Shown: positions 1 through 64,000 of the stretch, piece by piece | How positions within the stretch are numbered: the first letter of the stretch is position 1 | How the letters are laid out: the number at the start of each line of letters is the position of its first letter | NCBI RefSeq assembly: GCF_024704835.1 | Contig: NZ_JAMXBE010000001.1 | Location: 124,001 to 188,000, forward strand | Origin: Parapedobacter tibetensis | GTDB lineage: Bacteria; Bacteroidota; Bacteroidia; Sphingobacteriales; Sphingobacteriaceae | Direction of reading: 5' to 3' | DNA length: 64,000 bases | The notes under the pieces: generated by a model | Databases searched by the model: none | What the model was told of the DNA's origin: nothing | The model's input: only the letters and a program-made list of their open reading frames with translations | Made by a program: the position numbers and the translations under genes

Positions 1-151
1 TGATGCCATATTTAACCAGTTGTATCTGCGTGCCTTCTCCGCAGTCAATCAGATACAATTGCTCATTGAGGTTGATTAATTGTGAAGTTGGGTGACGTCC
101 ATATATTGGTGTGGCTGAGCTGCATCCTAATATCAGTACTTCAAACTTCAT
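1..151 (-). CDS. rnz: Ribonuclease Z, N-terminal part (cut by window edge)
   Basis: Endonuclease of the metallo-beta-lactamase fold that removes the 3' trailer from tRNA precursors. Only the first 50 codons are inside the window; the gene runs leftwards off the edge. The N-terminus starts MKFEVLILGCSSATP and carries DCGEGTQ at residues 36-42, a strip typical of RNase Z. Its ATG (151-149) overlaps the TGA of the upstream STAS gene (150-148) as ATGA, so translation is probably coupled. The catalytic HxHxDH motif lies outside the window, so activity cannot be judged. Confidence 0.85.
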   Translation of the reverse strand, partial: MKFEVLILGCSSATPIYGRHPTSQLINLNEQLYLIDCGEGTQIQLVKYGI

Positions 152-531
152 CCTTCTTCTACAGCGCCTCTCATTTCCTTTTCCAGTTCTTTCATGAATA
201 TCAAATCTTCAGCTTTAGACATCTTAGATGCCAATGTGAGAACGCCATCCAGTTTACACATGGAAATAAGGCCTCTTATCTGTTCGTTGGCACCTACCAA
301 TACAAACACCCCACCTGCCGCCTTGCATAGTCGATGCGCCAACAGGACAGTGCGCAGCCCTGAAGAGTCCGCTTCCTGCACGTGAGATAAATCAAGCAAG
401 ATATTGCTTTGCCCTCCTGTATTTCGCAACAGGAACTCGGCCTTAATTTTGGGCGCATTATCTCCATCTAATATCTCCACATGGGGTTGGATGGCTACGT
501 ATTTTTCATGCTTATCTACGGTGAACTTCAT
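148..531 (-). CDS. STAS-domain protein (anti-sigma factor antagonist-like)
   Basis: Single STAS domain of 127 residues, the fold of SpoIIAA-type anti-anti-sigma factors. The core reads LLDLSHVQEADSSGL (about residues 45-59); the serines of DSSGL (56-57) sit where SpoIIAA is phosphorylated. No kinase or sigma partner lies nearby, so a partner-switching role is inference. It starts 25 bp after purC and overlaps rnz by 4 bp, so purC, this gene and rnz are probably one transcript. The N- and C-terminal ends (VDKHEKYVAIQ..., ...EKEMRGAVEEG) add no other domain. Confidence 0.8.
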   Translation of the reverse strand: MKFTVDKHEKYVAIQPHVEILDGDNAPKIKAEFLLRNTGGQSNILLDLSHVQEADSSGLRTVLLAHRLCKAAGGVFVLVGANEQIRGLISMCKLDGVLTLASKMSKAEDLIFMKELEKEMRGAVEEG

Positions 532-556
532 GACGTTAATTTTTTCGTTGAACGAT

Positions 557-1507
557 TCAATTCGTGATTTCCAACAGGGCAGTTGTTATATGACTGGATA
601 CCTGTTCCAACCTATCTGCACCATCGGGGTATATAAATTGCTCTCCCGTGATATGTTCAAATAGCTCGATGTACCGTTCAGAAATCGAAGATACGATTTC
701 ATTCGTCATTTCAGGAACTTCTTGGCCATCTTTTCCTTGAAATCCGTTTTCGATTAACCATTTACGTACAAATTCTTTCGATAATTGCCGCTGAGGTTTA
801 CTTTCTTTTTGCAACATATCATAGCTATCTGCATAGAAATAACGGGAAGAATCGGGTGTATGGATTTCATCGATCAGCACTATTTCCCCATCCAACTTAC
901 CGAATTCATATTTGGTGTCTACCAATATCAAACCTCGCTCGGCTGCTAAGCTGGTACCCCGACTGAACAAAGCTTTGGTATAAGCCTCCAGCTGCAGGTA
1001 ATCAGCCTCCGAAACGATGCCTTGTTTCAGGATATCGGCCCGTGAGATATCTTCATCATGTCCCACGGCAGCCTTTGTGGTAGGTGTAATGATTGGTTCA
1101 GGCAAACGATCATCTTCATGAAGGCCATCAGGGAGCGCTTCCCCACAGATTTGACGTTTACCCGCATTATACTCACGCCAAGCGTGCCCTGAGAGGTAGC
1201 CACGGATAACCATTTCCACCTTAAACGGTTGGCACAAATGGCCGATGGTCACACAAGGGTCTGGTACATCAATCACCCAATTGGGCACAATATCCTGGGT
1301 GGCTTTCAAAAACTTTGCAGCAATTTGGTTGAGCACTTGTCCCTTGCATGGAATGGCGCGCGGAAGTACAACGTCAAATGCAGAAATCCGGTCTGTTGCC
1401 ACCATGGCGAGGTATTTATTTGCAATCGTATACACATCGCGCACTTTGCCCCTGTAAAAAGCTGTTTGGTCTTCAAAATTGAAGTTCGTTTCTTTTAAGG
1501 TATTCAT
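557..1507 (-). CDS. purC: Phosphoribosylaminoimidazole-succinocarboxamide synthase
   Basis: SAICAR synthetase, which joins aspartate to CAIR with ATP in de novo purine synthesis. The 316-residue protein opens with YRGKVRDVY (about 18-26), the nucleotide-binding strip of the family, followed by [10 protein letters not shown]. It also has [13 protein letters not shown] and LVDTKYEFG, both conserved in PurC. The length fits the longer yeast-Ade1-like form seen in Bacteroidota rather than the roughly 240-residue E. coli form. A repeat-rich gap of 186 bp separates it from phoH upstream; STAS and rnz follow closely. Confidence 0.95.
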
Positions 1508-1628
1508 GTTCTCTTTTCGGCTGTCAGCTTACAGTCATTAGCAAGAAGCCTCTACTTATCAGTTTTATTCAGCACCCTTTAAAACCGAAGGGCTCATCAA
1601 TGCCAATAATAACAAATGCGACATCAAT

Positions 1629-1696
1629 AATCTAAAATCGTCAATCTAAAATCGTAAATCGTCAATCTAAAATCGTAAATCGTAAATCTAAAATCA
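1629..1696. repeat. Degenerate repeat array (family A), core AATCTAAAATCGT
   Basis: Irregular tandem units of AATCTAAAATCGT with short AAATCGTC insertions fill the purC-phoH gap. The last unit runs into the phoH stop codon (TGA at 1696-1694). The same words appear in the opposite orientation at 7758-7790, directly after the ccmB stop codon. The unit length varies, so this is not a clean satellite. Confidence 0.75.
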
Positions 1697-2656
1697 AATG
1701 TCCCCATAAGCTTCCAATATCCGTCTGACTAGCTTATGCCGCACCACATCACCTCCATCGAGGTAAATGATATCTATTCCTTCGATATTTTCCAACAGCT
1801 TGAGCGCTGTATTCAGGCCCGACTGTTGTTTTTTTGGTAAATCTATTTGTGTAACATCGCCGGTAACGATAAATTTTGCCGTAGGACCCATGCGTGTCAA
1901 AAACATTTTCAATTGCATGTCGGTGGCATTTTGTGCCTCATCCAAGATGACAAAACAGTTATCGAGCGTTCGTCCCCGCATAAAGGCAAGGGGGGCCACT
2001 TCTATTGTCCGATTTTCCAGATAGGTCTTCAGTTTTTCAACTGGGATCATATCATCCAATGCATCATAAAGCGGCCTTAGATACGGATCTACTTTCTCCT
2101 TGAGGTCGCCGGGCAAAAAGCCGAGGTTTTCCCCAGCCTCCACAGCAGGTCTTGTGAGAATGATACGCTTCACCTCTTTATTACGCAGTGCCCGGACGGC
2201 CAAGGCCACCGCAGTATAGGTTTTGCCTGTTCCCGCTGGGCCAATGGCAAACAGGATATCGTTCGTCAGGATACTTTCCACGATCCGCCGTTGGTTGGCT
2301 GTGCGTGCCTTTACCACAACGCCGTTGGGGCCAAAAACAATAGGCTCTCCCCCAATGTTCATCGCCACCTTCTCTCCATTTTTGGCTGTATCACCTATGG
2401 CGACTGCAGCACCCAAAATCCTTTCCACATCGTTTGAAGTTAGATTATTGTATTGTTCAACATGTCTGATCATTTTGTCAAAATAGTTCTTGAACAAACT
2501 AATCTCCTGTCCATCTCCCAATACTTTCACCTCATTGCCCCTGGCAACGATTTTCAATTTTGGAAATTGCTTTTTGAACATTTCGAAATGTTCATTTCGT
2601 GCCCCCCACAAGACGGCAGGGCTTACATATTCCAATGTAATGTTTAATTCGCTCAA
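1694..2656 (-). CDS. phoH: PhoH-family ATPase
   Basis: Cytoplasmic P-loop ATPase of the PhoH/YbeZ family, linked in other bacteria to RNA metabolism and phosphate stress. Its 320 residues include Walker A GPAGTGKT at 139-146 and Walker B VILDEAQN further on, followed by the MFLTRMG...VTGDVTQID segment typical of the family. The N-terminal 100 residues correspond to the usual KH-like extension. A TATCTTTG element at 2718-2711 gives a 5' leader of about 50 nt. purC, STAS and rnz follow in the same direction, an order common in Bacteroidota. Confidence 0.92.
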   Translation of the reverse strand: MSELNITLEYVSPAVLWGARNEHFEMFKKQFPKLKIVARGNEVKVLGDGQEISLFKNYFDKMIRHVEQYNNLTSNDVERILGAAVAIGDTAKNGEKVAMNIGGEPIVFGPNGVVVKARTANQRRIVESILTNDILFAIGPAGTGKTYTAVALAVRALRNKEVKRIILTRPAVEAGENLGFLPGDLKEKVDPYLRPLYDALDDMIPVEKLKTYLENRTIEVAPLAFMRGRTLDNCFVILDEAQNATDMQLKMFLTRMGPTAKFIVTGDVTQIDLPKKQQSGLNTALKLLENIEGIDIIYLDGGDVVRHKLVRRILEAYGDI

Positions 2657-2710
2657 ATTCTTTTACTATTAATTTTGCTGTAAGCTATATGCGCCCAAAC
2701 CTTTTGCCAT

Positions 2711-2718
2711 CAAAGATA
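2711..2718 (-). promoter_or_regulatory. phoH promoter, -7 element TATCTTTG
   Basis: Exact match to the Bacteroidota -7 consensus TAnnTTTG, read leftwards, about 55 bp before the phoH ATG. No clear -33 TTTG is visible at the expected distance. Confidence 0.6.
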
Positions 2719-2818
2719 GGTATAAATTGGCATTCGTATAATCGAAATAAAAAATCATATTTTGGCTGTTCTGTTGCCCAGAGCGAACGTTACGTCATTA
2801 CATCGTTATGCGCTTTGC

Positions 2819-2963
2819 GGGTGCAATTCAAATTGTCGCATCGGATACGATCAACTTTGACGTCTTTGCGAGGTTGGGTAGGGTTGCGTGAGCCGACCAC
2901 GAAGCAGCTCCTGCACCCCGCTCGGGTTCGCAATGACGGTAAGCGACAATTTGAATTGCACCC
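2819..2963. repeat. Nested palindromic element (REP-like)
   Basis: Outer arms are a perfect 21-bp inverted repeat (2819-2839 and 2943-2963). Inside lies a second pair: CGTCTTTGCGAG at 2861-2872 and TTCGCAATGACG at 2927-2938, one mismatch. The inner pair is the CGTCATTGCGAG-type palindrome seen as dispersed repeats in several bacterial genomes. A half copy occurs at 8975-8987. The whole can fold as a long cruciform or RNA hairpin. Confidence 0.7.
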
Positions 2964-3089
2964 CACTTTGCTAATCTCAAAATTTCGCATTATACTTGCT
3001 GTAGAAGACATCAATGGTACGATTATGGTTAAAGCCATGTGGTAGAACAAGCCGACATAACTATTGGATACTTACGAATTGCGAATAAT

Positions 3090-3119
3090 TGCATATAAAA
3101 GCAAGTTTATCTAAGTTTG
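3090..3119 (+). promoter_or_regulatory. Repeat-borne promoter with TAAGTTTG -7 element
   Basis: TAAGTTTG (3112-3119) fits TAnnTTTG, with TTG at 3089-3091 and a 20-bp spacer. The 30 bases 3090-3119 recur at 39781-39810 with one mismatch; the last 14 (TTTATCTAAGTTTG) recur at 32568-32581. It reads toward the SAM hydroxide adenosyltransferase gene 148 bp downstream. Confidence 0.55.
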
Positions 3120-3266
3120 CACCAATTCTCCTAGTGGTTTTCATCAATGGAAATTTGGAGGTGTATACATTTCTTTACAGGCGGCATCAACGCGTACTTG
3201 ATTGCCAAATGAAAGTGACCGTTTATTTATTGGCAGGGAATATCGAAATTAAGCAGCAACGCTGGT

Positions 3267-4046
3267 ATGGGCATCATCACCTTAACGACTGATTTAGGAC
3301 ATAAGGATTTTTACCAAGCGGCCCTCAAAGGCAGCATCATCAGCCAATTCCCTGCCGTGCAGTTGGTGGATATCTCCCATGATATCCCTCCTTTTGATAT
3401 CCAATATGCTGCCTATGTGCTCAAAAACGCGTATACTTATTTCCCAGCGAAGACTGTGCATTTGATTGGTATTGATTCGGTTTTCGATGAAGAAGCCCGC
3501 TATCTTGCGCTCCGGTATAACAACCACTTCTTCGTGGGGGCGGATAACGGCATCTTTTCCTTGGTGTTAGATGGGGCGCCGCAGGAAATTGTCGAGCTAA
3601 ACATCATCCAAGATTTGAAATACCTCCATTTCCCACTTACCGACATTTTCAGTAAAGCCGCATGTCATTTGGCCAAGGGGGGCAAGCTCACGGAAATAGG
3701 CGACCCTGTGGATTCAGTAGTGGACCGCACATTGGTACAACCCGTCGTGGAGAAAGATAGTTTGAGGGGCAGCGTAGTCTTCATCGATTCGTTTGGCAAT
3801 GTGATCAGCAACATCAGCAAGGAGCTGTTCAACAAGATACAACGCGGACGGAATTTTGTCCTGTATTTCAGGCGCAATGAAACCATTGACCAAATGAGCT
3901 GGCATTACAATGAGGTGCCTGAAGGCGAAAAGCTTTGCCTATTTGGCATCAGTAATTACTTGGAAATTGCCATCAATAAAGGGAATGCCAGTGGACTATT
4001 GGGGCTCAACAAGGGAGATATCATCCGCGTGGAATTCGGGAAATAA
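3267..4046 (+). CDS. SAM hydroxide adenosyltransferase (DUF62 family)
   Basis: 259-residue protein of the DUF62/SAM hydrolase family, which cleaves S-adenosylmethionine to adenosine and methionine using hydroxide; related enzymes are fluorinases and chlorinases. Visible family features are ITLTTDLGHKDFYQAALKG at the N-terminus, VDISHDIPPFD, FVGADNGIF and DSFGNVISNI in the C-terminal domain. The start is the only ATG in a sensible position. Fluorinases carry an extra loop, which is not apparent here, so ordinary SAM hydrolysis is the likelier activity. The next gene starts 32 bp downstream. Confidence 0.88.
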   Translation: MGIITLTTDLGHKDFYQAALKGSIISQFPAVQLVDISHDIPPFDIQYAAYVLKNAYTYFPAKTVHLIGIDSVFDEEARYLALRYNNHFFVGADNGIFSLVLDGAPQEIVELNIIQDLKYLHFPLTDIFSKAACHLAKGGKLTEIGDPVDSVVDRTLVQPVVEKDSLRGSVVFIDSFGNVISNISKELFNKIQRGRNFVLYFRRNETIDQMSWHYNEVPEGEKLCLFGISNYLEIAINKGNASGLLGLNKGDIIRVEFGK

Positions 4047-4078
4047 GGGATTGGTCTGTTTTTTGAAAGGGATACCGA

Positions 4079-4645
4079 ATGTTATTTCATAAGACTTTAA
4101 ATCTGATATATAACTATATGTTGAACGTTGCATTAGCATGTTGCATCCTCACGTTTTCCTTTACCGGATCCTTCGCTCAGCAGGAGACACAAGACACATC
4201 AAGCTATGAAAGCCAGCGCCAGAAGGTGAATGAGCTATTGGTTCAGCGGAGTGCCCGATTTGGCCAATTTGATGAAAGCCTCAAGCAACGCACCGGCATC
4301 TTCGGGCTCAAAACGAAAAAAGACATGCAGGCTTCCATCGATATTCTGAAACAAATCGTATTGACGGACAATGACATTTTCCGTGAAACGAAATTGCTGC
4401 TTGACTATAAAGACTTTGAAAAATCCCAAATTGTAGAACAGGCTTCTGAGTTCGATGGGCGTATCAATGGCTACATCAAAACCATTAGTAAACTACAACG
4501 CGAACAGGAACAGCGCCGACAAGAAATACAATCCTTGCAAAACACCAATCGAATATATTCGGGACTATTGATTTTGGCTTTATTTGGCTTTGTCATCGCC
4601 GTGGTACTTTTCGCGATCCAACGTCAAAAATTGACGAAAGTGTGA
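4079..4645 (+). CDS. Membrane-anchored coiled-coil protein, unknown function
   Basis: 188 residues not recognised as a named family. The N-terminus has a charged start (HK at 4-5), then a hydrophobic stretch ending SFTGSFAQQ, read as a Sec signal peptide. The middle (about 45-150) is rich in E, K, Q and R with heptad-like spacing (ISKLQREQEQRRQEIQSLQ), suggesting a coiled coil. A hydrophobic segment near 158-180 (LLILALFGFVIAVVLFAI) is a C-terminal membrane anchor. A later ATG at 4118 would lose the positive n-region, so 4079 is preferred. It lies between the SAM enzyme and an ABC transporter. Confidence 0.7.
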   Translation: MLFHKTLNLIYNYMLNVALACCILTFSFTGSFAQQETQDTSSYESQRQKVNELLVQRSARFGQFDESLKQRTGIFGLKTKKDMQASIDILKQIVLTDNDIFRETKLLLDYKDFEKSQIVEQASEFDGRINGYIKTISKLQREQEQRRQEIQSLQNTNRIYSGLLILALFGFVIAVVLFAIQRQKLTKV

Positions 4646-4667
4646 TATGTGCTAGTGTTATTGTCTA

Positions 4668-4675
4668 TACTTTTG
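4668..4675 (+). promoter_or_regulatory. ABC transporter promoter, -7 element TACTTTTG
   Basis: Matches TAnnTTTG 25 bp before the ABC transporter ATG and after the stop of the preceding gene. The -33 element is weak. Confidence 0.45.
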
Positions 4676-4700
4676 CCCCTATAAATTTTAGTTATAGGAC

Positions 4701-6527
4701 ATGGCAAGAGCAAGGTTAAATAGTGGGGACGCGCCACCTGAGGACCTACCGAAACCCAAATTGAATAAGGCTACATTACGGAAAGCTGCTAGGTTATTGG
4801 CTTATCTAAGGCCCTACCGAGCAAAGTTTATCGTGGGTATGGTCTTTCTGTTTTTGTCAAGCCTTACAGCGCTTACCTTTCCCGCCCTACTGGGGGGAAT
4901 GATTGATGCCGCGCAGGGCAAACAGAGTTATGCATGGATTCCGGCTGATATTCGTAGCATTGGTGTCATCGCATTCATTATCCTATTTGCCCAATCATTT
5001 GTGTCATTTTTCCGGATACGCTTGTTTGTGGAGGTGGCCGAAAAATCCCTGGCCGATATCCGTCGCGACTCCTACTACAAACTGATTACACTGCCACTCG
5101 ATTTTTTCGCCAATCGCCGGGTGGGCGAGCTCAACAGCCGGCTGTCGGCTGATTTGTCACAAATCCAGGACACGATGACGACCACGCTTGCTGAAATCAT
5201 CAGGCAGGTTCTCTTCCTCACCGGTGGTGTATGCTTATTATTCGTCGTATCTGGAAAACTCACCTTACTCAACCTAAGTATACTACCCATTTTGGTGGTG
5301 ACTGCGGTTGTATTCGGCAGATTCATCCGAAAACTGTCTCGGCAGGCACAGGATAAATTGGCCGAATCCAATACCGTAGTACAAGAGACGCTGCAAGGCA
5401 TCAGTAATGTGAAGGCCTTTGTCAATGAAGCCTATGAGGCCGCCCGTTATGCTAAGGTATTACAATCCGTGATCAAAATTGCTGTCAAAGGCGCCACATT
5501 CCGCGGTATTTTCGCCTCGTTCATCATCTTCTGCCTCTTTGGTGCGGTGGTCGCCGTCATTTGGTATGGCTCGGCACTGGTGGCCTTAGGTGAGATTTCT
5601 GTAGGCGACCTAACCACCTATATCCTCTATTCCATATTCGTGGCAGGCTCCATGGGCAGTTTCCCTGAATTATATGCCAATATCCAGAAAGCAATAGGCG
5701 CTAGCGAACGGGTCATGGAAATCATGGATGAACAACAGGAAGATATAGGCCTACTGCAGGAGGAAAAGATTATTAAGCATCGTATCGACGGAAATGTCGC
5801 ATTTGATGACGTCACATTTGCCTACCCTTCCCGTAAGGAAATCACTGTGCTGAAAAACATTTCGTTCGAAGCACGTGCTGGCGAAAAAATTGCCCTCATA
5901 GGGCCCAGTGGAACAGGTAAATCCACCATCGCCGCCTTAGTACTGCAATTCTACAAACCTGATCGCGGCCGTATTCTTTTCGATGGTCAGGAGGCCAATA
6001 GTTACCCGCTGACTGACATCCGTAATCAGGTGGCCATCGTACCACAGGATGTGCTGTTGTTTGGGGGAACCATCCGCGAAAACATTGCTTATGGTAGGTT
6101 GTCTGCCGATGCTGGAGAAATCATCACCGCAGCCGAACGTGCCAATGCACATGATTTCATCATGGCTTTTCCAGAAGGATATGACACCATGGTGGGTGAG
6201 CGTGGTGTGAAATTGTCCGGCGGCCAACGCCAACGTATTGCCATTGCAAGGGCCCTGCTCAAGGATCCTGCCATCCTCATCCTCGATGAAGCTACATCCT
6301 CATTGGATTCTGAATCGGAACGTCAAGTACAGCAAGCTTTGGAAGAGTTGATGAAAAACCGGACTTCCATCATCATTGCACACCGACTATCCACCATCCG
6401 CCAAGCCGACCAGATTGTCGTGGTTGAATCCGGACAGGTAGTCGCTTCAGGAACACATGAGGAACTCATGGATAAAGGTGAGGGGTTGTATCATCATTTG
6501 TATAAACTTCAATTAGTTGATAAATAA
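4701..6527 (+). CDS. ABC transporter, fused permease and ATPase (MsbA-like exporter)
   Basis: 608-residue half-transporter with an N-terminal six-helix exporter domain (about 40-340) and a C-terminal ATPase domain. Walker A is GPSGTGKST at 401-409, the signature LSGGQRQR starts at 505, Walker B ends in DE at 529-530, and the H-loop is IIAHRLS. This is the layout of type IV exporters such as MsbA, which flip lipid A or drugs and work as homodimers in the inner membrane. The substrate cannot be told from sequence; lipid export is plausible for a Gram-negative but unproven. Confidence 0.88.
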   Translation: MARARLNSGDAPPEDLPKPKLNKATLRKAARLLAYLRPYRAKFIVGMVFLFLSSLTALTFPALLGGMIDAAQGKQSYAWIPADIRSIGVIAFIILFAQSFVSFFRIRLFVEVAEKSLADIRRDSYYKLITLPLDFFANRRVGELNSRLSADLSQIQDTMTTTLAEIIRQVLFLTGGVCLLFVVSGKLTLLNLSILPILVVTAVVFGRFIRKLSRQAQDKLAESNTVVQETLQGISNVKAFVNEAYEAARYAKVLQSVIKIAVKGATFRGIFASFIIFCLFGAVVAVIWYGSALVALGEISVGDLTTYILYSIFVAGSMGSFPELYANIQKAIGASERVMEIMDEQQEDIGLLQEEKIIKHRIDGNVAFDDVTFAYPSRKEITVLKNISFEARAGEKIALIGPSGTGKSTIAALVLQFYKPDRGRILFDGQEANSYPLTDIRNQVAIVPQDVLLFGGTIRENIAYGRLSADAGEIITAAERANAHDFIMAFPEGYDTMVGERGVKLSGGQRQRIAIARALLKDPAILILDEATSSLDSESERQVQQALEELMKNRTSIIIAHRLSTIRQADQIVVVESGQVVASGTHEELMDKGEGLYHHLYKLQLVDK

Positions 6528-6648
6528 GGAAGGGTTAAATTACTACCTTAAGTAAATCACTTCCAGCAAACATTTTCCATCGTCTATTGTTCTCTACATA
6601 ATGGAAACGAAGAAAAAGAAGCATAAAAAAACTAAAAGGGACAATACG

Positions 6649-7023
6649 ATGAATACGAAAAACAATATCGTTGCTTTTGCTTTGGTAGGACTTGCAGCTG
6701 GCACAATTGCTTGGTTGTTAATGGGTACAAAGGATGGCAGGAAACAATTGAACCGTGCTGGTGATGGTTTACGTCATCTCTCCGAAACCATTAGAAACAA
6801 CACCAAAAAGGGTGTTAAAAAAGCTTCGGAACTTGCCAACAGGGCAGCTAAAGAAATCGACGAATTACGTGCCCAGGCAAAAAGCACTGGTAAAACCGCC
6901 ATCAATAAAGCAGACCAAGCAGCCAAAAAAGCTGTTAACAACGCGAATCAAGCTACTAAAGAGACTGCTAACAAGGTAGATAGTGCCATCAAAACCGCCA
7001 GACGTAAAGCCCAGAAGGTTTAA
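6649..7023 (+). CDS. YtxH-like lysine/alanine-rich membrane-anchored protein
   Basis: About 124 residues. The N-terminal hydrophobic segment (NNIVAFALVGLAAGTIAWLL) is followed by GTKDGRKQL, the usual junction of YtxH-domain proteins. The rest is a low-complexity alternation of K, A, N and T (NKADQAAKKAVNNANQATK) expected to form one long amphipathic helix, similar in composition to LEA-type proteins. An in-frame ATG at 6601 would add a very lysine-rich leader; the start at 6649 fits the family better. The function is unknown; relatives are often stress-linked. Confidence 0.7.
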   Translation: MNTKNNIVAFALVGLAAGTIAWLLMGTKDGRKQLNRAGDGLRHLSETIRNNTKKGVKKASELANRAAKEIDELRAQAKSTGKTAINKADQAAKKAVNNANQATKETANKVDSAIKTARRKAQKV

Positions 7024-7082
7024 AACGGAATCATACTGCTTTCGTTCAGCAAAAACGTTCGCCCGCAATAAGGTATGAATCG

Positions 7083-7090
7083 TATCTTTG
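7083..7090 (+). promoter_or_regulatory. ccmB promoter, -7 element TATCTTTG, 5 nt before ATG
   Basis: Perfect TAnnTTTG with TTCG at 7058-7061 in the -33 region. Transcription should begin near 7094-7097, at the ATG at 7096. This excludes the in-frame ATG at 7075 as the start for this promoter and suggests a leaderless message. Confidence 0.6.
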
Positions 7091-7095
7091 CGGCG

Positions 7096-7755
7096 ATGAG
7101 TTTGCTGAAAGAGGTTAAATCCCTCATCCGTAAAGACATGGTGCTTGAGTGGCGGTCGAAATACGCCCTCAATGGCATACTGCTCTATGTGGTGTCTACG
7201 GTATTTGTATGCTACCAAGCGTTTAAATCGGTGGATCCCGCTATGTGGAATGCGTTGTTTTGGATTATCATGTTGTTTGCCTCGGTCAATGCCATCAACA
7301 AGAGCTTTGTCCAAGAAAATCAGGGTAGGCAGTTATATTATTATTCCATAGCGAGCGCAAAGGCCGTAATCCTGGCCAAGATTATTTACAATATGCTTAT
7401 CATGCTGTTGCTATCGGCAATAGCATTTTTTGTATACTCCGTCATTTTCCGCAACCCCGTGGGCGATCCGATGCTTTATTTAGCTGCGGTGATATTAGGC
7501 AGTATCGGTTTTGCTTGTGTGTTTACCATGGTCTCGGGAATCAGCGCCAAAGCGGGCAACAACAGCACCTTAATGGCCATTCTCAGCTTCCCTATTATCA
7601 TTCCATTGCTCCTTGTACTCATCAAGCTTTCCAAGAATGCGATGGACGGGTTGGAACGTAGCGTCAGTTATGACGAAATGATGGTATTGGCGGCCATCAA
7701 TATCATAACTGTTGCTATTTCTTTATTGTTATTTCCTTACCTTTGGAGAGACTAG
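7096..7755 (+). CDS. ccmB: Heme exporter protein B (cytochrome c maturation ABC permease)
   Basis: Integral membrane subunit of the CcmABCD machinery that delivers heme for cytochrome c maturation. 219 residues with about six membrane helices; the N-terminal LIRKDMVLEWRSKYALNGILLY matches the CcmB start region. The start is set at 7096 because a strong -7 promoter element lies at 7083-7090, downstream of the alternative ATG at 7075. ccmC and a ccmD-like gene follow, but no ccmA ATPase gene is in the neighbourhood. Confidence 0.85.
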   Translation: MSLLKEVKSLIRKDMVLEWRSKYALNGILLYVVSTVFVCYQAFKSVDPAMWNALFWIIMLFASVNAINKSFVQENQGRQLYYYSIASAKAVILAKIIYNMLIMLLLSAIAFFVYSVIFRNPVGDPMLYLAAVILGSIGFACVFTMVSGISAKAGNNSTLMAILSFPIIIPLLLVLIKLSKNAMDGLERSVSYDEMMVLAAINIITVAISLLLFPYLWRD

Positions 7756-7757
7756 TT

Positions 7758-7790
7758 GATTTTAGATTTACGATTTTAGATTTTAGATTA
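7758..7790. repeat. Family A degenerate repeat, inverse orientation
   Basis: Contains GATTTTAGATTTACGATTTT, the reverse complement of the words at 1629-1696. It starts 2 bp after the ccmB stop codon. Downstream (7797-7825 and 7897-7919) come fragments of two other degenerate repeat families, so the ccmB-ccmC spacer is largely repeat mosaic. Confidence 0.65.
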
Positions 7791-7896
7791 ATTGAACACT
7801 GATGACGCAGATTGAGCCGATACGCACAAATATTAAACATATGCACAATAAACTCAAAATGTGCCTTATTAGCCCAGTTTGATAGCTAATACCAAG

Positions 7897-7919
7897 TATC
7901 TCATATCTAACGTCTCATA
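7897..7919. repeat. Family B degenerate repeat (ATCTCATATCTAACGTCTCAT)
   Basis: Short low-complexity word built from TCTCATATCTAACG and CTCATA, 10 bp before the ccmC ATG. Related stretches occur at 53841-53896, 55872-55897 (inverted) and 56043-56077. Confidence 0.55.
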
Positions 7920-7929
7920 ATATAAAACA

Positions 7930-8598
7930 ATGAAACACTACTGGTGGAAAATTTTGGGAATCCTATTGCTATTATATAGTATTATCTTGGGTTTATTGGG
8001 TCCTGTACCGGCTTTGCCCATCGTGCATGAAACCATTAGGAATACCTACTATCACGTACCCATGTGGTTTGCTATGTTTACCCTGTATTTTATTTCTGTT
8101 GTCTATAGTATCAAATACCTATCCTCAAATAATCCCCAGCATGATCTCGTGGCTGTTGAAAGTGTCAACGTCGGCATTGTTTTCTGCTTATTAGGCTTAG
8201 CAAGTGGCATGCTGTGGGCCAACTTCACTTGGGGTGATCCATGGCCCAACGATCCGAAGTTGAACGGCTCGGCAATTGCCACCTTGATGTACCTGGCATA
8301 TCTTGTGCTCCGCAATGCCTTGGAGGAGGAGCAGAAACGAGCTAGGATATCGGCGATTTATAATGTCTTTGCCTTCCCGATCATGATTGTACTCATGTAT
8401 ATCCTTCCCAAGACCACGGATTCGCTCCATCCAGGAAGTGGTGGAAATTCAGGGTTTGGCGACTTTGACCTCGACGGTTCCATGAAAGCGGTATTATACC
8501 CCGCTGCCGTGGGTTGGATACTTATCGGTACATGGCTGATGACATTGCGATTTCGCATTCGTAAATTGGAATTCCAAAACCACACTTCACCGGAATAA
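7930..8598 (+). CDS. ccmC: Heme handling protein CcmC (CcsA/CcmF family)
   Basis: Inner-membrane protein that presents heme to the chaperone CcmE in cytochrome c maturation. 222 residues with six predicted helices. The tryptophan-rich signature is visible as MLWANFTWGDPWPNDPKL (about 95-112), and conserved histidines include VHETI (about 36) and YHVPMW (about 44). A late periplasmic loop is Gly/Ser-rich (HPGSGGNSGFGDFD). It follows ccmB after a repeat-filled 174-bp spacer and precedes a ccmD-like gene by 68 bp. Confidence 0.88.
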   Translation: MKHYWWKILGILLLLYSIILGLLGPVPALPIVHETIRNTYYHVPMWFAMFTLYFISVVYSIKYLSSNNPQHDLVAVESVNVGIVFCLLGLASGMLWANFTWGDPWPNDPKLNGSAIATLMYLAYLVLRNALEEEQKRARISAIYNVFAFPIMIVLMYILPKTTDSLHPGSGGNSGFGDFDLDGSMKAVLYPAAVGWILIGTWLMTLRFRIRKLEFQNHTSPE

Positions 8599-8666
8599 AT
8601 ATTTGCATATTGGCAACTATAAAACGATTGAGCGTTGAAATTTGACAATTTTTATTGTAAAACGAT

Positions 8667-8885
8667 ATGAAAAAGATAATTCTTTCTTTGCTATTAGTTA
8701 TCAATGGGTTAATGTGTAGTTTTGCCCAATCAAACGCCGGGGTCGAGATGGCTACGGGGTTGCGCAGTTCGGGCAAGATTTATGTGGTGGTACTCGTTTT
8801 GGTCGTTCTATTTTTAGGGTTGGCCATTTATTTGTTTACCATTGACAAAAAACTGACAAGATTGGAAAAACAACAAAAAAAATAA
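8667..8885 (+). CDS. ccmD: CcmD-like small membrane protein
   Basis: 72 residues. A signal-like N-terminus (MKKIILSLLLVINGLMCSFAQ) is followed by a short polar stretch, one hydrophobic helix (IYVVVLVLVVLFLGLAIYLFTI) and a basic C-terminal tail (DKKLTRLEKQQKK). Size, topology and position straight after ccmC match the CcmD family in Bacteroidota, which stabilises the CcmC-CcmE complex. Sequence conservation in CcmD is low, so the assignment rests mainly on context. Confidence 0.7.
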   Translation: MKKIILSLLLVINGLMCSFAQSNAGVEMATGLRSSGKIYVVVLVLVVLFLGLAIYLFTIDKKLTRLEKQQKK

Positions 8886-9048
8886 AAACGCCAAAGAACC
8901 CAAGACTCCTTCCGAGCTGCTTATTGTATTAACAGGTTACCAAATATGAATGTTGGATATCATACCCAAACGTACGTCATTGCGAGGCAAACGAGTAGGT
9001 TATGTTTCCACTGGACATTTCACAAATTATCATTAATCCATTATTGTT

Positions 9049-10485
9049 ATGGCTAAGTCAATAGCAAAATCCGCAGAAGAACCCCATTTTTTTAATGACG
9101 TATCGCAGTTTTTTGACCATGCGGCACAATTCACGAAGCATCCCCAAGGCCTGCTCAACCAAATCAAAGTGTGCAACAGTGTTTATCGGTTTAGTTTCCC
9201 ATTCAGAAGGGGAGACAAGTTGGAGGTCATCAACGCTTGGCGGGTGGAGCATTCACAGCACATGTCACCAACCAAAGGGGGTATCCGCTATAGCGAATTG
9301 GTAAATGAAGATGAGGTGATGGCATTAGCCGCATTGATGACTTACAAATGTGCCATCGTGAATGTCCCATTTGGTGGCGCTAAGGGCGGAATATGCATCA
9401 ATCCCAAAAACTATGCGGTAGGTGAATTGGAAACCATAACACGTAGGTATACCGTTGAATTGATCAAAAAGAATTTCATCGGCCCGGCTATTGACGTACC
9501 GGCCCCTGATTATGGAACCGGCGAACGGGAAATGAGTTGGATCGCAGATACGTATACAACCATGAATCCCGGACAGTTGGATTCATTTGGTTGCGTGACT
9601 GGCAAACCCTTGTCACTCCATGGCATCGATGGCCGTAAGGCCGCCACTGGCCGCGGAGTAGCCATTGCCATCCGTGAATGTGTAAGTGTAGCGGAAGACA
9701 TGGAGAAAATTGGCCATACCCCGGGCATCGCAGGCAAGAAAGTAATTGTGCAGGGCCTTGGTAATGTGGGTTATAATACCGCTAAAGTATTGATGGAATT
9801 TGGGGCAACAATCGTAGGTGTATGTGAATATGATGGTGCCTTATACAATCAAGACGGCCTAGACCCAGACGCCATTCTTGAGCACCGCAAAAATACGGGT
9901 TCCATACTCGGTTTCAAACATGCAAAGAAAGAGTTTAAAAATCCGTCAACCGGATTGGAACAAGAATGTGATATCCTCGTACCGGCCGCATTGGAAAACC
10001 AAATCACTGAAGAGAATGTCGGTAGGATAAAAGCCAAAATTATCGCTGAAGGTGCAAACGGCCCTACCACACCAGGCGCTGAAGCCGCGTTTGTCAAAAA
10101 GGGCGGCATCATCATACCGGATATGTATTGCAACGCCGGGGGTGTGACTGTTTCTTACTTCGAATGGTTGAAAAACCTATCGCACGTAGCTTTTGGGCGT
10201 ATGGATAAGCGCTATGAAGAAATGGCTAACTTAAATCTCGTCAATACCGTGGAGGCGATTACTGGCGTGTCCCTTACTTTTGAGCAACGAAATACGATCG
10301 TGAAGGGAGCTACTGAGCTTGAATTGGTCAATTCGGGATTGGAAGATACCATGATCCGTGCTTACCACGAAATCAGGGAAATCAAGAATTCCAGTAAAAA
10401 AATTGATACGCTACGGACGGCGGCCTTTATCGGTTCGATTGACAAGATTGCCGTTTCGTATCAAAATTTAGGCATTTGGCCATAA
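9049..10485 (+). CDS. gdhA: Glutamate dehydrogenase (Glu/Leu/Phe/Val family)
   Basis: Interconverts glutamate and 2-oxoglutarate plus ammonia with NAD(P). 478 residues. The substrate-binding part has GGIRYSE and [19 protein letters not shown], with the catalytic lysine in GGAKGG. The dinucleotide-binding domain has [17 protein letters not shown], a standard GxGNVG Rossmann turn. The C-terminal half keeps [10 protein letters not shown] and [12 protein letters not shown]. The length is longer than the roughly 420-residue hexameric type, with extra sequence at both ends. Family members can also act on leucine or phenylalanine, but glutamate is the best guess. A terminator follows immediately. 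Confidence 0.88.
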
Positions 10486-10496
10486 CATAATTTCAA

Positions 10497-10534
10497 AACC
10501 TCATATGCTTACTTCTCAAGCCTATGAGGTTTTT
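10497..10534. terminator. Intrinsic terminator between converging genes
   Basis: Stem AACCTCATATGCT (10497-10509) with AGCCTATGAGGTT (10519-10531), one mismatch, 9-nt loop, followed by a T run on the + strand and A-rich sequence before it. It probably serves both gdhA and the opposite gene ending at 10541. Confidence 0.7.
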
Positions 10535-10540
10535 ATCCAT

Positions 10541-13486
10541 TTATTTTACTAATGCATCCCATAAAATCTCCACGGGATGATATGCCCGCCTACCCGTCCC
10601 ATCTTTGATTTGATGACGGCAGCTTGTACCCGGTGCGGCGATCAGGATTTCAGCTGGCGTATTCCTTACCGTAGGGAGCAGCACCAGCTCGCCCACCTTC
10701 ATGGATACTTCGTAGTGTTCCTTTTCATAACCAAATGAACCAGCCATGCCGCAGCAACCTGAAGGGATGGTTTCCACCTCATACCTTTGGGGGAAAGAAA
10801 GGATTTTTTCCGTAGCACCTACCAAATGAAGCGCTTTTTGATAGCAGTGTCCATGTAATTTGATGTTGCGAGCCCCATCGGTAAACATGGACACATCAAT
10901 GTTCCCTTTTTCCATTTCCTCAGCCAAAAATTCATCGATCAACAATGCGTGCTTCGCTAGTCCATAGGCCGCTGTCAGCAGTTCCTGATCCACCAAATCG
11001 GGATATTCATCCCGGAAAGTAAGTATAGCCGAAGGTTCAATGCCCAATAGCGGTGTATCCGCAGAGATGATATCTTTCAAATCACGGACATTGCGATTGG
11101 CAATGGACTTGGCCTTTCGCACCAATCCCTTGGACAGGTAGGTGCGACCGCTTTCTAGGTGTTTGGCAAGTTTGACATCATACCCCAATGCCGTAAGCAA
11201 CCGAAAAGCAGTCTGCCCAATACCCACATCATTGTAATCCGTGAATTCATCGCAAAACAGATAAACGCGTTTTTTGGGTTGAGGGGTCAATCGTTGATTG
11301 ACCTTATATTCCCGCTCCATCCACTTCCGCAACGTGATCCCCCCTACTTCTGGCAAAGAACGGCCCTTGGCAAAACCTAGTGCGCGTTTTACGATATTGC
11401 TCAATGGCCTGTTATTGATAATGGCATTGTAAATACCAGGGAAATAAGAAGCCAATCGTTGAGATTTGGTGAAATTAGCAATTACCCAAGTTCGGAAAGG
11501 AGTGCCATTGGCATCGTAGTAATGTTGCAGGAATTCCGCCTTCATATTGGCGATATCCACTCCTGAGGGACACTCCGTCTTGCAACCCTTACAGCTGAGG
11601 CAAAGGTCCATTACTTCTTTAATTTCCGCATGGTCGAAACGATTGACTTTTGTGGAATGGGTAAGGAATTGCCGCAGTATATTGGCGCGGGCGCGGGTCG
11701 TATCTTTCTCCTCCCGAGTGGCCATGTAAGACGGACACATGGTGCCACCCGAAATGTGTGAGCGGCGACAATCGCCGGAGCCCGAGCATTTTTCGGCTAA
11801 CCGTAGGATATTTTCCTGTCCGGTAAAATCGAAAACGGTTTCTATGTTGATTGCTGAAGTCTCCTTTTCATAGCGGAGGAATTTATCCATGGGTGGGGTA
11901 TCCACGATTTTATTGGCATTGAACACGCCTTTGGGATCGAAGATGTCCTTTACCTGCTTCAATAACACATACACTTGGTTGCCAAGCACCGTGCCGATGA
12001 ATTCACCACGGAGTCGCCCGTCACCATGTTCGCCACTCAGCGAGCCGTTGTATTTCTTCACCAGCGGGGCCGTCTCGGTCAATACCGAACGGAAAGCCCG
12101 TTTACCTTCGGTCGTTTTGAGGTTAATCAATGGCTCCACGTGTAGTTCACCAGCACCTGCGTGGGCGTAATAGGAAGCCTTCAGGCCGTGTCTATCCAAT
12201 AGCTGCTGCACCTCTTCGATATATGCGGGTAAATCTTTGGGTGACACCGCACAATCCTCGATGAGGTTTACAGGCTGCGTATCCCCTGGCAAATTGCGGA
12301 TGAGTCCCAGTCCCGCTTTGCGCACATCCCATACGAGGTCGGTTTGTGGACCGGTGACCAGGGGGTAGGCATAGCCGAGATTTTGCACAACCAACTCCGC
12401 CCGTAATGTTGCCGCCTTGTTTTCCACTTCCTCCAGTGTTTCGCCACGGAACTCCACCATTAGCAACGCTTCTGGATCGCCCTCGATGAAGAAGCGATTG
12501 TATTGGTAGGTAGGGTGGCCTTTGGTAAAATCCAAGATGTATTTGTCTACCAGCTCGGACGCTTCAGGATGGTGTTTCAATGCTACGATATTGGCATGCA
12601 GCGATTCGATGAGTGTGTGGCAGTGTATGCACAATAAGCCCACTTCCTTGGGGGGGAGTGGTAACAGGTTCAGCTTCGCTTCGGTGAGGATACCGAGTGT
12701 ACCTTCTGACCCAGCAAGCAGTTTACAGAAGTTGAATGGTTGTGAAGTATCACTTAATAAATCCAACGCATAGCCCGTATTTCGACGGGTAAGAGACGCT
12801 TTAGGGTATCCATTGGCCATGGCTTCCCGGTTGGCAGGATCTGATAGCAAATCATTCATCCTTCGGTAGATGTCGCCCTCCCGCCCTTTACGTTTAAGCT
12901 TATCGAAGAGCGCGGCTTCATCCAAGGTATCGAATAGCACTTCCGACCCGTCATCCAGCAACACGTTTGCCGATAGCAGGTGGCTGCGCGTATCGCCCCA
13001 TACGATGGAATGTAGACCACTGGAATTGTTGCCCACCATACCGCCCACCATTGCCCGACTGGCCGTGGAGGTTTCGGGGCCAAACATCAACCCATAGGGC
13101 TTGAGATACGCATTGAGGTCGTCACGAATAACTCCCGGTTGTACGCGCACCCAACGCTCCGCTGCGTTCACTTCCAGTATTTGGTTGAAATGCTTGGATA
13201 CATCCACCACAATGCCATGGCCAACCACCTGGCCGGCCAACGAGGTACCAGCTGTACGGGGGATAAGGGTAACACCATGGGTAGATGCAAATGCAATTAG
13301 GCTCCTTAAATCATCTCCATCCTTGGGTATGGCCACGGCCAATGGCTGTTCCTGATACACCGAGGCATCGGTGGCGTAAGCACGGAGGATGGTTTGGTGT
13401 TCTGGGCTGGTATCATGGTAAAATTGTCCTTTCAACATCCGGACCAAATCCAAGAACACGCCGTCCAAATGAGTTGCATTGTTCAT
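10541..13486 (-). CDS. Fused FAD-linked oxidase and Fe-S oxidoreductase (D-2-hydroxyacid dehydrogenase type)
   Basis: 981-residue protein joining a GlcD/DLD-type flavin domain to a GlpC/LutA-type iron-sulfur domain. The FAD part (about 20-560) has LIPRTAGTSLAGQ, GNNSSGLHSI and LLAGSEGTLGI, with SGEHGDGRLRG near its end. The Fe-S part holds two cysteine clusters, CSGSGDCRRSH...MCPSYMATRE and CLSCKGCKTECPSG, then two CCG-type motifs (GHCYQKALHL and SGCCGMAGSFG). The family oxidises D-lactate, glycolate or related 2-hydroxyacids at the membrane, passing electrons to quinone. The exact substrate is not decidable here. Confidence 0.88.
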   Translation of the reverse strand: MNNATHLDGVFLDLVRMLKGQFYHDTSPEHQTILRAYATDASVYQEQPLAVAIPKDGDDLRSLIAFASTHGVTLIPRTAGTSLAGQVVGHGIVVDVSKHFNQILEVNAAERWVRVQPGVIRDDLNAYLKPYGLMFGPETSTASRAMVGGMVGNNSSGLHSIVWGDTRSHLLSANVLLDDGSEVLFDTLDEAALFDKLKRKGREGDIYRRMNDLLSDPANREAMANGYPKASLTRRNTGYALDLLSDTSQPFNFCKLLAGSEGTLGILTEAKLNLLPLPPKEVGLLCIHCHTLIESLHANIVALKHHPEASELVDKYILDFTKGHPTYQYNRFFIEGDPEALLMVEFRGETLEEVENKAATLRAELVVQNLGYAYPLVTGPQTDLVWDVRKAGLGLIRNLPGDTQPVNLIEDCAVSPKDLPAYIEEVQQLLDRHGLKASYYAHAGAGELHVEPLINLKTTEGKRAFRSVLTETAPLVKKYNGSLSGEHGDGRLRGEFIGTVLGNQVYVLLKQVKDIFDPKGVFNANKIVDTPPMDKFLRYEKETSAINIETVFDFTGQENILRLAEKCSGSGDCRRSHISGGTMCPSYMATREEKDTTRARANILRQFLTHSTKVNRFDHAEIKEVMDLCLSCKGCKTECPSGVDIANMKAEFLQHYYDANGTPFRTWVIANFTKSQRLASYFPGIYNAIINNRPLSNIVKRALGFAKGRSLPEVGGITLRKWMEREYKVNQRLTPQPKKRVYLFCDEFTDYNDVGIGQTAFRLLTALGYDVKLAKHLESGRTYLSKGLVRKAKSIANRNVRDLKDIISADTPLLGIEPSAILTFRDEYPDLVDQELLTAAYGLAKHALLIDEFLAEEMEKGNIDVSMFTDGARNIKLHGHCYQKALHLVGATEKILSFPQRYEVETIPSGCCGMAGSFGYEKEHYEVSMKVGELVLLPTVRNTPAEILIAAPGTSCRHQIKDGTGRRAYHPVEILWDALVK

Positions 13487-13616
13487 GATTAGGCGAAGAT
13501 AGGAATATTAAGACTTTTCGCAAGTCTCTCGATAGCCATATTCGGAGACCAGTGCCACTACGACACGGATCTCCGAAGCCATTCACAACATCATCCCGAA
13601 ATATTGATGGCAAAAG

Positions 13617-14585
13617 TTACACGCTAACGAAATTCTCCATGACGTTCATGACGTCATAACCTTCCTGAGCGCTGCAAGGGTTAGGTCCGACGCCCCTGAA
13701 ATACGCGACGACGGCTGCTATCATCGGTTGTTGGACGTGGGGGAGCGGTTCAAATCGAAAATGCTGGACACCTTGCTTGTTGACCAGCTCAATCGATTGA
13801 TAGTCGAATACCGAAAAAGATAGTCGTCCTTCTGAACCGACTACCTCACACACGTCAAGTGCCTCAGCGACATTGAACGCCCAATGACCGCTGAAAAGCA
13901 CATCATTTTCAAATAATATATGTCCAGATACCGTATCCGCTGCTGTATATAAAGTTGATTGATTATGGGCAATCCCTTTACTGGACGCTATATTACTGAA
14001 GAAATGATGCATGAGGTCGAGTTGATGCGGTGCTAAATCATGGAACAAACCTCCTCCTGACTGCTTTGGATCTAACCGCCACTGCATACGCGGTGATTGC
14101 ATTTCTTCGCTAGACAGCGGCCGCTGGTAATACCTGAGGTTGGCAATCCTCGGCACACCGATATGGAAGTCAATGAGTTCCTTTACTTTTTTGAAATAGG
14201 GTTGCTCCCTGCGGTAATGCGCTACGCTGAGTTTGCCACCAGCAGTTTGCAGCGCTTGTAAGAGTTCTTCCGCTTGCAAACGATTTAGTGTCATTGGTTT
14301 TTCGAGGTATACGGGCTTTCCTGCCCGAAGGGCCGCAGCAGCATAAAACGCATGTGAATCCGGTGGTGTGGCTATATATATGGCGTTGACCTTGGGGTCG
14401 TCGATAAGTTGCTGTGCATCGGAATACCAAGTAGGTACATGGTGTCTTTCCGCATAACTTTTTGCTTTAGCCGCATCACGACGCATGACTGCCACCAAAC
14501 GCGAATGTTCAATTTTTTGAAAGGCCGGACCACTTTTTACTTCAGTTACATCGCCGGCGCCTATGATGCCCCATTTTATTTCCAT
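13617..14585 (-). CDS. Gfo/Idh/MocA-family oxidoreductase
   Basis: NAD(P)-dependent oxidoreductase of 322 residues. The Rossmann turn is WGIIGAGDVTEV at the N-terminus; YLEKPMTL carries the EKP motif of the family, and GGGLFHDLAPHQLDLM is the C-terminal substrate region with the conserved Asp and His. The start is set at 14585 because extending further upstream would run into the neighbouring regulator gene with a non-protein-like sequence (KRRWKRKACCSC). Substrates of the family are usually sugars or cyclitols. It lies 34 bp after the AraC/TPR gene in the same direction. Confidence 0.85.
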   Translation of the reverse strand: MEIKWGIIGAGDVTEVKSGPAFQKIEHSRLVAVMRRDAAKAKSYAERHHVPTWYSDAQQLIDDPKVNAIYIATPPDSHAFYAAAALRAGKPVYLEKPMTLNRLQAEELLQALQTAGGKLSVAHYRREQPYFKKVKELIDFHIGVPRIANLRYYQRPLSSEEMQSPRMQWRLDPKQSGGGLFHDLAPHQLDLMHHFFSNIASSKGIAHNQSTLYTAADTVSGHILFENDVLFSGHWAFNVAEALDVCEVVGSEGRLSFSVFDYQSIELVNKQGVQHFRFEPLPHVQQPMIAAVVAYFRGVGPNPCSAQEGYDVMNVMENFVSV

Positions 14586-14619
14586 AGCTTCTTTGTATTT
14601 GATTATTTGCCGATTGCAA

Positions 14620-16680
14620 CTACAACAAGCCTTTCTCTTCCAGCGTCTCTTTGAGCTGTTTGTTTTTGTCCCAAAATTTGGTTTCGATGATATCGAATAC
14701 CGCTTTGAAAGCGGGGTTATCCTTGAAACGGGCCACCATGATATCATCTTTGAACAACAGAATCCAATATTGGTAATTGTCTTCTTTTGAAAATAAGCGA
14801 AGGTGATCGATCATGTCGGAAGCGTTACCCCGGTATGCAGCATACAACGCCAAATGCATATGCCTATAGATGGATTGATCATTATCCGCAAACGTCTTGA
14901 AATGTGAAAAATGGCGTTCGGATTTCTCTCGATTACCTCGCTTGGACCAAAGTATCGCCATGTCCAAGTCGACCGTATGGAAAAAATCCAACTGCTGTTC
15001 TTCGCGCAATTGGAGAAACCGCTCATAATAACGGAAGGCGGCCTGGTCATCCCCCGTATGGAAATACAGTTTTCCCAGCTCCTGCAGGATATGCATCTGG
15101 TTTGAATCCTTGGCCAGTTGGGACAGCAGCAGCTTTTCTGCCTTGGCGGAATCCCGGTATTTGGCGTAAACCACGACAGCATTCAACCATTGGGCAAAAG
15201 AGTTGTCCGGATTGTATGCCAGCGATTGCTCGATGTACCGCAGTGACTCGTCGATGAAACCAGTCTGGACCAATGCATTACTCAAGTGCAGGTAGTTAAA
15301 ACTGGCCGTGGCGCTATCATGCGCCGCAGGGTCTAACCGTATGCCCTGAAGTGCGTATTCGAGGTATTTGGCCGTATTGGGGACATACCAGTTGTAGAAA
15401 TCCGAGAGGAAATGAATCACCAGCGTCGAGTTCGGATTGTATTCCAGTGCCTTCTCCAAATACGGAATCGCCAACACATAGGACTTTTGATTAACATAGT
15501 GCAGTCCCTTGGCAAACAAACTCTCGGCCAATGCAGGGTCGTAAAGTAATGCTTTATCGGCATAGGAGCCGATGGTATCGACATACTGCGGTTGTTGCTG
15601 AAATACGTCAAGATAATGATACGCGATTGCCGTCACCGCGTAGGCCAACGCAAATTCGCGGTCGCGTTCAATCGCCTTTTCAAGGAGGGCAATGGCGGCT
15701 TCCAGGTTCGCCCCTCCCCCCTGCCGCATCAGTTCCGTCGCCTTCAAAAACAAGTCGTAGGCTACCAAATCGGTTGTCGGTGTTCGCTCTATTCGCTTTC
15801 GCTCTTCCCACGTTACGATAGCACGAACCTCCTTGGCGATGTCCTTCGCAATCTCCTGTTGCAACTGGAAGATGTCTGTTACTTCCCGCTCATACCGTCG
15901 CGCCCAAAGGTGGTTGTCGTGCCGCGCATCTATCAATTGGATATTGAGCAGTATACGGTTGCCGATCTTCTGGCCACTCCCCTCCACGACATAGCTGACC
16001 TGGAGCTCATGGGCTAACTCGGGGATGGACTTAGCGGTGTGCCGGTATTTCTCGGCAGAGGTGCGGCTGACAACCCGGAGATCATTGATTTTTTGCAAGT
16101 TATTCAACGTCGACTCCATTAACCCATTGATCAGGTACACGTTGGTCGAGTCATCGCTATCATTTTTGAAGGGCAGTACAGCAATGGATTTATCGAGGGT
16201 AGATGCCAGCGAAGCCGGACGCCTAGCAAGATAAATGAATAGGCCAAGTGCTATGACCGCTCCTAGCGAGATGGCCACCAATACCCAAGGTTTGATTTTC
16301 TTGCGCGATTGTGCAATGACTTCCGATGGTTCCGCTTCCATTTTCCTTTTGCTCGCCTCCCCCGGTGGGTAGCCATAGTATTCGCGAAAACATTTGATGA
16401 AATACGACGTGCCGCTGAATCCCACTTGGTGGGATACTTCCGAGACAGATAATGAGGTCGTACCCAATAATTCCATGCCTTGCTTCAGGCGGATTTCCCG
16501 GATGAGCCGGCTGACGGACGAATTGGTCGAATGCTTGATTCGGCGAAGCAGGTTTGACCGGCTCATGTGCATCTTCTCAGCCAATTCGGACACGCCGAAC
16601 CTTTCATTGGACAGGTTTTCCATGACCACAACGGTGACCTTCGCAAGGAAATCTGTATCGATGGAATGGGATTCGGACAT
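14620..16680 (-). CDS. Membrane-anchored AraC-type regulator with TolB-like and TPR domains
   Basis: 686 residues in an unusual order. An AraC-type DNA-binding domain is N-terminal (about 10-105; helices around SRSNLLRRIKH and HQVGFSGTSYFIKCFREYYG). One membrane helix follows (about 125-147, VLVAISLGAVIALGLFIYL). Then comes a TolB-N/FlgO-like module (SIAVLPFKNDSDD, VEGSGQKIGNRILLNIQLID) and a long TPR region (about 330-600). DNA binding would be in the cytoplasm and the sensor part in the periplasm. The start at 16680 fits a TATATTTG element at 16714-16707; an in-frame ATG at 16728 lies upstream of it. It is divergent from an ankyrin lipoprotein gene. Confidence 0.85.
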   Translation of the reverse strand: MSESHSIDTDFLAKVTVVVMENLSNERFGVSELAEKMHMSRSNLLRRIKHSTNSSVSRLIREIRLKQGMELLGTTSLSVSEVSHQVGFSGTSYFIKCFREYYGYPPGEASKRKMEAEPSEVIAQSRKKIKPWVLVAISLGAVIALGLFIYLARRPASLASTLDKSIAVLPFKNDSDDSTNVYLINGLMESTLNNLQKINDLRVVSRTSAEKYRHTAKSIPELAHELQVSYVVEGSGQKIGNRILLNIQLIDARHDNHLWARRYEREVTDIFQLQQEIAKDIAKEVRAIVTWEERKRIERTPTTDLVAYDLFLKATELMRQGGGANLEAAIALLEKAIERDREFALAYAVTAIAYHYLDVFQQQPQYVDTIGSYADKALLYDPALAESLFAKGLHYVNQKSYVLAIPYLEKALEYNPNSTLVIHFLSDFYNWYVPNTAKYLEYALQGIRLDPAAHDSATASFNYLHLSNALVQTGFIDESLRYIEQSLAYNPDNSFAQWLNAVVVYAKYRDSAKAEKLLLSQLAKDSNQMHILQELGKLYFHTGDDQAAFRYYERFLQLREEQQLDFFHTVDLDMAILWSKRGNREKSERHFSHFKTFADNDQSIYRHMHLALYAAYRGNASDMIDHLRLFSKEDNYQYWILLFKDDIMVARFKDNPAFKAVFDIIETKFWDKNKQLKETLEEKGLL

Positions 16681-16706
16681 GGCGATTTGGCGCTTTATTC
16701 TACAAA

Positions 16707-16714
16707 CAAATATA
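16707..16714 (-). promoter_or_regulatory. Promoter of AraC/TPR gene, -7 element TATATTTG
   Basis: TAnnTTTG match read leftwards, 26 bp before the chosen ATG (16680). No clear -33 partner. Confidence 0.45.
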
Positions 16715-16732
16715 CCAGTTGTGGGCATATTT

Positions 16733-16764
16733 GCATCATAATTTATATCGATGCATCATAATTT
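16733..16764. promoter_or_regulatory. Direct-repeat operator candidate, GCATCATAATTT x2
   Basis: Two identical 12-bp words at 16733-16744 and 16753-16764, 20 bp apart start to start (about two helical turns), in the divergent spacer between the AraC-type regulator and the ankyrin lipoprotein gene. AraC-family proteins commonly bind direct half-sites with this spacing. Confidence 0.55.
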
Positions 16765-16885
16765 TTATTAACATCATCAAACTTAACGAACTTATCCGCA
16801 TAACTCTTTTGCCGATTTCGCGAATCGATTGACCTTTGCTACATCCAACGATTGAACAGTTGGTATAACTTAATAGCAGCAAATC

Positions 16886-17479
16886 ATGAAATCACAACAC
16901 ATTATTTCATTCAAAGAAATCATCAAGTTTACGCTCATCATGGCCGTTGCGCTGGTAACAGCCTGCGCGGGCAATGGAAACTCGTCACAGACGAACGATA
17001 CAGCAAGCACCTCCGCCATAAAAGCCCCACAGGTGGATATCCACACTGCAGTTGCTACAGGCGACGAAGAAGCATTAAGGCAACATATTGCCGCTAAATC
17101 GGACATCAACGCAAAAGATCCGTTTGGCGGGTCGAGCCCGTTGATTACCGCAGCCGTATTTGGTAAGACGGACATGGCCAAGATACTTATCGACGCAGGC
17201 GCCGACCTCAACTTTCGGAATAATGATGGTTCGACCGCGCTTATCAGCGCAGCTTTCTTTGGCCGACCCGAAATCGTTCAACTGCTGCTTGATGCAGGAG
17301 CAGACAAGACCATTAAAAACAACTACGGTGCGACGGCTTACGAATCTGTAGCAGCGCCTTTCAGCGAGGTAAAAAACACGTATGACATGATGGGCAAGAT
17401 GTTGGAGCCAATGGGACTGAAACTTGATTACGCGCACCTTGAGAAAACCCGCCCCGAAATCGCCAAGATGTTGAAATAA
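16886..17479 (+). CDS. Ankyrin-repeat lipoprotein
   Basis: 197 residues. The N-terminus holds a hydrophobic signal (IIKFTLIMAVALVTAC) with a lipobox-like VTAC, so the mature protein should be lipid-anchored at Cys 28. A polar Ser/Thr/Asn linker leads to about three ankyrin repeats (TAVATGDEEALRQHIAAK, SPLITAAVFGKTDMAKILID, TALISAAFFGRPEIVQLLLD, each followed by a DAGAD-type turn). Ankyrin repeats bind other proteins, so this may be a periplasmic partner or sensor. Its TAA overlaps the ATG of the acyltransferase gene (TAATG), pointing to coupled translation. Confidence 0.82.
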   Translation: MKSQHIISFKEIIKFTLIMAVALVTACAGNGNSSQTNDTASTSAIKAPQVDIHTAVATGDEEALRQHIAAKSDINAKDPFGGSSPLITAAVFGKTDMAKILIDAGADLNFRNNDGSTALISAAFFGRPEIVQLLLDAGADKTIKNNYGATAYESVAAPFSEVKNTYDMMGKMLEPMGLKLDYAHLEKTRPEIAKMLK

Positions 17480-18540
17480 TGGGAGAGCGGCGATACGATA
17501 TCGATTGGATCCGGGTCATCGCGATTGGCCTACTCCTGTTGTACCACGTGGCCATTGGCTTCCAGCCTTGGGGCATCATGATTGGTTTTATTGCCAACGA
17601 TCAGCCTTGGCAGTCGTTGTGGGTACCTATGACCATACTGAATGTATGGCGAATCCCGCTGCTGTTCTTCGTCTCCGGGATGGGGGTCTATTTCGCCTTA
17701 CGCAATAGAACTTGGAAGCAACTCCTAAGAGAGCGCGCCATGCGGATCTTGCTTCCTTTCTTGTTTGGTATGGTGGCCATCGTGCCCATCCATGTGTATA
17801 TCTGGCAACGTTATTATCATTTTGATGTGAGTTACATGCCCGGCCCCGGTCATCTGTGGTTTCTGGGTAATCTGTTTAGTTATGTGATCGTCCTCTGGCC
17901 CATGTTCTATTATTTGCGGCGACAGGAAGGCAAGAAACTTACTTATTGGGCAGCCAAGTTGTTCCGTACACCGTTAGGCTTGCTTCCGGTATTCGCAGTA
18001 TTCATCGCCGAAACGCTCATTGTCAACCCCTTGCCATTCGAGTTATACGCAATGACCTGGCATGGGTTCTTCTTGGGACTAGCGGCATTTTTCTTCGGTT
18101 TTTTCTTTGTATGGTGCGGTACTCCGTTTTGGAACATGTTGCTCCATTGGCGAGGGTTGTTTCTTGCAGCGGCTGTGGGTCTTTTTGTGCTTCGGCTCTT
18201 TATTTTTCAGCCCATGGCGCCCAACTACCTGTTGTCCATTGAATCCAATTGCTGGATATTGGCTGTCTTCGCTTTTGGCTACAAATACCTAAACTATCCC
18301 AGCAGGGCGTTGAGTTACTTAAGCCAGGCTGCATACCCTGTATATATTGTGCATATGATATTCCTCTACTTGGGGTCGCTGCTTATCTTCCCGCTTAAGG
18401 TAGCCGCGCCCGTTCAATTTATTTTGGTATTGCTGTTTACAGGGGTTGGCTGTTTCGCCTTTTATGAGTTGTTCGTCAAGCGAATCACGTTCATTCGGCC
18501 ATTATTTGGGTTGAAAAAGGCCAAACCCAATCATCATTAA
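17479..18540 (+). CDS. Acyltransferase-3 family membrane protein
   Basis: 353-residue polytopic membrane protein with about ten helices. The N-terminal RYDIDWIRVIAIGLLLLYHVAIGF fits the start of acyltransferase family 3 (OafA/OpgC type), including the family histidine, and VSGMGVYFALRNRTWKQLLRERAMRILLPFL is the usual second region. Such enzymes move acyl groups onto extracytoplasmic sugars, glucans or peptidoglycan. The start codon shares one base with the stop of the ankyrin lipoprotein gene, so both products are probably made together. The substrate is unknown. Confidence 0.82.
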   Translation: MGERRYDIDWIRVIAIGLLLLYHVAIGFQPWGIMIGFIANDQPWQSLWVPMTILNVWRIPLLFFVSGMGVYFALRNRTWKQLLRERAMRILLPFLFGMVAIVPIHVYIWQRYYHFDVSYMPGPGHLWFLGNLFSYVIVLWPMFYYLRRQEGKKLTYWAAKLFRTPLGLLPVFAVFIAETLIVNPLPFELYAMTWHGFFLGLAAFFFGFFFVWCGTPFWNMLLHWRGLFLAAAVGLFVLRLFIFQPMAPNYLLSIESNCWILAVFAFGYKYLNYPSRALSYLSQAAYPVYIVHMIFLYLGSLLIFPLKVAAPVQFILVLLFTGVGCFAFYELFVKRITFIRPLFGLKKAKPNHH

Positions 18541-18600
18541 CTATAAATTCATTTTCCGATAATATCAAGTAAATATTTGATTGTTTTATTTGTATGCATT

Positions 18601-18714
18601 ATGGTATACCTGTTGGAAATAGCCATTTGCACTAGCATCGTCCTCTTAGGCGGGTTGATGTATTTTTTCGCCAAATACTTCGATGTACGATTTGAAGACA
18701 GGGAAGACTACTAA
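18601..18714 (+). CDS. 37-residue single-helix membrane protein
   Basis: Small gene encoding MVYLLEIAICTSIVLLGG followed by LMYFFAKYFDVRFEDREDY. One hydrophobic helix covers about residues 3-25, then an acidic, aromatic tail. It ends 12 bp before the LpxH-like phosphoesterase gene and is in the same direction, which suggests cotranscription. No family is recognised. The helix-plus-charged-tail layout and tight position argue that it is real, but there is no independent proof. Confidence 0.5.
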   Translation: MVYLLEIAICTSIVLLGGLMYFFAKYFDVRFEDREDY

Positions 18715-18726
18715 CTACCACTGCCT

Positions 18727-19578
18727 ATGAACAAACGGGATGTAGACTTGGTTGTCATTTCAGATGTACACCTCGGCACTTATGGATGCCATGCAAAGGA
18801 GCTTTTGCACTACCTCAAAAGCATCAAGCCTAAGAAAATCATCCTCAACGGCGACATTATCGATGTTTGGCAGTTCAGTAAGCGATATTGGCCGGAATCG
18901 CATATGAAGGTAGTAAGGAAAATTCTCAAATTCGTGACCGATGGGGTACCGGTGACTTACCTAACAGGAAACCATGATGAGATGCTCCGGAAATTCGCAG
19001 ATTTCCAGTTGGGTTCACTGACCTTGACAAACAAGCTCTCCATACGCGTTGGGAAAAAACGTGCTTGGGTCTTTCATGGTGACATCTTTGATGTGACTAT
19101 GCAGCATTCCAAATGGCTTGCCAGGCTTGGAGCTATCGGTTACGACAGCCTTATTTTGCTAAACAGTATGGTCAATTGGATACTCATGAAACTGGGAAGG
19201 GAAAAGATGAGCCTTTCCAAAAAAATAAAGAATAGCATCAAAAATGCGGTGAAATTCATCAATGATTTTGAAGCAACGGCTGCCTCCCTTGCCATCGAAA
19301 AAGGGTATCACTATGTCATCTGCGGCCATATACATCAACCAGAGATCAAGGAAATAAAAACCGAGAAGGGTGTAGTGACCTACCTCAACTCAGGTGACTG
19401 GGTGGAAAACCTCTCTGCATTGGAATTTCACCGGGGAATTTGGCAGGTATATCGTTACCATGCGGCTGATTACTCAACCATCGACTTAGAATCTGAGGCA
19501 CTCGAAAATGATGACCTCAGTGGTAAACTCGATATCAAGCGGTTGCTCGATTTACTCAAAGCAGAGCCAACAATATAA
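18727..19578 (+). CDS. UDP-2,3-diacylglucosamine diphosphatase-like metallophosphoesterase
   Basis: 283-residue calcineurin-like phosphoesterase. Metal-binding motifs appear in order: SDVHLG (about 12-17), NGDIIDVWQF (about 41-50), TGNHDE (about 81-86), FHGDIFD (about 116) and CGHIHQPEI (about 200). The GDIIDVWQF strip resembles LpxH-type enzymes that remove UMP from UDP-2,3-diacylglucosamine in lipid A synthesis. A second, more LpxH-like protein is encoded at 32588-33337, so this one may have a related but different substrate. Confidence 0.8.
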   Translation: MNKRDVDLVVISDVHLGTYGCHAKELLHYLKSIKPKKIILNGDIIDVWQFSKRYWPESHMKVVRKILKFVTDGVPVTYLTGNHDEMLRKFADFQLGSLTLTNKLSIRVGKKRAWVFHGDIFDVTMQHSKWLARLGAIGYDSLILLNSMVNWILMKLGREKMSLSKKIKNSIKNAVKFINDFEATAASLAIEKGYHYVICGHIHQPEIKEIKTEKGVVTYLNSGDWVENLSALEFHRGIWQVYRYHAADYSTIDLESEALENDDLSGKLDIKRLLDLLKAEPTI

Positions 19579-19654
19579 CAGCTGTCGGTCATTAGCAACT
19601 AAACTTCTCGCCAAATTGTCTTATTATTGTAGCGCCCAACCAGGCACACGCAAT

Positions 19655-20635
19655 ATGATCAATCAATTTCGGAAATACACACCACTGAACATCCTGCTGC
19701 TGTCCATCATCGGGCTCTTGCTCTGTTTGGGGGTATTCATCCACTTACCTGAGAACCTGATGCCGGTCTTTTTTGAACCGGCGATCAGTAATTTCACGGG
19801 CACATTATACCCTGAAAACATCTCGCCTGAGGCCAATGTGGTTATCACCCTTATACTAACCATTATACAGGGGCTACTCATCAATAGGGTGGTAAACGAT
19901 TTTAATCTTGTGGGTCGGCCCGGTTTTCTCGCCGCACTTATGTACATGGTGTTGGCAAGTTTGATATTACCGTTCTTGGTGCTATCACCCATCTTGATTT
20001 GCAACTTCTTGTCCATTTGGATGCTTAGCAAATTGTTAAGTATTTACCGACGGGCGGAGATAAAGCCATTGATGTTTGACCTGGGTATGATTGTGGCGCT
20101 GGGCAGCTTGGTCTATTTCCCCTTCATCGTGATGTTGCTGCTCCTTTGGTTCAGCCTTGTGGTTTTCCGCCCCTTTAATTGGCGAGAATGGATAGCTGCT
20201 TTCATCGGCTTCCTAACTGTTTATTTCCTGCTGGGGGTAGTGTACCTATGGTTTGATCGTCTCGGGGAATTTTATGAAATCTGGTTGCCACTCACCCATC
20301 CTTTTCCCACCTCTATCCACATGGAAATTTATGATTACCTGGTGTTGCTTCCCGTAGTGCTTATCTTAGTGTTGTTTGCTTTCACCTTGCGTCAGAATTT
20401 CTTTAAAAGTGTGGTACATATCCGCAAATCTTTCCAGTTGCTGTTTTGCATGCTCATGCTATCCATTGTTTCGTTTTACCTCAATCCGGATTACGCGATC
20501 AATCATTTCTTGCTGGCCGTACCTCCAATATCGATATACATGGCATATTACTTCAATTATGCCACCAAACGATGGTTTTATGAAAGCGTATTTGCTTTGC
20601 TGCTGCTTACCATTCTCTATTTTCAGTTTTTCTAA
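19655..20635 (+). CDS. DUF6427-like polytopic membrane protein
   Basis: 326 residues, almost entirely hydrophobic with roughly nine membrane helices. The conserved-looking core VVNDFNLVGRPGFLAALMY and the later FRPFNWREWIAAFIGF match a Bacteroidota-specific membrane family I know as DUF6427; no function is established. The start at 19655 (MINQFRKYTPLN) avoids a non-hydrophobic upstream stretch that overlaps the previous gene. It sits between the phosphoesterase gene and purQ. Confidence 0.7.
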   Translation: MINQFRKYTPLNILLLSIIGLLLCLGVFIHLPENLMPVFFEPAISNFTGTLYPENISPEANVVITLILTIIQGLLINRVVNDFNLVGRPGFLAALMYMVLASLILPFLVLSPILICNFLSIWMLSKLLSIYRRAEIKPLMFDLGMIVALGSLVYFPFIVMLLLLWFSLVVFRPFNWREWIAAFIGFLTVYFLLGVVYLWFDRLGEFYEIWLPLTHPFPTSIHMEIYDYLVLLPVVLILVLFAFTLRQNFFKSVVHIRKSFQLLFCMLMLSIVSFYLNPDYAINHFLLAVPPISIYMAYYFNYATKRWFYESVFALLLLTILYFQFF

Positions 20636-20666
20636 GAGGCTGTATAAGTTTGGGTTGTAGCATTCA

Positions 20667-20684
20667 AATAGGTTATAACCCATT
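20667..20684. promoter_or_regulatory. Palindrome AATAGGTTATAACCCATT upstream of purQ
   Basis: The centre GGTTATAACC is a perfect 10-bp palindrome with partly symmetric flanks. It lies 60 bp upstream of the purQ -7 element. It may be a regulator site; nothing else supports that. Confidence 0.3.
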
Positions 20685-20745
20685 TATAAACAGTATTTTA
20701 ACCTTTTTTAACAAAAAGGATGTCCCTCGGCAACTAAAAATTAGA

Positions 20746-20753
20746 TAGCTTTG
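20746..20753 (+). promoter_or_regulatory. purQ promoter, -7 element TAGCTTTG
   Basis: TAnnTTTG match giving a leader of about 100 nt before the purQ ATG at 20861. The leader contains a GC-rich inverted word (CATGCAGG...CCTTGGTACACCG) but no recognised riboswitch. Confidence 0.5.
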
Positions 20754-20860
20754 CATACATTTTTCGTTAAAAGCACTGCCTGTGCATGCAGGATCTGGGC
20801 GGTTTGTACCTTGGTACACCGCTGTTTATTAAATCGATAATTATCAATTAGCATATTCAC

Positions 20861-21553
20861 ATGAAGTTTGGTGTGGTTATATTTCCGGGTTCCAATTGTG
20901 ATGAGGACATTATTTATGTATTGGAACATGTAATGGGTCAAGAAGTGGTTCGCCTTTGGCATAAGGACCATGATTTACAGGGAGCGGAATTTATTGTGTT
21001 GCCAGGGGGATTTTCCTATGGCGACTACCTACGATCCGGTGCTATCGCCCGTTTTTCACCCATTTTACAGGAAATCATCGCTTATGCAAACAAAGGTGGT
21101 TACCTGATGGGTATCTGCAATGGTTTTCAAATACTCGCAGAAGCCGGCTTGGTACCGGGTGCTTTGTTGCATAATAGGCAACGGAAGTTTATCTGTGATA
21201 ACGTGTATTTGAAGGCCCAAACTACCAATTCCTTAATCACATCGCAATTGGACCTCAACCGCGCCTACAAAATTCCGGTTGCCCATGGGGAGGGCAACTA
21301 TTTTGCCGACAATGACACCTTGAAGGCGTTGAACGATCATGACCAAGTATTATTCCGCTATTGCGATGCTGCCGGCAATGTGACAGAAGCCGCTAATCCT
21401 AATGGCTCCTCGGAAAACATTGCAGGGGTATGCAATAGATCGCGAAACGTGTTTGGCATGATGCCCCACCCCGAACGTGCCGCCGACAGCTTGCTGGGCA
21501 ACGAAGACGGGCTAGGTATTTTTGAATCTGTTCTCAATACCGCATTTTCGTAA
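20861..21553 (+). CDS. purQ: Phosphoribosylformylglycinamidine synthase, glutaminase subunit
   Basis: Class I glutamine amidotransferase subunit that feeds ammonia to PurL in the fourth step of purine synthesis. 230 residues. The nucleophile is Cys 86 in GICNGFQIL; the His-Glu pair is in MMPHPERAAD near the C-terminus. The N-terminal FPGSNCDED and LPGGFSYGDYLR are standard for PurQ. PurL and PurS are not in this window, so the genes are unlinked here. Together with purC at 557-1507 this is the second purine-pathway gene in the window. Confidence 0.95.
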   Translation: MKFGVVIFPGSNCDEDIIYVLEHVMGQEVVRLWHKDHDLQGAEFIVLPGGFSYGDYLRSGAIARFSPILQEIIAYANKGGYLMGICNGFQILAEAGLVPGALLHNRQRKFICDNVYLKAQTTNSLITSQLDLNRAYKIPVAHGEGNYFADNDTLKALNDHDQVLFRYCDAAGNVTEAANPNGSSENIAGVCNRSRNVFGMMPHPERAADSLLGNEDGLGIFESVLNTAFS

Positions 21554-21605
21554 CCAGTTAACTCAGCACATGCACCACCGCATTCCAACGTATCCTGACA
21601 CCAAC

Positions 21606-22904
21606 ATGCATATTACTTCGAAAGCTTTTATTCTCCTTGCACTCCTCCTCGCAAGTACATTGGTACACGCACAGCGCGCAACCACCAGTTCACCCTACTC
21701 GCGGTTTGGCTTAGGAGAAATCCGGGGGGATTTTTTGCCGCAAACACGGGCCATGGGTGGCATCGGCACGGGAGTACGTTACCTGAGTGGCTACGGCAAC
21801 ATCAATATAGCAAATCCGGCTTCTTATTCCGCCTTGCAACTTACTACTATAGACGTTGGTGTGTTTGGCAATGTTACCCAACTAAGCAAAAACCAGCTTT
21901 CGGAAGATTCATACAACTTTTCCCTAAGTCATATCAATTTTGGGATTCCATTGGGGAGGCCCGGAGGCATCAGCTTCGGAATCATGCCTTTCTCAGATGT
22001 CGGCTACAGCTATGCCATTCCCGGCATGATTGACACAACCAGCATCCGTACGGTATATGCAGGTGAAGGAGGCACAACAAAGGCTTACTTCGGATATGGC
22101 ATACAAATCAATAAGAACTTTAGTGTCGGTGTAAATACGTCCTACATCTTTGGCACCTTAAATGATATCAATTCGGTAGAATTTCCCAACGATGTGGGCG
22201 CGCTAAACATCAGGAAGGACAATAGCAAATACGTCAACGGGTTCAGCTTCGACTATGGTGTACAATATTTTAAGCCGTTTAAAAACAACGTAAGCCTCAC
22301 CATTGGCTATTCAGGTACCGCCGGCACTCCGTTGAACGCAAGAGCTTCCCAAGTGGTTACCCGTACGCCTACGAGCGTGTCAGACGATGAAGAGAATCTA
22401 CCATTGGATACGATTCCAGGAGATTTCGGAGACCGGCGATATCAGATAAGCATGCCCATGAAACATAGCTTGGGGTTCAGCGTGGCTAAGGGCAACAATT
22501 GGATGGTTGGTGGCGACGTGAATTACGCTAAATGGGAGAATTACAGTGAAGGGAATGACAATCCCGGGCTGACGGATAGCTATGGCTTCGCGATTGGGGG
22601 TCAAATTACACCGGATGTCACATCGGTTAGGTATCATAATGTAATTGATTACCGCTTGGGATTCAAGTACAACAAGACGTATATCAACATCGATAATCAA
22701 GATATTAACCAGATGGCCGTGACCGTGGGCTTTGGCTTTCCACTACCATCGCTATTTGGAGGTTCTTTCTATAAAATCAATTTCGCCACGGAATTCGGCC
22801 AAATGGGCACCTTATCGAATAACCTCGTACGCGAACGCTATATTAATTTCAATTTAGGGTTTACGCTCAACGACCGTTGGTTTAGGCGAACCCCGTACGA
22901 CTAG
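21606..22904 (+). CDS. Outer-membrane beta-barrel protein, unknown role
   Basis: 432 residues with a clear Sec signal peptide (SKAFILLALLLASTLVHAQ). The mature part begins TTSSPYSRFGLGEIRGDFLPQTRAMGG, an opening typical of Bacteroidota FadL/OmpP1-like barrel proteins. The remainder alternates short hydrophobic strands with Gly/Asn/Asp turns and ends in strands with aromatic residues, as barrels do. It ends 19 bp before lptC, so it may be cotranscribed with an LPS-export gene; its substrate is unknown. The start at 21606 is chosen because the signal peptide begins there. Confidence 0.75.
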   Translation: MHITSKAFILLALLLASTLVHAQRATTSSPYSRFGLGEIRGDFLPQTRAMGGIGTGVRYLSGYGNINIANPASYSALQLTTIDVGVFGNVTQLSKNQLSEDSYNFSLSHINFGIPLGRPGGISFGIMPFSDVGYSYAIPGMIDTTSIRTVYAGEGGTTKAYFGYGIQINKNFSVGVNTSYIFGTLNDINSVEFPNDVGALNIRKDNSKYVNGFSFDYGVQYFKPFKNNVSLTIGYSGTAGTPLNARASQVVTRTPTSVSDDEENLPLDTIPGDFGDRRYQISMPMKHSLGFSVAKGNNWMVGGDVNYAKWENYSEGNDNPGLTDSYGFAIGGQITPDVTSVRYHNVIDYRLGFKYNKTYINIDNQDINQMAVTVGFGFPLPSLFGGSFYKINFATEFGQMGTLSNNLVRERYINFNLGFTLNDRWFRRTPYD

Positions 22905-22923
22905 GCCTTTTAACCGCAATTGG

Positions 22924-23547
22924 ATGGCCATGAAAACATACCGCACATATCCAAACGATACCTCCCCCGTTATTAGGTGGAACCAGGTTTTTTTTGTGCT
23001 TACGTTATTATGTGGTGCCATCATCATGGCCTCCTGTGAGACCGATTTAGCAGAGGTTGACCGCATTGCGACCATCCAGGCAGAGGAGCCCGTAGACATC
23101 TCTTTGGGGGTATCTATCGTCTTCAGCGATTCTGCGCAAGTAAAAGCGAAAATGACCGCCCCAGAAATGCGGCATTATAATGTGGATGAGCCTTACTATG
23201 AATTCCAGAAAGGGGTATTGATCATATTTTACGACGAAAATAGCGTGGAGACCCAACGCATTACCTCGGATTATGCCATCCAAAAAGAAGTAGAGGAGTT
23301 GACAGAATTTCGGGGTAACGTGGTCATCACCCGTGCCGATGGGTCCGTCATCAAAACAGAAGAACTTATCCATGACCAGAAGAAAAATACGTTCTACAAT
23401 CATGTATCCATTACCGCCTACTTCAAAGATGGTAGTAACATGCGGGGGGATTCATTCTCCTCAAACGGCGATTTTACAGACGTGAACGTTGAAAATTCTA
23501 CAGCATTATATTTTATAGAAGAGGGCCAAGGACCAACTTTTAAATAG
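22924..23547 (+). CDS. lptC: LPS export protein LptC (lipoprotein form)
   Basis: Membrane-tethered periplasmic component of the Lpt bridge that moves lipopolysaccharide to the outer membrane. 207 residues. The N-terminal hydrophobic segment ends IIMASC, a lipobox, so it is probably lipid-anchored as in other Bacteroidota LptC proteins. The body has the OstA/LptC-like pattern (SDSAQVKAKMTAPEMRHY, then IQKEVEELTEFRGNVVI and GSVIKTEELIHDQKKNTFY). ATG 22930 is an equally possible start, two codons later. The preceding barrel protein and the following PPIase fit an envelope-assembly cluster. Confidence 0.85.
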   Translation: MAMKTYRTYPNDTSPVIRWNQVFFVLTLLCGAIIMASCETDLAEVDRIATIQAEEPVDISLGVSIVFSDSAQVKAKMTAPEMRHYNVDEPYYEFQKGVLIIFYDENSVETQRITSDYAIQKEVEELTEFRGNVVITRADGSVIKTEELIHDQKKNTFYNHVSITAYFKDGSNMRGDSFSSNGDFTDVNVENSTALYFIEEGQGPTFK

Positions 23548-23687
23548 ACCATTTCATTTCCTTATATTTTTATTCTTTTTTTGATAAAAGTCGTATCTTG
23601 CGCCTCATTTTGAAAATAGATGGCTATGACCATGCCAGCGCGATAAATGAACATAAAAACAAAAACTAAAAAAACAGTTTATATACT

Positions 23688-25805
23688 ATGGGACTAATGA
23701 ACTTTTTGCGTAACCGAGCGGGGGTAATAATCGTTGTTTGTATCGGTTTTGCAATTTTTGCGTTTTTGTTGGGAGACGTGATTAGTTACGGCACACCGTT
23801 TTGGACACGGAACCAGAACCAGGTGGGCAGCATCAATGGAGAAGCCATTGATATCAATGAATTCAATGCACAGGTAGATCAAACCTCGGAAATGTTTCGC
23901 CAGCAAATGGGCGGAGGCACCTTAAGCCCGCAAATGAAATCATGGGCAGTGGAGCAAGTATGGGGGCAATACCTCAACAGGGAGTTGCTCAAAAAGGAAA
24001 TCGACCGCATTGGAATATCCGTGGGGAAGATTGAACTGAACGAACTGGTGCAGGGTGATAACCCTTCCATGCAGATCCAGCAAGCATTCAGGAACCCGCA
24101 AACTGGGCAATTTGACCGCGACCAACTCAACAATTTCCTTTCCCAGGTGCGGAGCCTTCCTCAGGGCCATGAAGCTTATGGCCAATGGGAAACCTTGTTG
24201 CAAAATGTCATCGATGAGCGGTTGAATTCCAAATATACCAGCCTGCTCAATAACAGCATTTACGTAACTACGCTTGAGGCAACCGAGGAATATAACCAAC
24301 GGAATAAATTGGCCAATTTTGAATACGTCCTTCTGGACTATAATTCCATACAAGACAGTGCGGTGACCATCACCGAGCAGGATTACGAGGAATATTACAA
24401 TGAAAATAAGGGGGTATTCAAGAATGCCCAGGAAACACGCAGTTTGGAATATGTGGTATTTGATGCCAGCCCCACTTCACAGGATACAGCGAGGGTACGC
24501 GCGACAATTGAGGAATTGAAAACGCAATTGGCCGAATCCACGACAGATTCACTGTTTGCTGCGGTCAACTCAGATACGAAATATCCTTACAGCTATCGTA
24601 AAAAGGGCGAATTTAGCCCCGCACTGGATTCTTTGTTATTCAGCGTGCCTGTAGGAACTACCGTGGGACCGGTGCTGTCCGCCAACGGGGTGTTCGAAAT
24701 TGCCAAGGTAGTGGACTCACGCGTAGGGCCAGATTCGGTCAAAGCCAGCCATATCCTGCTCAACCCGGCCACCGAAGGGGGCTTGGATAAGGCGAAAGCC
24801 AAGGCAGATTCCATCGCGGCCTTGATACGGAAAGGCGAAAGCTTCGCTGCATTGGCTGTCCAATTCAGCATGGATGAAAACAGTAAAATAAACGGCGGTG
24901 AATTGGGAACATTTGGCCGTGGCCAAATGCCTGCACAGGCAATCGAGAATGCCGCCTTTGATGGCAAAGCGGGCGATGTGGCGATCGCCACCTCCCAATT
25001 CGGAATCCATATCATCAACATAGTGGACCAAATCGGTTCATCTCGCGTAATAAAAGCGGCTATCATCGACAAGCAGGTAAATAGTGGAAGGGAAACCATG
25101 GATGCGGCTTACGGCAAGGCTACCCAATTCTTCAGTGTCCTCAATAAAAACAATTTTCAAGAAACCGCTACACAACAGAGCATAGCGATACAGAAAGCGG
25201 ATAACGTAACTGCATTGGAGACCTCATTGACCGGTACCGAAGTGCCTCGTGAGCTTGTGAGGTGGGCTTTTGAGGCTGAAAAGGGAGAGATCGTCGATAA
25301 AATCCACGAATCCAACGACAAGTATATCGTGGCAAGGCTTACCGACATACAGGAAGAAGGTCAATTGCCATTGGAGGCTGTGAAAAAAGATATCGAGAGC
25401 GTGGTACGCAACAGGGCAAAGGCAAGAACACTTATTGCCCAAGCCACAGAAGCGCTGAAAGGCGCGGGAAATATCGCCCAAGTAGGGGAGAAATTAGGGA
25501 AAGCACCGGTGTTAGCCGAAAACATTGTGTTTGCTAATCCGATAATACCCGGTGTAGCACAGGAAAATGCAGTAGTGGGCACGGTATTCGGCCTGCAGCC
25601 CAAACAACCGTCCAAACCCGTAAGCGGTTCGCAAGGTGTCTTTGTCGTTGAAGTTTCAGGTTTCGTGAATCCCGCCGCACCCACTGACTTAAATGCACAA
25701 CGGCGTCAAATCACCCAATCACTGTCGCAACGCACCTCATCGTTGGCCTTCCGTGCCTTGCAGGATAAGGCTAAAATCGTAGACAACCGGGCGAGATTCT
25801 TTTAA
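23688..25805 (+). CDS. Peptidyl-prolyl isomerase with SurA-type N-terminus (PpiD-like)
   Basis: 705-residue inner-membrane-anchored periplasmic folding factor. A single N-terminal helix (about 12-30, GVIIVVCIGFAIFAFLLGDV) precedes the SurA-N-like domain (NGEAIDINEFNAQVDQ onward). A parvulin PPIase domain follows (about 340-440: VKASHILLNPATEGGLDKAKAKAD, FAALAVQFSMDE, GGELGTFGRGQMPAQ). Further parvulin-like and linker regions reach the C-terminus. Like PpiD it should assist outer-membrane and secreted proteins. The gene lies just downstream of lptC. Confidence 0.88.
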   Translation: MGLMNFLRNRAGVIIVVCIGFAIFAFLLGDVISYGTPFWTRNQNQVGSINGEAIDINEFNAQVDQTSEMFRQQMGGGTLSPQMKSWAVEQVWGQYLNRELLKKEIDRIGISVGKIELNELVQGDNPSMQIQQAFRNPQTGQFDRDQLNNFLSQVRSLPQGHEAYGQWETLLQNVIDERLNSKYTSLLNNSIYVTTLEATEEYNQRNKLANFEYVLLDYNSIQDSAVTITEQDYEEYYNENKGVFKNAQETRSLEYVVFDASPTSQDTARVRATIEELKTQLAESTTDSLFAAVNSDTKYPYSYRKKGEFSPALDSLLFSVPVGTTVGPVLSANGVFEIAKVVDSRVGPDSVKASHILLNPATEGGLDKAKAKADSIAALIRKGESFAALAVQFSMDENSKINGGELGTFGRGQMPAQAIENAAFDGKAGDVAIATSQFGIHIINIVDQIGSSRVIKAAIIDKQVNSGRETMDAAYGKATQFFSVLNKNNFQETATQQSIAIQKADNVTALETSLTGTEVPRELVRWAFEAEKGEIVDKIHESNDKYIVARLTDIQEEGQLPLEAVKKDIESVVRNRAKARTLIAQATEALKGAGNIAQVGEKLGKAPVLAENIVFANPIIPGVAQENAVVGTVFGLQPKQPSKPVSGSQGVFVVEVSGFVNPAAPTDLNAQRRQITQSLSQRTSSLAFRALQDKAKIVDNRARFF

Positions 25806-25832
25806 AAGCCCAACGCTAAACATTATTTTACG

Positions 25833-25840
25833 TAACTTTG
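25833..25840 (+). promoter_or_regulatory. Promoter of DUF2480 gene, -7 element TAACTTTG
   Basis: TAnnTTTG match 40 bp before the ATG at 25881, just after the stop codon of the PPIase gene. The leader contains the inverted word TATCTGGATAGTATATGATTACTATCCAGAT, split here across a small hairpin. Confidence 0.5.
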
Positions 25841-25880
25841 TATCTGGATAGTATATGATTACTATCCAGATTTTTTTGTT

Positions 25881-26396
25881 ATGGAGATACAAGAAACCAT
25901 CGTCAATAAAGTTGCGCAAAGCGGATTGGTTACCGTAGACCTCGGCAATTTTGCCCCTCTAGGTGAGCGGGTAGTATACGATATTAAGGACAACCTGTTT
26001 CATGGCCTCATCCTGAAGGAAAAAGACTTTAGAGAGTTTGTGAAACTGCATGATTGGCAGCAATTTGAGGGGAAATATGTGGCCATCACCTGTTCGGCAG
26101 ACGCCATTGTGCCCACATGGGCATACATGTTGCTGGCTAACAGGCTGGAACCGTACGCGAAGGAAATCGTCTTCGGCGACTTAGCCGTGTTGGAAACCCT
26201 GCTATACGAAAAGGTATTGGAGAAATTGGACATGGAACAATATAGGGACCAACGCGTAGTGGTTAAGGGCTGCGGAGATATCCAAATTCCTGAATCTGCT
26301 TTTGTAAAATTTACAACTATGCTCTCTAAAGTAGCCAAAAGCATCATGTATGGCGAACCCTGTTCTACGGTTCCCGTTTTCAAACGTAAGGTATAA
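25881..26396 (+). CDS. DUF2480 family protein
   Basis: 171-residue soluble protein matching the Bacteroidota-specific DUF2480 family; no biochemical role is known to me. Recognisable stretches are VTVDLGNFAPLGERVVYDIKD near the N-terminus, CSADAIVPTWAYMLLANRL in the middle and VVVKGCGDIQIPESAFVKFT near the end. The last residues (YGEPCSTVPVFKRK) include a conserved-looking Cys. It has its own promoter and stands between a folding factor and DUF3108/DUF3109 genes. Confidence 0.78.
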   Translation: MEIQETIVNKVAQSGLVTVDLGNFAPLGERVVYDIKDNLFHGLILKEKDFREFVKLHDWQQFEGKYVAITCSADAIVPTWAYMLLANRLEPYAKEIVFGDLAVLETLLYEKVLEKLDMEQYRDQRVVVKGCGDIQIPESAFVKFTTMLSKVAKSIMYGEPCSTVPVFKRKV

Positions 26397-26438
26397 AGAG
26401 GTGATCAAAAACGGCATTTTATTTGTACGGTATAGCGC

Positions 26439-27221
26439 ATGAAGAAAACGCTCGCCCTTGTATGTAGCCTCCTCGGGGTGGCGCTATTCGCCCATGGACA
26501 ACCGCTCCCCTATCTCAAAGAATCGGCATTCCAAGCTGGGGAGGAGCTGAATTATCGTCTACGTTATGGCGTGATATCTGCTGCCACAGGCACATTAAAA
26601 GTAGAAGATTCCAGCATTAAGTTTAGCAGCCCGCACAGTTTCCACCTCACGGCAAGGGGACGCACGTCCAGCGCATTCAGTATCTTTTATACCGTAAACA
26701 ACCGCTACGATTCATACATTGATTCGCGAACCTATTTACCCCATTATTATACCGAAAACATACATGAGGGGAATTACCGTCGCACAGACATCGTCCGGTT
26801 TAACCATAGGACCCGTACTGTGAATGGTAACAAGGGTACATTCAAAAGTGAATCGGCCCAAATGTTTGACTTACTTTCGGCGTATTATTTTGCTAGGAAC
26901 CTGGATTTGTCAGGAGTAAAACAAGGGCAATCGTTTAAACTCACCTATTTCCTGAACGATGAAATCGCTACCTTGGGTATCGAGTACATTGGTATAGAGA
27001 CCATTAAAACCCCTTTAGGTAGATTGGAATGCCTGAAATTCAGTCCCGAAATAAAGCCCGGAAGGATTTTCAGAAAGGACAGTAGGTTGTATCTATGGGT
27101 TACCAATGACGGCAACCGCATCCCCGTGAAGGCGCAGGTAGAAATATTGGTAGGTTCCGTGACACTGGAGTTGACCGATGCGAAGGGATTGAAATACGAC
27201 TTGGGAGAAAAAGCGAAGTGA
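26439..27221 (+). CDS. DUF3108 domain-containing secreted protein
   Basis: 260 residues with a signal peptide (MKKTLALVCSLLGVALFAHGQ) and a DUF3108 body. The opening FQAGEELNYRLRYGVISAATGTL is the usual start of the domain; FSIFYTVNNRYDSYID and LECLKFSPEIKPGRIF follow. DUF3108 proteins are periplasmic or outer-membrane linked and have an unclear role in Bacteroidota. Its stop codon overlaps a GTG that could start the next gene, but an ATG 21 bp further is preferred there. Confidence 0.8.
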   Translation: MKKTLALVCSLLGVALFAHGQPLPYLKESAFQAGEELNYRLRYGVISAATGTLKVEDSSIKFSSPHSFHLTARGRTSSAFSIFYTVNNRYDSYIDSRTYLPHYYTENIHEGNYRRTDIVRFNHRTRTVNGNKGTFKSESAQMFDLLSAYYFARNLDLSGVKQGQSFKLTYFLNDEIATLGIEYIGIETIKTPLGRLECLKFSPEIKPGRIFRKDSRLYLWVTNDGNRIPVKAQVEILVGSVTLELTDAKGLKYDLGEKAK

Positions 27222-27241
27222 GCAATAACAAAACAACCACA

Positions 27242-27805
27242 ATGATTGAGGTAGGCTCTATATTGGTGAGCGAAGATTTGATAAAAGAAGAGTTTGTGTG
27301 CAACCTTGGCAAATGCCATGGGGCTTGCTGCATAGAAGGTGTTTCGGGGGCACCGTTACAGCAAGATGAACTCGCCATGCTTCAAGCGATCTATCCAAAG
27401 GTAAAATCGTATATGACCGAAAAAGGTATCGCCGCAGTAGAGGAGTTTGGGACACATGTGACCGATCTCGATGGTGACCTTACTACGCCCTGTGTAGATG
27501 GTAACAAGGAATGCGCCTATGTAACATGGGAAAACGGCATTACCAAATGCGCCATAGAAAAAGCCCATCAAAATGGAGAAATCAGTTGGAAAAAGCCCAT
27601 CTCATGCCATCTTTACCCGATCCGCACCACCGTTTACCCCGAGTTTGAAGTGTTACATTACGACCGTTGGCACATCTGCCATTCGGCATGTTCTTTGGGC
27701 AAGGAATTGAAAGTGCCTGTGTACGCCTTCCTGAAGGAACCGCTAATCCGTAAATATGGGCAGGAATGGTTTGACGAGTTGGAAGAATCGGCGGCAATGA
27801 TGTAG
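27242..27805 (+). CDS. DUF3109 family cysteine-rich protein
   Basis: 187 residues. The N-terminus MIEVGSILVSEDLIKEEFVCNLGKCHGACCIEG matches DUF3109, whose conserved cysteines (C-x4-C-x3-CC here) resemble a metal or Fe-S binding cluster; more cysteines follow (TPCVDGNKECAY, TKCAIEKAH, SCHLYP, HICHSAC). That pattern suggests a metal-binding protein related to zinc/iron-chelating domains, but no activity is known. A GTG at 27218 overlapping the previous stop is an alternative start; ATG 27242 fits the family N-terminus. Confidence 0.8.
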   Translation: MIEVGSILVSEDLIKEEFVCNLGKCHGACCIEGVSGAPLQQDELAMLQAIYPKVKSYMTEKGIAAVEEFGTHVTDLDGDLTTPCVDGNKECAYVTWENGITKCAIEKAHQNGEISWKKPISCHLYPIRTTVYPEFEVLHYDRWHICHSACSLGKELKVPVYAFLKEPLIRKYGQEWFDELEESAAMM

Positions 27806-27880
27806 CTAATTGTAAATTATCTTAGTATCTTGTGCCAGTTTTATCACACAAGTTATACTCGTGGTTTCCGACCATTTTAC

Positions 27881-28852
27881 ATGCTCAAACTAAACGAAAT
27901 ACAGAAGCCCATTGCCGGGGAACTGGCAATTTTTGAAGATAAATTCAAAGAGTCGATGCGGAGCTCGGTTCCCCTGCTCGACCGTATCACCCACTATATC
28001 GTAAAACGCAAGGGCAAACAAATGCGACCCATGTTTGTCTTTTTCTCAGCGGGGTTATGCGGCACGATCAACGATGCCACCCACCGTGGAGCGGCATTGG
28101 TAGAACTATTGCATACGGCCACGTTGGTACATGATGATGTGGTAGACAATGCCAATGTACGCCGTGGTTTCTTTTCGGTGAATGCATTATGGAAAAACAA
28201 GATTGCCGTACTAGTGGGCGACTTCCTACTGGCCAAAGGGCTATCTCTTTCCATCCGCAATAGCGACTTCAGTTTGCTTGAGGTTGTTACACATGCCGTA
28301 GAACAGATGAGTGAAGGCGAATTGCTGCAAATCGAAAAGGCGAGGCGGATGGACATTGAGGAATCGGTATACTTCGAAGTCATCCGGCAAAAGACAGCCT
28401 CCCTCATTGCTTCGTGTTGTGCGTGCGGCGCGGCATCAGCGGGCGCTGATGAAGCGACTATCAGTCAAATGCACCGATTTGGTGAGAAAGTAGGCATCGC
28501 ATTCCAGATCAAGGATGATTTATTTGATTTTGGCATCGATGACGTAGGGAAGCCTTTGGGAAACGATATCAAGGAAAAAAAACTCACCCTACCGCTCATA
28601 TATGCGCTGAAGCAAGCGAGTAAATCCCAAAAAAGGCATATCATCAATTTGGTGAAGAACCACAATGAGGATCATGAAAAAGTCAATGAGGTGATTGATT
28701 TCGTAAAAGCCAATGGGGGTATGGAATATGCCACGTCACAGATGCTGGCTTACCAGCAAGAAGCGTTTGAAATTCTTACCCATTTCCCCCATAATGCGTA
28801 TCGGGAAGGATTGGAGCAACTCGTGAAATACACAACTGAACGGAATAAATAA
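27881..28852 (+). CDS. Polyprenyl (octaprenyl-type) diphosphate synthase
   Basis: Trans-prenyltransferase that extends farnesyl diphosphate, supplying the side chain of menaquinone in Bacteroidota. 323 residues. The first Asp-rich motif is HDDVVDNANVRR (about 79-90) and the second is KDDLFDFGIDD (about 206-216). KGKQMRPMFVFFSAG binds the diphosphate. The start at 27881 matches the family N-terminus (LNEIQKPIAGELAIFEDKF) better than an upstream ATG at 27830. Product chain length cannot be predicted confidently. Confidence 0.9.
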   Translation: MLKLNEIQKPIAGELAIFEDKFKESMRSSVPLLDRITHYIVKRKGKQMRPMFVFFSAGLCGTINDATHRGAALVELLHTATLVHDDVVDNANVRRGFFSVNALWKNKIAVLVGDFLLAKGLSLSIRNSDFSLLEVVTHAVEQMSEGELLQIEKARRMDIEESVYFEVIRQKTASLIASCCACGAASAGADEATISQMHRFGEKVGIAFQIKDDLFDFGIDDVGKPLGNDIKEKKLTLPLIYALKQASKSQKRHIINLVKNHNEDHEKVNEVIDFVKANGGMEYATSQMLAYQQEAFEILTHFPHNAYREGLEQLVKYTTERNK

Positions 28853-28853
28853 T

Positions 28854-29906
28854 ATGAGCAATGAGTTTTTATTCTTTGGCGGTTTTGTCATTTTCATTGT
28901 ATTGATGTTGGCCATTGATTTAGGCCTTTTCAGCAAGAGTAACAAGACGGTAAGTTTCACGCAGGCGGCGATCATGAGTGCCATTTGGGTGAGTTTTGCA
29001 TTGCTCTTTTATCTTGTATTGCGGGTATGGGGGCATGAGTTGCATGATATACAGGATTTCACACACTTAACCGAAATAACCAAAAAGCACTTACACAATA
29101 TCCGCTTAATACCTGATAATTTTGCTGCCAGCTTGGCGCTGTATAGAAAGAACCTCGCTTTAGAATACATCACGGGATATGTAGTGGAATACGCCTTGTC
29201 TGTAGACAATATATTTGTGATGGTATTGATCTTTAGCTCTTTTGGTGTGTCATCAAAGTATTACCATAAAGTGTTGGTATGGGGCATCATTGGTGCGATT
29301 GTCTTGCGCTTTCTGTTCATCTTCATTGGCGCAGCGTTAATTAGCAAATTTGGGTGGATACTATATGTTTTTGGGCTCTTTCTTGTCTATACAGGCATCA
29401 TGATGTTCATCCATCGTGATGAGGAGGAAGAAATCGACTCAAAAAACCACAAAGTGGTTAAATTTGCTTCTAAATATTTCTCGGTATATCCCATTTTTGT
29501 CGATGGTAAATTCTTCCATAGCGAAAACGGAAAAAAGTATGTCACCCCTCTTTTCCTCGTGTTGCTGGTCATCGAATTTACCGACCTTATATTTGCCGTT
29601 GATTCCATCCCAGCAATCTTTGCTGTAACTAAAGATCCCTATATTGTATTTTTTTCCAACATCTTTGCAATCCTCGGTTTACGCTCCATGTTTTTCCTCT
29701 TAGTCAATATTATCCATAAATTCCATTACCTCAAAACAGGGTTGTCATTCTTATTGGTATTCATCGGGGCTAAGATGTTGTTACACCATTGGTTGAGTGA
29801 ATGGGGGTTCACCACCTCACATTCATTGATTGTGATTGTATCTATATTGGCCATCAGTGTGGTTGCCTCGTTGGTTTTTCCCAAAAAGGAAGCAACTGAC
29901 GTTTGA
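28854..29906 (+). CDS. TerC/Alx family integral membrane protein
   Basis: 350-residue polytopic protein of the TerC/Alx family, implicated in metal (manganese) export and in metalation of exoenzymes in other bacteria. About nine helices; the conserved acidic membrane motifs are visible in VVEYALSVDNIFVMVLIF and LVVIEFTDLIFAVDSIPAIFAVT. The gene begins 1 bp after the stop of the polyprenyl synthase gene. No yybP-ykoY-like leader fits in that gap. Confidence 0.88.
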   Translation: MSNEFLFFGGFVIFIVLMLAIDLGLFSKSNKTVSFTQAAIMSAIWVSFALLFYLVLRVWGHELHDIQDFTHLTEITKKHLHNIRLIPDNFAASLALYRKNLALEYITGYVVEYALSVDNIFVMVLIFSSFGVSSKYYHKVLVWGIIGAIVLRFLFIFIGAALISKFGWILYVFGLFLVYTGIMMFIHRDEEEEIDSKNHKVVKFASKYFSVYPIFVDGKFFHSENGKKYVTPLFLVLLVIEFTDLIFAVDSIPAIFAVTKDPYIVFFSNIFAILGLRSMFFLLVNIIHKFHYLKTGLSFLLVFIGAKMLLHHWLSEWGFTTSHSLIVIVSILAISVVASLVFPKKEATDV

Positions 29907-29963
29907 CGGAGCTCATGCTTAACGACAACCACGGAGAAACGCTAGAACTGATACTGTAACATT

Positions 29964-30245
29964 TCAGAACAACAAGTCCCTTATTTCCGGTGTCTTGTCA
30001 AACACACTTTTGGCATACGGGCACAATGGCAAAATTTTAAGGTTATATTCCCTAGCAAATTCAACCGCTGCCATAACAAGCTGCTTACCTACTCCCCTGC
30101 CTGAGAAATCCGGATTCACTTCGGTGTGGTCGATGATGAATTTTTGATCGCCAGCCCAAGTATAGGTCATCAAGCCGGCCTCTTGGCCATCATCCTCCGC
30201 TTTGAAATACCCTTTTTTGCCGTTATCGTCGCGTTGGATGTCCAT
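29964..30245 (-). CDS. Short GNAT-family N-acetyltransferase (YjdJ-like)
   Basis: 93 residues, the size of the minimal Gcn5-related acetyltransferases. The acetyl-CoA loop is seen as VNPDFSGRGVGKQLVMAAVEFAREY (about 42-66), followed by ILPLCPYAKSVFDKTPEIRDLLF, the typical C-terminus of this subfamily. The substrate is unknown. It is convergent with terC and precedes the prolyl oligopeptidase gene, which ends at 30324 on the same strand. Confidence 0.85.
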   Translation of the reverse strand: MDIQRDDNGKKGYFKAEDDGQEAGLMTYTWAGDQKFIIDHTEVNPDFSGRGVGKQLVMAAVEFAREYNLKILPLCPYAKSVFDKTPEIRDLLF

Positions 30246-30323
30246 TGTTCCTTTGTTTTGAGCAACATAATCGTGCAGGGGCTCCCCTACATGATTATCA
30301 GCCTAGTATTATTTATAGTTATC

Positions 30324-32468
30324 CTATTGTTCGGCATACGAGGCTCCCATATTTTGGAATAAAAACGCCCACTTATCGGCCTGCTCAGCGATAATCATCG
30401 CGGTAGGTTTACCAGCTCCATGACCCGCCTTGGTTTCGATCCGGATAAGCACGGGATGCTGTCCTGTATGGCATTCCTGTAGATGTGCTGCAAATTTAAA
30501 GGAATGTGCAGGCACTACCCGATCATCGTGGTCAGCTGTGGTGACCATGGTTGCAGGATAGGCTGTGCCTTCCTTCAATGCATGGTAAGGCGAGTAAGTA
30601 TGAAGATACCTAAACATGTCCTCGCTGTCATCAGCCGTGCCATAGTCATACGCCCATCCTGCACCAGCTGTAAACTTGTGGTACCGCAGCATATCCAGCA
30701 CGCCTACCGCGGGAAGTGCCACTTTGAATAGTTCCGGACGCTGGGTCATGGCTGCCCCGACCAGCAGGCCGCCATTGGAACCGCCGGAGATACCCAATTT
30801 ATCCGAAGAAGTATAGTTTTCATCGATGAGGTATTCGGCAGCGGCGATGAAATCGTCAAACACATTCTGCTTTTGGAGCTTGGTGCCCGCCAAATGCCAT
30901 TTTTCGCCATATTCACCTCCACCACGCAGGTTAGCCACCGCATATACCCCACCCTGTTCCAACAGGATGATATTAGATGTGCTGAACGAGGGTGAAAGGC
31001 TAATATTAAACCCTCCATAACCGTAAAGTAGGGTAGGATTGTTTCCATCTAACGCTAAACCTTTTTTGTGGGTGATAATCATCGGCACCTTGGTACCGTC
31101 CTTTGACGTATAGAACACTTGCTTGGACTCATATTTCGAAGGATCAAAATCCACACCAGAAGCTTTATATAATTCCGATGCACCGGATTGGATGTCATAT
31201 TTGAAAATAGTAGGAGGATACACATAGGAAGTAAATGAATAGTACAGCTCCTGGTCTTCAAGTTTGGCGTTGAACCCGCCCGCCGAACCCACATCGGGTA
31301 ATTCGATGGTGCGCTCCAATTTGCCGGTCCGGTCATATTGTTGCACCATGGATGTCGCATCCTTGAGGTAGTTGGCAAAAAGCTTGCCCCCTCCCGTACT
31401 TGGATTCAGCACGTGTTCTGTTTCAGGGATGAGGTCTACCCAGTTTTCAGGTTTCGGGCTATTTACATCTACCGTGACGATTTTCCCATTCGGTGCGTTC
31501 AGATTGGTATATATGAACAGTTTGTCCCCATCATTATCAATGATACTGTGATTCTTTTCAAAATCGTCTACGATATTCACAATGCTACTGCCTGGTATGG
31601 ATAGGTCTTGGATATATAACTCGCCGCCACTGGTAGTATTGGCTGCCGAGATGACCAGAAACCGTTCATCTTCGGTAACGTATCCCCCAATATAGCGGCG
31701 GGGTGTGCTGGGGCCGCCAAAAATCAGTTTATCTTCATGTTGAGGCGTATTGAGTTTATGGAAATAGAATTTATGCTGATCGGTTATGCCTGAAAGGGCA
31801 CTACCTTCTTTAGGCTTATCATAGCTGCTATAGTAAAAACCTTCGTTACCATGCCATGCCAATCCGCTGAATTTCACATCTACCAACGTGTCGCCGACAA
31901 TGGATTTATCTTCGGCCTTGATGACCACTACCTTACGCCAATCGGATCCCCCTTCCGAAAGCTGGTAAGCCACGAGGCTACCATCCTTGGTAAATGCGAC
32001 ACCAGCTAGCGATGTGGTGCCGTCTTCTGAAAATTTATTGGGGTCAAGGAATACTTCCACCTCCCCATCATCTCCCTTTTGTCGATACAGTACACTTTGG
32101 TTTTGCAGGCCATCATTTTTATAGAAATACGTGTATTCACCCTCTTTGAATGGTGCGGAGAATTTCTCATAGTTCCAGAGCTTCTCCAGCCGGGCATTGA
32201 TGGCATCGCGGTAAGGAATTTGCGCCAGGTAATCATTGGTCACCTTATTCTGTTCGGCTACCCACTCCTTGGTATCGGCCGCTGTATCATTTTCGAGCCA
32301 ACGATAAGGGTCGGCCACCTCCATGTCAAAATGGTTGTCGACGACATCGCCTTTTTTCGTCTCTGGATAGGGTAATAATGTGATGTCATTTGCCGGTTCG
32401 ATGGTTTTTTGGTTTTGGCAGGCTGTGACGAGCGTAGCCAATACGATCATGCTGATATTTTTATTCAT
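30324..32468 (-). CDS. Prolyl oligopeptidase family serine peptidase (lipoprotein)
   Basis: 714 residues. The N-terminal signal (ISMIVLATLVTAC) has a lipobox Cys, so the enzyme is probably attached to a membrane on the periplasmic side. A seven-bladed propeller (about 70-430) precedes the alpha/beta-hydrolase domain. The nucleophile is Ser 564 in GGSNGG, the acid is Asp 649 in DHDDRV, and the His is His 683 in KAGHGAG. Such enzymes cleave short proline-containing peptides. The start at 32468 is preferred over 32489 because the charged residue and signal follow directly. Confidence 0.92.
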   Translation of the reverse strand: MNKNISMIVLATLVTACQNQKTIEPANDITLLPYPETKKGDVVDNHFDMEVADPYRWLENDTAADTKEWVAEQNKVTNDYLAQIPYRDAINARLEKLWNYEKFSAPFKEGEYTYFYKNDGLQNQSVLYRQKGDDGEVEVFLDPNKFSEDGTTSLAGVAFTKDGSLVAYQLSEGGSDWRKVVVIKAEDKSIVGDTLVDVKFSGLAWHGNEGFYYSSYDKPKEGSALSGITDQHKFYFHKLNTPQHEDKLIFGGPSTPRRYIGGYVTEDERFLVISAANTTSGGELYIQDLSIPGSSIVNIVDDFEKNHSIIDNDGDKLFIYTNLNAPNGKIVTVDVNSPKPENWVDLIPETEHVLNPSTGGGKLFANYLKDATSMVQQYDRTGKLERTIELPDVGSAGGFNAKLEDQELYYSFTSYVYPPTIFKYDIQSGASELYKASGVDFDPSKYESKQVFYTSKDGTKVPMIITHKKGLALDGNNPTLLYGYGGFNISLSPSFSTSNIILLEQGGVYAVANLRGGGEYGEKWHLAGTKLQKQNVFDDFIAAAEYLIDENYTSSDKLGISGGSNGGLLVGAAMTQRPELFKVALPAVGVLDMLRYHKFTAGAGWAYDYGTADDSEDMFRYLHTYSPYHALKEGTAYPATMVTTADHDDRVVPAHSFKFAAHLQECHTGQHPVLIRIETKAGHGAGKPTAMIIAEQADKWAFLFQNMGASYAEQ

Positions 32469-32505
32469 GTTGTGATGGTTTATGTTCATAATGGATCTTC
32501 TAAAA

Positions 32506-32513
32506 CAAAGCTA
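32506..32513 (-). promoter_or_regulatory. Prolyl oligopeptidase promoter, -7 element TAGCTTTG
   Basis: TAnnTTTG match read leftwards, 37 bp before the ATG at 32468. It is back-to-back with the rightward lpxH-like promoter at 32551-32581. Confidence 0.5.
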
Positions 32514-32550
32514 ACAAGATTTTTTTAATTTTCATTCAGATGATGGCTAA

Positions 32551-32581
32551 TTGCACATCACAACAATTTTATCTAAGTTTG
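32551..32581 (+). promoter_or_regulatory. Promoter of lpxH-like gene (TTG-N20-TAAGTTTG)
   Basis: TTG at 32551-32553, a 20-bp spacer and TAAGTTTG at 32574-32581; the ATG at 32588 is only 6 nt downstream. The core TTTATCTAAGTTTG is shared with 3106-3119 and 39797-39810. Confidence 0.6.
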
Positions 32582-32587
32582 GCTGAA

Positions 32588-33337
32588 ATGGCTACACGCG
32601 ACAAGATTTATTTCGCTTCCGATTTTCACTTGGGGGCTCACCTCCATTCCAAGACATGCGAACGGGAGGCACGGATTGTCAGTTGGCTCGATAGCATCAA
32701 AACCAATGCCGCTGAGCTCTATTTAATGGGTGATGTTTTTGACTTTTGGTTTGAATATGCCACCGTGGTACCCAAAGGTTATGTCCGTTTCCTCGGGAAA
32801 CTGGCGGAGCTGGCTGATATGGGTGTGAAAATCACGTTTTTCAAGGGCAACCACGATATGTGGATGTTTGGCTACCTTAAGGACGAACTTGGTGCCGCAG
32901 TCATTGACAACGAACTCATCATCGAACGTGGCGGAAAGACCTTCTACCTGCATCACGGCGATGGGCTTGGCCCCGGCGATAGCAAGTATAAGTTCCTTAA
33001 AAGAATTTTCAGAAGCCGATTATGCCAATGGCTTTTTGCCCGACTGCATCCCAATCTAGGTATCGGCATCGCACAACGGTGGTCGGCCCATAGCCGCATT
33101 GGATCGGGAGGCCAGGAAACATTTCTGGGGGAAGATAATGAATGGCTGGTGGTTTATGTTAAGGAAATCCTGAAAAAACAACATTCTGACTATTTCATTT
33201 TTGGGCACCGCCATCTGCCGTTGGATATCAACTTACCGAATGGCAGCCGGTACATCAACTTAGGGGAGTGGATAAACTTTAGCACATATGCCGTATTTGA
33301 CGGCAAAACATTGGAGTTGAAGGAATGGTTGAAATAA
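32588..33337 (+). CDS. lpxH: UDP-2,3-diacylglucosamine diphosphatase
   Basis: 249-residue metallophosphoesterase with LpxH-type motifs: ASDFHLGAH (about 8-16), MGDVFDFWFEY (about 45-55), KGNHDMWMF (about 83-91), HHGDGLGPGD and FGHRHLPLD. LpxH removes UMP from UDP-2,3-diacylglucosamine to form lipid X in lipid A synthesis. The start is fixed by the promoter that ends 6 nt before the ATG; the first catalytic motif lies only 8 residues in, so no later start is possible. A paralog is encoded at 18727-19578. Confidence 0.82.
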   Translation: MATRDKIYFASDFHLGAHLHSKTCEREARIVSWLDSIKTNAAELYLMGDVFDFWFEYATVVPKGYVRFLGKLAELADMGVKITFFKGNHDMWMFGYLKDELGAAVIDNELIIERGGKTFYLHHGDGLGPGDSKYKFLKRIFRSRLCQWLFARLHPNLGIGIAQRWSAHSRIGSGGQETFLGEDNEWLVVYVKEILKKQHSDYFIFGHRHLPLDINLPNGSRYINLGEWINFSTYAVFDGKTLELKEWLK

Positions 33338-33353
33338 CTATGAACATGATATC

Positions 33354-33683
33354 ATGAACTGGATTATCCTTATTATTGCCGGATTATTTGAAGTCGGTTT
33401 TACCGCAAGCCTTGGTAAGGCGAAAACAACTACTGGGATGGCATCGTATTGGTGGTATGGAAGTTTTGTGGTTTGCCTCACCTTAAGCATGGTGCTGTTG
33501 GTCAAAGCCACGCAGACACTGCCCATAGGCACGGCCTATGCTGTATGGACCGGCATAGGAGCTGTCGGCACCGTATTGGTAGGTATTATTTTCTTCAAGG
33601 AACCGGCCACGTTGTGGCGTTTGGTTTTCATCACCACCCTTATCGGTTCCATCATTGGCCTGAAAGCCGTTTCGCCACATTAA
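33354..33683 (+). CDS. SMR-family transporter, SugE/Gdx type
   Basis: 109-residue four-helix small multidrug resistance protein. The conserved membrane glutamate is Glu 13 (LFEVGF). GTAYAVWTGIGAVGT (about 58-72) is the SugE/Gdx variant of the family signature, as opposed to the drug-exporting EmrE type. Gdx proteins export guanidinium and act as dual-topology dimers. It starts 16 bp after the lpxH-like gene, so there is no room for a guanidine riboswitch, unlike many gdx genes elsewhere. Confidence 0.85.
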   Translation: MNWIILIIAGLFEVGFTASLGKAKTTTGMASYWWYGSFVVCLTLSMVLLVKATQTLPIGTAYAVWTGIGAVGTVLVGIIFFKEPATLWRLVFITTLIGSIIGLKAVSPH

Positions 33684-33769
33684 CTAAATCACCCATCCCA
33701 TGGGTTACTTTGCATTTCGAAACACCATTATACGGTTCATATTCCATTCCGGAAAACCATAAAAAAGCG

Positions 33770-33777
33770 TACTTTTG
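33770..33777 (+). promoter_or_regulatory. prfA promoter, -7 element TACTTTTG
   Basis: TAnnTTTG match with a leader of about 85 nt before the prfA ATG. The region is A/T-rich and the -33 element is unclear. Confidence 0.45.
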
Positions 33778-33864
33778 CATACAATTTTTGCTGTTTCGTT
33801 TTTTTGTCGTTTTATCTTGCTGCTTTTGATTGAACGTAAAAAAAACAAACAAAAACACATAAAT

Positions 33865-34938
33865 ATGTTAGAGAAGTTAAAGGCCATAAAAGATCGTTGG
33901 GAAGAGGTGGAACGCGAATTGAGTAACCCGGATACCGTCAATAATAGGAATCGGTTCGCTAAGCTCAACAAGGAATACAAGGATTTGGGCAAAATTGTAG
34001 ATCAATACCATATCTATAAAAATATGGTTAGCAATATTGAAACCAATAAGGACATCCTCACCAATGAAAAAGACCAGGAATTGCGCGAGATGGCCAAAGA
34101 AGAACTGGATATATTGTTGGAACAAAAGGACCAGAAAGAAGACGAAATACGCTTGATGCTTATTCCTAAGGATCCGGAAGATTCTAAAAATGCCATCCTT
34201 GAAATCCGTGGAGGGACAGGGGGAGATGAAGCGGCCCTGTTTGCTGGCGACTTATACCGGATGTATACGCGTTATTTCGAACAGAAAGGATGGCGTGCCG
34301 AAGTGATGGATGTAACCGAAGGCACCGCTGGCGGTTACAAGGAAGTCATCCTCAAAGTAAATGGTGAAGATGTCTATGGGCAGCTGAAATATGAATCTGG
34401 TGTACACCGCGTGCAACGTGTGCCTGACACCGAAACCCAAGGTCGCGTGCATACCTCAGCAGCCTCCGTGGCTGTGCTCCCCGAAGCGGAGGAAGTAGAT
34501 GTAGAAGTCAATCCAGCGGATGTTGAGATGCAGACGTCACGTTCAGGTGGTGCCGGTGGGCAGAATGTAAATAAGGTAGAAACTAAAGTGCAGCTCACGC
34601 ATAAACCTTCAGGCATTGTAGTCGTATGCCAAGTAGAGCGTTCGCAATTGGCAAACCGAGAGTTGGCCATGGAAATGCTGCGGTCCAAATTATATGAGCT
34701 CGAAGTACAGAAAAAGCATGGCGATGTTTCAGCCAAGCGCAAAACAATGGTTTCAACAGGCGATCGTTCTGCCAAAATCAGGACATACAATTATCCCCAA
34801 GGCCGTGTAACCGAACATCGCATCGGGTTGACCATGTACAATCTTACAGCCATCATGGATGGTGATATACAGGGAATTATCGATGCATTACAATTCGCTG
34901 AAAACGCTGAAAAAATGAAAGAAGGGGCTACGCTATAA
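33865..34938 (+). CDS. prfA: Peptide chain release factor 1
   Basis: Recognises UAA and UAG stop codons and triggers release of the finished protein on the ribosome. 357 residues. The catalytic GGQ is residues 231-233 within [16 protein letters not shown]. The codon-reading loop region is [18 protein letters not shown] with the PxT-like element nearby. The start at 33865 ([20 protein letters not shown]) is the family N-terminus; an upstream in-frame ATG at 33775 would add an unlikely hydrophobic leader. The tRNA-Asp gene follows at 35006. Confidence 0.95.
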
Positions 34939-34955
34939 TTATTTTAAAAAATTTG

Positions 34956-34985
34956 TTTGCAAATAGATAAAACACACTATATTTG
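34956..34985 (+). promoter_or_regulatory. tRNA-Asp promoter (TTTG-N18-TATATTTG)
   Basis: TTTG at 34956-34959 and TATATTTG at 34978-34985, giving a start near 34990 and a 5' leader of about 16 nt before the tRNA. Confidence 0.6.
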
Positions 34986-35005
34986 CAAACCCAAAAGGGA
35001 AAGCA

Positions 35006-35082
35006 GGTTCGGTAGTTCAGCTGGTTAGAATACATGCCTGTCACGCATGGGGTCGCGGGTTCGAGTCCCGTCCGGACCGCCA
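35006..35082 (+). tRNA. tRNA-Asp (anticodon GTC)
   Basis: 77-nt cloverleaf with encoded CCA. Acceptor GGTTCGG (35006-35012) pairs with CCGGACC (35072-35078) with one G-T pair. The anticodon stem CATGC/GCATG holds loop CTGTCAC with anticodon GTC at 35040-35042. The T arm contains the GGTTCGAGTCCC element. The last 24 nt (35059-35082) are repeated exactly at 36819-36842 and with one mismatch at 37724-37746, so its 3' end acts as the attachment site of the islets that follow. Confidence 0.97.
35059..35082. repeat. Attachment site copy 1 (tRNA-Asp 3' end)
   Basis: From the T loop through CCA of the tRNA gene. It matches 36819-36842 over all 24 bases; identity stops immediately on both sides. Confidence 0.8.
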
Positions 35083-35092
35083 AATTAAAACG

Positions 35093-35137
35093 AAAACCCT
35101 TGATAATCAAGTATTATCAAGGGTTTTTTCTTTTTAC
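35093..35137 (+). terminator. Terminator after tRNA-Asp (islet-borne)
   Basis: Perfect 15-bp stem AAAACCCTTGATAAT (35093-35107) with ATTATCAAGGGTTTT (35113-35127), 5-nt loop, then a T-rich run. It lies just inside islet 1, so it probably arrived with the islet; a second strong hairpin just outside the last repeat (37764-37805) may be the original tRNA terminator. Confidence 0.8.
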
Positions 35138-35229
35138 ACTTACAGGATTACTTACATAAAGTTTCAGCTTATACCATACAATGATTAGTGATTATCTCAA
35201 CAATATCAAAAGTTTCCCTATAGTTGCGA

Positions 35230-35253
35230 ACTACTTAACTACACGACTACACT
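35230..35253. repeat. Three 8-bp iteron-like repeats (ACTACACN)
   Basis: Consecutive words ACTACTTA, ACTACACG and ACTACACT, 13 bp before an 18-bp palindrome that contains the same ACTAC word on both strands. They lie about 150 bp from the first attachment copy. Confidence 0.55.
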
Positions 35254-35266
35254 CCTCCAATCATTT

Positions 35267-35284
35267 TTGTAGTGTACACTACAA
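35267..35284. promoter_or_regulatory. 18-bp perfect palindrome TTGTAGTGTACACTACAA
   Basis: Symmetric over all 18 bases, upstream of the decayed SprT-like gene. It is operator-like or recombinase-site-like; the half-site TTGTAGTGT includes the complement of the nearby ACTAC iterons. Confidence 0.6.
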
Positions 35285-35307
35285 TTTAGAAACTAAGGAA
35301 AATCGCT

Positions 35308-35607
35308 ATGGCAATTATAGAAAAACAATTGCCCCCATCGAGACATTGTTTAACTACTACAACGTTGAATCATTCGATGGCCAAAAGAACTGCCTTATGA
35401 ATCTAAGTCGTAAGAACGGGGCTATGGGCTTCTTTGCACCCCACAGTTGGAATAACAAGGACAGACAACGAACGGGTCATCCACAAGATTAGCGTTAACC
35501 CAGACACATTTAACATCGATGACGAGGAATTGCGGATGACGCTTGTCCAAGAAATGTGCCGCCTGTTAAAAACACAAATGCATTTTAGTGTATTTGATGT
35601 GAAATAA
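35308..35607 (+). pseudogene. Decayed SprT-like metalloprotease gene
   Basis: Three reading frames together give a SprT-like protein of the kind found on Bacteroidota mobile elements: MAIIEKQLPPSR, then after a shift near 35340 ETLFNYYNVESFDGQ...LMNLSRKNGAMGFFAP, then after a shift near 35460 RTDNERVIHKISVNPDTF and LRMTLVQEMCRLLK. The expected zinc motif HExxH reads QEMCR, so both metal histidines are lost. Two frameshifts plus the lost motif make it a pseudogene. It ends at TAA 35605-35607, next to the higBA promoter. Confidence 0.6.
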
Positions 35608-35627
35608 ATACTGTATATTTGCAGTAT
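35608..35627 (+). promoter_or_regulatory. higBA promoter and operator
   Basis: The -7 element TATATTTG (35614-35621) is enclosed by the inverted repeat ATACTG (35608-35613) / CAGTAT (35622-35627). TTTG at 35593-35596 may be the -33 element with a short 17-bp spacer. A repressor bound to the palindrome would cover the -7 box, as expected for HigA autoregulation. Confidence 0.6.
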
Positions 35628-35640
35628 GCAATAAGCAACG

Positions 35641-35931
35641 ATGATAGAATCAATAAAACACAAGGGGCTTAAATTGTACTGGAACAAAGGAGACAGTAGC
35701 AAACTACCCCCCAACATGATACGTAAAATCGAAGAGGTTATGGCTATCATCGACAACATTGAAAAGGTTCCCGATGACCTATATGTTTTCCCTGCATATG
35801 GCCCGCACCCATTAAAGGGGGATAGAAAAGGAGATTGGGCGCTCGCTGTTAGTGGCAACTGGCGCATTACATTCAAGTTTGACAACAATGCGGCAATGGC
35901 AAGCGATTTGAATTTAGAAGATTATCATTAA
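35641..35931 (+). CDS. higB: HigB-type toxin (RelE/ParE superfamily)
   Basis: 96-residue toxin of the HigB family, ribosome-dependent mRNA endonucleases. The N-terminal SIKHKGLKLYWNKGDSSKLP and the C-terminal GDWALAVSGNWRITFKF strand pattern match HigB-1/GraT-like proteins. The toxin gene precedes its antitoxin, the order typical of higBA. Higa follows 13 bp downstream. It lies in islet 1 beside a tRNA-Asp attachment site. Length and reading frame are intact, so the pair is probably active. Confidence 0.88.
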   Translation: MIESIKHKGLKLYWNKGDSSKLPPNMIRKIEEVMAIIDNIEKVPDDLYVFPAYGPHPLKGDRKGDWALAVSGNWRITFKFDNNAAMASDLNLEDYH

Positions 35932-35944
35932 AAAAGGAGATAAA

Positions 35945-36244
35945 ATGGACAGGCACATCAGCACTTATATACACCCCGGACGGGTGTTCATGGAGCAAGT
36001 GGTAAAACCCCATAACCTTAAGATAGGGGAAGTAGCGGAGCTTTTACAGGTGTCCCGCTTAACAATATCGAAAATAGTCAATGGCAGGGGGGGCATAACA
36101 CCAAACATAGCGTTGCGCATTCAAGATGTTTTTGGCGGTACCGCAGACTTTTGGTCACGCATGCAGAATAAATACGACATGGCAATGGCCATAAACGAAT
36201 ACAACAAAAACAAGCCGTCGCTAAGGAAGTTTGAACACGCATAG
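35945..36244 (+). CDS. higA: HigA-type antitoxin (XRE/HTH)
   Basis: 99-residue helix-turn-helix antitoxin. It begins with the HigA hallmark IHPGRVFMEQVVKP (about 9-22); the HTH is KIGEVAELLQVSRLTISKIVNGRGGITPNIALRIQDVFG (about 26-64), followed by ADFWSRMQNKYDM. HigA neutralises HigB and represses its own operon, fitting the palindrome over the promoter at 35608-35627. A hairpin terminator follows 3 bp after the stop. Confidence 0.9.
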   Translation: MDRHISTYIHPGRVFMEQVVKPHNLKIGEVAELLQVSRLTISKIVNGRGGITPNIALRIQDVFGGTADFWSRMQNKYDMAMAINEYNKNKPSLRKFEHA

Positions 36245-36247
36245 AGA

Positions 36248-36265
36248 AAGCCCCAAAAGGGGCTT
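36248..36265 (+). terminator. higBA terminator hairpin
   Basis: Perfect 7-bp stem AAGCCCC/GGGGCTT with AAAA loop, 3 bp after the higA stop. The T run after it is poor, so termination may be partial; it also separates higA from the opposite nrdI gene. Confidence 0.65.
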
Positions 36266-36304
36266 CCTGATTTATTGCGAAAGATGGATTTTTTCATATG
36301 GGCA

Positions 36305-36685
36305 TCAAAGAATATGTTCGCTTTTTGTCACATGACTGATATAGGCATCCACATCGCTATCCAATCCCGACAACTCAAAAACCAAGGCTATCGGCACCCC
36401 AAAACCAACACTGATACGCTTTGCCGCCATCCCATAGGTTTTTCCCCAATTCCTGTTTCCACTGCTTGAAACAGATTCGATAAACTTCCAATTTCTTTCC
36501 ATGAAAAGATAGGTAGTAAAAGGTATTTCCCCATCGCTATCGGTATAGGTTATCAAATGCCCCCTCTCTTTGACCGTCATATCCGGTTCTATCCGGACCG
36601 TGGTAAAGTCCGGCCTCTTGGCTTTTATATTGTCCACAAAGCGGTTTACGTTGCCCGTGCGGCTATCAAAATAAATTATGGCCAT
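36305..36685 (-). CDS. nrdI: NrdI-like flavodoxin (orphan)
   Basis: 126-residue FMN protein of the NrdI family, which supplies the oxidant for assembling the manganese-tyrosyl cofactor of class Ib ribonucleotide reductase. The FMN phosphate loop is SRTGNVNRF (8-16) and the isoalloxazine loop SSSGNRNWG (73-81); VPIALVFELSG is the usual end of the fold. The start at 36685 is set by the family N-terminus and by a TACTTTTG element 20 bp upstream. No nrdE or nrdF is nearby, which is unusual. It is part of tRNA islet 1. Confidence 0.85.
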   Translation of the reverse strand: MAIIYFDSRTGNVNRFVDNIKAKRPDFTTVRIEPDMTVKERGHLITYTDSDGEIPFTTYLFMERNWKFIESVSSSGNRNWGKTYGMAAKRISVGFGVPIALVFELSGLDSDVDAYISHVTKSEHIL

Positions 36686-36705
36686 TAGGGGGGTGTCTTT
36701 TGTAA

Positions 36706-36713
36706 CAAAAGTA
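36706..36713 (-). promoter_or_regulatory. nrdI promoter, -7 element TACTTTTG
   Basis: TAnnTTTG match read leftwards, 20 bp before the nrdI ATG. About 35 bp further upstream lies the inverted repeat AGTTGTCCAACAACT (36748-36762), a possible operator. Confidence 0.5.
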
Positions 36714-36818
36714 ACCAAAAAGTGCGGAAAAACCCATAGAGGACGAAAGTTGTCCAACAACTGGGGAACATCACACACAAGCAATTTAAGAAAAAGTAGA
36801 TTAAGGTAAATTATAAAT

Positions 36819-36842
36819 GTTCGAGTCCCGTCCGGACCGCCA
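36819..36842. repeat. Attachment site copy 2 (tRNA-Asp 3' end)
   Basis: 24 bases identical to the end of the tRNA-Asp gene, including CCA. It marks the junction of islet 1 and islet 2. Confidence 0.8.
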
Positions 36843-36891
36843 GCATAATGCGCAATCATCTATAAAAAAGGTGGTTGCGTTTTTGTTTTTA

Positions 36892-36938
36892 GGCCTGGTA
36901 GTATCAGTTGGATAGTCTACCGGTCTCCCTTCAGACAC
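36892..36938 (+). other. tRNA-like 5' half fragment
   Basis: The stretch contains GGTAGTATCAGTTGGATAG, which resembles a tRNA D arm (TAGT.TCAGTTGGATAG), followed by CTACCGGTCTCC, like the end of the D stem and the anticodon stem start. The anticodon stem does not close properly and no T arm follows, so it is not a functional tRNA. It may be a trace of another tRNA captured by an element, or chance. Confidence 0.3.
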
Positions 36939-37120
36939 ATATTCCCCTCAGGCATGCCTTGGCTTTTTTTCCGTTCATTGTAATTCTTTGCCACATAATC
37001 CACTGTTGGCTGCTTATGTAGATCGCTTGTCTCCATTTCCTGCTGCTTATTAGCTGTCGAATCCTGCTGCGTGGACTTGTTATCCACTTTTTAGCATTAC
37101 TATCATAATATGGCAAAAAA
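36939..37120. other. Non-coding or decayed stretch of islet 2
   Basis: Read leftwards it contains a 56-codon frame beginning at GTG (VDNKSTQQDSTANKQQEMETSD...) with a Gln/Lys-rich composition like the tail of a mobilisation protein, but with a stop codon just upstream. It is too short to assign; it may be the remnant of a larger gene. Confidence 0.3.
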
Positions 37121-37123
37121 CCC

Positions 37124-37131
37124 TATATTTG
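37124..37131 (+). promoter_or_regulatory. Promoter of RHH-yafQ pair, -7 element TATATTTG
   Basis: TAnnTTTG match 19 bp before the ATG at 37151. It is identical to the -7 boxes of higBA and the tRNA-Asp gene. No clear operator palindrome is seen. Confidence 0.5.
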
Positions 37132-37150
37132 TATTTAAAGTAATATCACA

Positions 37151-37402
37151 ATGAATACTATAAGCGTAAAAAAATCAACGTCCCTGCGGATTGACCGCGA
37201 TTTGTACGACTACATCGAACGCCAGGCTCGAAAGGAAAACAGGAGCGTAAACAATTACATCGAGACCATACTCTCAAAGGCTACGGATTTCAAGTTACCA
37301 AACAGGGAAACGCGAGAGGCTATAGCCGAACTGGAAAGGGACAAGGCAACGCTAAAACGGTATTCCGGTGCCAAGAACCTGTTTGAGGATTTAGAGGGAT
37401 AG
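37151..37402 (+). CDS. Ribbon-helix-helix antitoxin
   Basis: 83 residues. The N-terminal SVKKSTSLRIDRDLYDYIERQARKENRSVNNYIETIL gives the strand and two helices of a ribbon-helix-helix DNA-binding domain (about 5-41). The C-terminal helix with REAIAELERDKATLKRY and the end NLFEDLEG is the part expected to wrap the toxin. It probably represses its own promoter together with the toxin. The yafQ-type toxin gene starts 1 bp after its stop codon. It is carried by tRNA islet 2. Confidence 0.82.
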   Translation: MNTISVKKSTSLRIDRDLYDYIERQARKENRSVNNYIETILSKATDFKLPNRETREAIAELERDKATLKRYSGAKNLFEDLEG

Positions 37403-37403
37403 G

Positions 37404-37691
37404 ATGGGCAAATACGTAGTCGTCCCGTCCGGAAGGTTTCGTAAGGACATCAAGAAATACCTAAAGAAGCAACGAGAAAGGGATGCCATCTATGAAGTCA
37501 TCGACCTGTTGGTAGATGGTGGGAATTCGTCCATCCCTGTAAGCATGAAGCCCCATAAGCTATCAGGCAATTACGCAGGATATTGGGAATGCCACGTCCT
37601 GCCCGACCTGTTGATTATATGGGGACAGACGGAACAACCCGACAAAGAGGTTTACCTTGTGAGGATTGGGTCGCATTCCGAATTATTCTAA
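37404..37691 (+). CDS. YafQ-family toxin (mRNA endonuclease)
   Basis: 95-residue RelE-superfamily toxin. Catalytic residues of E. coli YafQ appear to align with His 51 (PHKLSGNYAGYWE), His 64 and Asp 68 (ECHVLPDLLIIW), and His 91 (GSHSELF). YafQ cleaves mRNA on the ribosome, causing growth arrest. All key residues are present, so the toxin should be active. The gene ends 32 bp before the third tRNA-Asp repeat, which makes the pair the last cargo of islet 2. Confidence 0.88.
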   Translation: MGKYVVVPSGRFRKDIKKYLKKQRERDAIYEVIDLLVDGGNSSIPVSMKPHKLSGNYAGYWECHVLPDLLIIWGQTEQPDKEVYLVRIGSHSELF

Positions 37692-37723
37692 GATGAACAA
37701 TATGGACAAAATGCCTCTGCGAA

Positions 37724-37746
37724 TTCGAGTCCCGTCCGGATCGCCA
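37724..37746. repeat. Attachment site copy 3 (tRNA-Asp 3' end, one mismatch)
   Basis: 23 bases matching the tRNA end except GGATC for GGACC. It is probably the oldest junction with the chromosome. Confidence 0.75.
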
Positions 37747-37763
37747 GTCTTAAGGTCAAAAAA

Positions 37764-37805
37764 AATACAAAAGCTTGCAGTCAAATGATTGCAAGCTTTT
37801 GTATT
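37764..37805 (+). terminator. Strong terminator, probably the original tRNA-Asp terminator
   Basis: Perfect 16-bp stem AATACAAAAGCTTGCA (37764-37779) with TGCAAGCTTTTGTATT (37790-37805). It stands 17 bp after the third attachment copy, the place where a tRNA terminator would have been before the islets entered. Confidence 0.75.
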
Positions 37806-37825
37806 TTACGATAATCCTAAAATAT

Positions 37826-38017
37826 TCATTTTTCCTCCCTTACATGCACTCCGATGGTCCGAGTCATGGAACTTCCGTCTGCATCCGTAACCGTCACTTC
37901 GATCCTATGCAGACCCGGATCAGCAGCCTTAACGTGCAACGTAGTCTCTTTATTCCCTGCACCTAAGAAGGTGTAAACAGGTTGGTCGGTCAGAAAGCAT
38001 CTCCAACTTTGTCGCAT
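37826..38017 (-). pseudogene. Fragment of a secreted or surface protein (C-terminal end)
   Basis: 63 codons read leftwards. The segment ETTLHVKAADPGLHRIEVTVTDADGSSMTRTIGVHV looks like an Ig/PKD-type beta sandwich, or the C-terminal domain of PBP1C-like proteins, and ends naturally with VREEK. A TAA sits directly before its ATG and no protein-like sequence lies upstream, so it is probably the stump of a longer gene truncated near the islet insertion. The parent family is not certain. Confidence 0.4.
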
Positions 38018-38140
38018 TTACCCCCTTACATTGTCATATTCACCCATTTCAACACACTGATTAACAGCTTATGTTTGTATTGTCATTCCTTCGCAAAATT
38101 TGCAGTGAATGAACAGGAGTTATAAACAAACCAATTAACC
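38018..38140. other. Short spacer, nothing recognised
   Basis: Between the gene fragment and the DUF1801 gene. A/T-rich, with no clear TAnnTTTG element close to the next start. Confidence 0.4.
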
Positions 38141-38548
38141 ATGGAAAAAAGCAAAACACCTGGCTTCAGTAGCGTAGATGAGTACTTAACCAGCCTTGGG
38201 GATGAAGCATCAGCTACATTGAAACGCGTGCGAACCATTATCAAAGAGGCGGCTCCCGAAGCGGAAGAAACCATCAGCTATCAAATGCCCGCCTATAAAT
38301 ACCACGGCATGCTTATCTATTTTGCTGCATGGAAAAACCATTGGGGTCTATATCCTGCCAGTTCCGCAACAAGGGAGTTCTTCAAGGATGAGCTTGCGAA
38401 TTACAAACAATCCAAGGGAACCATTCAATTCCCTTGGAATGCCCCCTTGCCCGAAGATTTGATAACACAGATTGTCAAAAAAAGGGTTGTGGAAAACATG
38501 GAAGCAGCAAAGGAAAAAACCACGAAGACAAGGAAAATTAAGCATTAA
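38141..38548 (+). CDS. DUF1801 (YdhG-like) family protein
   Basis: 135 residues. VDEYLTSLGDEASATLKRVRTIIKEAAPEAEETISYQMPAYKYHG is the standard DUF1801 opening, including the ISYQMPAY motif; KNHWGLYPAS and KGTIQFPWNAPLP follow. A B. subtilis homolog (YdhG) was proposed as a frataxin-like iron chaperone, but the role of this family is unsettled. The C-terminus is Lys-rich. The VOC-family gene follows 18 bp later, so they are probably cotranscribed. Confidence 0.85.
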   Translation: MEKSKTPGFSSVDEYLTSLGDEASATLKRVRTIIKEAAPEAEETISYQMPAYKYHGMLIYFAAWKNHWGLYPASSATREFFKDELANYKQSKGTIQFPWNAPLPEDLITQIVKKRVVENMEAAKEKTTKTRKIKH

Positions 38549-38566
38549 TTATTTTAAAACAAAAAA

Positions 38567-39076
38567 ATGGAAAAGCGAATTTCAAATCAAAAGATCACCA
38601 CAAACCTATGGTTTGACAGCGAGGCTGAAGCCGCAGCGAAATTTTATACCTCGGTCTTCAAAGATTCCAAAATCGGCAGGATTTCCCGTTACACCAAAGA
38701 TGGGTTTGAATTCCATCAAATGCCTGAAGGATCAGTAATGACCGTCGAATTCATCATCGAAGGGCAGGAATTTGTGGCGTTGAATGGAGGCCCAGTATTT
38801 AAATTCAATGAATCCATATCGTTTATTGTCAATTGCGAAACCCAGGAGGAAATAGACTACTATTGGAAGAAGCTTACCGAGGGTGGCGATGAAAAGGCTC
38901 AAGTATGCGGATGGCTCAAGGACAAATTCGGCGTATCGTGGCAGGTGGTACCCACGGTATTGAATGACATGATACTGGATCCAGACCCTGCTAAAGCAGG
39001 CCGAGTGATGCAAACCATGCTGCAGATGAAGAAACTGGATATTGCGCCGTTAAAGGAAGCATACGAACAAGGATGA
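38567..39076 (+). CDS. VOC-superfamily protein (PhnB-like)
   Basis: 169 residues of the vicinal oxygen chelate fold in the PhnB / '3-demethylubiquinone methyltransferase-like' subfamily. Typical elements are KITTNLWFDSEAEAAAKFYTSVFKDSKIG, the GFEFHQMPEGSVMTVEFIIEGQEFVALNGG strand set and GWLKDKFGVSWQVVP. Despite the historical name it is not expected to be a methyltransferase. It may bind a small molecule or metal; its role is unknown. It follows the DUF1801 gene; such small genes often occur together. Confidence 0.85.
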   Translation: MEKRISNQKITTNLWFDSEAEAAAKFYTSVFKDSKIGRISRYTKDGFEFHQMPEGSVMTVEFIIEGQEFVALNGGPVFKFNESISFIVNCETQEEIDYYWKKLTEGGDEKAQVCGWLKDKFGVSWQVVPTVLNDMILDPDPAKAGRVMQTMLQMKKLDIAPLKEAYEQG

Positions 39077-39126
39077 TGGGTTGCACTCAACCGGATAGGC
39101 AATGTGGATACATAAATAATAAGATT

Positions 39127-39672
39127 ATGGCACTCTTCATAAATCGGATAAAGCCTTCGGGGAATATTGCCGAAAAGGACTCAATTGGTAAAACCGCCGT
39201 ACTTTCAAATAGCAAGGTTGTATTGAATGTGCTGACATATGCCGATGCCGAACCTTTTTTCAGGCTGTATTCCAATCCGGAATTATATGATGCAGATGAG
39301 TGTCCCATCCAGTCAGGCGATACACCGGAAAGCTTCTCGCTCCGCATTGTTGCGCGTTGTGAAATGGTCTGGACCATCCGCCTGGCTACATGCCCAGATG
39401 CCATCATCGGGGACTGTGCGTTGCACCACTGGGATAGCGAAAATGCAGAAATCGAATTTGGCGGTTCGCTCTTGCCGGAGTTTTGGGGACAGGGCATTAT
39501 GCCTTCGGCTTTCCAATCAGTCATCGCTTTCGCCAAAGAGGAATATGGTGTGAAGTCGGTTGTAAGCCATACACTGACGGGAAACCAAAAAGCTATCCGA
39601 TTTGCCAATAAAATGGGGTTTAAGCAAGTAACCGTATCGGACGGCCATATCCATTGGGTAAAAATAGTATAG
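39127..39672 (+). CDS. GNAT-family N-acetyltransferase (RimJ/RimL type)
   Basis: 181 residues. After a 30-residue lead, VVLNVLTYADAEPFFRLYSNPELY resembles the first part of RimJ/RimL-type acetyltransferases. The acetyl-CoA region is EIEFGGSLLPEFWGQGIMPSAFQSVIAFAKEEYG (about 117-150), and VVSHTLTGNQKAIRFANKMGFKQV is the usual C-terminal motif. The start at 39127 gives a sensible N-terminus; ATG 39073 overlaps the previous gene's end. Substrate unknown. Confidence 0.82.
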   Translation: MALFINRIKPSGNIAEKDSIGKTAVLSNSKVVLNVLTYADAEPFFRLYSNPELYDADECPIQSGDTPESFSLRIVARCEMVWTIRLATCPDAIIGDCALHHWDSENAEIEFGGSLLPEFWGQGIMPSAFQSVIAFAKEEYGVKSVVSHTLTGNQKAIRFANKMGFKQVTVSDGHIHWVKIV

Positions 39673-39754
39673 GTAGAAAGTGAAAATATCACCATAGTTT
39701 TACCCATATTTCCTCTATAAAAACTCCCTAATGGCAGAGGAGAGACCGATAAAC

Positions 39755-39795
39755 TTGCTTTTATATGCAATCAATTATACTGCATATAAAAGCAA
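39755..39795. repeat. Inverted repeat TTGCTTTTATATGCA next to a repeat-borne promoter
   Basis: Arms 39755-39769 and 39781-39795 pair perfectly over 15 bp with an 11-nt loop; allowing one mismatch the stem extends to 19 bp. The right arm continues into the promoter copy at 39781-39810. Since the left arm is missing at the other copy (3090-3119), that copy may be a truncated element. Confidence 0.6.
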
Positions 39796-39810
39796 ATTTA
39801 TCTAAGTTTG
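39781..39810 (+). promoter_or_regulatory. Repeat-borne promoter, TAAGTTTG, before DUF1772 gene
   Basis: 29 of 30 bases identical to 3090-3119. The -7 element is 39803-39810 and the ATG is 40 bp downstream. The -33 position lacks TTG. Confidence 0.5.
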
Positions 39811-39850
39811 TGGAAGACCCCGGGGTTATCCTTATAAAGTAAAATTGACC

Positions 39851-40345
39851 ATGATGATTTTTTTTAACTTTATTCTTTTAGTAACCGCTATACTAATGGC
39901 TTTAATCAGTGGCCTTTTCTATGCTTATTCCTGCTCAGTGAATATCGGCTTGGGCCGATTGGCGGATGCCGAATACTTAGGTGCCATGCAATCCATCAAC
40001 AAAGCCATTCTAAACCCATGGTTTTTCGCCAGTTTCATCGGCACAGCGATTGCAACGCCCCTCAGCACATGGATGTCATATCAAATGGATGGAACCTCTA
40101 TGTCCTTTTATCTATTATTGATGGCATCGATTGCATACCTCATTGGTGTTTTCGGAGTAACAGTGGTAGGTAACATACCATTGAATGAATCGCTTGATAA
40201 ATTCAATATCCATACTTCAACACCGGAGGAAATCACTATCCAGCGGTTGGCTTTTGAGGAATCCTGGAACAAGTATAATCTTATCCGTACGCTGGCCAAC
40301 GTACTCGCGTTAATATTGTTATTATGGGGCCTCATTAAAAGGTAA
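39851..40345 (+). CDS. DUF1772-like integral membrane protein
   Basis: 164 residues with four membrane helices. The N-terminal FNFILLVTAILMALISGLFYAYSCSVNIGLGRL, the WFFASFIGTAI helix and VTVVGNIPLNESLD (with the NxPLN motif) match the DUF1772 / anthrone-oxygenase-like family. The activity in bacteria is unknown. The start is taken at ATG 39851; ATG 39854 is equally possible, and a TTG at 39845 is less likely. Confidence 0.8.
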   Translation: MMIFFNFILLVTAILMALISGLFYAYSCSVNIGLGRLADAEYLGAMQSINKAILNPWFFASFIGTAIATPLSTWMSYQMDGTSMSFYLLLMASIAYLIGVFGVTVVGNIPLNESLDKFNIHTSTPEEITIQRLAFEESWNKYNLIRTLANVLALILLLWGLIKR

Positions 40346-40503
40346 TCCAACCAGCCGCCGTGAATGGGTCAATTTGAAACAATTAATCAGTTCATTTCTG
40401 AAATAAATGTAATCGTTAAAACAATATAAAAAGCTAAAATATTTGGTAAATAAAATCATAATTCTTAAATTTACTAATTGTTTTAGTTTATGCGATTACA
40501 ACT

Positions 40504-41100
40504 ATGGATTTCAACGGATTAACCCTAAACGAGTACCTATTAATCATTGAGCCGGAGGCCAGTGTTAAACAGCAAATTCAACGATTCAAACGGTATTTTA
40601 TACAAAGCTACCGTTTCAGCAACGCCATTGTCACCCGCACCCACCTTACACTGATGAGGTGTTTGCAATATGAAAGCTATGAGAGTCGCTTTGTGCAAAA
40701 ACTACGAAACATATCGGCAACAGTTTCCCCGTTTGACATCGAATTACAGGGCTTTGGCAATTTTGGCCATACCCTTTATATTGATGTAAAAACCATCCAT
40801 CCCATACTTGATGTGGTGTCAAACAGGAAGGAAGAGATTAAGCCCTTTGTCAACCGTAATATGAAACAAGCTCCTTTTTTTGTCAAGAAACCACACATCA
40901 CCATTGCCCGGCAGCTTACCCCCACCCAGTGTAATATGGTATGGGCCCTATGGAGTCGGGCAAAATATGAAGGGCGCTTCCACGCGAAGAAAATGCTTCT
41001 TTTGAAGCGGAGGGTAGGCACACGTACCTATCGTAAGGTCGAAAAATTCACCTTCAGGGGTCAGATACCCTACCCTATCCAAGGACGACTTTTTAATTGA
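40504..41100 (+). CDS. 2'-5' RNA ligase / cyclic phosphodiesterase-like protein
   Basis: 198 residues of the 2H phosphoesterase superfamily. The two HxT motifs are THLTLMR (His about 47) and PHITIARQ (His about 130), spaced as in LigT-type proteins. Members ligate or open 2'-5' bonds or cyclic phosphates in RNA or nucleotides. The N-terminal YLLIIEPEASVKQQIQRFKRYF fits the family. It is convergent with the ECF sigma gene, separated by 12 bp. The real substrate is unknown. Confidence 0.82.
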   Translation: MDFNGLTLNEYLLIIEPEASVKQQIQRFKRYFIQSYRFSNAIVTRTHLTLMRCLQYESYESRFVQKLRNISATVSPFDIELQGFGNFGHTLYIDVKTIHPILDVVSNRKEEIKPFVNRNMKQAPFFVKKPHITIARQLTPTQCNMVWALWSRAKYEGRFHAKKMLLLKRRVGTRTYRKVEKFTFRGQIPYPIQGRLFN

Positions 41101-41112
41101 AATTCTGCGCGA

Positions 41113-41700
41113 TTACCCAATTTTTAGGGCCAATTCCTTACCATACATCATTTTGCGGAGGTTGTTGAGTGCATAACGCATTCTACCCAAAGCCGTATTG
41201 ATGCTCACATCGGTAACATCGGCGATTTCCTTAAAACTCATATCGCCATAATGGCGCATGATGAGCACTTCTTTTTGGTCATCTGGAAGAAGCTGTATCA
41301 TTCTCCTCAGGTCTCTGTGAGTTTGTTCTCTGATTATTCGTGCTTCCGCACTTTCATCGGCAAAGTGGAGCACATCGAAAATATCAAAGCCCTCACTGTT
41401 TACCACTACGGGTGTACGCCGTTCTTTCCGATAGTAATCGATCACCAAGTTGTGCGCAATACGCATCACCCAAGGTAAAAATTTACCCTCTTCGTTATAA
41501 CGGCCACCGCGAAGCGTGTTGATTACCTTGATAAAGGTATCTTGGAAAATATCCTCCGCAAGGTAACTGTCCTTCACCAATAAATAAATGGATGTGTATA
41601 TTTTAGATTTATATCGATCTATCAAAACCTCCAGACCCACCTCATCTCCAGATATATAAAGACGGATGAGTTCTTGGTCTGTCTTTTGTTTAAGCTTCAT
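41113..41700 (-). CDS. ECF-type RNA polymerase sigma factor
   Basis: 195-residue sigma-70 family factor with regions 2 and 4. Region 2 reads DSYLAEDIFQDTFIKVINTLR...FLPWVMRIAHNLVIDYYRKERR; region 4 reads LPDDQKEVLIMRHYGDMSFKEIADVTDVSINTALGRMRYALNNLRKM. No anti-sigma gene is adjacent, which departs from the usual ECF pair. The start at 41700 gives MKLKQKTDQELIRLYISGDE, the standard N-terminus. The 360-bp upstream region has an inverted repeat (41810-41827) that may be its control site. Confidence 0.9.
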   Translation of the reverse strand: MKLKQKTDQELIRLYISGDEVGLEVLIDRYKSKIYTSIYLLVKDSYLAEDIFQDTFIKVINTLRGGRYNEEGKFLPWVMRIAHNLVIDYYRKERRTPVVVNSEGFDIFDVLHFADESAEARIIREQTHRDLRRMIQLLPDDQKEVLIMRHYGDMSFKEIADVTDVSINTALGRMRYALNNLRKMMYGKELALKIG

Positions 41701-42062
41701 AATACGCTACTTTCGCTTTACTATTTTCAACAAATAAGTAATTTTTTCTCTTGTAGTCGTATTTCCTATAATCGCTCTCCTATTAATAGTTTTGTTAAAA
41801 ACAAAAAATAATACTGGTCACAGTATTTGTCAAAAAAAGACAAAATTTTCAGAAAATCAAAGCTTTTGTTTTAATTTAATATTACTAAAGCTAAAAAGCA
41901 GTTCTTTTGTAACAAAGATTATCATCAAAACCACTGTTACGGCAACACACCAATTAGTCTCTACAGATGGAGCGCTAATCCTTCCTTATGCATTCAATGG
42001 CAACACCAAACCCCGCCCCTATACAGAAACGGGGGGTTATATGAATGAAATAAAATCGCTTG
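41701..42062. other. A/T-rich spacer with an inverted repeat
   Basis: Lies between the ECF sigma gene and the 3' end of glyA, both read leftwards. It contains AATACTG-GTCA-CAGTATT (41810-41827) and, near glyA, a GC-rich stretch with CCCC/GGGG words (about 42006-42038) that could be the glyA terminator. No gene is supported. Confidence 0.45.
41810..41827. promoter_or_regulatory. Inverted repeat AATACTGGTCACAGTATT
   Basis: 7-bp arms with 4-nt spacer, 110 bp upstream of the ECF sigma start. Could be an operator for that gene. Confidence 0.35.
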
Positions 42063-43334
42063 CTATTTATACAATGGATATTCCGCCATCATACTATTTA
42101 CTTTTTTGTGAATCTTTTCCAACTTCGTGTCGTCTTCGTGTTTCAACAACGCCAAATCGATGAGTTCTGCGATTTCTAACATCTGTTCTTCTTTGAGTCC
42201 ACGTGTAGTGATAGCAGCTGTACCCAAGCGGATGCCCGATGTCACGAATGGTGACTTATCATCAAATGGCACCATGTTCTTGTTGATGGTGATACCAGCT
42301 TTGCCAAGCGTTGCTTCAGCGGCCTTACCGCTAATTCCTTTATTGCGGAGGTCAATCAGCATCAAGTGATTGTCCGTCCCACCGGAAATGATTTTGTAAT
42401 CTTTATTGACAAAGGCTTGCGCTAAAGTGGCTGCATTTTTCTTCACTTGGATGATGTATTTCATATAGTCTTTACTGAGCGCTTCACCGAAAGCGATGGC
42501 TTTGGCAGCAATGATATGCTCCAAGGGGCCGCCCTGCGTACCGGGAAACACGGCCAAATCCAGCAAAGACGTGATACTCCGTATTTCGCCTTTAGGTGTT
42601 TTGATGCCCCAAGGGTTTTCGAAATCCTTACCCACCATAATGAGGCCACCGCGTGGACCTCGTAAGGTTTTATGGGTGGTGGTGGTCACCACATGGCAAT
42701 GCGGCAGCGGATCGTTGAGCAATCCACGGGCAATGAGTCCGGCTGGATGTGAAATATCGGCTAACACCAACGCTCCGATTTCATCGGCCACCCTACGTAT
42801 AAATGCGTAGTCCCAATCACGCGAATAGGCAGATGCACCGCAGATGATCACTTTCGGTTTTTCTTGTAGCGCTGTTTGCTCCAATTGTTTGTAGTCTATC
42901 AAACCCGTTTCCCTATCCACGCCATAGAATAATGGTCGGTAAAGCTTTCCGGAAAAATTGACGGGCGAGCCATGTGTAAGGTGCCCACCATGGGAGAGAT
43001 CGAAACCTAAAATCTTATCGCCGGGCTGTAAAAGCGCTAAAAAAACTGCGGCATTTGCCTGAGCTCCGGAATGTGGCTGCACATTTACCCACTCGGCATT
43101 GAAAAGTTCCTTGCCACGTTCGATGGCGATGGTCTCCACCTCATCCACCACTTCGCAACCGCCATAATAGCGTTTACCGGGCAAGCCTTCGGCATATTTA
43201 TTGGTCAATACCGAGCCAGCAGCCTCGAGTACCTGCTTACTTACAAAATTTTCAGATGCGATGAGTTCAATGCCTTCTTCCTGGCGTGCAAGTTCCTGAT
43301 CGATTAGCTTGAATAGGATTTTATCTCTTTTCAT
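42063..43334 (-). CDS. glyA: Serine hydroxymethyltransferase
   Basis: PLP enzyme that converts serine to glycine and loads tetrahydrofolate with a one-carbon unit. 423 residues. The PLP lysine is Lys 222 in [16 protein letters not shown]. Other family strips are [41 protein letters not shown] and [12 protein letters not shown]. The start at 43334 ([14 protein letters not shown]) is supported by a textbook promoter (TTG-N19-TATCTTTG) 35 bp upstream. Confidence 0.96.
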
Positions 43335-43369
43335 TATGGTATCAAAGAATTGAATGTTAAAAAGTTGCG

Positions 43370-43399
43370 CAAAGATATGATTTTGAATATAATATTCAA
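43370..43399 (-). promoter_or_regulatory. glyA promoter (TTG-N19-TATCTTTG)
   Basis: Read leftwards: TTG at 43399-43397, a 19-bp spacer, TATCTTTG at 43377-43370. Both boxes and the spacing fit the Bacteroidota consensus. The leader before ATG 43334 would be about 30 nt. Confidence 0.75.
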
Positions 43400-43923
43400 C
43401 CTACCATCTCATTTTTGATGGTTTTAAGTGTAAGATCATAATGGTTTTCATCCATTTCCGCAATGTGAGCAAGCAGTATCGTACTCAAGTCCTTCGCACT
43501 CGCTGTAGCAGGTAAACCAGCCATGGCATTTCGGATGAGCGCAACTGTGTTGTCTTTGATCTGTGTGGTGACGGACCAAGCCGTATCGCTCACATAGAGC
43601 TGTTGCGTAATATTGTGTTGGTACTCCGAGCGAATTTCATTGAATAAAATGCGCTGGAAATCCACTGCACTCATATTGGGTTCAAGCAAACGCACCAATA
43701 GATGAGAAGGGTTGATACGCTCAATGAACAACACGATACGTTCATAAGCCTGCAACCGCAATGGTAGTAGCTCCTTTTTGAAATCACGGTTTATATCCAA
43801 CGATTTCAATCGAAAAACATGGTTGTTATACTTGGGCCAAAAAAACCAATTGGCCATACCCACTACCACACTTCCTGCCAATATGTACTTGATGAGGTCA
43901 ACTAAAAACGCAATAATATCCAT
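43396..43923 (-). CDS. Conserved membrane-anchored protein, unknown function
   Basis: 175 residues. One N-terminal membrane helix (about 8-30, [22 protein letters not shown]) is followed by a soluble, mostly helical region ([32 protein letters not shown], then [23 protein letters not shown]). I recognise it as a conserved Bacteroidota hypothetical (possibly DUF7935) without known activity. Its stop codon lies at the -33 box of glyA. It is divergent from the IscA-like gene. Confidence 0.65.
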
Positions 43924-43995
43924 TTGTAATGTTTATGATAATTGTTTGAGGAACGTAAAAATCTATAATGCTTCACAAAAGTGGGTATTTTTATG

Positions 43996-44003
43996 TATTT
44001 TTG
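43996..44003 (+). promoter_or_regulatory. Promoter of IscA-like gene, -7 element TATTTTTG
   Basis: TAnnTTTG match 30 bp before the ATG at 44034, in the spacer shared with the divergent membrane-protein gene. Confidence 0.45.
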
Positions 44004-44033
44004 TATGGTTAGAAGTTATTTATTTCAAACAAT

Positions 44034-44387
44034 ATGAGTACAGATACCCTTTCACCAACAGCACCAGTAACCTTGACAGCAGGAGCCATCAAAGAGCTCA
44101 AAAAGTTAAAGGAGCAACAGGAAATAGCAGACGATTTCGGATTGCGGGTAGGCGTTGAGGGCGGCGGATGTGCCGGAATGAACTATATATTGGGTTTTGA
44201 TCAAAAAAAAGAGGGTGACTCAGAATACGAGATTGGGGGCATCCGGATTTTCATGAACAAAGCGCACGGATTGTACCTTGCCGGCATGGAAATTGATTTC
44301 AAGAGCGGTTTGGATGCCCGCGGATTCACCTTCAATAATCCAAATGCAGAGAAAACCTGTGGTTGCGGGACGTCATTTTCTGCATAA
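44034..44387 (+). CDS. A-type iron-sulfur carrier (HesB/IscA/ErpA family)
   Basis: 117-residue protein that carries Fe-S clusters from the scaffold to target enzymes. The three conserved cysteines are Cys 46 (GGGCAGMNY) and Cys 109 and 111 (KTCGCGTSFSA). The N-terminal LTAGAIKELKKLKEQQ is usual for the family. Other isc or suf genes are not in this window, so whether it acts like IscA, SufA or ErpA cannot be decided. Confidence 0.92.
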   Translation: MSTDTLSPTAPVTLTAGAIKELKKLKEQQEIADDFGLRVGVEGGGCAGMNYILGFDQKKEGDSEYEIGGIRIFMNKAHGLYLAGMEIDFKSGLDARGFTFNNPNAEKTCGCGTSFSA

Positions 44388-44698
44388 CTACCAAAATCAT
44401 CATCGCCATTTTTCTATGTTCACCTTGATATAACCGCTTCGAAATAGGTGGGGGTGGCTATTCATGATTGGACAGCACCTTATGGATTATACGTGTGTTG
44501 TTAACCAATCGAGGAAATTAATATCAGAAGACTACCAGCTGTTTCTCCATCCTCATCCCCGTTTTATTCTTTTACCTCCCTTTCACCTTTCACCTTTATT
44601 ACCTATCTTTGCATCCTCATTTTCATTAGCATAAATAGCTTTTTAGCGCAATAGAGCGATCTCAATAAATCGGGAATGGTGTTGCAGACAAAACATTG
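44388..44698. other. 311-bp leader region of ileS
   Basis: No gene is supported. It contains the ileS promoter at 44604-44611, preceded by short TTTCACC direct repeats (44580-44593). The transcribed leader of about 80 nt shows no T-box-like stem or tRNA-binding element. Confidence 0.5.
44604..44611 (+). promoter_or_regulatory. ileS promoter, -7 element TATCTTTG
   Basis: Exact TAnnTTTG; the -33 area (TTTC) is degenerate. It would also drive the dksA-like gene and lspA. Confidence 0.6.
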
Positions 44699-47600
44699 AT
44701 GTACAAGGAATATAAACAGCTTAATCTGCCCGAAATCGGCAAAGAAATATTGGCTCATTGGCGAGCTGCAAATATCTTTGAAAAAAGTATCAGTTCTCGT
44801 CCCGAAAATAAGCCTTATACCTTTTACGAAGGGCCGCCATCAGCCAACGGTATGCCGGGCATTCATCATGTGATGGCACGGGCCATCAAGGATATTTTCT
44901 GTCGGTATAAAACCCTGAAGGGCTATCAGGTAAGGCGTAAGGGCGGATGGGACACACATGGCCTCCCCATCGAGCTCGCTGTGGAGAAGACCTTGGGCAT
45001 CACTAAGGAAGATATCGGCAAAACGATATCCGTGACCGACTATAATGCAGCCTGCCGTAAGGAGGTGATGAAATACACGGATGTGTGGAATGACCTGACC
45101 GAAAAAATGGGTTATTGGGTAGATTTGGAAAATCCGTACGTCACTTATGAGAATGAGTACATCGAAACGCTGTGGTGGATATTGAAAGAACTCTACAACG
45201 AAAACTTGTTGTATAAAGGCTATACTATCCAACCCTATTCCCCCGCAGCCGGCACAGGACTTAGCTCACATGAGCTTAACCAGCCCGGAACATATAAACA
45301 AATCAAGGATACGACCATCGTTGCCCAGTTCCGCATCAAAAAGGACCAAGTACATCCATTGATGAGCATCTTGTTTGAGGAAGAAAACGAAGATACAGCA
45401 TTCCTTGCCTGGACAACCACCCCTTGGACATTGCCGGCCAACAGTGCGTTGGTCGTGGGCAAAACCATCCGCTATGTCAAGGTCCGCACATTCAACCCAT
45501 ACACGTTTGAACCAATAAATGTGGTGCTAGCTAAAGATTTGGTGGGCAAGTACTTTAAACCGGAAGGCCAAAGCGCCTCCTTCCAAGACTACAAAAGCGG
45601 TGACAAAATTATCCCATGGGAAATCCGAGCCGAATTTTCGGGAGTGGAATTACTTAACCTTCGCTACCACCAATTACTTCCTTATGTCACCAACGAAGAA
45701 TTGGAGCAAAAGGCATTCCGTGTCATTGCCGGGGATTTCGTGACTACCGAAGACGGTACGGGCATCGTACACTCATCGGCCACGTTTGGGGCGGATGACT
45801 TCCGGGTCAGCAAGGAAAATGATGTGCCGGGCGTATTTATAAAAGACGAAAATGGCAAAGACGCACCCATTGTAGATAAGCGGGGACGCTTTGTGAAGGA
45901 CATGGGCGAATTTGGCGGACGCTTTGTGAAAGAAGAATATTACAGTGACGAAGAACGTGCTGCCGAAAGTTTCAAACCTACGGATGTGCTTATCGCTATC
46001 AAGCTGAAAGAAGAAAATAAAGCTTTTGAAGTAAAGAAATACGAACATAGTTACCCCCACTGCTGGCGGACAGACAAACCTGTATTGTATTATCCGTTAG
46101 ACAGTTGGTTTATCCGCACCACAGCGGTAAAAGAAGAGTTGGTAGCGCTCAACAAAACCATCAACTGGAAGCCCGAGGCTACTGGTACAGGCCGTTTTGG
46201 CAATTGGCTGGAAAATCTCGTGGATTGGAATCTTTCGCGTTCCCGGTATTGGGGTACACCGCTGCCCATCTGGCGCAGTGAAGATGAAAACGAAGAAATC
46301 TGCATCGGGTCCATTGATGAACTGAAATCGAAAATCGAGCGTAGCTTGGCTTCGGACTTGCTCAGCGAAGCTGAAAAAGCCAAGCTTCAAGCATACTTGG
46401 ATAAATTCGACACGAACCAATTGGATTTGCATCGCCCCTACGTAGACGATTTGGTATTGGTGTCTGATGCCGGGCAGAAACTATATCGTGAACCAGATCT
46501 CATTGATGTATGGTTTGATAGTGGTGCCATGCCGTTTGCCCAATGGGGGTTAGACAAGGAGAAACTAGCCGCTGGTAGCGAAACACCATTCAATGCGGGT
46601 TTTGAGGGAGCCTATCCGGCTGATTTCATTGCTGAAGGCGTAGATCAAACCAGGGGATGGTTTTTTACGTTACATGCCATTTCCACGATGTTGAGACGCT
46701 CAGTAGCGTTCAAAAACGTGGTGTCTAATGGCTTGGTATTAGATAAGAACGGCAATAAAATGTCAAAGCGCTTGGGCAATGCCGTGGATCCATTCACGAC
46801 TATCGAAAAATATAGTGCCGATGCCACCCGGTGGTACATGATCAGTAACGCTTCACCTTGGGACAATCTCAAATTCAACGAACAGGGGCTCGATGAAGTA
46901 CGCCGCAAATTTTTCGGTACACTGTACAATACTTATGCGTTCTTTGCCTTATATGCGAATATCGATAAGTTTGCTTATCAGGAAGCCGATTTATCCACCG
47001 AATCCCGTCCGGAAATAGATCGCTGGGTTATCTCCTTACTCAATAGCCTTACCAAGGAAGTGGATGGTTATTATGAGGACTTTGAGCCCACTAAAGCTGC
47101 TCGTGCCATACAGACGTTCGTAGATGAACACTTGAGCAATTGGTACGTACGTCTCAGCCGTAGGCGTTTCTGGAAAGGCGAGTACAGTGAAGACAAAATT
47201 TCGGCTTACCAAACCCTCTATACCTGCCTCAACACCATTGCCAAACTCATGGCACCTATAGCGCCGTTCTTCAGCGACCGGCTATATCTGGACTTAAACA
47301 ATGCAACGGGTAAGGAGCAGTCCGAATCAGTGCATCTGGCGGATTTTCCTGTGTACCAGGGGAACTTGGTAGACCAGGGGCTGGAAGAACGGATGGCCTT
47401 AGCGCAAGATATCTCTTCACTCACCCTGTCATTACGTAAGAAAACGGGCATCAACGTACGGCAACCACTCAACAAAATATTGCTCCCGGTGCTGGATGAC
47501 AAGTTCCGCAACAACGTGAATAACGTGAAGGAGCTGATTCTCTCGGAAACTAACATCAAGGAAATTGAGTTTATTACCGATACTTCGGGTATCATCAAAA

Positions 47601-48112
47601 AGAAGATAAAACCAAATTTCAAAACCCTTGGCCCAAAAGTGGGTAAGGACATGAAGTTGGTGGCCAATGCCATCCAGGCATTCACACCGGAAGACATTGC
47701 CACCTTGGAGCGTGAAGGAAAAGTTTCCATCCCCAATACGCAATATGCGATACAGCTGAGTGATGTGGAAATCATCGCTGAAGACGTTGCTGGATGGCAA
47801 GTGGCAAATTTGGGCGGGCTTACGGTCGCACTCGATGTGAATATCACGCCTGAGTTGAAAAACGAAGGCATCTCCCGCGAATTGGTAAACCGTATTCAAA
47901 ACATCCGCAAAGAGCGCGGGTTTGAAGTGACCGACCGGATAAGGGTGAGTTTGAGCAACATCCCTGACATTGCTGCCGCAACGAAAGATAATTTATCTTA
48001 TATTCGCACCGAGATATTGGCAGACTCTTTGATATTTGAGGATAGCCTTGCTATGGGTGATACCATAGAGATAGCTGAAAAGGAATTGAATGTATTAATC
48101 GAAAAAGTGTGA
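44699..48112 (+). CDS. ileS: Isoleucyl-tRNA synthetase with swapped HIGH motif (GIHH)
   Basis: Charges tRNA-Ile with isoleucine and proofreads valine. 1137 residues, the long form. The class I HIGH motif, normally HxGH, reads GIHH at residues 54-57 (PPSANGMPGIHHVMAR); the second signature is KMSKR at 687-691. The CP1 editing domain is present (AWTTTPWTLPANSALVV), as is the VDQTRGWF region. The GxHH swap is known from a subgroup of type 2 IleRS tied to strong mupirocin resistance. ATG 44699 is chosen over the TTG just before it. The dksA-like gene starts 4 bp later. Confidence 0.95.
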   Translation: MYKEYKQLNLPEIGKEILAHWRAANIFEKSISSRPENKPYTFYEGPPSANGMPGIHHVMARAIKDIFCRYKTLKGYQVRRKGGWDTHGLPIELAVEKTLGITKEDIGKTISVTDYNAACRKEVMKYTDVWNDLTEKMGYWVDLENPYVTYENEYIETLWWILKELYNENLLYKGYTIQPYSPAAGTGLSSHELNQPGTYKQIKDTTIVAQFRIKKDQVHPLMSILFEEENEDTAFLAWTTTPWTLPANSALVVGKTIRYVKVRTFNPYTFEPINVVLAKDLVGKYFKPEGQSASFQDYKSGDKIIPWEIRAEFSGVELLNLRYHQLLPYVTNEELEQKAFRVIAGDFVTTEDGTGIVHSSATFGADDFRVSKENDVPGVFIKDENGKDAPIVDKRGRFVKDMGEFGGRFVKEEYYSDEERAAESFKPTDVLIAIKLKEENKAFEVKKYEHSYPHCWRTDKPVLYYPLDSWFIRTTAVKEELVALNKTINWKPEATGTGRFGNWLENLVDWNLSRSRYWGTPLPIWRSEDENEEICIGSIDELKSKIERSLASDLLSEAEKAKLQAYLDKFDTNQLDLHRPYVDDLVLVSDAGQKLYREPDLIDVWFDSGAMPFAQWGLDKEKLAAGSETPFNAGFEGAYPADFIAEGVDQTRGWFFTLHAISTMLRRSVAFKNVVSNGLVLDKNGNKMSKRLGNAVDPFTTIEKYSADATRWYMISNASPWDNLKFNEQGLDEVRRKFFGTLYNTYAFFALYANIDKFAYQEADLSTESRPEIDRWVISLLNSLTKEVDGYYEDFEPTKAARAIQTFVDEHLSNWYVRLSRRRFWKGEYSEDKISAYQTLYTCLNTIAKLMAPIAPFFSDRLYLDLNNATGKEQSESVHLADFPVYQGNLVDQGLEERMALAQDISSLTLSLRKKTGINVRQPLNKILLPVLDDKFRNNVNNVKELILSETNIKEIEFITDTSGIIKKKIKPNFKTLGPKVGKDMKLVANAIQAFTPEDIATLEREGKVSIPNTQYAIQLSDVEIIAEDVAGWQVANLGGLTVALDVNITPELKNEGISRELVNRIQNIRKERGFEVTDRIRVSLSNIPDIAAATKDNLSYIRTEILADSLIFEDSLAMGDTIEIAEKELNVLIEKV

Positions 48113-48116
48113 AATT

Positions 48117-48503
48117 ATGGCAAATAATAGCGAAAAAACACGGTATAGTGATGTGGAATTACAGGAATTCAAAGGAATCATCTTGGAGAAACTCCGTGTG
48201 GCCAAAGAGGAATTATCTGCATTGACCAAGTCATTGAACAGCAGCAATGCCAATGGCACTGACGATACAGCAGGCACGTTCAAGACATTGGAAGATGGTT
48301 CTGCTACATTGGAGAAAGAACAAACCAATCAGTTGGCTGCACGCCAAAAGAAATTCATTGATAATTTGGAAGCAGCTTTGGTGCGAATCGAAAACAAAAC
48401 TTATGGTATTTGCCGCGAAACGGGCAAACTCATCCAAAAAGAACGTCTCCGTGCTGTACCTCACACCACATTGAGTATGGAAGCCAAATTGAAACAGTAT
48501 TAA
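48117..48503 (+). CDS. TraR/DksA-type protein lacking a full zinc finger
   Basis: 128 residues with an N-terminal coiled-coil region (LRVAKEELSALTKSLNSS, then QLAARQKKFIDNLEAALVRI) and the DksA-like end YGICRETGKLIQKERLRAVPHTTLSME. Classical DksA has four zinc-binding cysteines; only one remains here (GICRETG). This variant is common in Bacteroidota and may still bind RNA polymerase, but zinc-dependent folding is unlikely. Its gene lies 4 bp after ileS and 25 bp before lspA, so all three are probably one operon. Confidence 0.85.
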   Translation: MANNSEKTRYSDVELQEFKGIILEKLRVAKEELSALTKSLNSSNANGTDDTAGTFKTLEDGSATLEKEQTNQLAARQKKFIDNLEAALVRIENKTYGICRETGKLIQKERLRAVPHTTLSMEAKLKQY

Positions 48504-48528
48504 CAAAGCTATCAGCTTTAGCTAAAAC

Positions 48529-49179
48529 ATGAAAGGCTATACCAAACCCTTTATACTGATTATATCAGTAATTCTGATAGACCAGCTTTCCAAGTTATGG
48601 ATCAAATTGAACATGACGCTTGGACAAGAGTACAACATCATTGGCGATTGGTTTATCATCCATTTTACTGAGAATAATGGCATGGCCTTCGGGCTTGAAT
48701 TTGGTGGCGAAGCAGGCAAGTTGGCGCTGTCTCTATTCCGTATAGCCGCGGTCATTGGCATTGGATACGGATTGCATTACATGGTCAAGAGGAAATACCA
48801 CCGTGGTTTTATCCTCAATGTGTCACTCATATTTGCCGGGGCATTAGGTAATATTATAGACTCCACACTGTATGGACTGATATTCAGTGAAAGTACTTGG
48901 TTTGAAACCGCTAAACTTTTTCCGGCCGAGGGTGGATACGCAAGTTTGCTCCATGGAAAAGTGGTAGACATGTTATACTTCCCCATTTTCAAAGGCAATT
49001 TTCCCTCATGGTTCCCAATATGGGGTGGCGAAGATTTCCTGTTTTTCAGACCAGTATTCAACATTGCTGATTCGGCCATCACCGTAGGTGTGATTCTTAT
49101 CCTATTCTATCAAAAACGCTATTTCAAGGAAGAGGTTCTAGAACCCGCAAGCTACAACAGCGAAGTCGTAGAAGATTAA
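48529..49179 (+). CDS. lspA: Lipoprotein signal peptidase
   Basis: Inner-membrane aspartyl protease that cleaves the signal peptide of prolipoproteins. 216 residues, longer than the roughly 165-residue E. coli enzyme because of an insert between helices (SESTWFETAKLFPAEGGYASLLHGKVVDMLYFP). The catalytic aspartates are in GALGNIIDS and FNIADSAITVG; FTENNGMAFGLEF is the conserved loop. Many lipoproteins are encoded in this window (ankyrin protein, LptC, the prolyl oligopeptidase). Confidence 0.92.
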   Translation: MKGYTKPFILIISVILIDQLSKLWIKLNMTLGQEYNIIGDWFIIHFTENNGMAFGLEFGGEAGKLALSLFRIAAVIGIGYGLHYMVKRKYHRGFILNVSLIFAGALGNIIDSTLYGLIFSESTWFETAKLFPAEGGYASLLHGKVVDMLYFPIFKGNFPSWFPIWGGEDFLFFRPVFNIADSAITVGVILILFYQKRYFKEEVLEPASYNSEVVED

Positions 49180-49219
49180 TGTTTTCCTATTATACGGTCA
49201 AAGACCACGCGACATTGAC

Positions 49220-50674
49220 TCAAACATCGTAGGTCGTTGAAGAAGTTTCTCCTCCTCTACCTGTCCAATTCGAGTGGAAAAACTCACCACGCGGTTTATC
49301 AACCCGTTCATAAGTATGGGCACCGAAATAATCACGCTGGGCCTGCAACAAATTAGCCGGCAGCCGCTCACAGCGGTAACCATCATAATAAATCAATCCA
49401 GCACTCAAGCAAGGCACCGGTATACCATTCGTAATTGCCGTAGCAACCACCTTTCTCCAACCGCTTTGAGCAGCCTGTATTTTCTCTTTGAAGAAATCAT
49501 CCAAAATCAAATTCTGCAAATCTGGATTGTTATCAAACGCCTCTTTGATTTTCCCCAAGAATGCCGATCGAATGATGCAGCCTTCGCGCCACATTAAGGC
49601 AATGCTACCATAATTCAGCTCCCACCCATATTCCTCGGCGGCCGCGACCATCATTTGATAGCCCTGTGCATAGGATATCACCTTAGCTGCATATAAGGCA
49701 TCACTTAGATCGTTGATGAAGGCTTGCCGATCTCCATCAAACGCGGGGGTAGGCCCATTCAGCACGTTAGACGCGGCCACACGTTCATTCTTCAAGGCCG
49801 AAAGGCAACGAGCAAATACAGATTCAGCAATTAGCGTAAGCGGAACACCCAACTCAAGCGCCACAGTGCCTGTCCACTTACCTGTTCCTTTTTGTCCGGC
49901 GGTATCTAGGATTTTGTCAACCATCGGTTGACCATCTTCATCTTTGAACGCCAGGATATCTCGCGTAATTTCAACCAAGTAGCTATCCAGCTCTCCTTCA
50001 TTCCATTCCTTAAATACCTCATGCATTTCATCAGGGGTCATGCCTAGCACCTCTTTCATCATGTGATAAATCTCATTAATCAACTGCATGTCGCCATATT
50101 CAATGCCGTTGTGCACCATCTTGACGAAATGCCCGGCACCACCATCCCCTACCCAATCACAGCACGGGGAACCATCTTCCACTTTAGCCGCAATGGCCTG
50201 GAATATCGGCTTCACGGCAGGCCATGCTGCTTTCGAGCCCCCTGGCATAATGGATGGGCCCAAGAGGGCTCCTTCCTCACCTCCGGATACACCAGTACCT
50301 ATAAAAAGTAGCTCCTTGCTCTCCACATATTTTGTCCGCCGTTCGGTATCCGGGAAATAGGAGTTACCACCATCAATAATAATGTCACCGGGTTCCAAAT
50401 GTGGAATGAGGAGCTCAATGAAGTCATCTACAGGTTTCCCGGCTTTGACCATCAACATAACCTTGCGGGGGCGTTTAAGCGATTGAATCAAATCCGTTAT
50501 GGAAGTCGCTCCATATATATTTTTGCCTTTCGCTCTACCATTGACAAAACGTGTTACCTTATCCACTGTACGGTTGTATGCCGTTACATGGAAACCTTTA
50601 CTCTCCATATTCAGAATGAGGTTCTCACCCATCACGGCGATACCTATGACGCCTATATCGGATATTTCTTGCAT
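49220..50674 (-). CDS. gnd: 6-phosphogluconate dehydrogenase, decarboxylating
   Basis: Third step of the oxidative pentose phosphate pathway: 6-phosphogluconate to ribulose 5-phosphate, CO2 and NADPH. 484 residues. The Rossmann motif is IGVIGIAVMGENLILNM, and the substrate/catalytic region has GTGVSGGEEGALLGPSIMPGG and MVHNGIEYGDMQLINEIY (Lys/Asn signature). GTGKWTGTVALELGVP and RDYFGAHTYERVD are conserved downstream. The start at 50674 suits the promoter at 50713-50741; an in-frame ATG at 50704 is possible. Confidence 0.94.
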   Translation of the reverse strand: MQEISDIGVIGIAVMGENLILNMESKGFHVTAYNRTVDKVTRFVNGRAKGKNIYGATSITDLIQSLKRPRKVMLMVKAGKPVDDFIELLIPHLEPGDIIIDGGNSYFPDTERRTKYVESKELLFIGTGVSGGEEGALLGPSIMPGGSKAAWPAVKPIFQAIAAKVEDGSPCCDWVGDGGAGHFVKMVHNGIEYGDMQLINEIYHMMKEVLGMTPDEMHEVFKEWNEGELDSYLVEITRDILAFKDEDGQPMVDKILDTAGQKGTGKWTGTVALELGVPLTLIAESVFARCLSALKNERVAASNVLNGPTPAFDGDRQAFINDLSDALYAAKVISYAQGYQMMVAAAEEYGWELNYGSIALMWREGCIIRSAFLGKIKEAFDNNPDLQNLILDDFFKEKIQAAQSGWRKVVATAITNGIPVPCLSAGLIYYDGYRCERLPANLLQAQRDYFGAHTYERVDKPRGEFFHSNWTGRGGETSSTTYDV

Positions 50675-50712
50675 AGTTAAGGTGTTAAATTCTTTGCTTT
50701 CCAATTCGTTCC

Positions 50713-50741
50713 CAAAGTTATACTTTACAGACTAAGAACAA
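50713..50741 (-). promoter_or_regulatory. gnd promoter (TTG-N18-TAACTTTG)
   Basis: Read leftwards: TTG at 50741-50739, 18-bp spacer, TAACTTTG at 50720-50713. The leader is about 35 nt to ATG 50674 but near zero to ATG 50704. Confidence 0.65.
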
Positions 50742-50859
50742 CTATAAAAGTGATGAAAATATTGTACTTTTATACATAGAGACTGGGGGATACAAAGAAA
50801 TCGTTTTTTGCAGCATTGTAAAGTAAAACGTACTTTAGCATTAAACAAACCAATATCAA

Positions 50860-51840
50860 ATGATAGATTCATTTTTCAGAAGCTGCATCACGCCATTACT
50901 GTGGCTTGGTATCTCATTTTTCCCACAAGTCCTTTTTGGCCAACAAAACCCTATCTTCCCAGGCTGGTATGCTGACCCTGAGGGCATTGTTTATGATGAC
51001 CGCTTCTGGGTATATCCCACGTACTCTGCCTCCTATGAGGAGCAGGTCTTTTTCGATTCATTTTCTTCTCCTGATTTAGTCACTTGGACTAAGCATCCGA
51101 GAATCATCGATACCGCTGAAGTAAAATGGGCCAAGCGTGCCATGTGGGCACCGGGGGTGTTGGAAAAAGACGGTAAATACTATTTCTTTTTTGCGGCCAA
51201 TGACGTGCATGAAGGTGAGGTAGGTGGTATTGGAGTAGCCGTAGCCAATCGGCCTGAAGGTCCATTTAAAGACCTATTAGGCAAGCCACTTATCAACGAA
51301 ATAGTAAACGGTGCGCAACCCATTGATCAATTCGTGTTTAAGGATAAAGATGGCTCTTATTACATGTACTACGGCGGATGGCGGCATTGCAATATCGTGA
51401 AGCTCAATGACGATTTCACAGGACTGGTGCCCTTTGATAACGGGGAAATATATAGGGAAGTAACACCCGAAAGCTATGTGGAAGGGCCATTCATGTTCAT
51501 CAGAAACGGCAAATATTATTTCATGTGGTCTGAAGGGGGTTGGGGTGGGCCCAATTACAAAGTGGCCTACGCCATCGCAGATTCCCCATTCGGTCCGTTT
51601 GAACGAATAGCCACCATATTGGAGCAGGATTCCGAAATCGCCACTGGGGCAGGTCATCATTCCGCCATCCAAATCCCCGGCAAAGATGAGTGGTATATGG
51701 TATATCATCGTCGGCCGTTGGGCAGGAAAGGAGCAAATGAACGGGTCACCTGCATCGATGAAATGCATTTTGATGAAAACGGCTGTATTCTCCCAGTAAA
51801 AATGACACACACCGGGGTAAGTCATTTGTTGGGAAAGTGA
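50860..51840 (+). CDS. Secreted glycoside hydrolase family 43
   Basis: 326 residues with a signal peptide (TPLLWLGISFFPQVLFGQQ) and a five-bladed propeller. Catalytic residues fit GH43: the base Asp in GWYADPEG (about 38), the pKa-modulating Asp in QPIDQFVF (about 152) and the acid Glu in YVEGPFMF (about 210). Members act on arabinose- or xylose-containing chains such as arabinan or xylan. The exact linkage is unknown. It converges on the GH29 fucosidase gene, 12 bp apart, suggesting that both serve breakdown of a plant or algal polysaccharide. Confidence 0.88.
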   Translation: MIDSFFRSCITPLLWLGISFFPQVLFGQQNPIFPGWYADPEGIVYDDRFWVYPTYSASYEEQVFFDSFSSPDLVTWTKHPRIIDTAEVKWAKRAMWAPGVLEKDGKYYFFFAANDVHEGEVGGIGVAVANRPEGPFKDLLGKPLINEIVNGAQPIDQFVFKDKDGSYYMYYGGWRHCNIVKLNDDFTGLVPFDNGEIYREVTPESYVEGPFMFIRNGKYYFMWSEGGWGGPNYKVAYAIADSPFGPFERIATILEQDSEIATGAGHHSAIQIPGKDEWYMVYHRRPLGRKGANERVTCIDEMHFDENGCILPVKMTHTGVSHLLGK

Positions 51841-51852
51841 GGTACGCCGCCG

Positions 51853-53670
51853 CTAATCCTTAGCCTTTTCCATCCATAACCGGTTGAACAGGATTGCCTC
51901 CCCATCCGCGGGGGCAATCAGGAGGGTCACCTCATGGTAACCAGCTTCGGTAAACGTGATTTTGCCCAACGGCTTTTCCCTAAATTCATCCGTATAATAA
52001 TCTTGATTGGGTTCCACAACGATTTTACCGGTATGGGGCAGCTCGTTGGTCAGTTCTGTATCGCTTGCCTGCAAGGTAATACTTGCCTCGCCTTTTCCTT
52101 GATTGCTATAAGACATATCGAAATTATACACCATGTGCTGGTCTACATAGATTTTCCAACGCAAAGTAGTGGGGCCAGTAATAACCAAATGCTCCGGCCT
52201 TGTGCCATCAAACCTCACTTTATTGGGGGCATCGAGATGATCAATTATGTTGTTACCCCGAAGGGAGTACCCGCCAAAAGAGGCTTCCGCCACCACTTCT
52301 TTATCCAATTGCATACCTGTTTCAAATTCCAGCACCACCACTGAAACAAAACGGTCTGGCGCTACCCGTGGTGCTTGAACATGGAGATAAGGGCCTTGCT
52401 GCGTATAGGTCAATGATGTTTTCAATTTATCATTCAACAGGTAAACCCCGGTCGGTTGGGAGGTGACACCTGAAATCCGTAATACCTTGTCTAACGGCCA
52501 ATTATACACTTGTAGATAAACATTATCTGTTCCATTTTTTTGCTTTTTATAAGTGATTTTGCCCCAATCGTGCTGTGTGGGTGCTAAATCCACTCCCCCA
52601 CTGCCGTAAATCGATTCTCCGTTTATGGCTAGCCACTGCCCAATATCCTCAAGCCTACTGACACTTTCATAGGGTATACTCCCATCGGCTCGTGGCCCAA
52701 CATTAAGCATAAAATTACCGTTGAGGCTCACATTACCAATCAATGCATGCAAAAGTTGGGTGGTAGATTTCCATTGGTTTTCCAAGGCATTGTAACCCCA
52801 TGAGTGGGCGATGGTACCTGGTGTTTGCCATGGATGTTTCTTGTAATTAGAACCCAACTGATTATCACCCAACGTTTCGAAATCAATGTTTTCGTTTGAC
52901 ACAGGTATCCCCAACCTCGAATTGATTAAGCAATTGGGCTGTAGTTCACGGATTAATGCTAACACCTGGTCAATCTGCTGACGCTCCACAACGGTCTGTT
53001 CATGGGGTATCCACATATCAAACCACAACATGGCTACCTCCCCATAATTACTGAGTAACTCCCTCAATTGCGGGATGACTTTATCTTGCCAATATTGATT
53101 GTATTGCTCCGGTGTCACTTTACCTGCCAGTTCCTGGTTATGGCTCCAACCGAAGGGATGTTCCCAATCTACCCAATGCGAGTAATAAAATCCCAATTTT
53201 ATATCATGCTTTTGGCATGCCTTCGCCAATTCCGCAAGTACATCGCGGGTAGTACCGCTGAGTTTGGGCAGGGTATGGCCCCCAACCTTTGAATCCCATA
53301 ATGCTATGCCATCGTGGTGTTTAGCGGTAATGGTGATGTATTTCATTCCGGCCTTCTTGGCAGCCAACACCCATTTCTCCGGATTAATCTCATCCCAATC
53401 AAACCGCTGGGCCAACTGGATGTATTCTTCCATGGGAATACTGTTCCTATACATGATCCACTCAGCGTAATTATTGAAATGCCTATGCGGCTCCCCTTTC
53501 CATATACCTTCCGCGGCGCTGTATACCCCCCAATGGATGAACATACCAAAACGTGCATCAGTAAACCATTGGGGTCGCTCACTTGGTGCAATTGGCTGGG
53601 ATTTGAGTAAAACGGGCATTAACAATAAACATACTTGGACGAAAATAATGATAGGACTATATTTTTTCAT
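51853..53670 (-). CDS. Secreted alpha-L-fucosidase (GH29)
   Basis: 605 residues with a signal peptide (IIIFVQVCLLLMPVLLKSQP). The GH29 barrel has PQWFTDARFGMFIHWGVYSAAEG, YITITAKHHDGIALWDSKV and VAMLWFDMWIPHEQ, where the Asp of WFD is the nucleophile. LNGNFMLNVGPRADGSIP is typical of the family. The last 200 residues form beta-rich accessory domains. It removes terminal fucose from glycans. The acid/base residue cannot be fixed by eye in this family. Confidence 0.92.
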   Translation of the reverse strand: MKKYSPIIIFVQVCLLLMPVLLKSQPIAPSERPQWFTDARFGMFIHWGVYSAAEGIWKGEPHRHFNNYAEWIMYRNSIPMEEYIQLAQRFDWDEINPEKWVLAAKKAGMKYITITAKHHDGIALWDSKVGGHTLPKLSGTTRDVLAELAKACQKHDIKLGFYYSHWVDWEHPFGWSHNQELAGKVTPEQYNQYWQDKVIPQLRELLSNYGEVAMLWFDMWIPHEQTVVERQQIDQVLALIRELQPNCLINSRLGIPVSNENIDFETLGDNQLGSNYKKHPWQTPGTIAHSWGYNALENQWKSTTQLLHALIGNVSLNGNFMLNVGPRADGSIPYESVSRLEDIGQWLAINGESIYGSGGVDLAPTQHDWGKITYKKQKNGTDNVYLQVYNWPLDKVLRISGVTSQPTGVYLLNDKLKTSLTYTQQGPYLHVQAPRVAPDRFVSVVVLEFETGMQLDKEVVAEASFGGYSLRGNNIIDHLDAPNKVRFDGTRPEHLVITGPTTLRWKIYVDQHMVYNFDMSYSNQGKGEASITLQASDTELTNELPHTGKIVVEPNQDYYTDEFREKPLGKITFTEAGYHEVTLLIAPADGEAILFNRLWMEKAKD

Positions 53671-53840
53671 GGTTATGCTTTTAATCCGTCATTCCATTAG
53701 GTTCCTAATTTATCCAAAGAAATAACAATACTTGAATATAAAAGTAAATAATCTTAACATGGTATTCAGCCAAAATTACATTTCCATCCGCTTCATTTCG
53801 TTATTTAAAGTATTCCTATCTTTGGCCTTTGATTTGTTAA

Positions 53841-53896
53841 TATCTCAAATTTCATGTCTAACGTCTCATAGCTCATATTTAACGTTTCATGTCTAA
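53841..53896. repeat. Family B degenerate repeat reaching into a start codon
   Basis: Words ATCTCAAATTTCATGTCTAA, CGTCTCATAGCTCATATTTAA and CGTTTCATGTCTAA repeat imperfectly. The ATG of the RmlD-like gene (53889) and its next codon are part of the last unit. Confidence 0.6.
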
Positions 53897-54797
53897 TAAA
53901 AAAATACTCGTCACCGGAAGTAATGGCCTTTTAGGGCAAAAGATCATAGACTTGGCGCCGGCCCTAAATGACATCGATTTGATAGCCTCTTCACGGGGAG
54001 AAAACCGGCATCCCATAACGGGTGGTTATCAGTATATCGATTTGGACATCCTTGATCATAACCGGCTACGGGAGGTTGTTGCTGAATATCGACCGGATAC
54101 CATCATCAATACCGCTGCCATGACCAATGTGGACGCTTGCGAACATGATCCGGAAGGTTGCCGAAAACTGAATGTAGAGGCCGTGGAACAATTGGCAGCA
54201 TTATGCGACGAATTCCAAATTCATCTTATCCACCTGTCCACCGATTTTATATTCGATGGCGAAGACGGACCATATGCTGAAGATGACCAACCCAATCCGC
54301 TAAGTCTGTATGGCCAAAGCAAGCTGGATGCAGAACATATTATTCAAAGATCCAACTGTAAATGGGCCATCTTACGCACCATATTGGTGTATGGTGTGGT
54401 GGCCGACATGAGCCGCAGCAACATCGTATTATGGGCCAAAAGCGCATTGGAGAAAGGTAAACCGCTCAATGTAGTCAATGACCAATGGCGTATGCCCACG
54501 CTGGCTGAAGACTTGGCACAGGCCTGTTTGCTTGCTGCTATGAAAGAAGCGGAAGGCATCTTCCACATTTCAGGCAACGATATGTTTGCCATTCACGAGT
54601 TAGTAGAGGCCGTTGCAGCGCACTGGCAGTTGGATAAATCACTTATCAACCAAGTGAGCTCATCGACATTGAGCCAAGCCGCACCGCGGCCAAAGCGAAC
54701 GGGTTTTATATTGGATAAGGCGAGGACGGTATTAGGCTATGAGCCAAAAAGCTTCTCCGAAGGATTGGTGTTGGTCGATCGCCAACTTGGTAAATGA
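53889..54797 (+). CDS. RmlD-type sugar-nucleotide reductase (dTDP-4-dehydrorhamnose reductase family)
   Basis: 302-residue NAD(P)-binding protein. The cofactor turn is VTGSNGLLGQKI (about 7-18); the active site has HLSTDFIFDGEDGPYAEDD and YGQSKLDAE with the YxxxK pair. RmlD-type enzymes reduce dTDP-4-keto-rhamnose to dTDP-rhamnose for cell-surface sugars. Other rml genes are absent here, so another keto-sugar or a MAT2B-like role is possible. The start codon lies in a repeat but begins the correct family N-terminus (MSNKKILVTGSNG). Confidence 0.82.
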   Translation: MSNKKILVTGSNGLLGQKIIDLAPALNDIDLIASSRGENRHPITGGYQYIDLDILDHNRLREVVAEYRPDTIINTAAMTNVDACEHDPEGCRKLNVEAVEQLAALCDEFQIHLIHLSTDFIFDGEDGPYAEDDQPNPLSLYGQSKLDAEHIIQRSNCKWAILRTILVYGVVADMSRSNIVLWAKSALEKGKPLNVVNDQWRMPTLAEDLAQACLLAAMKEAEGIFHISGNDMFAIHELVEAVAAHWQLDKSLINQVSSSTLSQAAPRPKRTGFILDKARTVLGYEPKSFSEGLVLVDRQLGK

Positions 54798-54806
54798 AAC
54801 CGTAAA

Positions 54807-54890
54807 AAATAGCACACGGATAACACAGATTTGGCGGATTTAACATGGCAGAAAAATCTACGGCATCAGTAACATCCGTGTCATTCGCGT
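54807..54890. repeat. Family C dispersed repeat
   Basis: Composed of ACACGGATAACACAGATTTGG, GGCATCAGTAACATCCGTGT and similar words; its ends pair as ACACGGAT (54814-54821) with ATCCGTGT (54874-54881). A related stretch is at 56448-56537 and a short one at 7797-7825. It lies just upstream of the thioesterase promoter. Confidence 0.6.
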
Positions 54891-54909
54891 GAAAAACAAA
54901 AATTTATAC

Positions 54910-54917
54910 CATCTTTG
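54910..54917 (+). promoter_or_regulatory. Thioesterase promoter, -7-like CATCTTTG, 4 nt before ATG
   Basis: One base off TAnnTTTG (C for T). It ends 4 nt before ATG 54922, so the message would have almost no leader. Confidence 0.45.
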
Positions 54918-54921
54918 CAGC

Positions 54922-55446
54922 ATGACCCAGAAATTTCCACGCGAATCATACACTATCATGAACGAACTGGTATTGCCTAACGATACCAATACACTGAATA
55001 ACCTCATGGGTGGACGGCTGCTCCATTGGATGGATATTGCGGCAGCAATCTCTGCTCAGAAGCACTGCAACCGCATCGTGGTGACCGCTTCCGTCGATAA
55101 TGTGTCGTTTAAGCATCCCGTGAAACTTGGTGATGTCATTAGCATCGAGGCCAAGGTGACCCGTGCTTTCAACACGTCCGTAGAAGTACGCTTGACCGTA
55201 TGGGCACAGAATATCCCTTCAGGCACGAAGGTAAAATCAAACGAAGCCTACTATACGTTTGTGGCTATCGATCAGGATGGGCACACCATCGCCGTACCCC
55301 AATTGGTACCTGAAACTGACGAAGAAAAACAACTGTATAACGAAGCCTTGCAGCGCAGGGAACTCAGGTTGATTTTGGCGGGAAAGATGAAGCCCAAAGA
55401 AGCCACCCAGCTTAAATCGTTGTTTGAACAAATAGCCGCCGGGTAA
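54922..55446 (+). CDS. Acyl-CoA thioesterase (hotdog fold, YciA/BACH type)
   Basis: 174 residues. The hotdog core reads MNELVLPNDTNTLNNLMGGRLLHWMDIAAAISAQKHC (with the conserved Asn and Asp), then VTASVDNVSFKHPVKLGDVISIEAKVTRAFNTSVEV. Such enzymes hydrolyse acyl-CoAs to free acids and CoA, probably as hexamers. The C-terminal helical part (EEKQLYNEALQRRELRLILAGKMK) is common in the family. The start is ATG 54922; an ATG at 54889 lies upstream of the promoter-like element. Confidence 0.85.
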   Translation: MTQKFPRESYTIMNELVLPNDTNTLNNLMGGRLLHWMDIAAAISAQKHCNRIVVTASVDNVSFKHPVKLGDVISIEAKVTRAFNTSVEVRLTVWAQNIPSGTKVKSNEAYYTFVAIDQDGHTIAVPQLVPETDEEKQLYNEALQRRELRLILAGKMKPKEATQLKSLFEQIAAG

Positions 55447-55452
55447 TCAGGT

Positions 55453-55863
55453 TTACGAAGCGCTCCCCAACTCCACAATCCGATCAAATTCCTCGCGTTT
55501 AAGCGGCATCACAGATAGACGCCCTTGACGCACTAAAGCAATATCTTTGAGTTGTTTGTCTTCCTTAATGGTTTCGAGCGTGATCGGCTTTTTCAAGGCC
55601 TCTACCGGTGCCAAATCTACCACCACCCAACGCTCATCTGAAGTCGTTGGATCTTGATAATATTCCTTTATTACTTTGGCGATTCCAACCACTTCCTTGC
55701 CTTCATTACTATGGTAGAACAATACCAAATCACCTTTTTTCATATCCTTAAGGCTGTTTCGGGCCTGATAATTGCGCACACCATCCCAAAAAGTTTTCTT
55801 GTCCTTACGGAACTGTTGCCAACTGTATTTGAAGGGTTCAGATTTTACGAGGAAATAGTTCAT
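55453..55863 (-). CDS. EVE-domain protein
   Basis: 136 residues. The EVE (PUA-like) fold is seen as MNYFLVKSEPFKYSWQQF, WDGVRNYQARNSLKDMKKGDLVLFYHSNEGKEVVGIAKVIKEYY and DLAPVEALKKPITLETIK. EVE domains bind modified bases in DNA or RNA; the target here is unknown. The gene is convergent with the thioesterase gene, 6 bp apart, and has a TAGCTTTG promoter element at 55921-55914. Confidence 0.9.
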   Translation of the reverse strand: MNYFLVKSEPFKYSWQQFRKDKKTFWDGVRNYQARNSLKDMKKGDLVLFYHSNEGKEVVGIAKVIKEYYQDPTTSDERWVVVDLAPVEALKKPITLETIKEDKQLKDIALVRQGRLSVMPLKREEFDRIVELGSAS

Positions 55864-55871
55864 AGAATGTA

Positions 55872-55897
55872 TAGATTTGAGATATGAGACGTGAGAC
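55872..55897. repeat. Family B repeat, inverted copy
   Basis: Contains GATTTGAGATATGAGACGTG, the reverse complement of the family B words at 53841-53896. It lies within the leader of the EVE gene. Confidence 0.5.
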
Positions 55898-55913
55898 TAT
55901 TAGCGGCTTAATA

Positions 55914-55921
55914 CAAAGCTA
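55914..55921 (-). promoter_or_regulatory. EVE gene promoter, -7 element TAGCTTTG
   Basis: TAnnTTTG read leftwards, 50 bp before the ATG at 55863; the leader includes an inverted family B repeat. Confidence 0.5.
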
Positions 55922-56042
55922 TTATTACCTTTTCGTGAGTATATTTTATTCAATTTTTATTCAATCATGCCTAATATAATTGAATTTCACGGTATGTCAA
56001 TAGGTTTTACAGAAAGAATCTCGTTTTTGTTAACACATATAA

Positions 56043-56077
56043 AGTCTCAAATCTCATATCTATTATCTCCTATCTTA
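56043..56077. repeat. Family B repeat at the gldC stop codon
   Basis: TCTCAAATCTCATATCTATT and neighbouring words end exactly at the base before the gldC stop codon (TAA at 56080-56078). Confidence 0.5.
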
Positions 56078-56425
56078 TTATTGCTTTTGTGTAACCTCCA
56101 TCTTTTCGGCAAAGTGATCACAATAGTCACGCAGGTCGCCAATTACGGCTTTTGCCACTGGGTCATCGCCCGATGCACGAACGAATGTATCACCCAAAGT
56201 CTGTAAGGTTTCATAGAAAAAACGCTTCATTTCATCCAGAGGCATATCCTTAGTCCAAAGGTCTATGCGCATGGAGTTTTTATAATGATGATCCCACAAC
56301 GCCAAAAACAAGGCTTTTGCCGGTAAGGCTTCTTTAGTTTCGCCATCCGAGGATTCCCAAATGATGTTATCTGGTACGTTGTTGTCGTCCAGTTCGATTG
56401 TTAGTTTTATTTCTGCTTTTTTCAT
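56078..56425 (-). CDS. gldC: Gliding-motility protein GldC
   Basis: 115 residues. KAEIKLTIELDDNNVPDNIIWESSDGE, then LWDHHYKNSMRIDLWTKDMPLDEMKRFFYETLQTLGDTFVRA are the hallmarks of GldC of Flavobacterium. GldC supports gliding motility and possibly the type IX secretion system but is also found in non-gliding Bacteroidota. It probably acts in the cytoplasm, since no signal peptide is seen. It lies at the end of the leftward cluster, 113 bp after the small membrane-protein gene. Confidence 0.9.
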   Translation of the reverse strand: MKKAEIKLTIELDDNNVPDNIIWESSDGETKEALPAKALFLALWDHHYKNSMRIDLWTKDMPLDEMKRFFYETLQTLGDTFVRASGDDPVAKAVIGDLRDYCDHFAEKMEVTQKQ

Positions 56426-56447
56426 TTCAACGTCTAAAATTAAGTTG

Positions 56448-56537
56448 AACGCAGATAACGCGGATCATGCAGATTTACGCAGATTCATTGAAAAATCGGC
56501 GATCATCCGTCAAATCTGTGGCATCAGTGTTCCATCC
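56448..56537. repeat. Family C dispersed repeat
   Basis: Words such as AACGCAGATAACGCGGATC, CAGATTTACGCAGATTC and CAAATCTGTGGCATCAGTG. It shares short words with 54807-54890 and fills most of the spacer between gldC and the small membrane-protein gene. Confidence 0.6.
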
Positions 56538-56538
56538 A

Positions 56539-56787
56539 TTACCATATCTTTAAAATCCAAATAACTACCGCCACCAATACGACAAATATCCCCTCCGCTA
56601 TCCATACACGTTTGAGGTTGCGGAGCATCAACCTGAAAAACTGGTCAGCTGCCACCAATATCAACAAAAATAACAAAAACCAACCAATGCCGCTAATTCC
56701 AATTTTATCATCGATGATTTGCCACAACAACCAGGTCAGCAACAAGGCGGATGCAATATTCAGCGGGGTAATTCTGACCTTCTTCAT
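56539..56787 (-). CDS. 82-residue membrane protein, unknown function
   Basis: Three hydrophobic segments (about 11-25, 32-48, 63-80; NIASALLLTWLLWQI, IGWFLLFLLILVAADQFF, IAEGIFVVLVAVVIWIL) with short loops. No family is recognised. Its ATG (56787-56785) overlaps the stop codon of the DEAD-box helicase gene (TGA 56786-56784), so translation is coupled and the two are cotranscribed. The coupling suggests a real gene despite its small size. Confidence 0.7.
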   Translation of the reverse strand: MKKVRITPLNIASALLLTWLLWQIIDDKIGISGIGWFLLFLLILVAADQFFRLMLRNLKRVWIAEGIFVVLVAVVIWILKIW

Positions 56788-58112
56788 CTTTTCTTTCTTA
56801 CCGGCTTTTGTTTGCCAATATACCGCTTTCCGCCATGTTGAGGTTTGTTCGTCCGTTGGTTGGCCATCTTCTTTTCATGGAATGCACCGCTGAAATCCGG
56901 GTTATCCTTCCTTTTCTGTGCATCAATTTCACGCGCAATGGCCTGCCGTTCTTCAAATCCGGTTTTCTCAATAAATACCTCCCCAGGGATATCCAATACG
57001 GGAATCTGCTGACGAATCAACTTTTCAATTTTCCGGATATAATATTCTTCCGCCGGATTGCAAAACGTAATGGCATCTCCCGTTTGGGACGCCCTGCCGG
57101 TCCGTCCAATGCGGTGCACGTAATCCTCAATGACGATTGGCACATCGAAATTGATGACATGGCTCACATTGCTCACGTCTAAGCCCCGTGCAGCCACATC
57201 AGTGGCCACCAGTATCCGAATTGTCCCCTCCTTAAAGGCATTGATAGAATTAATACGTGTATTTTGGCCTTTATTGGCATGGATCACCCTGATGTTTTCT
57301 GCCCCATATTTACGTTCAAGAAAGCTAAAAACATTGTCGGCCACCGTTTTGGTTTTGCAAAAGATGATAAGGCGGAGCAATGTTTCGTCATCTTTGAGCA
57401 AGTGTTGCAGCAGGTTGATTTTGGTCTTGAGGTTGGGCACATAATACAGCGTCTGTGTCACCGTCTGTGCCGGTGTAGCTTGTTCGGATACTTCCACGAT
57501 AGTAGGGAAAGCCAAAAAATCTCCCGAAATTTTATGCACCAATTCACTCATGGTAGCCGAAAAAAGCAGGTTTTGCCGCTTGCGGGGCACTACTTCCAGT
57601 ATCCGGTGTAGCTTGCTGATGAATCCCATATCCATCATCTTATCCGCTTCATCCATTACCAGCACTTTCAGGGATTTGGTCACAATGTTTCCAGCAAGGT
57701 ATAGGTCGAGAAACCGACCTGGGCTGGCCACGATGATATCCACTCCCTTTTCCAATTCGGCGATTTGGGTTTTGGGGCCAAGGCCTCCATAAAGCACTAC
57801 CGCACGTAAATCGGTATATTTGGCAAATTGGCGGATATTTTCCTCGATTTGCATGGCCAATTCACGGGTTGGGGAGAGAATAAGAGCCCGTGCATCCTCG
57901 CCCTGTGCATACTTGAGGTTCATGAGAAGAGGCAATACAAACGCAGCGGTTTTGCCGGTACCTGTTTGGGCAATGCCCATCACATCTTGCCCTGCCAATA
58001 TTGGCGGGATAGCCTTTTGCTGGATGGGAGTGGGTATGGTATAACCCGCTTCCTCGATGGCGTTCAGGATTTGCTTATTGAACTTGAAGTCCTCAAAGGT
58101 TCGTTGCTGCAT
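56784..58112 (-). CDS. DEAD-box RNA helicase (RhlE-like)
   Basis: 442-residue ATP-dependent RNA helicase. Motifs: Q motif around Phe 6 and Gln 31, Walker A AQTGTGKT (48-55), PTRELA, VMDEADKMMD, the SAT motif (LFSATMS), and HRIGRTGR near 320. The C-terminus is a basic tail (KKMANQRTNKPQHGGKRYIGKQKPVRKKR) that likely binds RNA. It may act in ribosome assembly or mRNA decay. A TATCTTTG element sits just 4 nt before the ATG. Confidence 0.92.
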   Translation of the reverse strand: MQQRTFEDFKFNKQILNAIEEAGYTIPTPIQQKAIPPILAGQDVMGIAQTGTGKTAAFVLPLLMNLKYAQGEDARALILSPTRELAMQIEENIRQFAKYTDLRAVVLYGGLGPKTQIAELEKGVDIIVASPGRFLDLYLAGNIVTKSLKVLVMDEADKMMDMGFISKLHRILEVVPRKRQNLLFSATMSELVHKISGDFLAFPTIVEVSEQATPAQTVTQTLYYVPNLKTKINLLQHLLKDDETLLRLIIFCKTKTVADNVFSFLERKYGAENIRVIHANKGQNTRINSINAFKEGTIRILVATDVAARGLDVSNVSHVINFDVPIVIEDYVHRIGRTGRASQTGDAITFCNPAEEYYIRKIEKLIRQQIPVLDIPGEVFIEKTGFEERQAIAREIDAQKRKDNPDFSGAFHEKKMANQRTNKPQHGGKRYIGKQKPVRKKR

Positions 58113-58116
58113 CCTG

Positions 58117-58124
58117 CAAAGATA
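58117..58124 (-). promoter_or_regulatory. Helicase promoter, -7 element TATCTTTG, 4 nt before ATG
   Basis: Read leftwards: TATCTTTG, CAGG, ATG. The element lies within the 23 bp between the previous gene's stop and this ATG, so the -33 region falls inside the previous coding sequence. A leaderless transcript is predicted. Confidence 0.6.
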
Positions 58125-58135
58125 GGCAAAAGGGG

Positions 58136-59026
58136 TTAGAATCCGCTTTCCAATGCCTCCCCTACTTCGGTGGGAAAATCCGATTCAAGGATGGATGCTC
58201 CATCCGCAATAATGGCTCGGTAGGCCGTTGCACGTTCCTCTTTAGTTTCCAACTTATCGTAGGTGGGCGCCGATGAAATCATGCACATGGTGCCCTTCGT
58301 GTTCAATAAACGATAAAGCACTTGGTTTTCAGGCTTAATATTCGGGCCTATATAGGCAATCATCCGATTGTAGGGAATCCGTGCCTTTTTATATGCTTCA
58401 AACTTCTCCATGGTTTGGATATGCGCAGAAAGCATTTGATTTTTATTTTTATCCAAATAAAAGCGGGCCTGTTCTGGAGAATGAACCGTGACCATCACAA
58501 ACGAGTAGGCGTCATGTTGTTTAATAATCTCGGCAATCATTTCAAGCGGTACATCTTTATGGTCGAGGTTTAATATGGTTTTACCCCTAGCCCATTCAAT
58601 GGCTTCCGCCAATGTGGGGATGCGGTGTTCCGTCAGATTTCCATCCTTGTCCTTCAGCCGCAATTGTTGCAGCTCTGCCCAGGTATGATCTAAGGCTTTG
58701 CCAGTTCCATTTGTCGTACGATCAAGCGTTGCATCATGCAACAGAATAATCACACTATCCTTTGTCAACCGAGGATCTATCTCAAAGATGGCCGGTGTAT
58801 GTTCCAGCACTGTTTCGAAGCCGGCAACGGAATTTTCTGGAAGTCCAAGTTCAACTGTGCCACGGTGACCGCTGATAATGGTTTTGTCCCTGCCATACTT
58901 GAAAAACCGGTGCAACTGCTTGGGGGATTTAAAATCCAGCGTATGCAATTTTTGGGCTTGAGATGGCAATACGACACCAAAACAGCAAACGAATATAAGC
59001 AGGTACAAATAGTTAGTTGCTTGCAT
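58136..59026 (-). CDS. Secreted glycerophosphodiester phosphodiesterase family protein
   Basis: 296 residues with a signal peptide (YLYLLIFVCCFGVVLPSQAQ). The GDPD barrel is recognisable from ISGHRGTVELGLPENSVAGFE (catalytic His and Glu), IFEIDPRLTKDSVIILLHDATLDRTTNGTG and NLDHKDVPLEM. Such enzymes release glycerol phosphate from deacylated phospholipids in the periplasm. It ends 23 bp before the helicase gene and starts 26 bp after the histidine phosphatase gene. Confidence 0.88.
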   Translation of the reverse strand: MQATNYLYLLIFVCCFGVVLPSQAQKLHTLDFKSPKQLHRFFKYGRDKTIISGHRGTVELGLPENSVAGFETVLEHTPAIFEIDPRLTKDSVIILLHDATLDRTTNGTGKALDHTWAELQQLRLKDKDGNLTEHRIPTLAEAIEWARGKTILNLDHKDVPLEMIAEIIKQHDAYSFVMVTVHSPEQARFYLDKNKNQMLSAHIQTMEKFEAYKKARIPYNRMIAYIGPNIKPENQVLYRLLNTKGTMCMISSAPTYDKLETKEERATAYRAIIADGASILESDFPTEVGEALESGF

Positions 59027-59052
59027 TTCTATTTTAAATTATTTTTCAACCG

Positions 59053-59649
59053 TTAACCATTCAACTTCAGCAGCGAAAATTCTTCCTCTCCCCCGAATTG
59101 AATCTGAGTAATAGACGAGTTCTCCTGCACAATCCGCCGGTAATACTTCAGGGGCATTCCCAGCTTCCAAGCAAGATACAGTCGGTTTACACCATTGTGT
59201 GCCACTACCAATATACGTTCACCATCATGCTTCTTCATCATTTCCTTAAAGAAATTATCCACGCGACGCACCACTTCCAATGCCGTATCGCCCGTACCTC
59301 CAGCAGGCGTATGGTCAGGCGATTGATTCCATGAATCCCAAAGCTCGGGGTTTTCAGTGACAAATTCTTCCCTTGTTTTGCCTTCCCATGCACCAAAGTC
59401 GAGTTCAATTAACCGGCTGTCTTTCTCGACTGGTTGTTTATGTCCGCTTGCTATTTCCGCCGTGAGGTATGCTCTCCGCAGGGGGGAAGCATACACCGCA
59501 TCGATAGATACGCCACTAAGCACATCCGTCACCCGTTTGGCTTGGGCGATTCCTTTTTCAGTCAGTTCCGCGTCTGTTCTCCCACAGTAACGGTTTCCAT
59601 CGGCATTATAGGTGGTTTCTCCATGCCGGAGTAAATACACATTCAGCAT
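59053..59649 (-). CDS. Histidine-phosphatase family protein (phosphoglycerate-mutase-like)
   Basis: 198 residues. The phosphohistidine motif is YLLRHGETTYNADGNRYCG near the N-terminus; the proton donor Glu is in LIELDFGAWEGKT, and the second His is in ILVVAHNGVNR. This is the fold of cofactor-dependent phosphoglycerate mutases, sugar phosphatases and alpha-ribazole phosphatases (CobC). Its place 2 bp after an FGGY kinase gene favours a sugar-phosphate phosphatase. The start is ATG 59649. Confidence 0.85.
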   Translation of the reverse strand: MLNVYLLRHGETTYNADGNRYCGRTDAELTEKGIAQAKRVTDVLSGVSIDAVYASPLRRAYLTAEIASGHKQPVEKDSRLIELDFGAWEGKTREEFVTENPELWDSWNQSPDHTPAGGTGDTALEVVRRVDNFFKEMMKKHDGERILVVAHNGVNRLYLAWKLGMPLKYYRRIVQENSSITQIQFGGEEEFSLLKLNG

Positions 59650-59651
59650 GT

Positions 59652-61085
59652 TCAAATATATTTCCGTTTCTTCATTTCATCAATAAAATGATGGTAATTC
59701 ACTTCATAAGCCTCCATCAACTCCGCTTCGGGTACTATTTCCCGTTCAATGGTGGTCATTTGTTCCGCTGCTTCAGCGATGGAGCCATAATAGGTTTTCG
59801 AAGCCGCGCCAATGGCGGCACCTACAGCTCCATTGGCTTCCTTGCTTTTATAAATAGGTAATTTCAGCACATTGCTCCTGATGGTCAGCCATACGTCGCT
59901 ATTGCTCCCGCCCCCCGCTGTATATACGGCTGCCACTCGCTCGCCAGAAAGCTGTTCGATCAGCTCATAAGCAAGGCGCTCGATGTAGGCCACCCCTTCC
60001 ATGTTGGCCGCAAACCGTTCAGCTTCCGAAAGGCCATCGGGAGCAAACCCTCGTGCATGTGGCGCAATGAAGGGGAAGCGTTCGCCTTGCTGTTTCAATG
60101 GCCAAGCAAGTTTTCCGGTAGGTATTAATGTGGCAGCGAGCTCATTCAGGTGTTGCAATGCGGTGCCGAAATCGGTCGAAACCCAATCGGCACCCGTATT
60201 ACTAGCACCACCGGGCATCCAATAACCATCGGGATGACGGTGGCTGTATATACGGCCTTGGGGGTCATTAATGGCAACCTTGGTTACCCCTTTAATCACC
60301 AGCGTTGTGCCGATGGTGGTGTTCCAATCACCTGGCTTCACCGCTCCTGAGGCGATTTGAGACGCACACCCATCGGTCATCCCCGCTACCACCTGTATTT
60401 GGGGTAGGCCCCATGCTTTCCCAAGTTCATCGTGTAATCTTCCCACAGGCTCACCGGAAGCCACTACTTCCTGTAACCATTCTTTTTTTAATGGCAATTG
60501 CGTCGTAAGATAAGGTGGCCACTCCCCTTTACCAACGTCATAACCCGACTTGAGCGCATTGGTATAATCCGTCGTGTCAAAGTTTCCACTCAGCATTCCG
60601 GTAATGTAGTCTGCAGCGTGTATCCATTTACCGATTCGGTGAGCCGTTTCAGGGAAACGGTTAGTATACCATACCATTTTAGAAAGCCCGCTAGACGCGT
60701 TAAATCCAGTATAGCCGTCAACCACATGGCGTTCGGCCACTTCCTGACAAAGCCTTCCTTCGGACGCCGAACGTGTATCACTATACATCAGGGCATCATG
60801 CAATGGTTGGTATTCGCTGTCCAAGGGGATGACGGTGCCCGATGTGGAGGCAACGGCAACGGCCAGCACGGCACTCCGATCTACATCAGGAGGCAACAAT
60901 TCCAGCATCTTGCCCATCGCTTCCCGGCATGATTCCCACCAATGTTGTGGAGACTGCTCCTCACGCGAACTCGCCGTAAGCGTGAAAGGCACTGAAGATG
61001 CGGCCAATACGTTTCCATTTTGGTCAACGAAGACTGTACGTACCCCCTGTGTTCCCACATCAATCCCAATAAAATAATTCACCAT
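59652..61085 (-). CDS. FGGY-family carbohydrate kinase (xylulokinase-like)
   Basis: 477 residues. The N-terminal ATP-binding strand is FIGIDVGTQGVRTVFVDQNG (phosphate 1 motif). VAVASTSGTVIPLD, then GMTDGCASQIASGAVKPGDWNTTIGTTLVIKG and YTAGGGSNSDVWLTIRSNVLKLPI form the FGGY pattern. FGGY kinases phosphorylate sugars or polyols (xylulose, ribulose, glycerol, others). It follows the other kinase gene with a 3-bp gap and precedes the histidine phosphatase gene by 2 bp. Substrate unknown. Confidence 0.87.
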   Translation of the reverse strand: MVNYFIGIDVGTQGVRTVFVDQNGNVLAASSVPFTLTASSREEQSPQHWWESCREAMGKMLELLPPDVDRSAVLAVAVASTSGTVIPLDSEYQPLHDALMYSDTRSASEGRLCQEVAERHVVDGYTGFNASSGLSKMVWYTNRFPETAHRIGKWIHAADYITGMLSGNFDTTDYTNALKSGYDVGKGEWPPYLTTQLPLKKEWLQEVVASGEPVGRLHDELGKAWGLPQIQVVAGMTDGCASQIASGAVKPGDWNTTIGTTLVIKGVTKVAINDPQGRIYSHRHPDGYWMPGGASNTGADWVSTDFGTALQHLNELAATLIPTGKLAWPLKQQGERFPFIAPHARGFAPDGLSEAERFAANMEGVAYIERLAYELIEQLSGERVAAVYTAGGGSNSDVWLTIRSNVLKLPIYKSKEANGAVGAAIGAASKTYYGSIAEAAEQMTTIEREIVPEAELMEAYEVNYHHFIDEMKKRKYI

Positions 61086-61088
61086 AGG

Positions 61089-62537
61089 TCAATGCATCTG
61101 TTTAAATGTGCTTCTTGCCTTTTTCCATTCATTATGCAGCTTCAAAAAAACCTGTCGATCTTCTGGAGCTATCTCATCCAGTACTGCTGGAGTGGTGTTG
61201 GTTATACCGAGTGCATCATTGCAGAGGAATGCCCCACCCAACACAGAGGATTGCCTGAATGTATCACGAATCCTGACTTCTTTTCCAAATAGGTTGGCAA
61301 TAAATTGCCTGAGTTTCCGGCTTTGCACGCCGCCACCACAAGCCCAGATATAATTCTCTTCATGGGGAGCCACGGCGCATAGCAAATTATAATTTTCATA
61401 AATGCTGCAAGCAATATCCCACAAAATGGCAAACACAAAGCCCCCACGGGTGAGCTGATGCGATACCGGAGCATTGAAGATGAACCCCCCTTTGGTAAGC
61501 GGCACATCTTCATCGGCGATGAGGGAACCTAAGGAAGCCACGCATTGCGAGTAGGTGGTTTCGTCGAGTTCCTTTTCAATAACTTCATAGGTTTCATTAG
61601 GGTAAAAAATTTCTTTCAAGCGCTGGTAATTAAGCCCCGTTACCCCAGCATTGGCCTCCAATACAAAGCGGTTTTCATCAACATGACGACTGGTCCATGT
61701 ACGTTGTTGTTTATCAGTCACATAATTGTCTACCAACTTGATAATAGGTGTAGTGGTACCGGATACGATTACCACGTCGTTGGTAGCAGGTTCCATGCTT
61801 CGGATGGCCAGTTGTGTATCCGAACCACCAACCACGACGATGGCCTCCTTATCAATACCAAATTGATCGGCCACTTCAGGTATGGCCTTATTCAACACCG
61901 TTCCGGCTGCTTTCAATGGAGGCAATAAGGTTGTGGGTATTGAAAAGACCGTACACAATTCTTCAGACCATTGTTTGTTTGGCACGTCATACAGCAATGT
62001 TTCCGATGCTTGCGAATGCTCATATCCAGGTACTCCTGAAAATTTGTACTGTACCCAATCACTGATACTGAGGAATAATGCTACACGATCCCATAAATCC
62101 GTTTTCTTGGCTCTTAATCCTACCAATTTTAGGGCGGAAAATAACGATGTTGGGTAACGTCCGGTGAGGTCATACACACGTGATTTATCCAGGATGATGT
62201 CCTCCCATTGGCGTCCGCGGTGGTCGATATTAGGCATGCCTAATATCGAGCGTCCTTCCGCATCAATGGCCACAATGCCTTCCCGTTGGCTGGTCGCCGT
62301 GATGGCCTTAATCATTACTGGACCAGCTTCGGCCAATGCTTCCTGCGACAACCGCTTGATTTGCTGCCACAGCCGATCGGGGTCAAAATAAATCGAATCT
62401 TCATAATCGACATCTTTTTCATAAATGACGTTTTCACGTTTGATGCTCAGGATGTCGCCATTTGATGACACGACAGCCGCCCGTACGTTGCCGGTACCGA
62501 TATCGACGATTAAATAAGCGTTTTGTTCGTTTATCAT
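61089..62537 (-). CDS. FGGY-family carbohydrate kinase (LsrK-like)
   Basis: 482 residues. AYLIVDIGTGNVRAAVVSSNGD is the first phosphate motif; ITATSQREGIVAIDAEGR, VVVGGSDTQLAI and IWACGGGVQSRKLRQFIANLFGKEV complete the FGGY pattern. The overall order resembles LsrK (autoinducer-2 kinase), including SMREGI-like SQREGI, but LsrK function would need further evidence. It lies between a 2-hydroxyacid dehydrogenase gene and a second FGGY kinase gene, so two sequential phosphorylations or two substrates are possible. Confidence 0.85.
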   Translation of the reverse strand: MINEQNAYLIVDIGTGNVRAAVVSSNGDILSIKRENVIYEKDVDYEDSIYFDPDRLWQQIKRLSQEALAEAGPVMIKAITATSQREGIVAIDAEGRSILGMPNIDHRGRQWEDIILDKSRVYDLTGRYPTSLFSALKLVGLRAKKTDLWDRVALFLSISDWVQYKFSGVPGYEHSQASETLLYDVPNKQWSEELCTVFSIPTTLLPPLKAAGTVLNKAIPEVADQFGIDKEAIVVVGGSDTQLAIRSMEPATNDVVIVSGTTTPIIKLVDNYVTDKQQRTWTSRHVDENRFVLEANAGVTGLNYQRLKEIFYPNETYEVIEKELDETTYSQCVASLGSLIADEDVPLTKGGFIFNAPVSHQLTRGGFVFAILWDIACSIYENYNLLCAVAPHEENYIWACGGGVQSRKLRQFIANLFGKEVRIRDTFRQSSVLGGAFLCNDALGITNTTPAVLDEIAPEDRQVFLKLHNEWKKARSTFKQMH

Positions 62538-62572
62538 AATATTAGGACGAAGTGATGTGCTCTTCAGTATTT

Positions 62573-63559
62573 CTAGACTTCCTTATTCACCAATTGCCTG
62601 ATATCTCGTTTGTTTTCTTTGAAAAACTCCTTCAATACCTGATTCATGATTACCGTATGGTGATCTTCCACCTCATGCGTTGCACCTGCGATGTGTGGGG
62701 TAGCCAATACATTGGGGTGCCGTATCAGGCGGTAGTCTATTTCGTCAGGAGGTTCATGGTCAAAGACATCCAGGATTGCCCCCCGGATTCGCTCGTTCTC
62801 GATGGCGTCTAGTAAATCGCCCCGCTTTACGACAGCGGCACGGGCAGTGTTCACAAAAATGGCATCGGGCTTCATCAGCGACAGTAAACGGCTGTCAACC
62901 ATTCCTATGGTGTGTTCATTGACCGGTAGGTGGATGGCCACCACATCGCTTATCTTGAAAAGTTCCTCCAGTGATACCTTGACATACCTATCGTCCTCCG
63001 CTGTATAAAAGGGGTCATAGTAGCATATTTCGCAAGGAAAACCCTTCAATATATTGGCTATGGTTTGTCCCACGGCGCCAAAACCTACCATGCCCACTTT
63101 CTTTCCGGCAAGTTCATTGCCTTTAAACTGCAAATAAGACGTATGTGACCCTTGGCCCCAATTTCCATCCTGAAGCCACTGTATCGTATCCAGCGTATTG
63201 CGCATAAAAGTAATGACATTGGCAATAAAAAGCTCGGCCACGGCCTGTGCATTCCGGGCAGGGGTGTTGAAAACCGGGATTCCGTTTTTGGTGGCCGCTT
63301 GTAAAGCCACATTCGATGGTGTGCCTCGGCATACCCCAATGAATTGGAGATTTGGGCAATGCCCTATAACTTCTTCCGTGACCTCATCATGTTCGGTAAT
63401 TAGGGCATCCGCTTTTGATTCATCCAACAACGCGATAAGCTCATTTTGGTTATATGCCCTGCCGTGGGACTTCCAGGGCTTATAGATTACCTGACCAAAT
63501 AATTGTTTTAATTCCTGCCTACCTGTTTCATGGTAAGGCGCTGTAACCAGTATCCTCAT
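62573..63559 (-). CDS. D-isomer-specific 2-hydroxyacid dehydrogenase
   Basis: 328-residue NAD(P)-dependent enzyme of the PGDH/D-lactate dehydrogenase family. The Rossmann turn is KVGMVGFGAVGQTIANIL (GxGxxG); the catalytic Arg is in FVNTARAAVVKRGDL and the Glu-His pair is DHEPPDE...LATPHIAGAT. It would reduce or oxidise a 2-keto/2-hydroxy acid, for example an aldonic acid or 3-phosphoglycerate-like compound. It is preceded by the MFS gene (35 bp) and followed by the first kinase gene (35 bp). Confidence 0.88.
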   Translation of the reverse strand: MRILVTAPYHETGRQELKQLFGQVIYKPWKSHGRAYNQNELIALLDESKADALITEHDEVTEEVIGHCPNLQFIGVCRGTPSNVALQAATKNGIPVFNTPARNAQAVAELFIANVITFMRNTLDTIQWLQDGNWGQGSHTSYLQFKGNELAGKKVGMVGFGAVGQTIANILKGFPCEICYYDPFYTAEDDRYVKVSLEELFKISDVVAIHLPVNEHTIGMVDSRLLSLMKPDAIFVNTARAAVVKRGDLLDAIENERIRGAILDVFDHEPPDEIDYRLIRHPNVLATPHIAGATHEVEDHHTVIMNQVLKEFFKENKRDIRQLVNKEV

Positions 63560-63594
63560 AAATATGTCAGTGTTTGGTGTATGGCTTTTTATGG

Positions 63595-64000
63595 TTAACT
63601 ATTTTGAATGACTTCTCCCAATGGTTCTATTTCCGTTTTATTGTGTTTGGGCAGTGTGATGAACTTGGTAAGCACTGCACTTAGGAAATACAGTCCAGCC
63701 AGCACCCAAATGACCCCTTCGCTACCAATGGTTCCGATCAGTGCACCCACAATAGCGGGGCCCACGAAAACTGGAAGGCCTGCCCCAAGGTTGAGGACAG
63801 CCATAGCCGCTCCTTTGTCTTTTTTAACCAGCGAGGGTACCAAGGCCGAAAGCGGCACATACCCAGCCAAAAGGGCTCCCCATAATACGCCACTCAACAT
63901 CACTGCCCAAAAGTCGCCCCCAAACCATACCGGGGAATAGAAAAAGAGCAAGGTGGTAAGGCCGCACCCCACACCGCCAAACCATAGGATGGTGTTGCGC
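63595..64000 (-). CDS. MFS transporter, C-terminal part (cut by window edge)
   Basis: The last 134 codons of a major-facilitator transporter, with the N-terminus beyond the right edge. Hydrophobic helices are FWAVMLSGVLWGALLAGYVPL, LNLGAGLPVFVGPAIVGALIG and VLAGLYFLSAVLTKFITL. PSLVKKDKGAAMAVLNLGAGL resembles the loop between helices 10 and 11 of sugar-acid or glycoside transporters. It probably imports the compound acted on by the dehydrogenase and kinases downstream. Confidence 0.8.
   Translation of the reverse strand, partial: RNTILWFGGVGCGLTTLLFFYSPVWFGGDFWAVMLSGVLWGALLAGYVPLSALVPSLVKKDKGAAMAVLNLGAGLPVFVGPAIVGALIGTIGSEGVIWVLAGLYFLSAVLTKFITLPKHNKTEIEPLGEVIQNS

Follow-up and report, generated by a model that had tools for sequence, protein, structure and literature searches.

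Which events leave two small toxin-antitoxin (TA) islets lying head-to-tail at one tRNA gene? This arrangement is found at the aspartate tRNA gene of Parapedobacter tibetensis, within the 64,000-nucleotide stretch of contig NZ_JAMXBE010000001.1 analyzed here as the window. An earlier note read the locus either as satellite-like islets mobilized in trans or as successive scars left with nothing but their addictive TA genes. The data below support the second reading well, and the first is not supported for this window. Two successive site-specific integrations at tRNA-Asp, followed by decay to relics that resemble cis-mobilizable elements (CIMEs) and keep their TA pairs, are the likely explanation.

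Core repeats and cargo of the two islets

The tRNA-Asp (GTC) gene (positions 35006-35082, forward strand) was identified by ARAGORN, by the Rfam tRNA model, and by a genome search that returned one full match, one 24-nt match, and one 77% partial match elsewhere. It is the sole copy detected in the assembly, and it is the putative integration target, with a 3' end that would have been reconstituted by an islet. Its last 24 nt, GTTCGAGTCCCGTCCGGACCGCCA (35059-35082), begin in the T arm, end exactly at the CCA, and form the first of three core repeats, all on the forward strand of one 686-kb contig. The second copy (36819-36842) is identical at 24/24 positions and is the right end of islet 1. 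The third (37724-37746), at the right end of islet 2, covers 23 nt with one mismatch (22/23) and is directly preceded by TGCGAA. The repeat search and the absence of core-like sites in 100 shuffles confirm the earlier claim that the tRNA 3' end recurs twice downstream, and the core start-to-start distances of 1760 and 904 nt agree with the proposed islet sizes of 1.76 and 0.9 kb. Flank P (35083-35180, forward), on the left of islet 1, holds a terminator-like hairpin (35092-35128) and has no clear relative in the flank comparison (best score 28, null maximum 29). Flank M (36843-36889, forward) follows the middle core and holds a second terminator-like hairpin (36850-36880).

The cargo of islet 1 is as proposed from the letters alone: higBA, nrdI, and a dead SprT-like gene. 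The SprT-like pseudogene (35181-35607, forward) consists of two open reading frames without a Pfam, NCBIfam, or PHROG match, and it was recognized by tblastn matches to three plasmid genes, each annotated as SprT-like. It aligns in two frames to a protein of the congener G008 that matches PF10263 (66% identity over 50 amino acids), with nothing that corresponds to the C-terminal half of that protein. The HigB-like toxin (96 amino acids; 35641-35931, forward) matches PF05015 (1.1e-11) and the PDB HigB chain 4mct_B (6.3e-19). It adjoins a HigA-like helix-turn-helix antitoxin (99 amino acids; 35945-36244, forward) that matches TIGR02607 above the cut-off (5e-23) and PF01381, and both partners thus exceed their Pfam or NCBIfam cut-offs. 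The flavodoxin-like NrdI (126 amino acids with a start picked by eye; 36305-36685, reverse) matches TIGR00333 above the cut-off (1.3e-22) and PF07972 (2e-21), and neither nrdE nor nrdF lies within the islet. NrdI matches G008:C130 at 64%. The order and orientation of the SprT-like and NrdI genes are those of a G008 cluster that holds a Rep3 gene, with SprT broken in islet 1. The G008 cluster is larger and, with its Rep3 gene, plasmid-like rather than a proven ICE, and by this gene-order comparison the SprT and NrdI pieces of islet 1 appear to be fragments of such a cluster.

Islet 2 holds a ribbon-helix-helix (RHH)/Arc-like putative antitoxin (83 amino acids; 37151-37402, forward) followed by a YafQ-family toxin (95 amino acids; 37404-37691, forward). 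The toxin matches PF15738 (1.2e-25) and, in the PDB, HP0892 (1.5e-11) and the mRNA interferase YafQ (4.3e-9). TIGR00053, the YafQ model of NCBIfam, was matched below its cut-off (49.7 of 87.25 bits), and the wider RelE_StbE model was matched above its own. The proposed RHH-yafQ assignment therefore holds for YafQ, whereas the RHH partner is sub-threshold in Pfam (PF05534, 0.0017) and is placed by the Arc-like phrog_582 (1.4e-6), so that only HigBA has both partners above a Pfam or NCBIfam cut-off. No pieces of a parent cluster like those linking islet 1 to G008 were found in islet 2.

No integrase, relaxase, or conjugation gene was found between the cores among Pfam, NCBIfam, and PHROG matches. 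The recombinase family PF00589 has eight matches in the genome, none on the contig of the window, and a tblastn search of positions 33001-41000 with eight tyrosine integrases (E up to 0.01) recovered only 17 residues encoded by the tRNA. These data bear out the view that the islets lack a recombinase gene. The −7 box that had been proposed to be common to the tRNA and both TA pairs, TATATTTG, does stand upstream of the tRNA, higB, and the RHH gene. It occurs nine times in the window and TAnnTTTG 64 times (both strands), so the shared boxes are ordinary, and promoter identity was rejected as evidence that connects the TA genes with the tRNA.

Relatives at the same tRNA gene

The relatives compared all belong to other species or genera. 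All eight congeners hold a single core copy, with up to two mismatches allowed, and all eight share the same region upstream of tRNA-Asp. The repeats of the window are therefore attributed to insertions, and the generic tRNA duplication in all strains raised by the earlier note was not seen. In the congener G005, tRNA-Asp runs straight into flank M (86% over 71 nt). The flank match scores 53, where the highest of 20000 shuffled pairs reaches 29, and the flank M hairpin occurs in two of 168 genomes, once each, at the window and G005 sites. By this alignment G005 offers a near-empty site for islet 1. The common flank could reflect vertical inheritance or a common element end. The proposed comparison of empty and occupied sites gave no empty site for islet 2, since flank D has no match in any relative. 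The DNA between tRNA-Asp and the next conserved block differs in G001, G002, G006, and G007, the four congeners in which the block could be located.

Integrases stand at the same tRNA in G066 (Olivibacter sitiensis), G799, G216, G024, and G021. In G014 the integrase lies 2.1 kb downstream, and in G045 it lies at the far end of a 49-kb island. The congener G006 keeps only an N-terminal integrase stump at tRNA-Asp (46% over 138 amino acids). Genome G027, of the same family and another genus, has an integrase-less 2.24-kb AbiE islet between tRNA-Asp and a repeat. The integrase elements in relatives, the congener stump, and the AbiE islet identify tRNA-Asp as an insertion hot spot. TA pairs are a recurrent cargo at this tRNA, with zeta-toxin genes in the G066 and G799 elements and AbiE in G027. 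A 15.5-kb island was also seen in G050. GIY-YIG arrays (G074 and G019) and a 3.66-kb whole-tRNA duplication in G078, whose transposase-like and AlbA-like genes were recognized by eye, were put aside as different phenomena.

Mobility and alternative origins

The islets might instead be non-autonomous by design, each consisting of cores and a TA pair and moved in trans by tyrosine recombinases that other elements in the cell encode. The cores are intact or nearly so, and integrase-like open frames lie beside tRNA-Pro, -Ser, -Arg, and -Met in the same genome. The AbiE islet carries the 12-nt AAAAAGAACCCC at both ends, and AAAAGAACCCC is located next to the related integrases in G024, in G014, and in the genome's own tRNA-Arg element. 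By shuffling alone the AbiE end motif is not significant (12 nt against a null 95% value of 14; 17/300 in a second test), and its weight comes from the occurrence of the same motif beside related integrases. The AbiE islet shows that integrase-type motifs can persist at both ends of an islet without an integrase, and this islet may be mobilized in trans. In the window, a motif common to both ends was not found beyond chance in islet 1 (280/300 shuffles as high) or islet 2 (297/300), and none of the five element-associated repeat motifs (G066, G799, G024-type, G045, and G021) is present in either islet as an exact site; an integrase with different recognition sites might still act on the ends. 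The right ends of the two islets agree at 16 of 18 nt (36636-36653 and 37642-37659), a match reached by 2/300 shuffles in one of six comparisons, but it lies inside nrdI and yafQ, at 165 and 64 nt upstream of the cores, and has no left-end counterpart. The left end of islet 2 holds an imperfect direct repeat at 37038 and 37062. If this repeat and the right-end match were integrase sites, the islets would be less dead than proposed. The right end of the integrase-bearing O. sitiensis element has the same TGCGAA that precedes the distal core. The tRNA itself accounts for three of these bases (GCG), and the other three would agree by chance at about 1/64 by our estimate, so the sharing is weak to moderate evidence.

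Searches for further copies also argue against movement in trans. Truncated exact cores occur in 3/399 family and 2/395 phylum genomes, and a second copy of either islet was not found in the relatives searched. YafQ relatives (E up to 1e-8) are present in 32/151 family genomes, the genome itself included, with at most 54% identity. The YafQ locus of the window (L077) was recovered with its displaced tRNA 3' end, and none of the 19 other loci has one within about 1.5 kb; two of them (L093 and L094) have a whole tRNA without a 3'-end repeat in the stretch. HigB relatives (E up to 1e-10) are present in 11/150 genomes, again including its own, and a displaced tRNA 3' end lies within about 1.5 kb of none of the 16 relative loci. 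Among the 17 HigB loci the window's own locus (L177) has the repeat, L181 has a tRNA-Leu without a good repeat, and the other 15 have no tRNA. One of these, L188, contains an 11-nt T-arm-like match inside the stretch. Searches with the NrdI protein found relatives in 13/60 genomes and in 284 phage records, whereas tblastn scans of the genome-contig and viral-contig sets, which reach close relatives only, gave none. The 21-nt core was found in 11 viral stretches, ten of them among phage tRNA genes, and stretch L118 ends in a tRNA-Asp adjoining an integrase. No helper phage was identified among these 11. The broken gene from a larger cluster in islet 1 also fits poorly with an islet that is minimal by design, and we consider mobilization in trans unlikely for this locus. 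A wider proposal is that Bacteroidota tRNA genes host a class of minimal mobile TA islets without an integrase, each made of a core, integrase-type sites at its ends, and a single pair of TA or abortive-infection genes, and moved in trans by integrases from elsewhere in the cell. The AbiE islet would be an intact member and the window islets older, worn ones; this proposal is likewise rather doubtful.

Both islets could also have arrived together, in one integration of a composite element with an internal core. The transfer of composite CIME-ICE tandems is described in PMC5704250, and the islets are small, adjoining, and joined by the borderline right-end match. The junction of flank M with tRNA-Asp in G005 fits an intermediate without islet 1, and the GC contents differ a little (40.8% in islet 1 and 44.2% in islet 2); we consider a single arrival quite improbable. 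An ordinary tandem duplication of the tRNA 3' end or a misassembly is very improbable: some genera of the family often have tRNA-Asp genes in tandem, but a repeat from the T arm to the CCA belongs to a sublocation class already described for islands that target tRNA genes (PMC4383910), the copies enclose cargo genes, integrases occupy this site in relatives, and the copies are on a single long contig.

Proposed decay at tRNA-Asp and its meaning

The successive-integration reading accounts for the single core in all eight congeners, the near-empty site in G005, the G008 fragments, and the G006 stump. Two elements would have integrated in turn at the 3' end of tRNA-Asp, and since each brought a tRNA 3' end and a terminator with it, the only tRNA-Asp gene would have remained intact. 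The insertion of islet 2, with flank M, probably preceded that of islet 1: in G005 flank M directly follows tRNA-Asp, and the middle repeat is perfect but the distal one is not; we infer this order from one common flank and one mismatch. Deletion and decay would then have removed the integrase and transfer genes of both elements, and their descent from integrase-bearing elements is suggested by analogy with the neighbors at this site. What remains would be relics bounded by attachment-site cores, each with an intact-looking TA pair (HigBA or RHH-YafQ), probably retained because loss of the antitoxin is costly, given the predicted TA function. The relics are probably no longer self-mobile and could move only through an incoming integrase that recognizes the surviving cores.

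CIMEs are cis-mobilizable elements as defined in PMC5704250. Like the streptococcal examples in PMC7563491, the islets have cores at the 3' end of a gene, no integrase or transfer genes between them, and a tandem stack consistent with accretion. They differ in their host family, Sphingobacteriaceae, in their tRNA-Asp target, in a stack without a functional partner element, and in cargo that is little beyond a TA pair; their parent ICE or IME is putative. Islet 2 also falls below the 1.2-13 kb given there for cargo-carrying CIMEs.

Islander-type islands consist of a whole tRNA gene, a displaced 3' fragment, and the island between them. The window islets share this plan and the T-arm/acceptor sublocation. 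The Islander procedure discards candidates without an integrase or shorter than 2 kb (PMC4383910), and it would therefore miss both islets.

The G799 (5.15 kb) and G066 elements, the latter with its two ends on two contigs, have the same target and core and a zeta-toxin gene with a small neighbor, but they carry a tyrosine integrase and end motifs, and their cargo is unrelated in sequence. The AbiE islet is closer in being integrase-less with a TA pair between tRNA-Asp and a repeat. Its repeat extends through the terminator, its 12-nt integrase-associated motif is at both ends, and its cargo is AbiE, not HigBA or YafQ. A literature search with few subscription journals in its scope gave no earlier description of TA islets at the tRNA-Asp genes of Sphingobacteriaceae.

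Both islets escape the size and integrase filters of a standard island finder such as Islander, so footprints of this kind are likely under-counted. The stack of two, together with the near-empty site, the integrase elements, the stump, and the AbiE islet, provides a small natural series for TA pairs outliving their carriers, and the paired end motif of the AbiE islet makes the trans-mobilization of TA islets directly testable.

Repeats and cargo at tRNA-Asp

The Parapedobacter tibetensis genome (6.0 Mb in 85 contigs; the window's contig is 686 kb) was searched for tRNA-Asp genes, and the sole one found is at 35006–35082, preceded by a 387-aa ORF (33775–34938) that we take to be prfA. The last 24 nt of the tRNA, from the T arm to CCA, form a core that recurs without mismatch at 36819–36842 and, over 23 nt, with one mismatch at 37724–37746. 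Shuffled sequence contained no site as good as these copies. Islet 1 measures 1760 nt from repeat to repeat and carries a broken SprT-like gene, HigB, and HigA, with NrdI on the opposite strand. Islet 2 measures 904 nt and carries an RHH-like gene and YafQ. No recombinase gene or remnant of one was detected in either islet. These data confirm the earlier note's observation of repeats at these positions bounding islets that lack a recombinase gene.

Comparison with related genomes

The region upstream of tRNA-Asp is kept in all eight congeners compared (G001–G008). With up to two mismatches allowed, the core matches just once in each congener genome, and no second copy was found in any of them within the ~15–17 kb fetched 3′ of tRNA-Asp. 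The next conserved block was located in G001, G002, G006, and G007, and the DNA separating it from tRNA-Asp is different in each. Exact truncated cores are rare: they occur in 3 of 399 family genomes (P. tibetensis, G000; G027, from another genus; and Olivibacter sitiensis, G066) and in 2 of 395 phylum genomes (G000 and G799, from another family). This search accepted perfect matches alone, and only where a base other than G precedes the T arm; copies that have diverged or extend further thus escape it, as does the distal copy in the window.

Comparing relatives for empty sites, as the earlier note proposed, yielded one that is nearly empty for islet 1, whereas islet 2 has none. The flank after the middle repeat (36843–36889) is 86% identical over 71 nt, core included, to the DNA directly 3′ of tRNA-Asp in congener G005 (flank score 53; maximum of 29 among 20,000 shuffled pairs). 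Of 168 genomes searched, P. tibetensis and G005 were the 2 that contain the hairpin of this flank (36850–36880), each with a single copy at the place described. For islet 1, G005 therefore stands in as a near-empty site; this flank probably adjoined the tRNA before islet 1 arrived. Since the middle copy is also perfect and the distal one carries a mismatch, islet 2 seems to be the earlier arrival and islet 1 the later. The flanks after tRNA-Asp (35083–35180) and after the distal copy have no clear match among relatives, and the latter accounts for the missing islet 2 empty site.

Among 60 genomes, the best relatives of the islet 1 SprT piece (66% over 50 aa) and NrdI (64%) both lie on one contig of congener G008 (G008:C130), clustered with Rep3, UmuD/UmuC-like, SSB-like, and HMCES-like genes. 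The SprT (PF10263), NrdI (PF07972), and Rep3 calls come from domain searches, and the other genes were named by eye. In both places the genes run SprT, middle gene, NrdI, with matching orientation; HigBA in the islet occupies the place of SSB in G008. The islet 1 SprT is split over two frames and its C-terminal half is unmatched. On these grounds islet 1 looks like a piece broken from something larger rather than a purpose-built minimal unit. No comparable parent cluster was found for islet 2. A partial second NrdI relic lies elsewhere in the P. tibetensis genome (G000:C17:27773–27922, L170; 168 nt at 83% DNA identity to islet 1 nrdI). A 33-nt block 3′ of the nrdI stop (36284–36315) is 97% identical to positions 5465–5497 of a G008 locus (L169), ~8 kb from the G008 nrdI and in opposite orientation.

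The window islets are probably successive scars in which the TA genes remain, and the analysis supports this reading from the earlier note.

Other elements at tRNA-Asp and mobilization in trans

The tRNA-Asp 3′ end is a hot spot targeted by several elements. The 5.15-kb G799 element encodes a tyrosine integrase (PF00589, Arm-DNA-bind_5), an HTH-like protein, and a zeta-toxin (PF06414) with a small neighbor. The G066 element has a zeta-toxin gene (PF06414) and an integrase (PF00589) unlike that of G799; its right end is on a separate contig, and we infer that both ends belong to a single element. A prophage-like stretch in G216 has a G066-type integrase (named by eye), and a ~49-kb island in G045 has its integrase at the distal core. 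The G024 integrase at tRNA-Asp and a G014 integrase 2.1 kb downstream are 52–53% identical to the integrase of the tRNA-Arg element in the window's genome, and a G021 integrase is 44% identical to its tRNA-Pro counterpart. In congener G006, an N-terminal integrase stump alone remains immediately 3′ of tRNA-Asp (46% over 138 aa).

Two serine recombinase-like ORFs (named by eye) lie directly downstream of tRNA-Asp in G008 (L048, ~2020–5963), the first extending antisense into the tRNA; this tRNA flank is also present in G002 and in G032, from another genus. Tyrosine integrases are described as the only ones known to target tRNA genes (PMC4383910). Tandem, near-identical GIY-YIG endonuclease-like ORFs (named by eye) with tRNA-Asp 3′ pieces between them in G074 (L097, 1592–3380) and G019 (L061) are a tRNA-Asp-linked array of another kind. 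A 15.5-kb island in G050 (L064), bounded by tRNA-Asp and a 38-nt repeat, holds RHS-like ORFs of very large size; inspection by eye recognized no recombinase in it. Broken or partial G066-type integrase genes lie beside tRNA-Gly in G005 (L173) and G003 (L174), and a broken integrase lies near tRNA-Leu in the window's genome (G000:C45:271710–272074). Decayed integrases at tRNA genes recur in the genus.

Tandem 9–12-nt motifs beside the integrases are probably arm-type sites. AAAAGAACCCC adjoins the integrases of G024, G014, and the tRNA-Arg element; AAAGTCCCACC-like and AATTCGGTTA-like motifs occur at both ends of the G066 and G799 elements, respectively, and ACACGCAAA-type motifs in G045. An integrase-less 2.24-kb islet in G027 encodes AbiEi (PADLOC 3.3e-62) and AbiEii (PADLOC 5.8e-94; PF08843 5.6e-31) and has the 12-nt AAAAAGAACCCC exactly at both ends, on the reverse strand, one copy 105 nt past the tRNA-side core and the other 41 nt short of the distal core (L057). 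Across 20 relative loci totalling 369,985 bases, the corresponding 11-mer was counted five times (G014, one; G024, two; G027, two), against an estimated expectation of ~0.2. The G027 end motif is not significant by shuffling alone (12 nt, null 95% = 14; second test 17/300) and carries weight because the same motif adjoins related integrases. Over ~115 nt, the left end of this islet is similar to the left end of the element with the G024 integrase (score 84, against at most 28 in the null), and part of the likeness is also in the G027 distal flank.

Mobilization in trans, the earlier note's other reading, is plausible for G027 from these motifs. For the window islets we consider it unlikely, and G027 is the main reason for leaving it some probability. 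The right ends of islets 1 and 2 do have 16 of 18 nt in common (36636–36653 in nrdI; 37642–37659 in yafQ), a borderline match reached in 2 of 300 shuffles as one of six comparisons, and at the left end of islet 2 an 11-nt sequence is repeated imperfectly in direct orientation (37038 and 37062). However, neither islet has a motif common to its own two ends beyond chance (the islet 1 score was equalled or exceeded in 280 of 300 shuffles, the islet 2 score in 297), and none of five tested element motifs occurs exactly in the window, which leaves the satellite reading unsupported there.

Successive scars at one tRNA correspond to known arrangements. Cis-mobilizable elements (CIMEs) are described as decayed elements that keep their attachment sites and have lost integration and transfer genes, and stacking at one site as accretion (PMC5704250, PMC7563491); cargo-carrying CIMEs are given as 1.2–13 kb (PMC7563491). 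Integrative elements with TA genes are described as well known (PMC5704250), and Islander is described as discarding candidates without an integrase or under 2 kb (PMC4383910). The stacked islets probably belong to this known CIME and accretion kind, and what is new is the example in the window, whose cargo has shrunk to hardly more than a TA pair.
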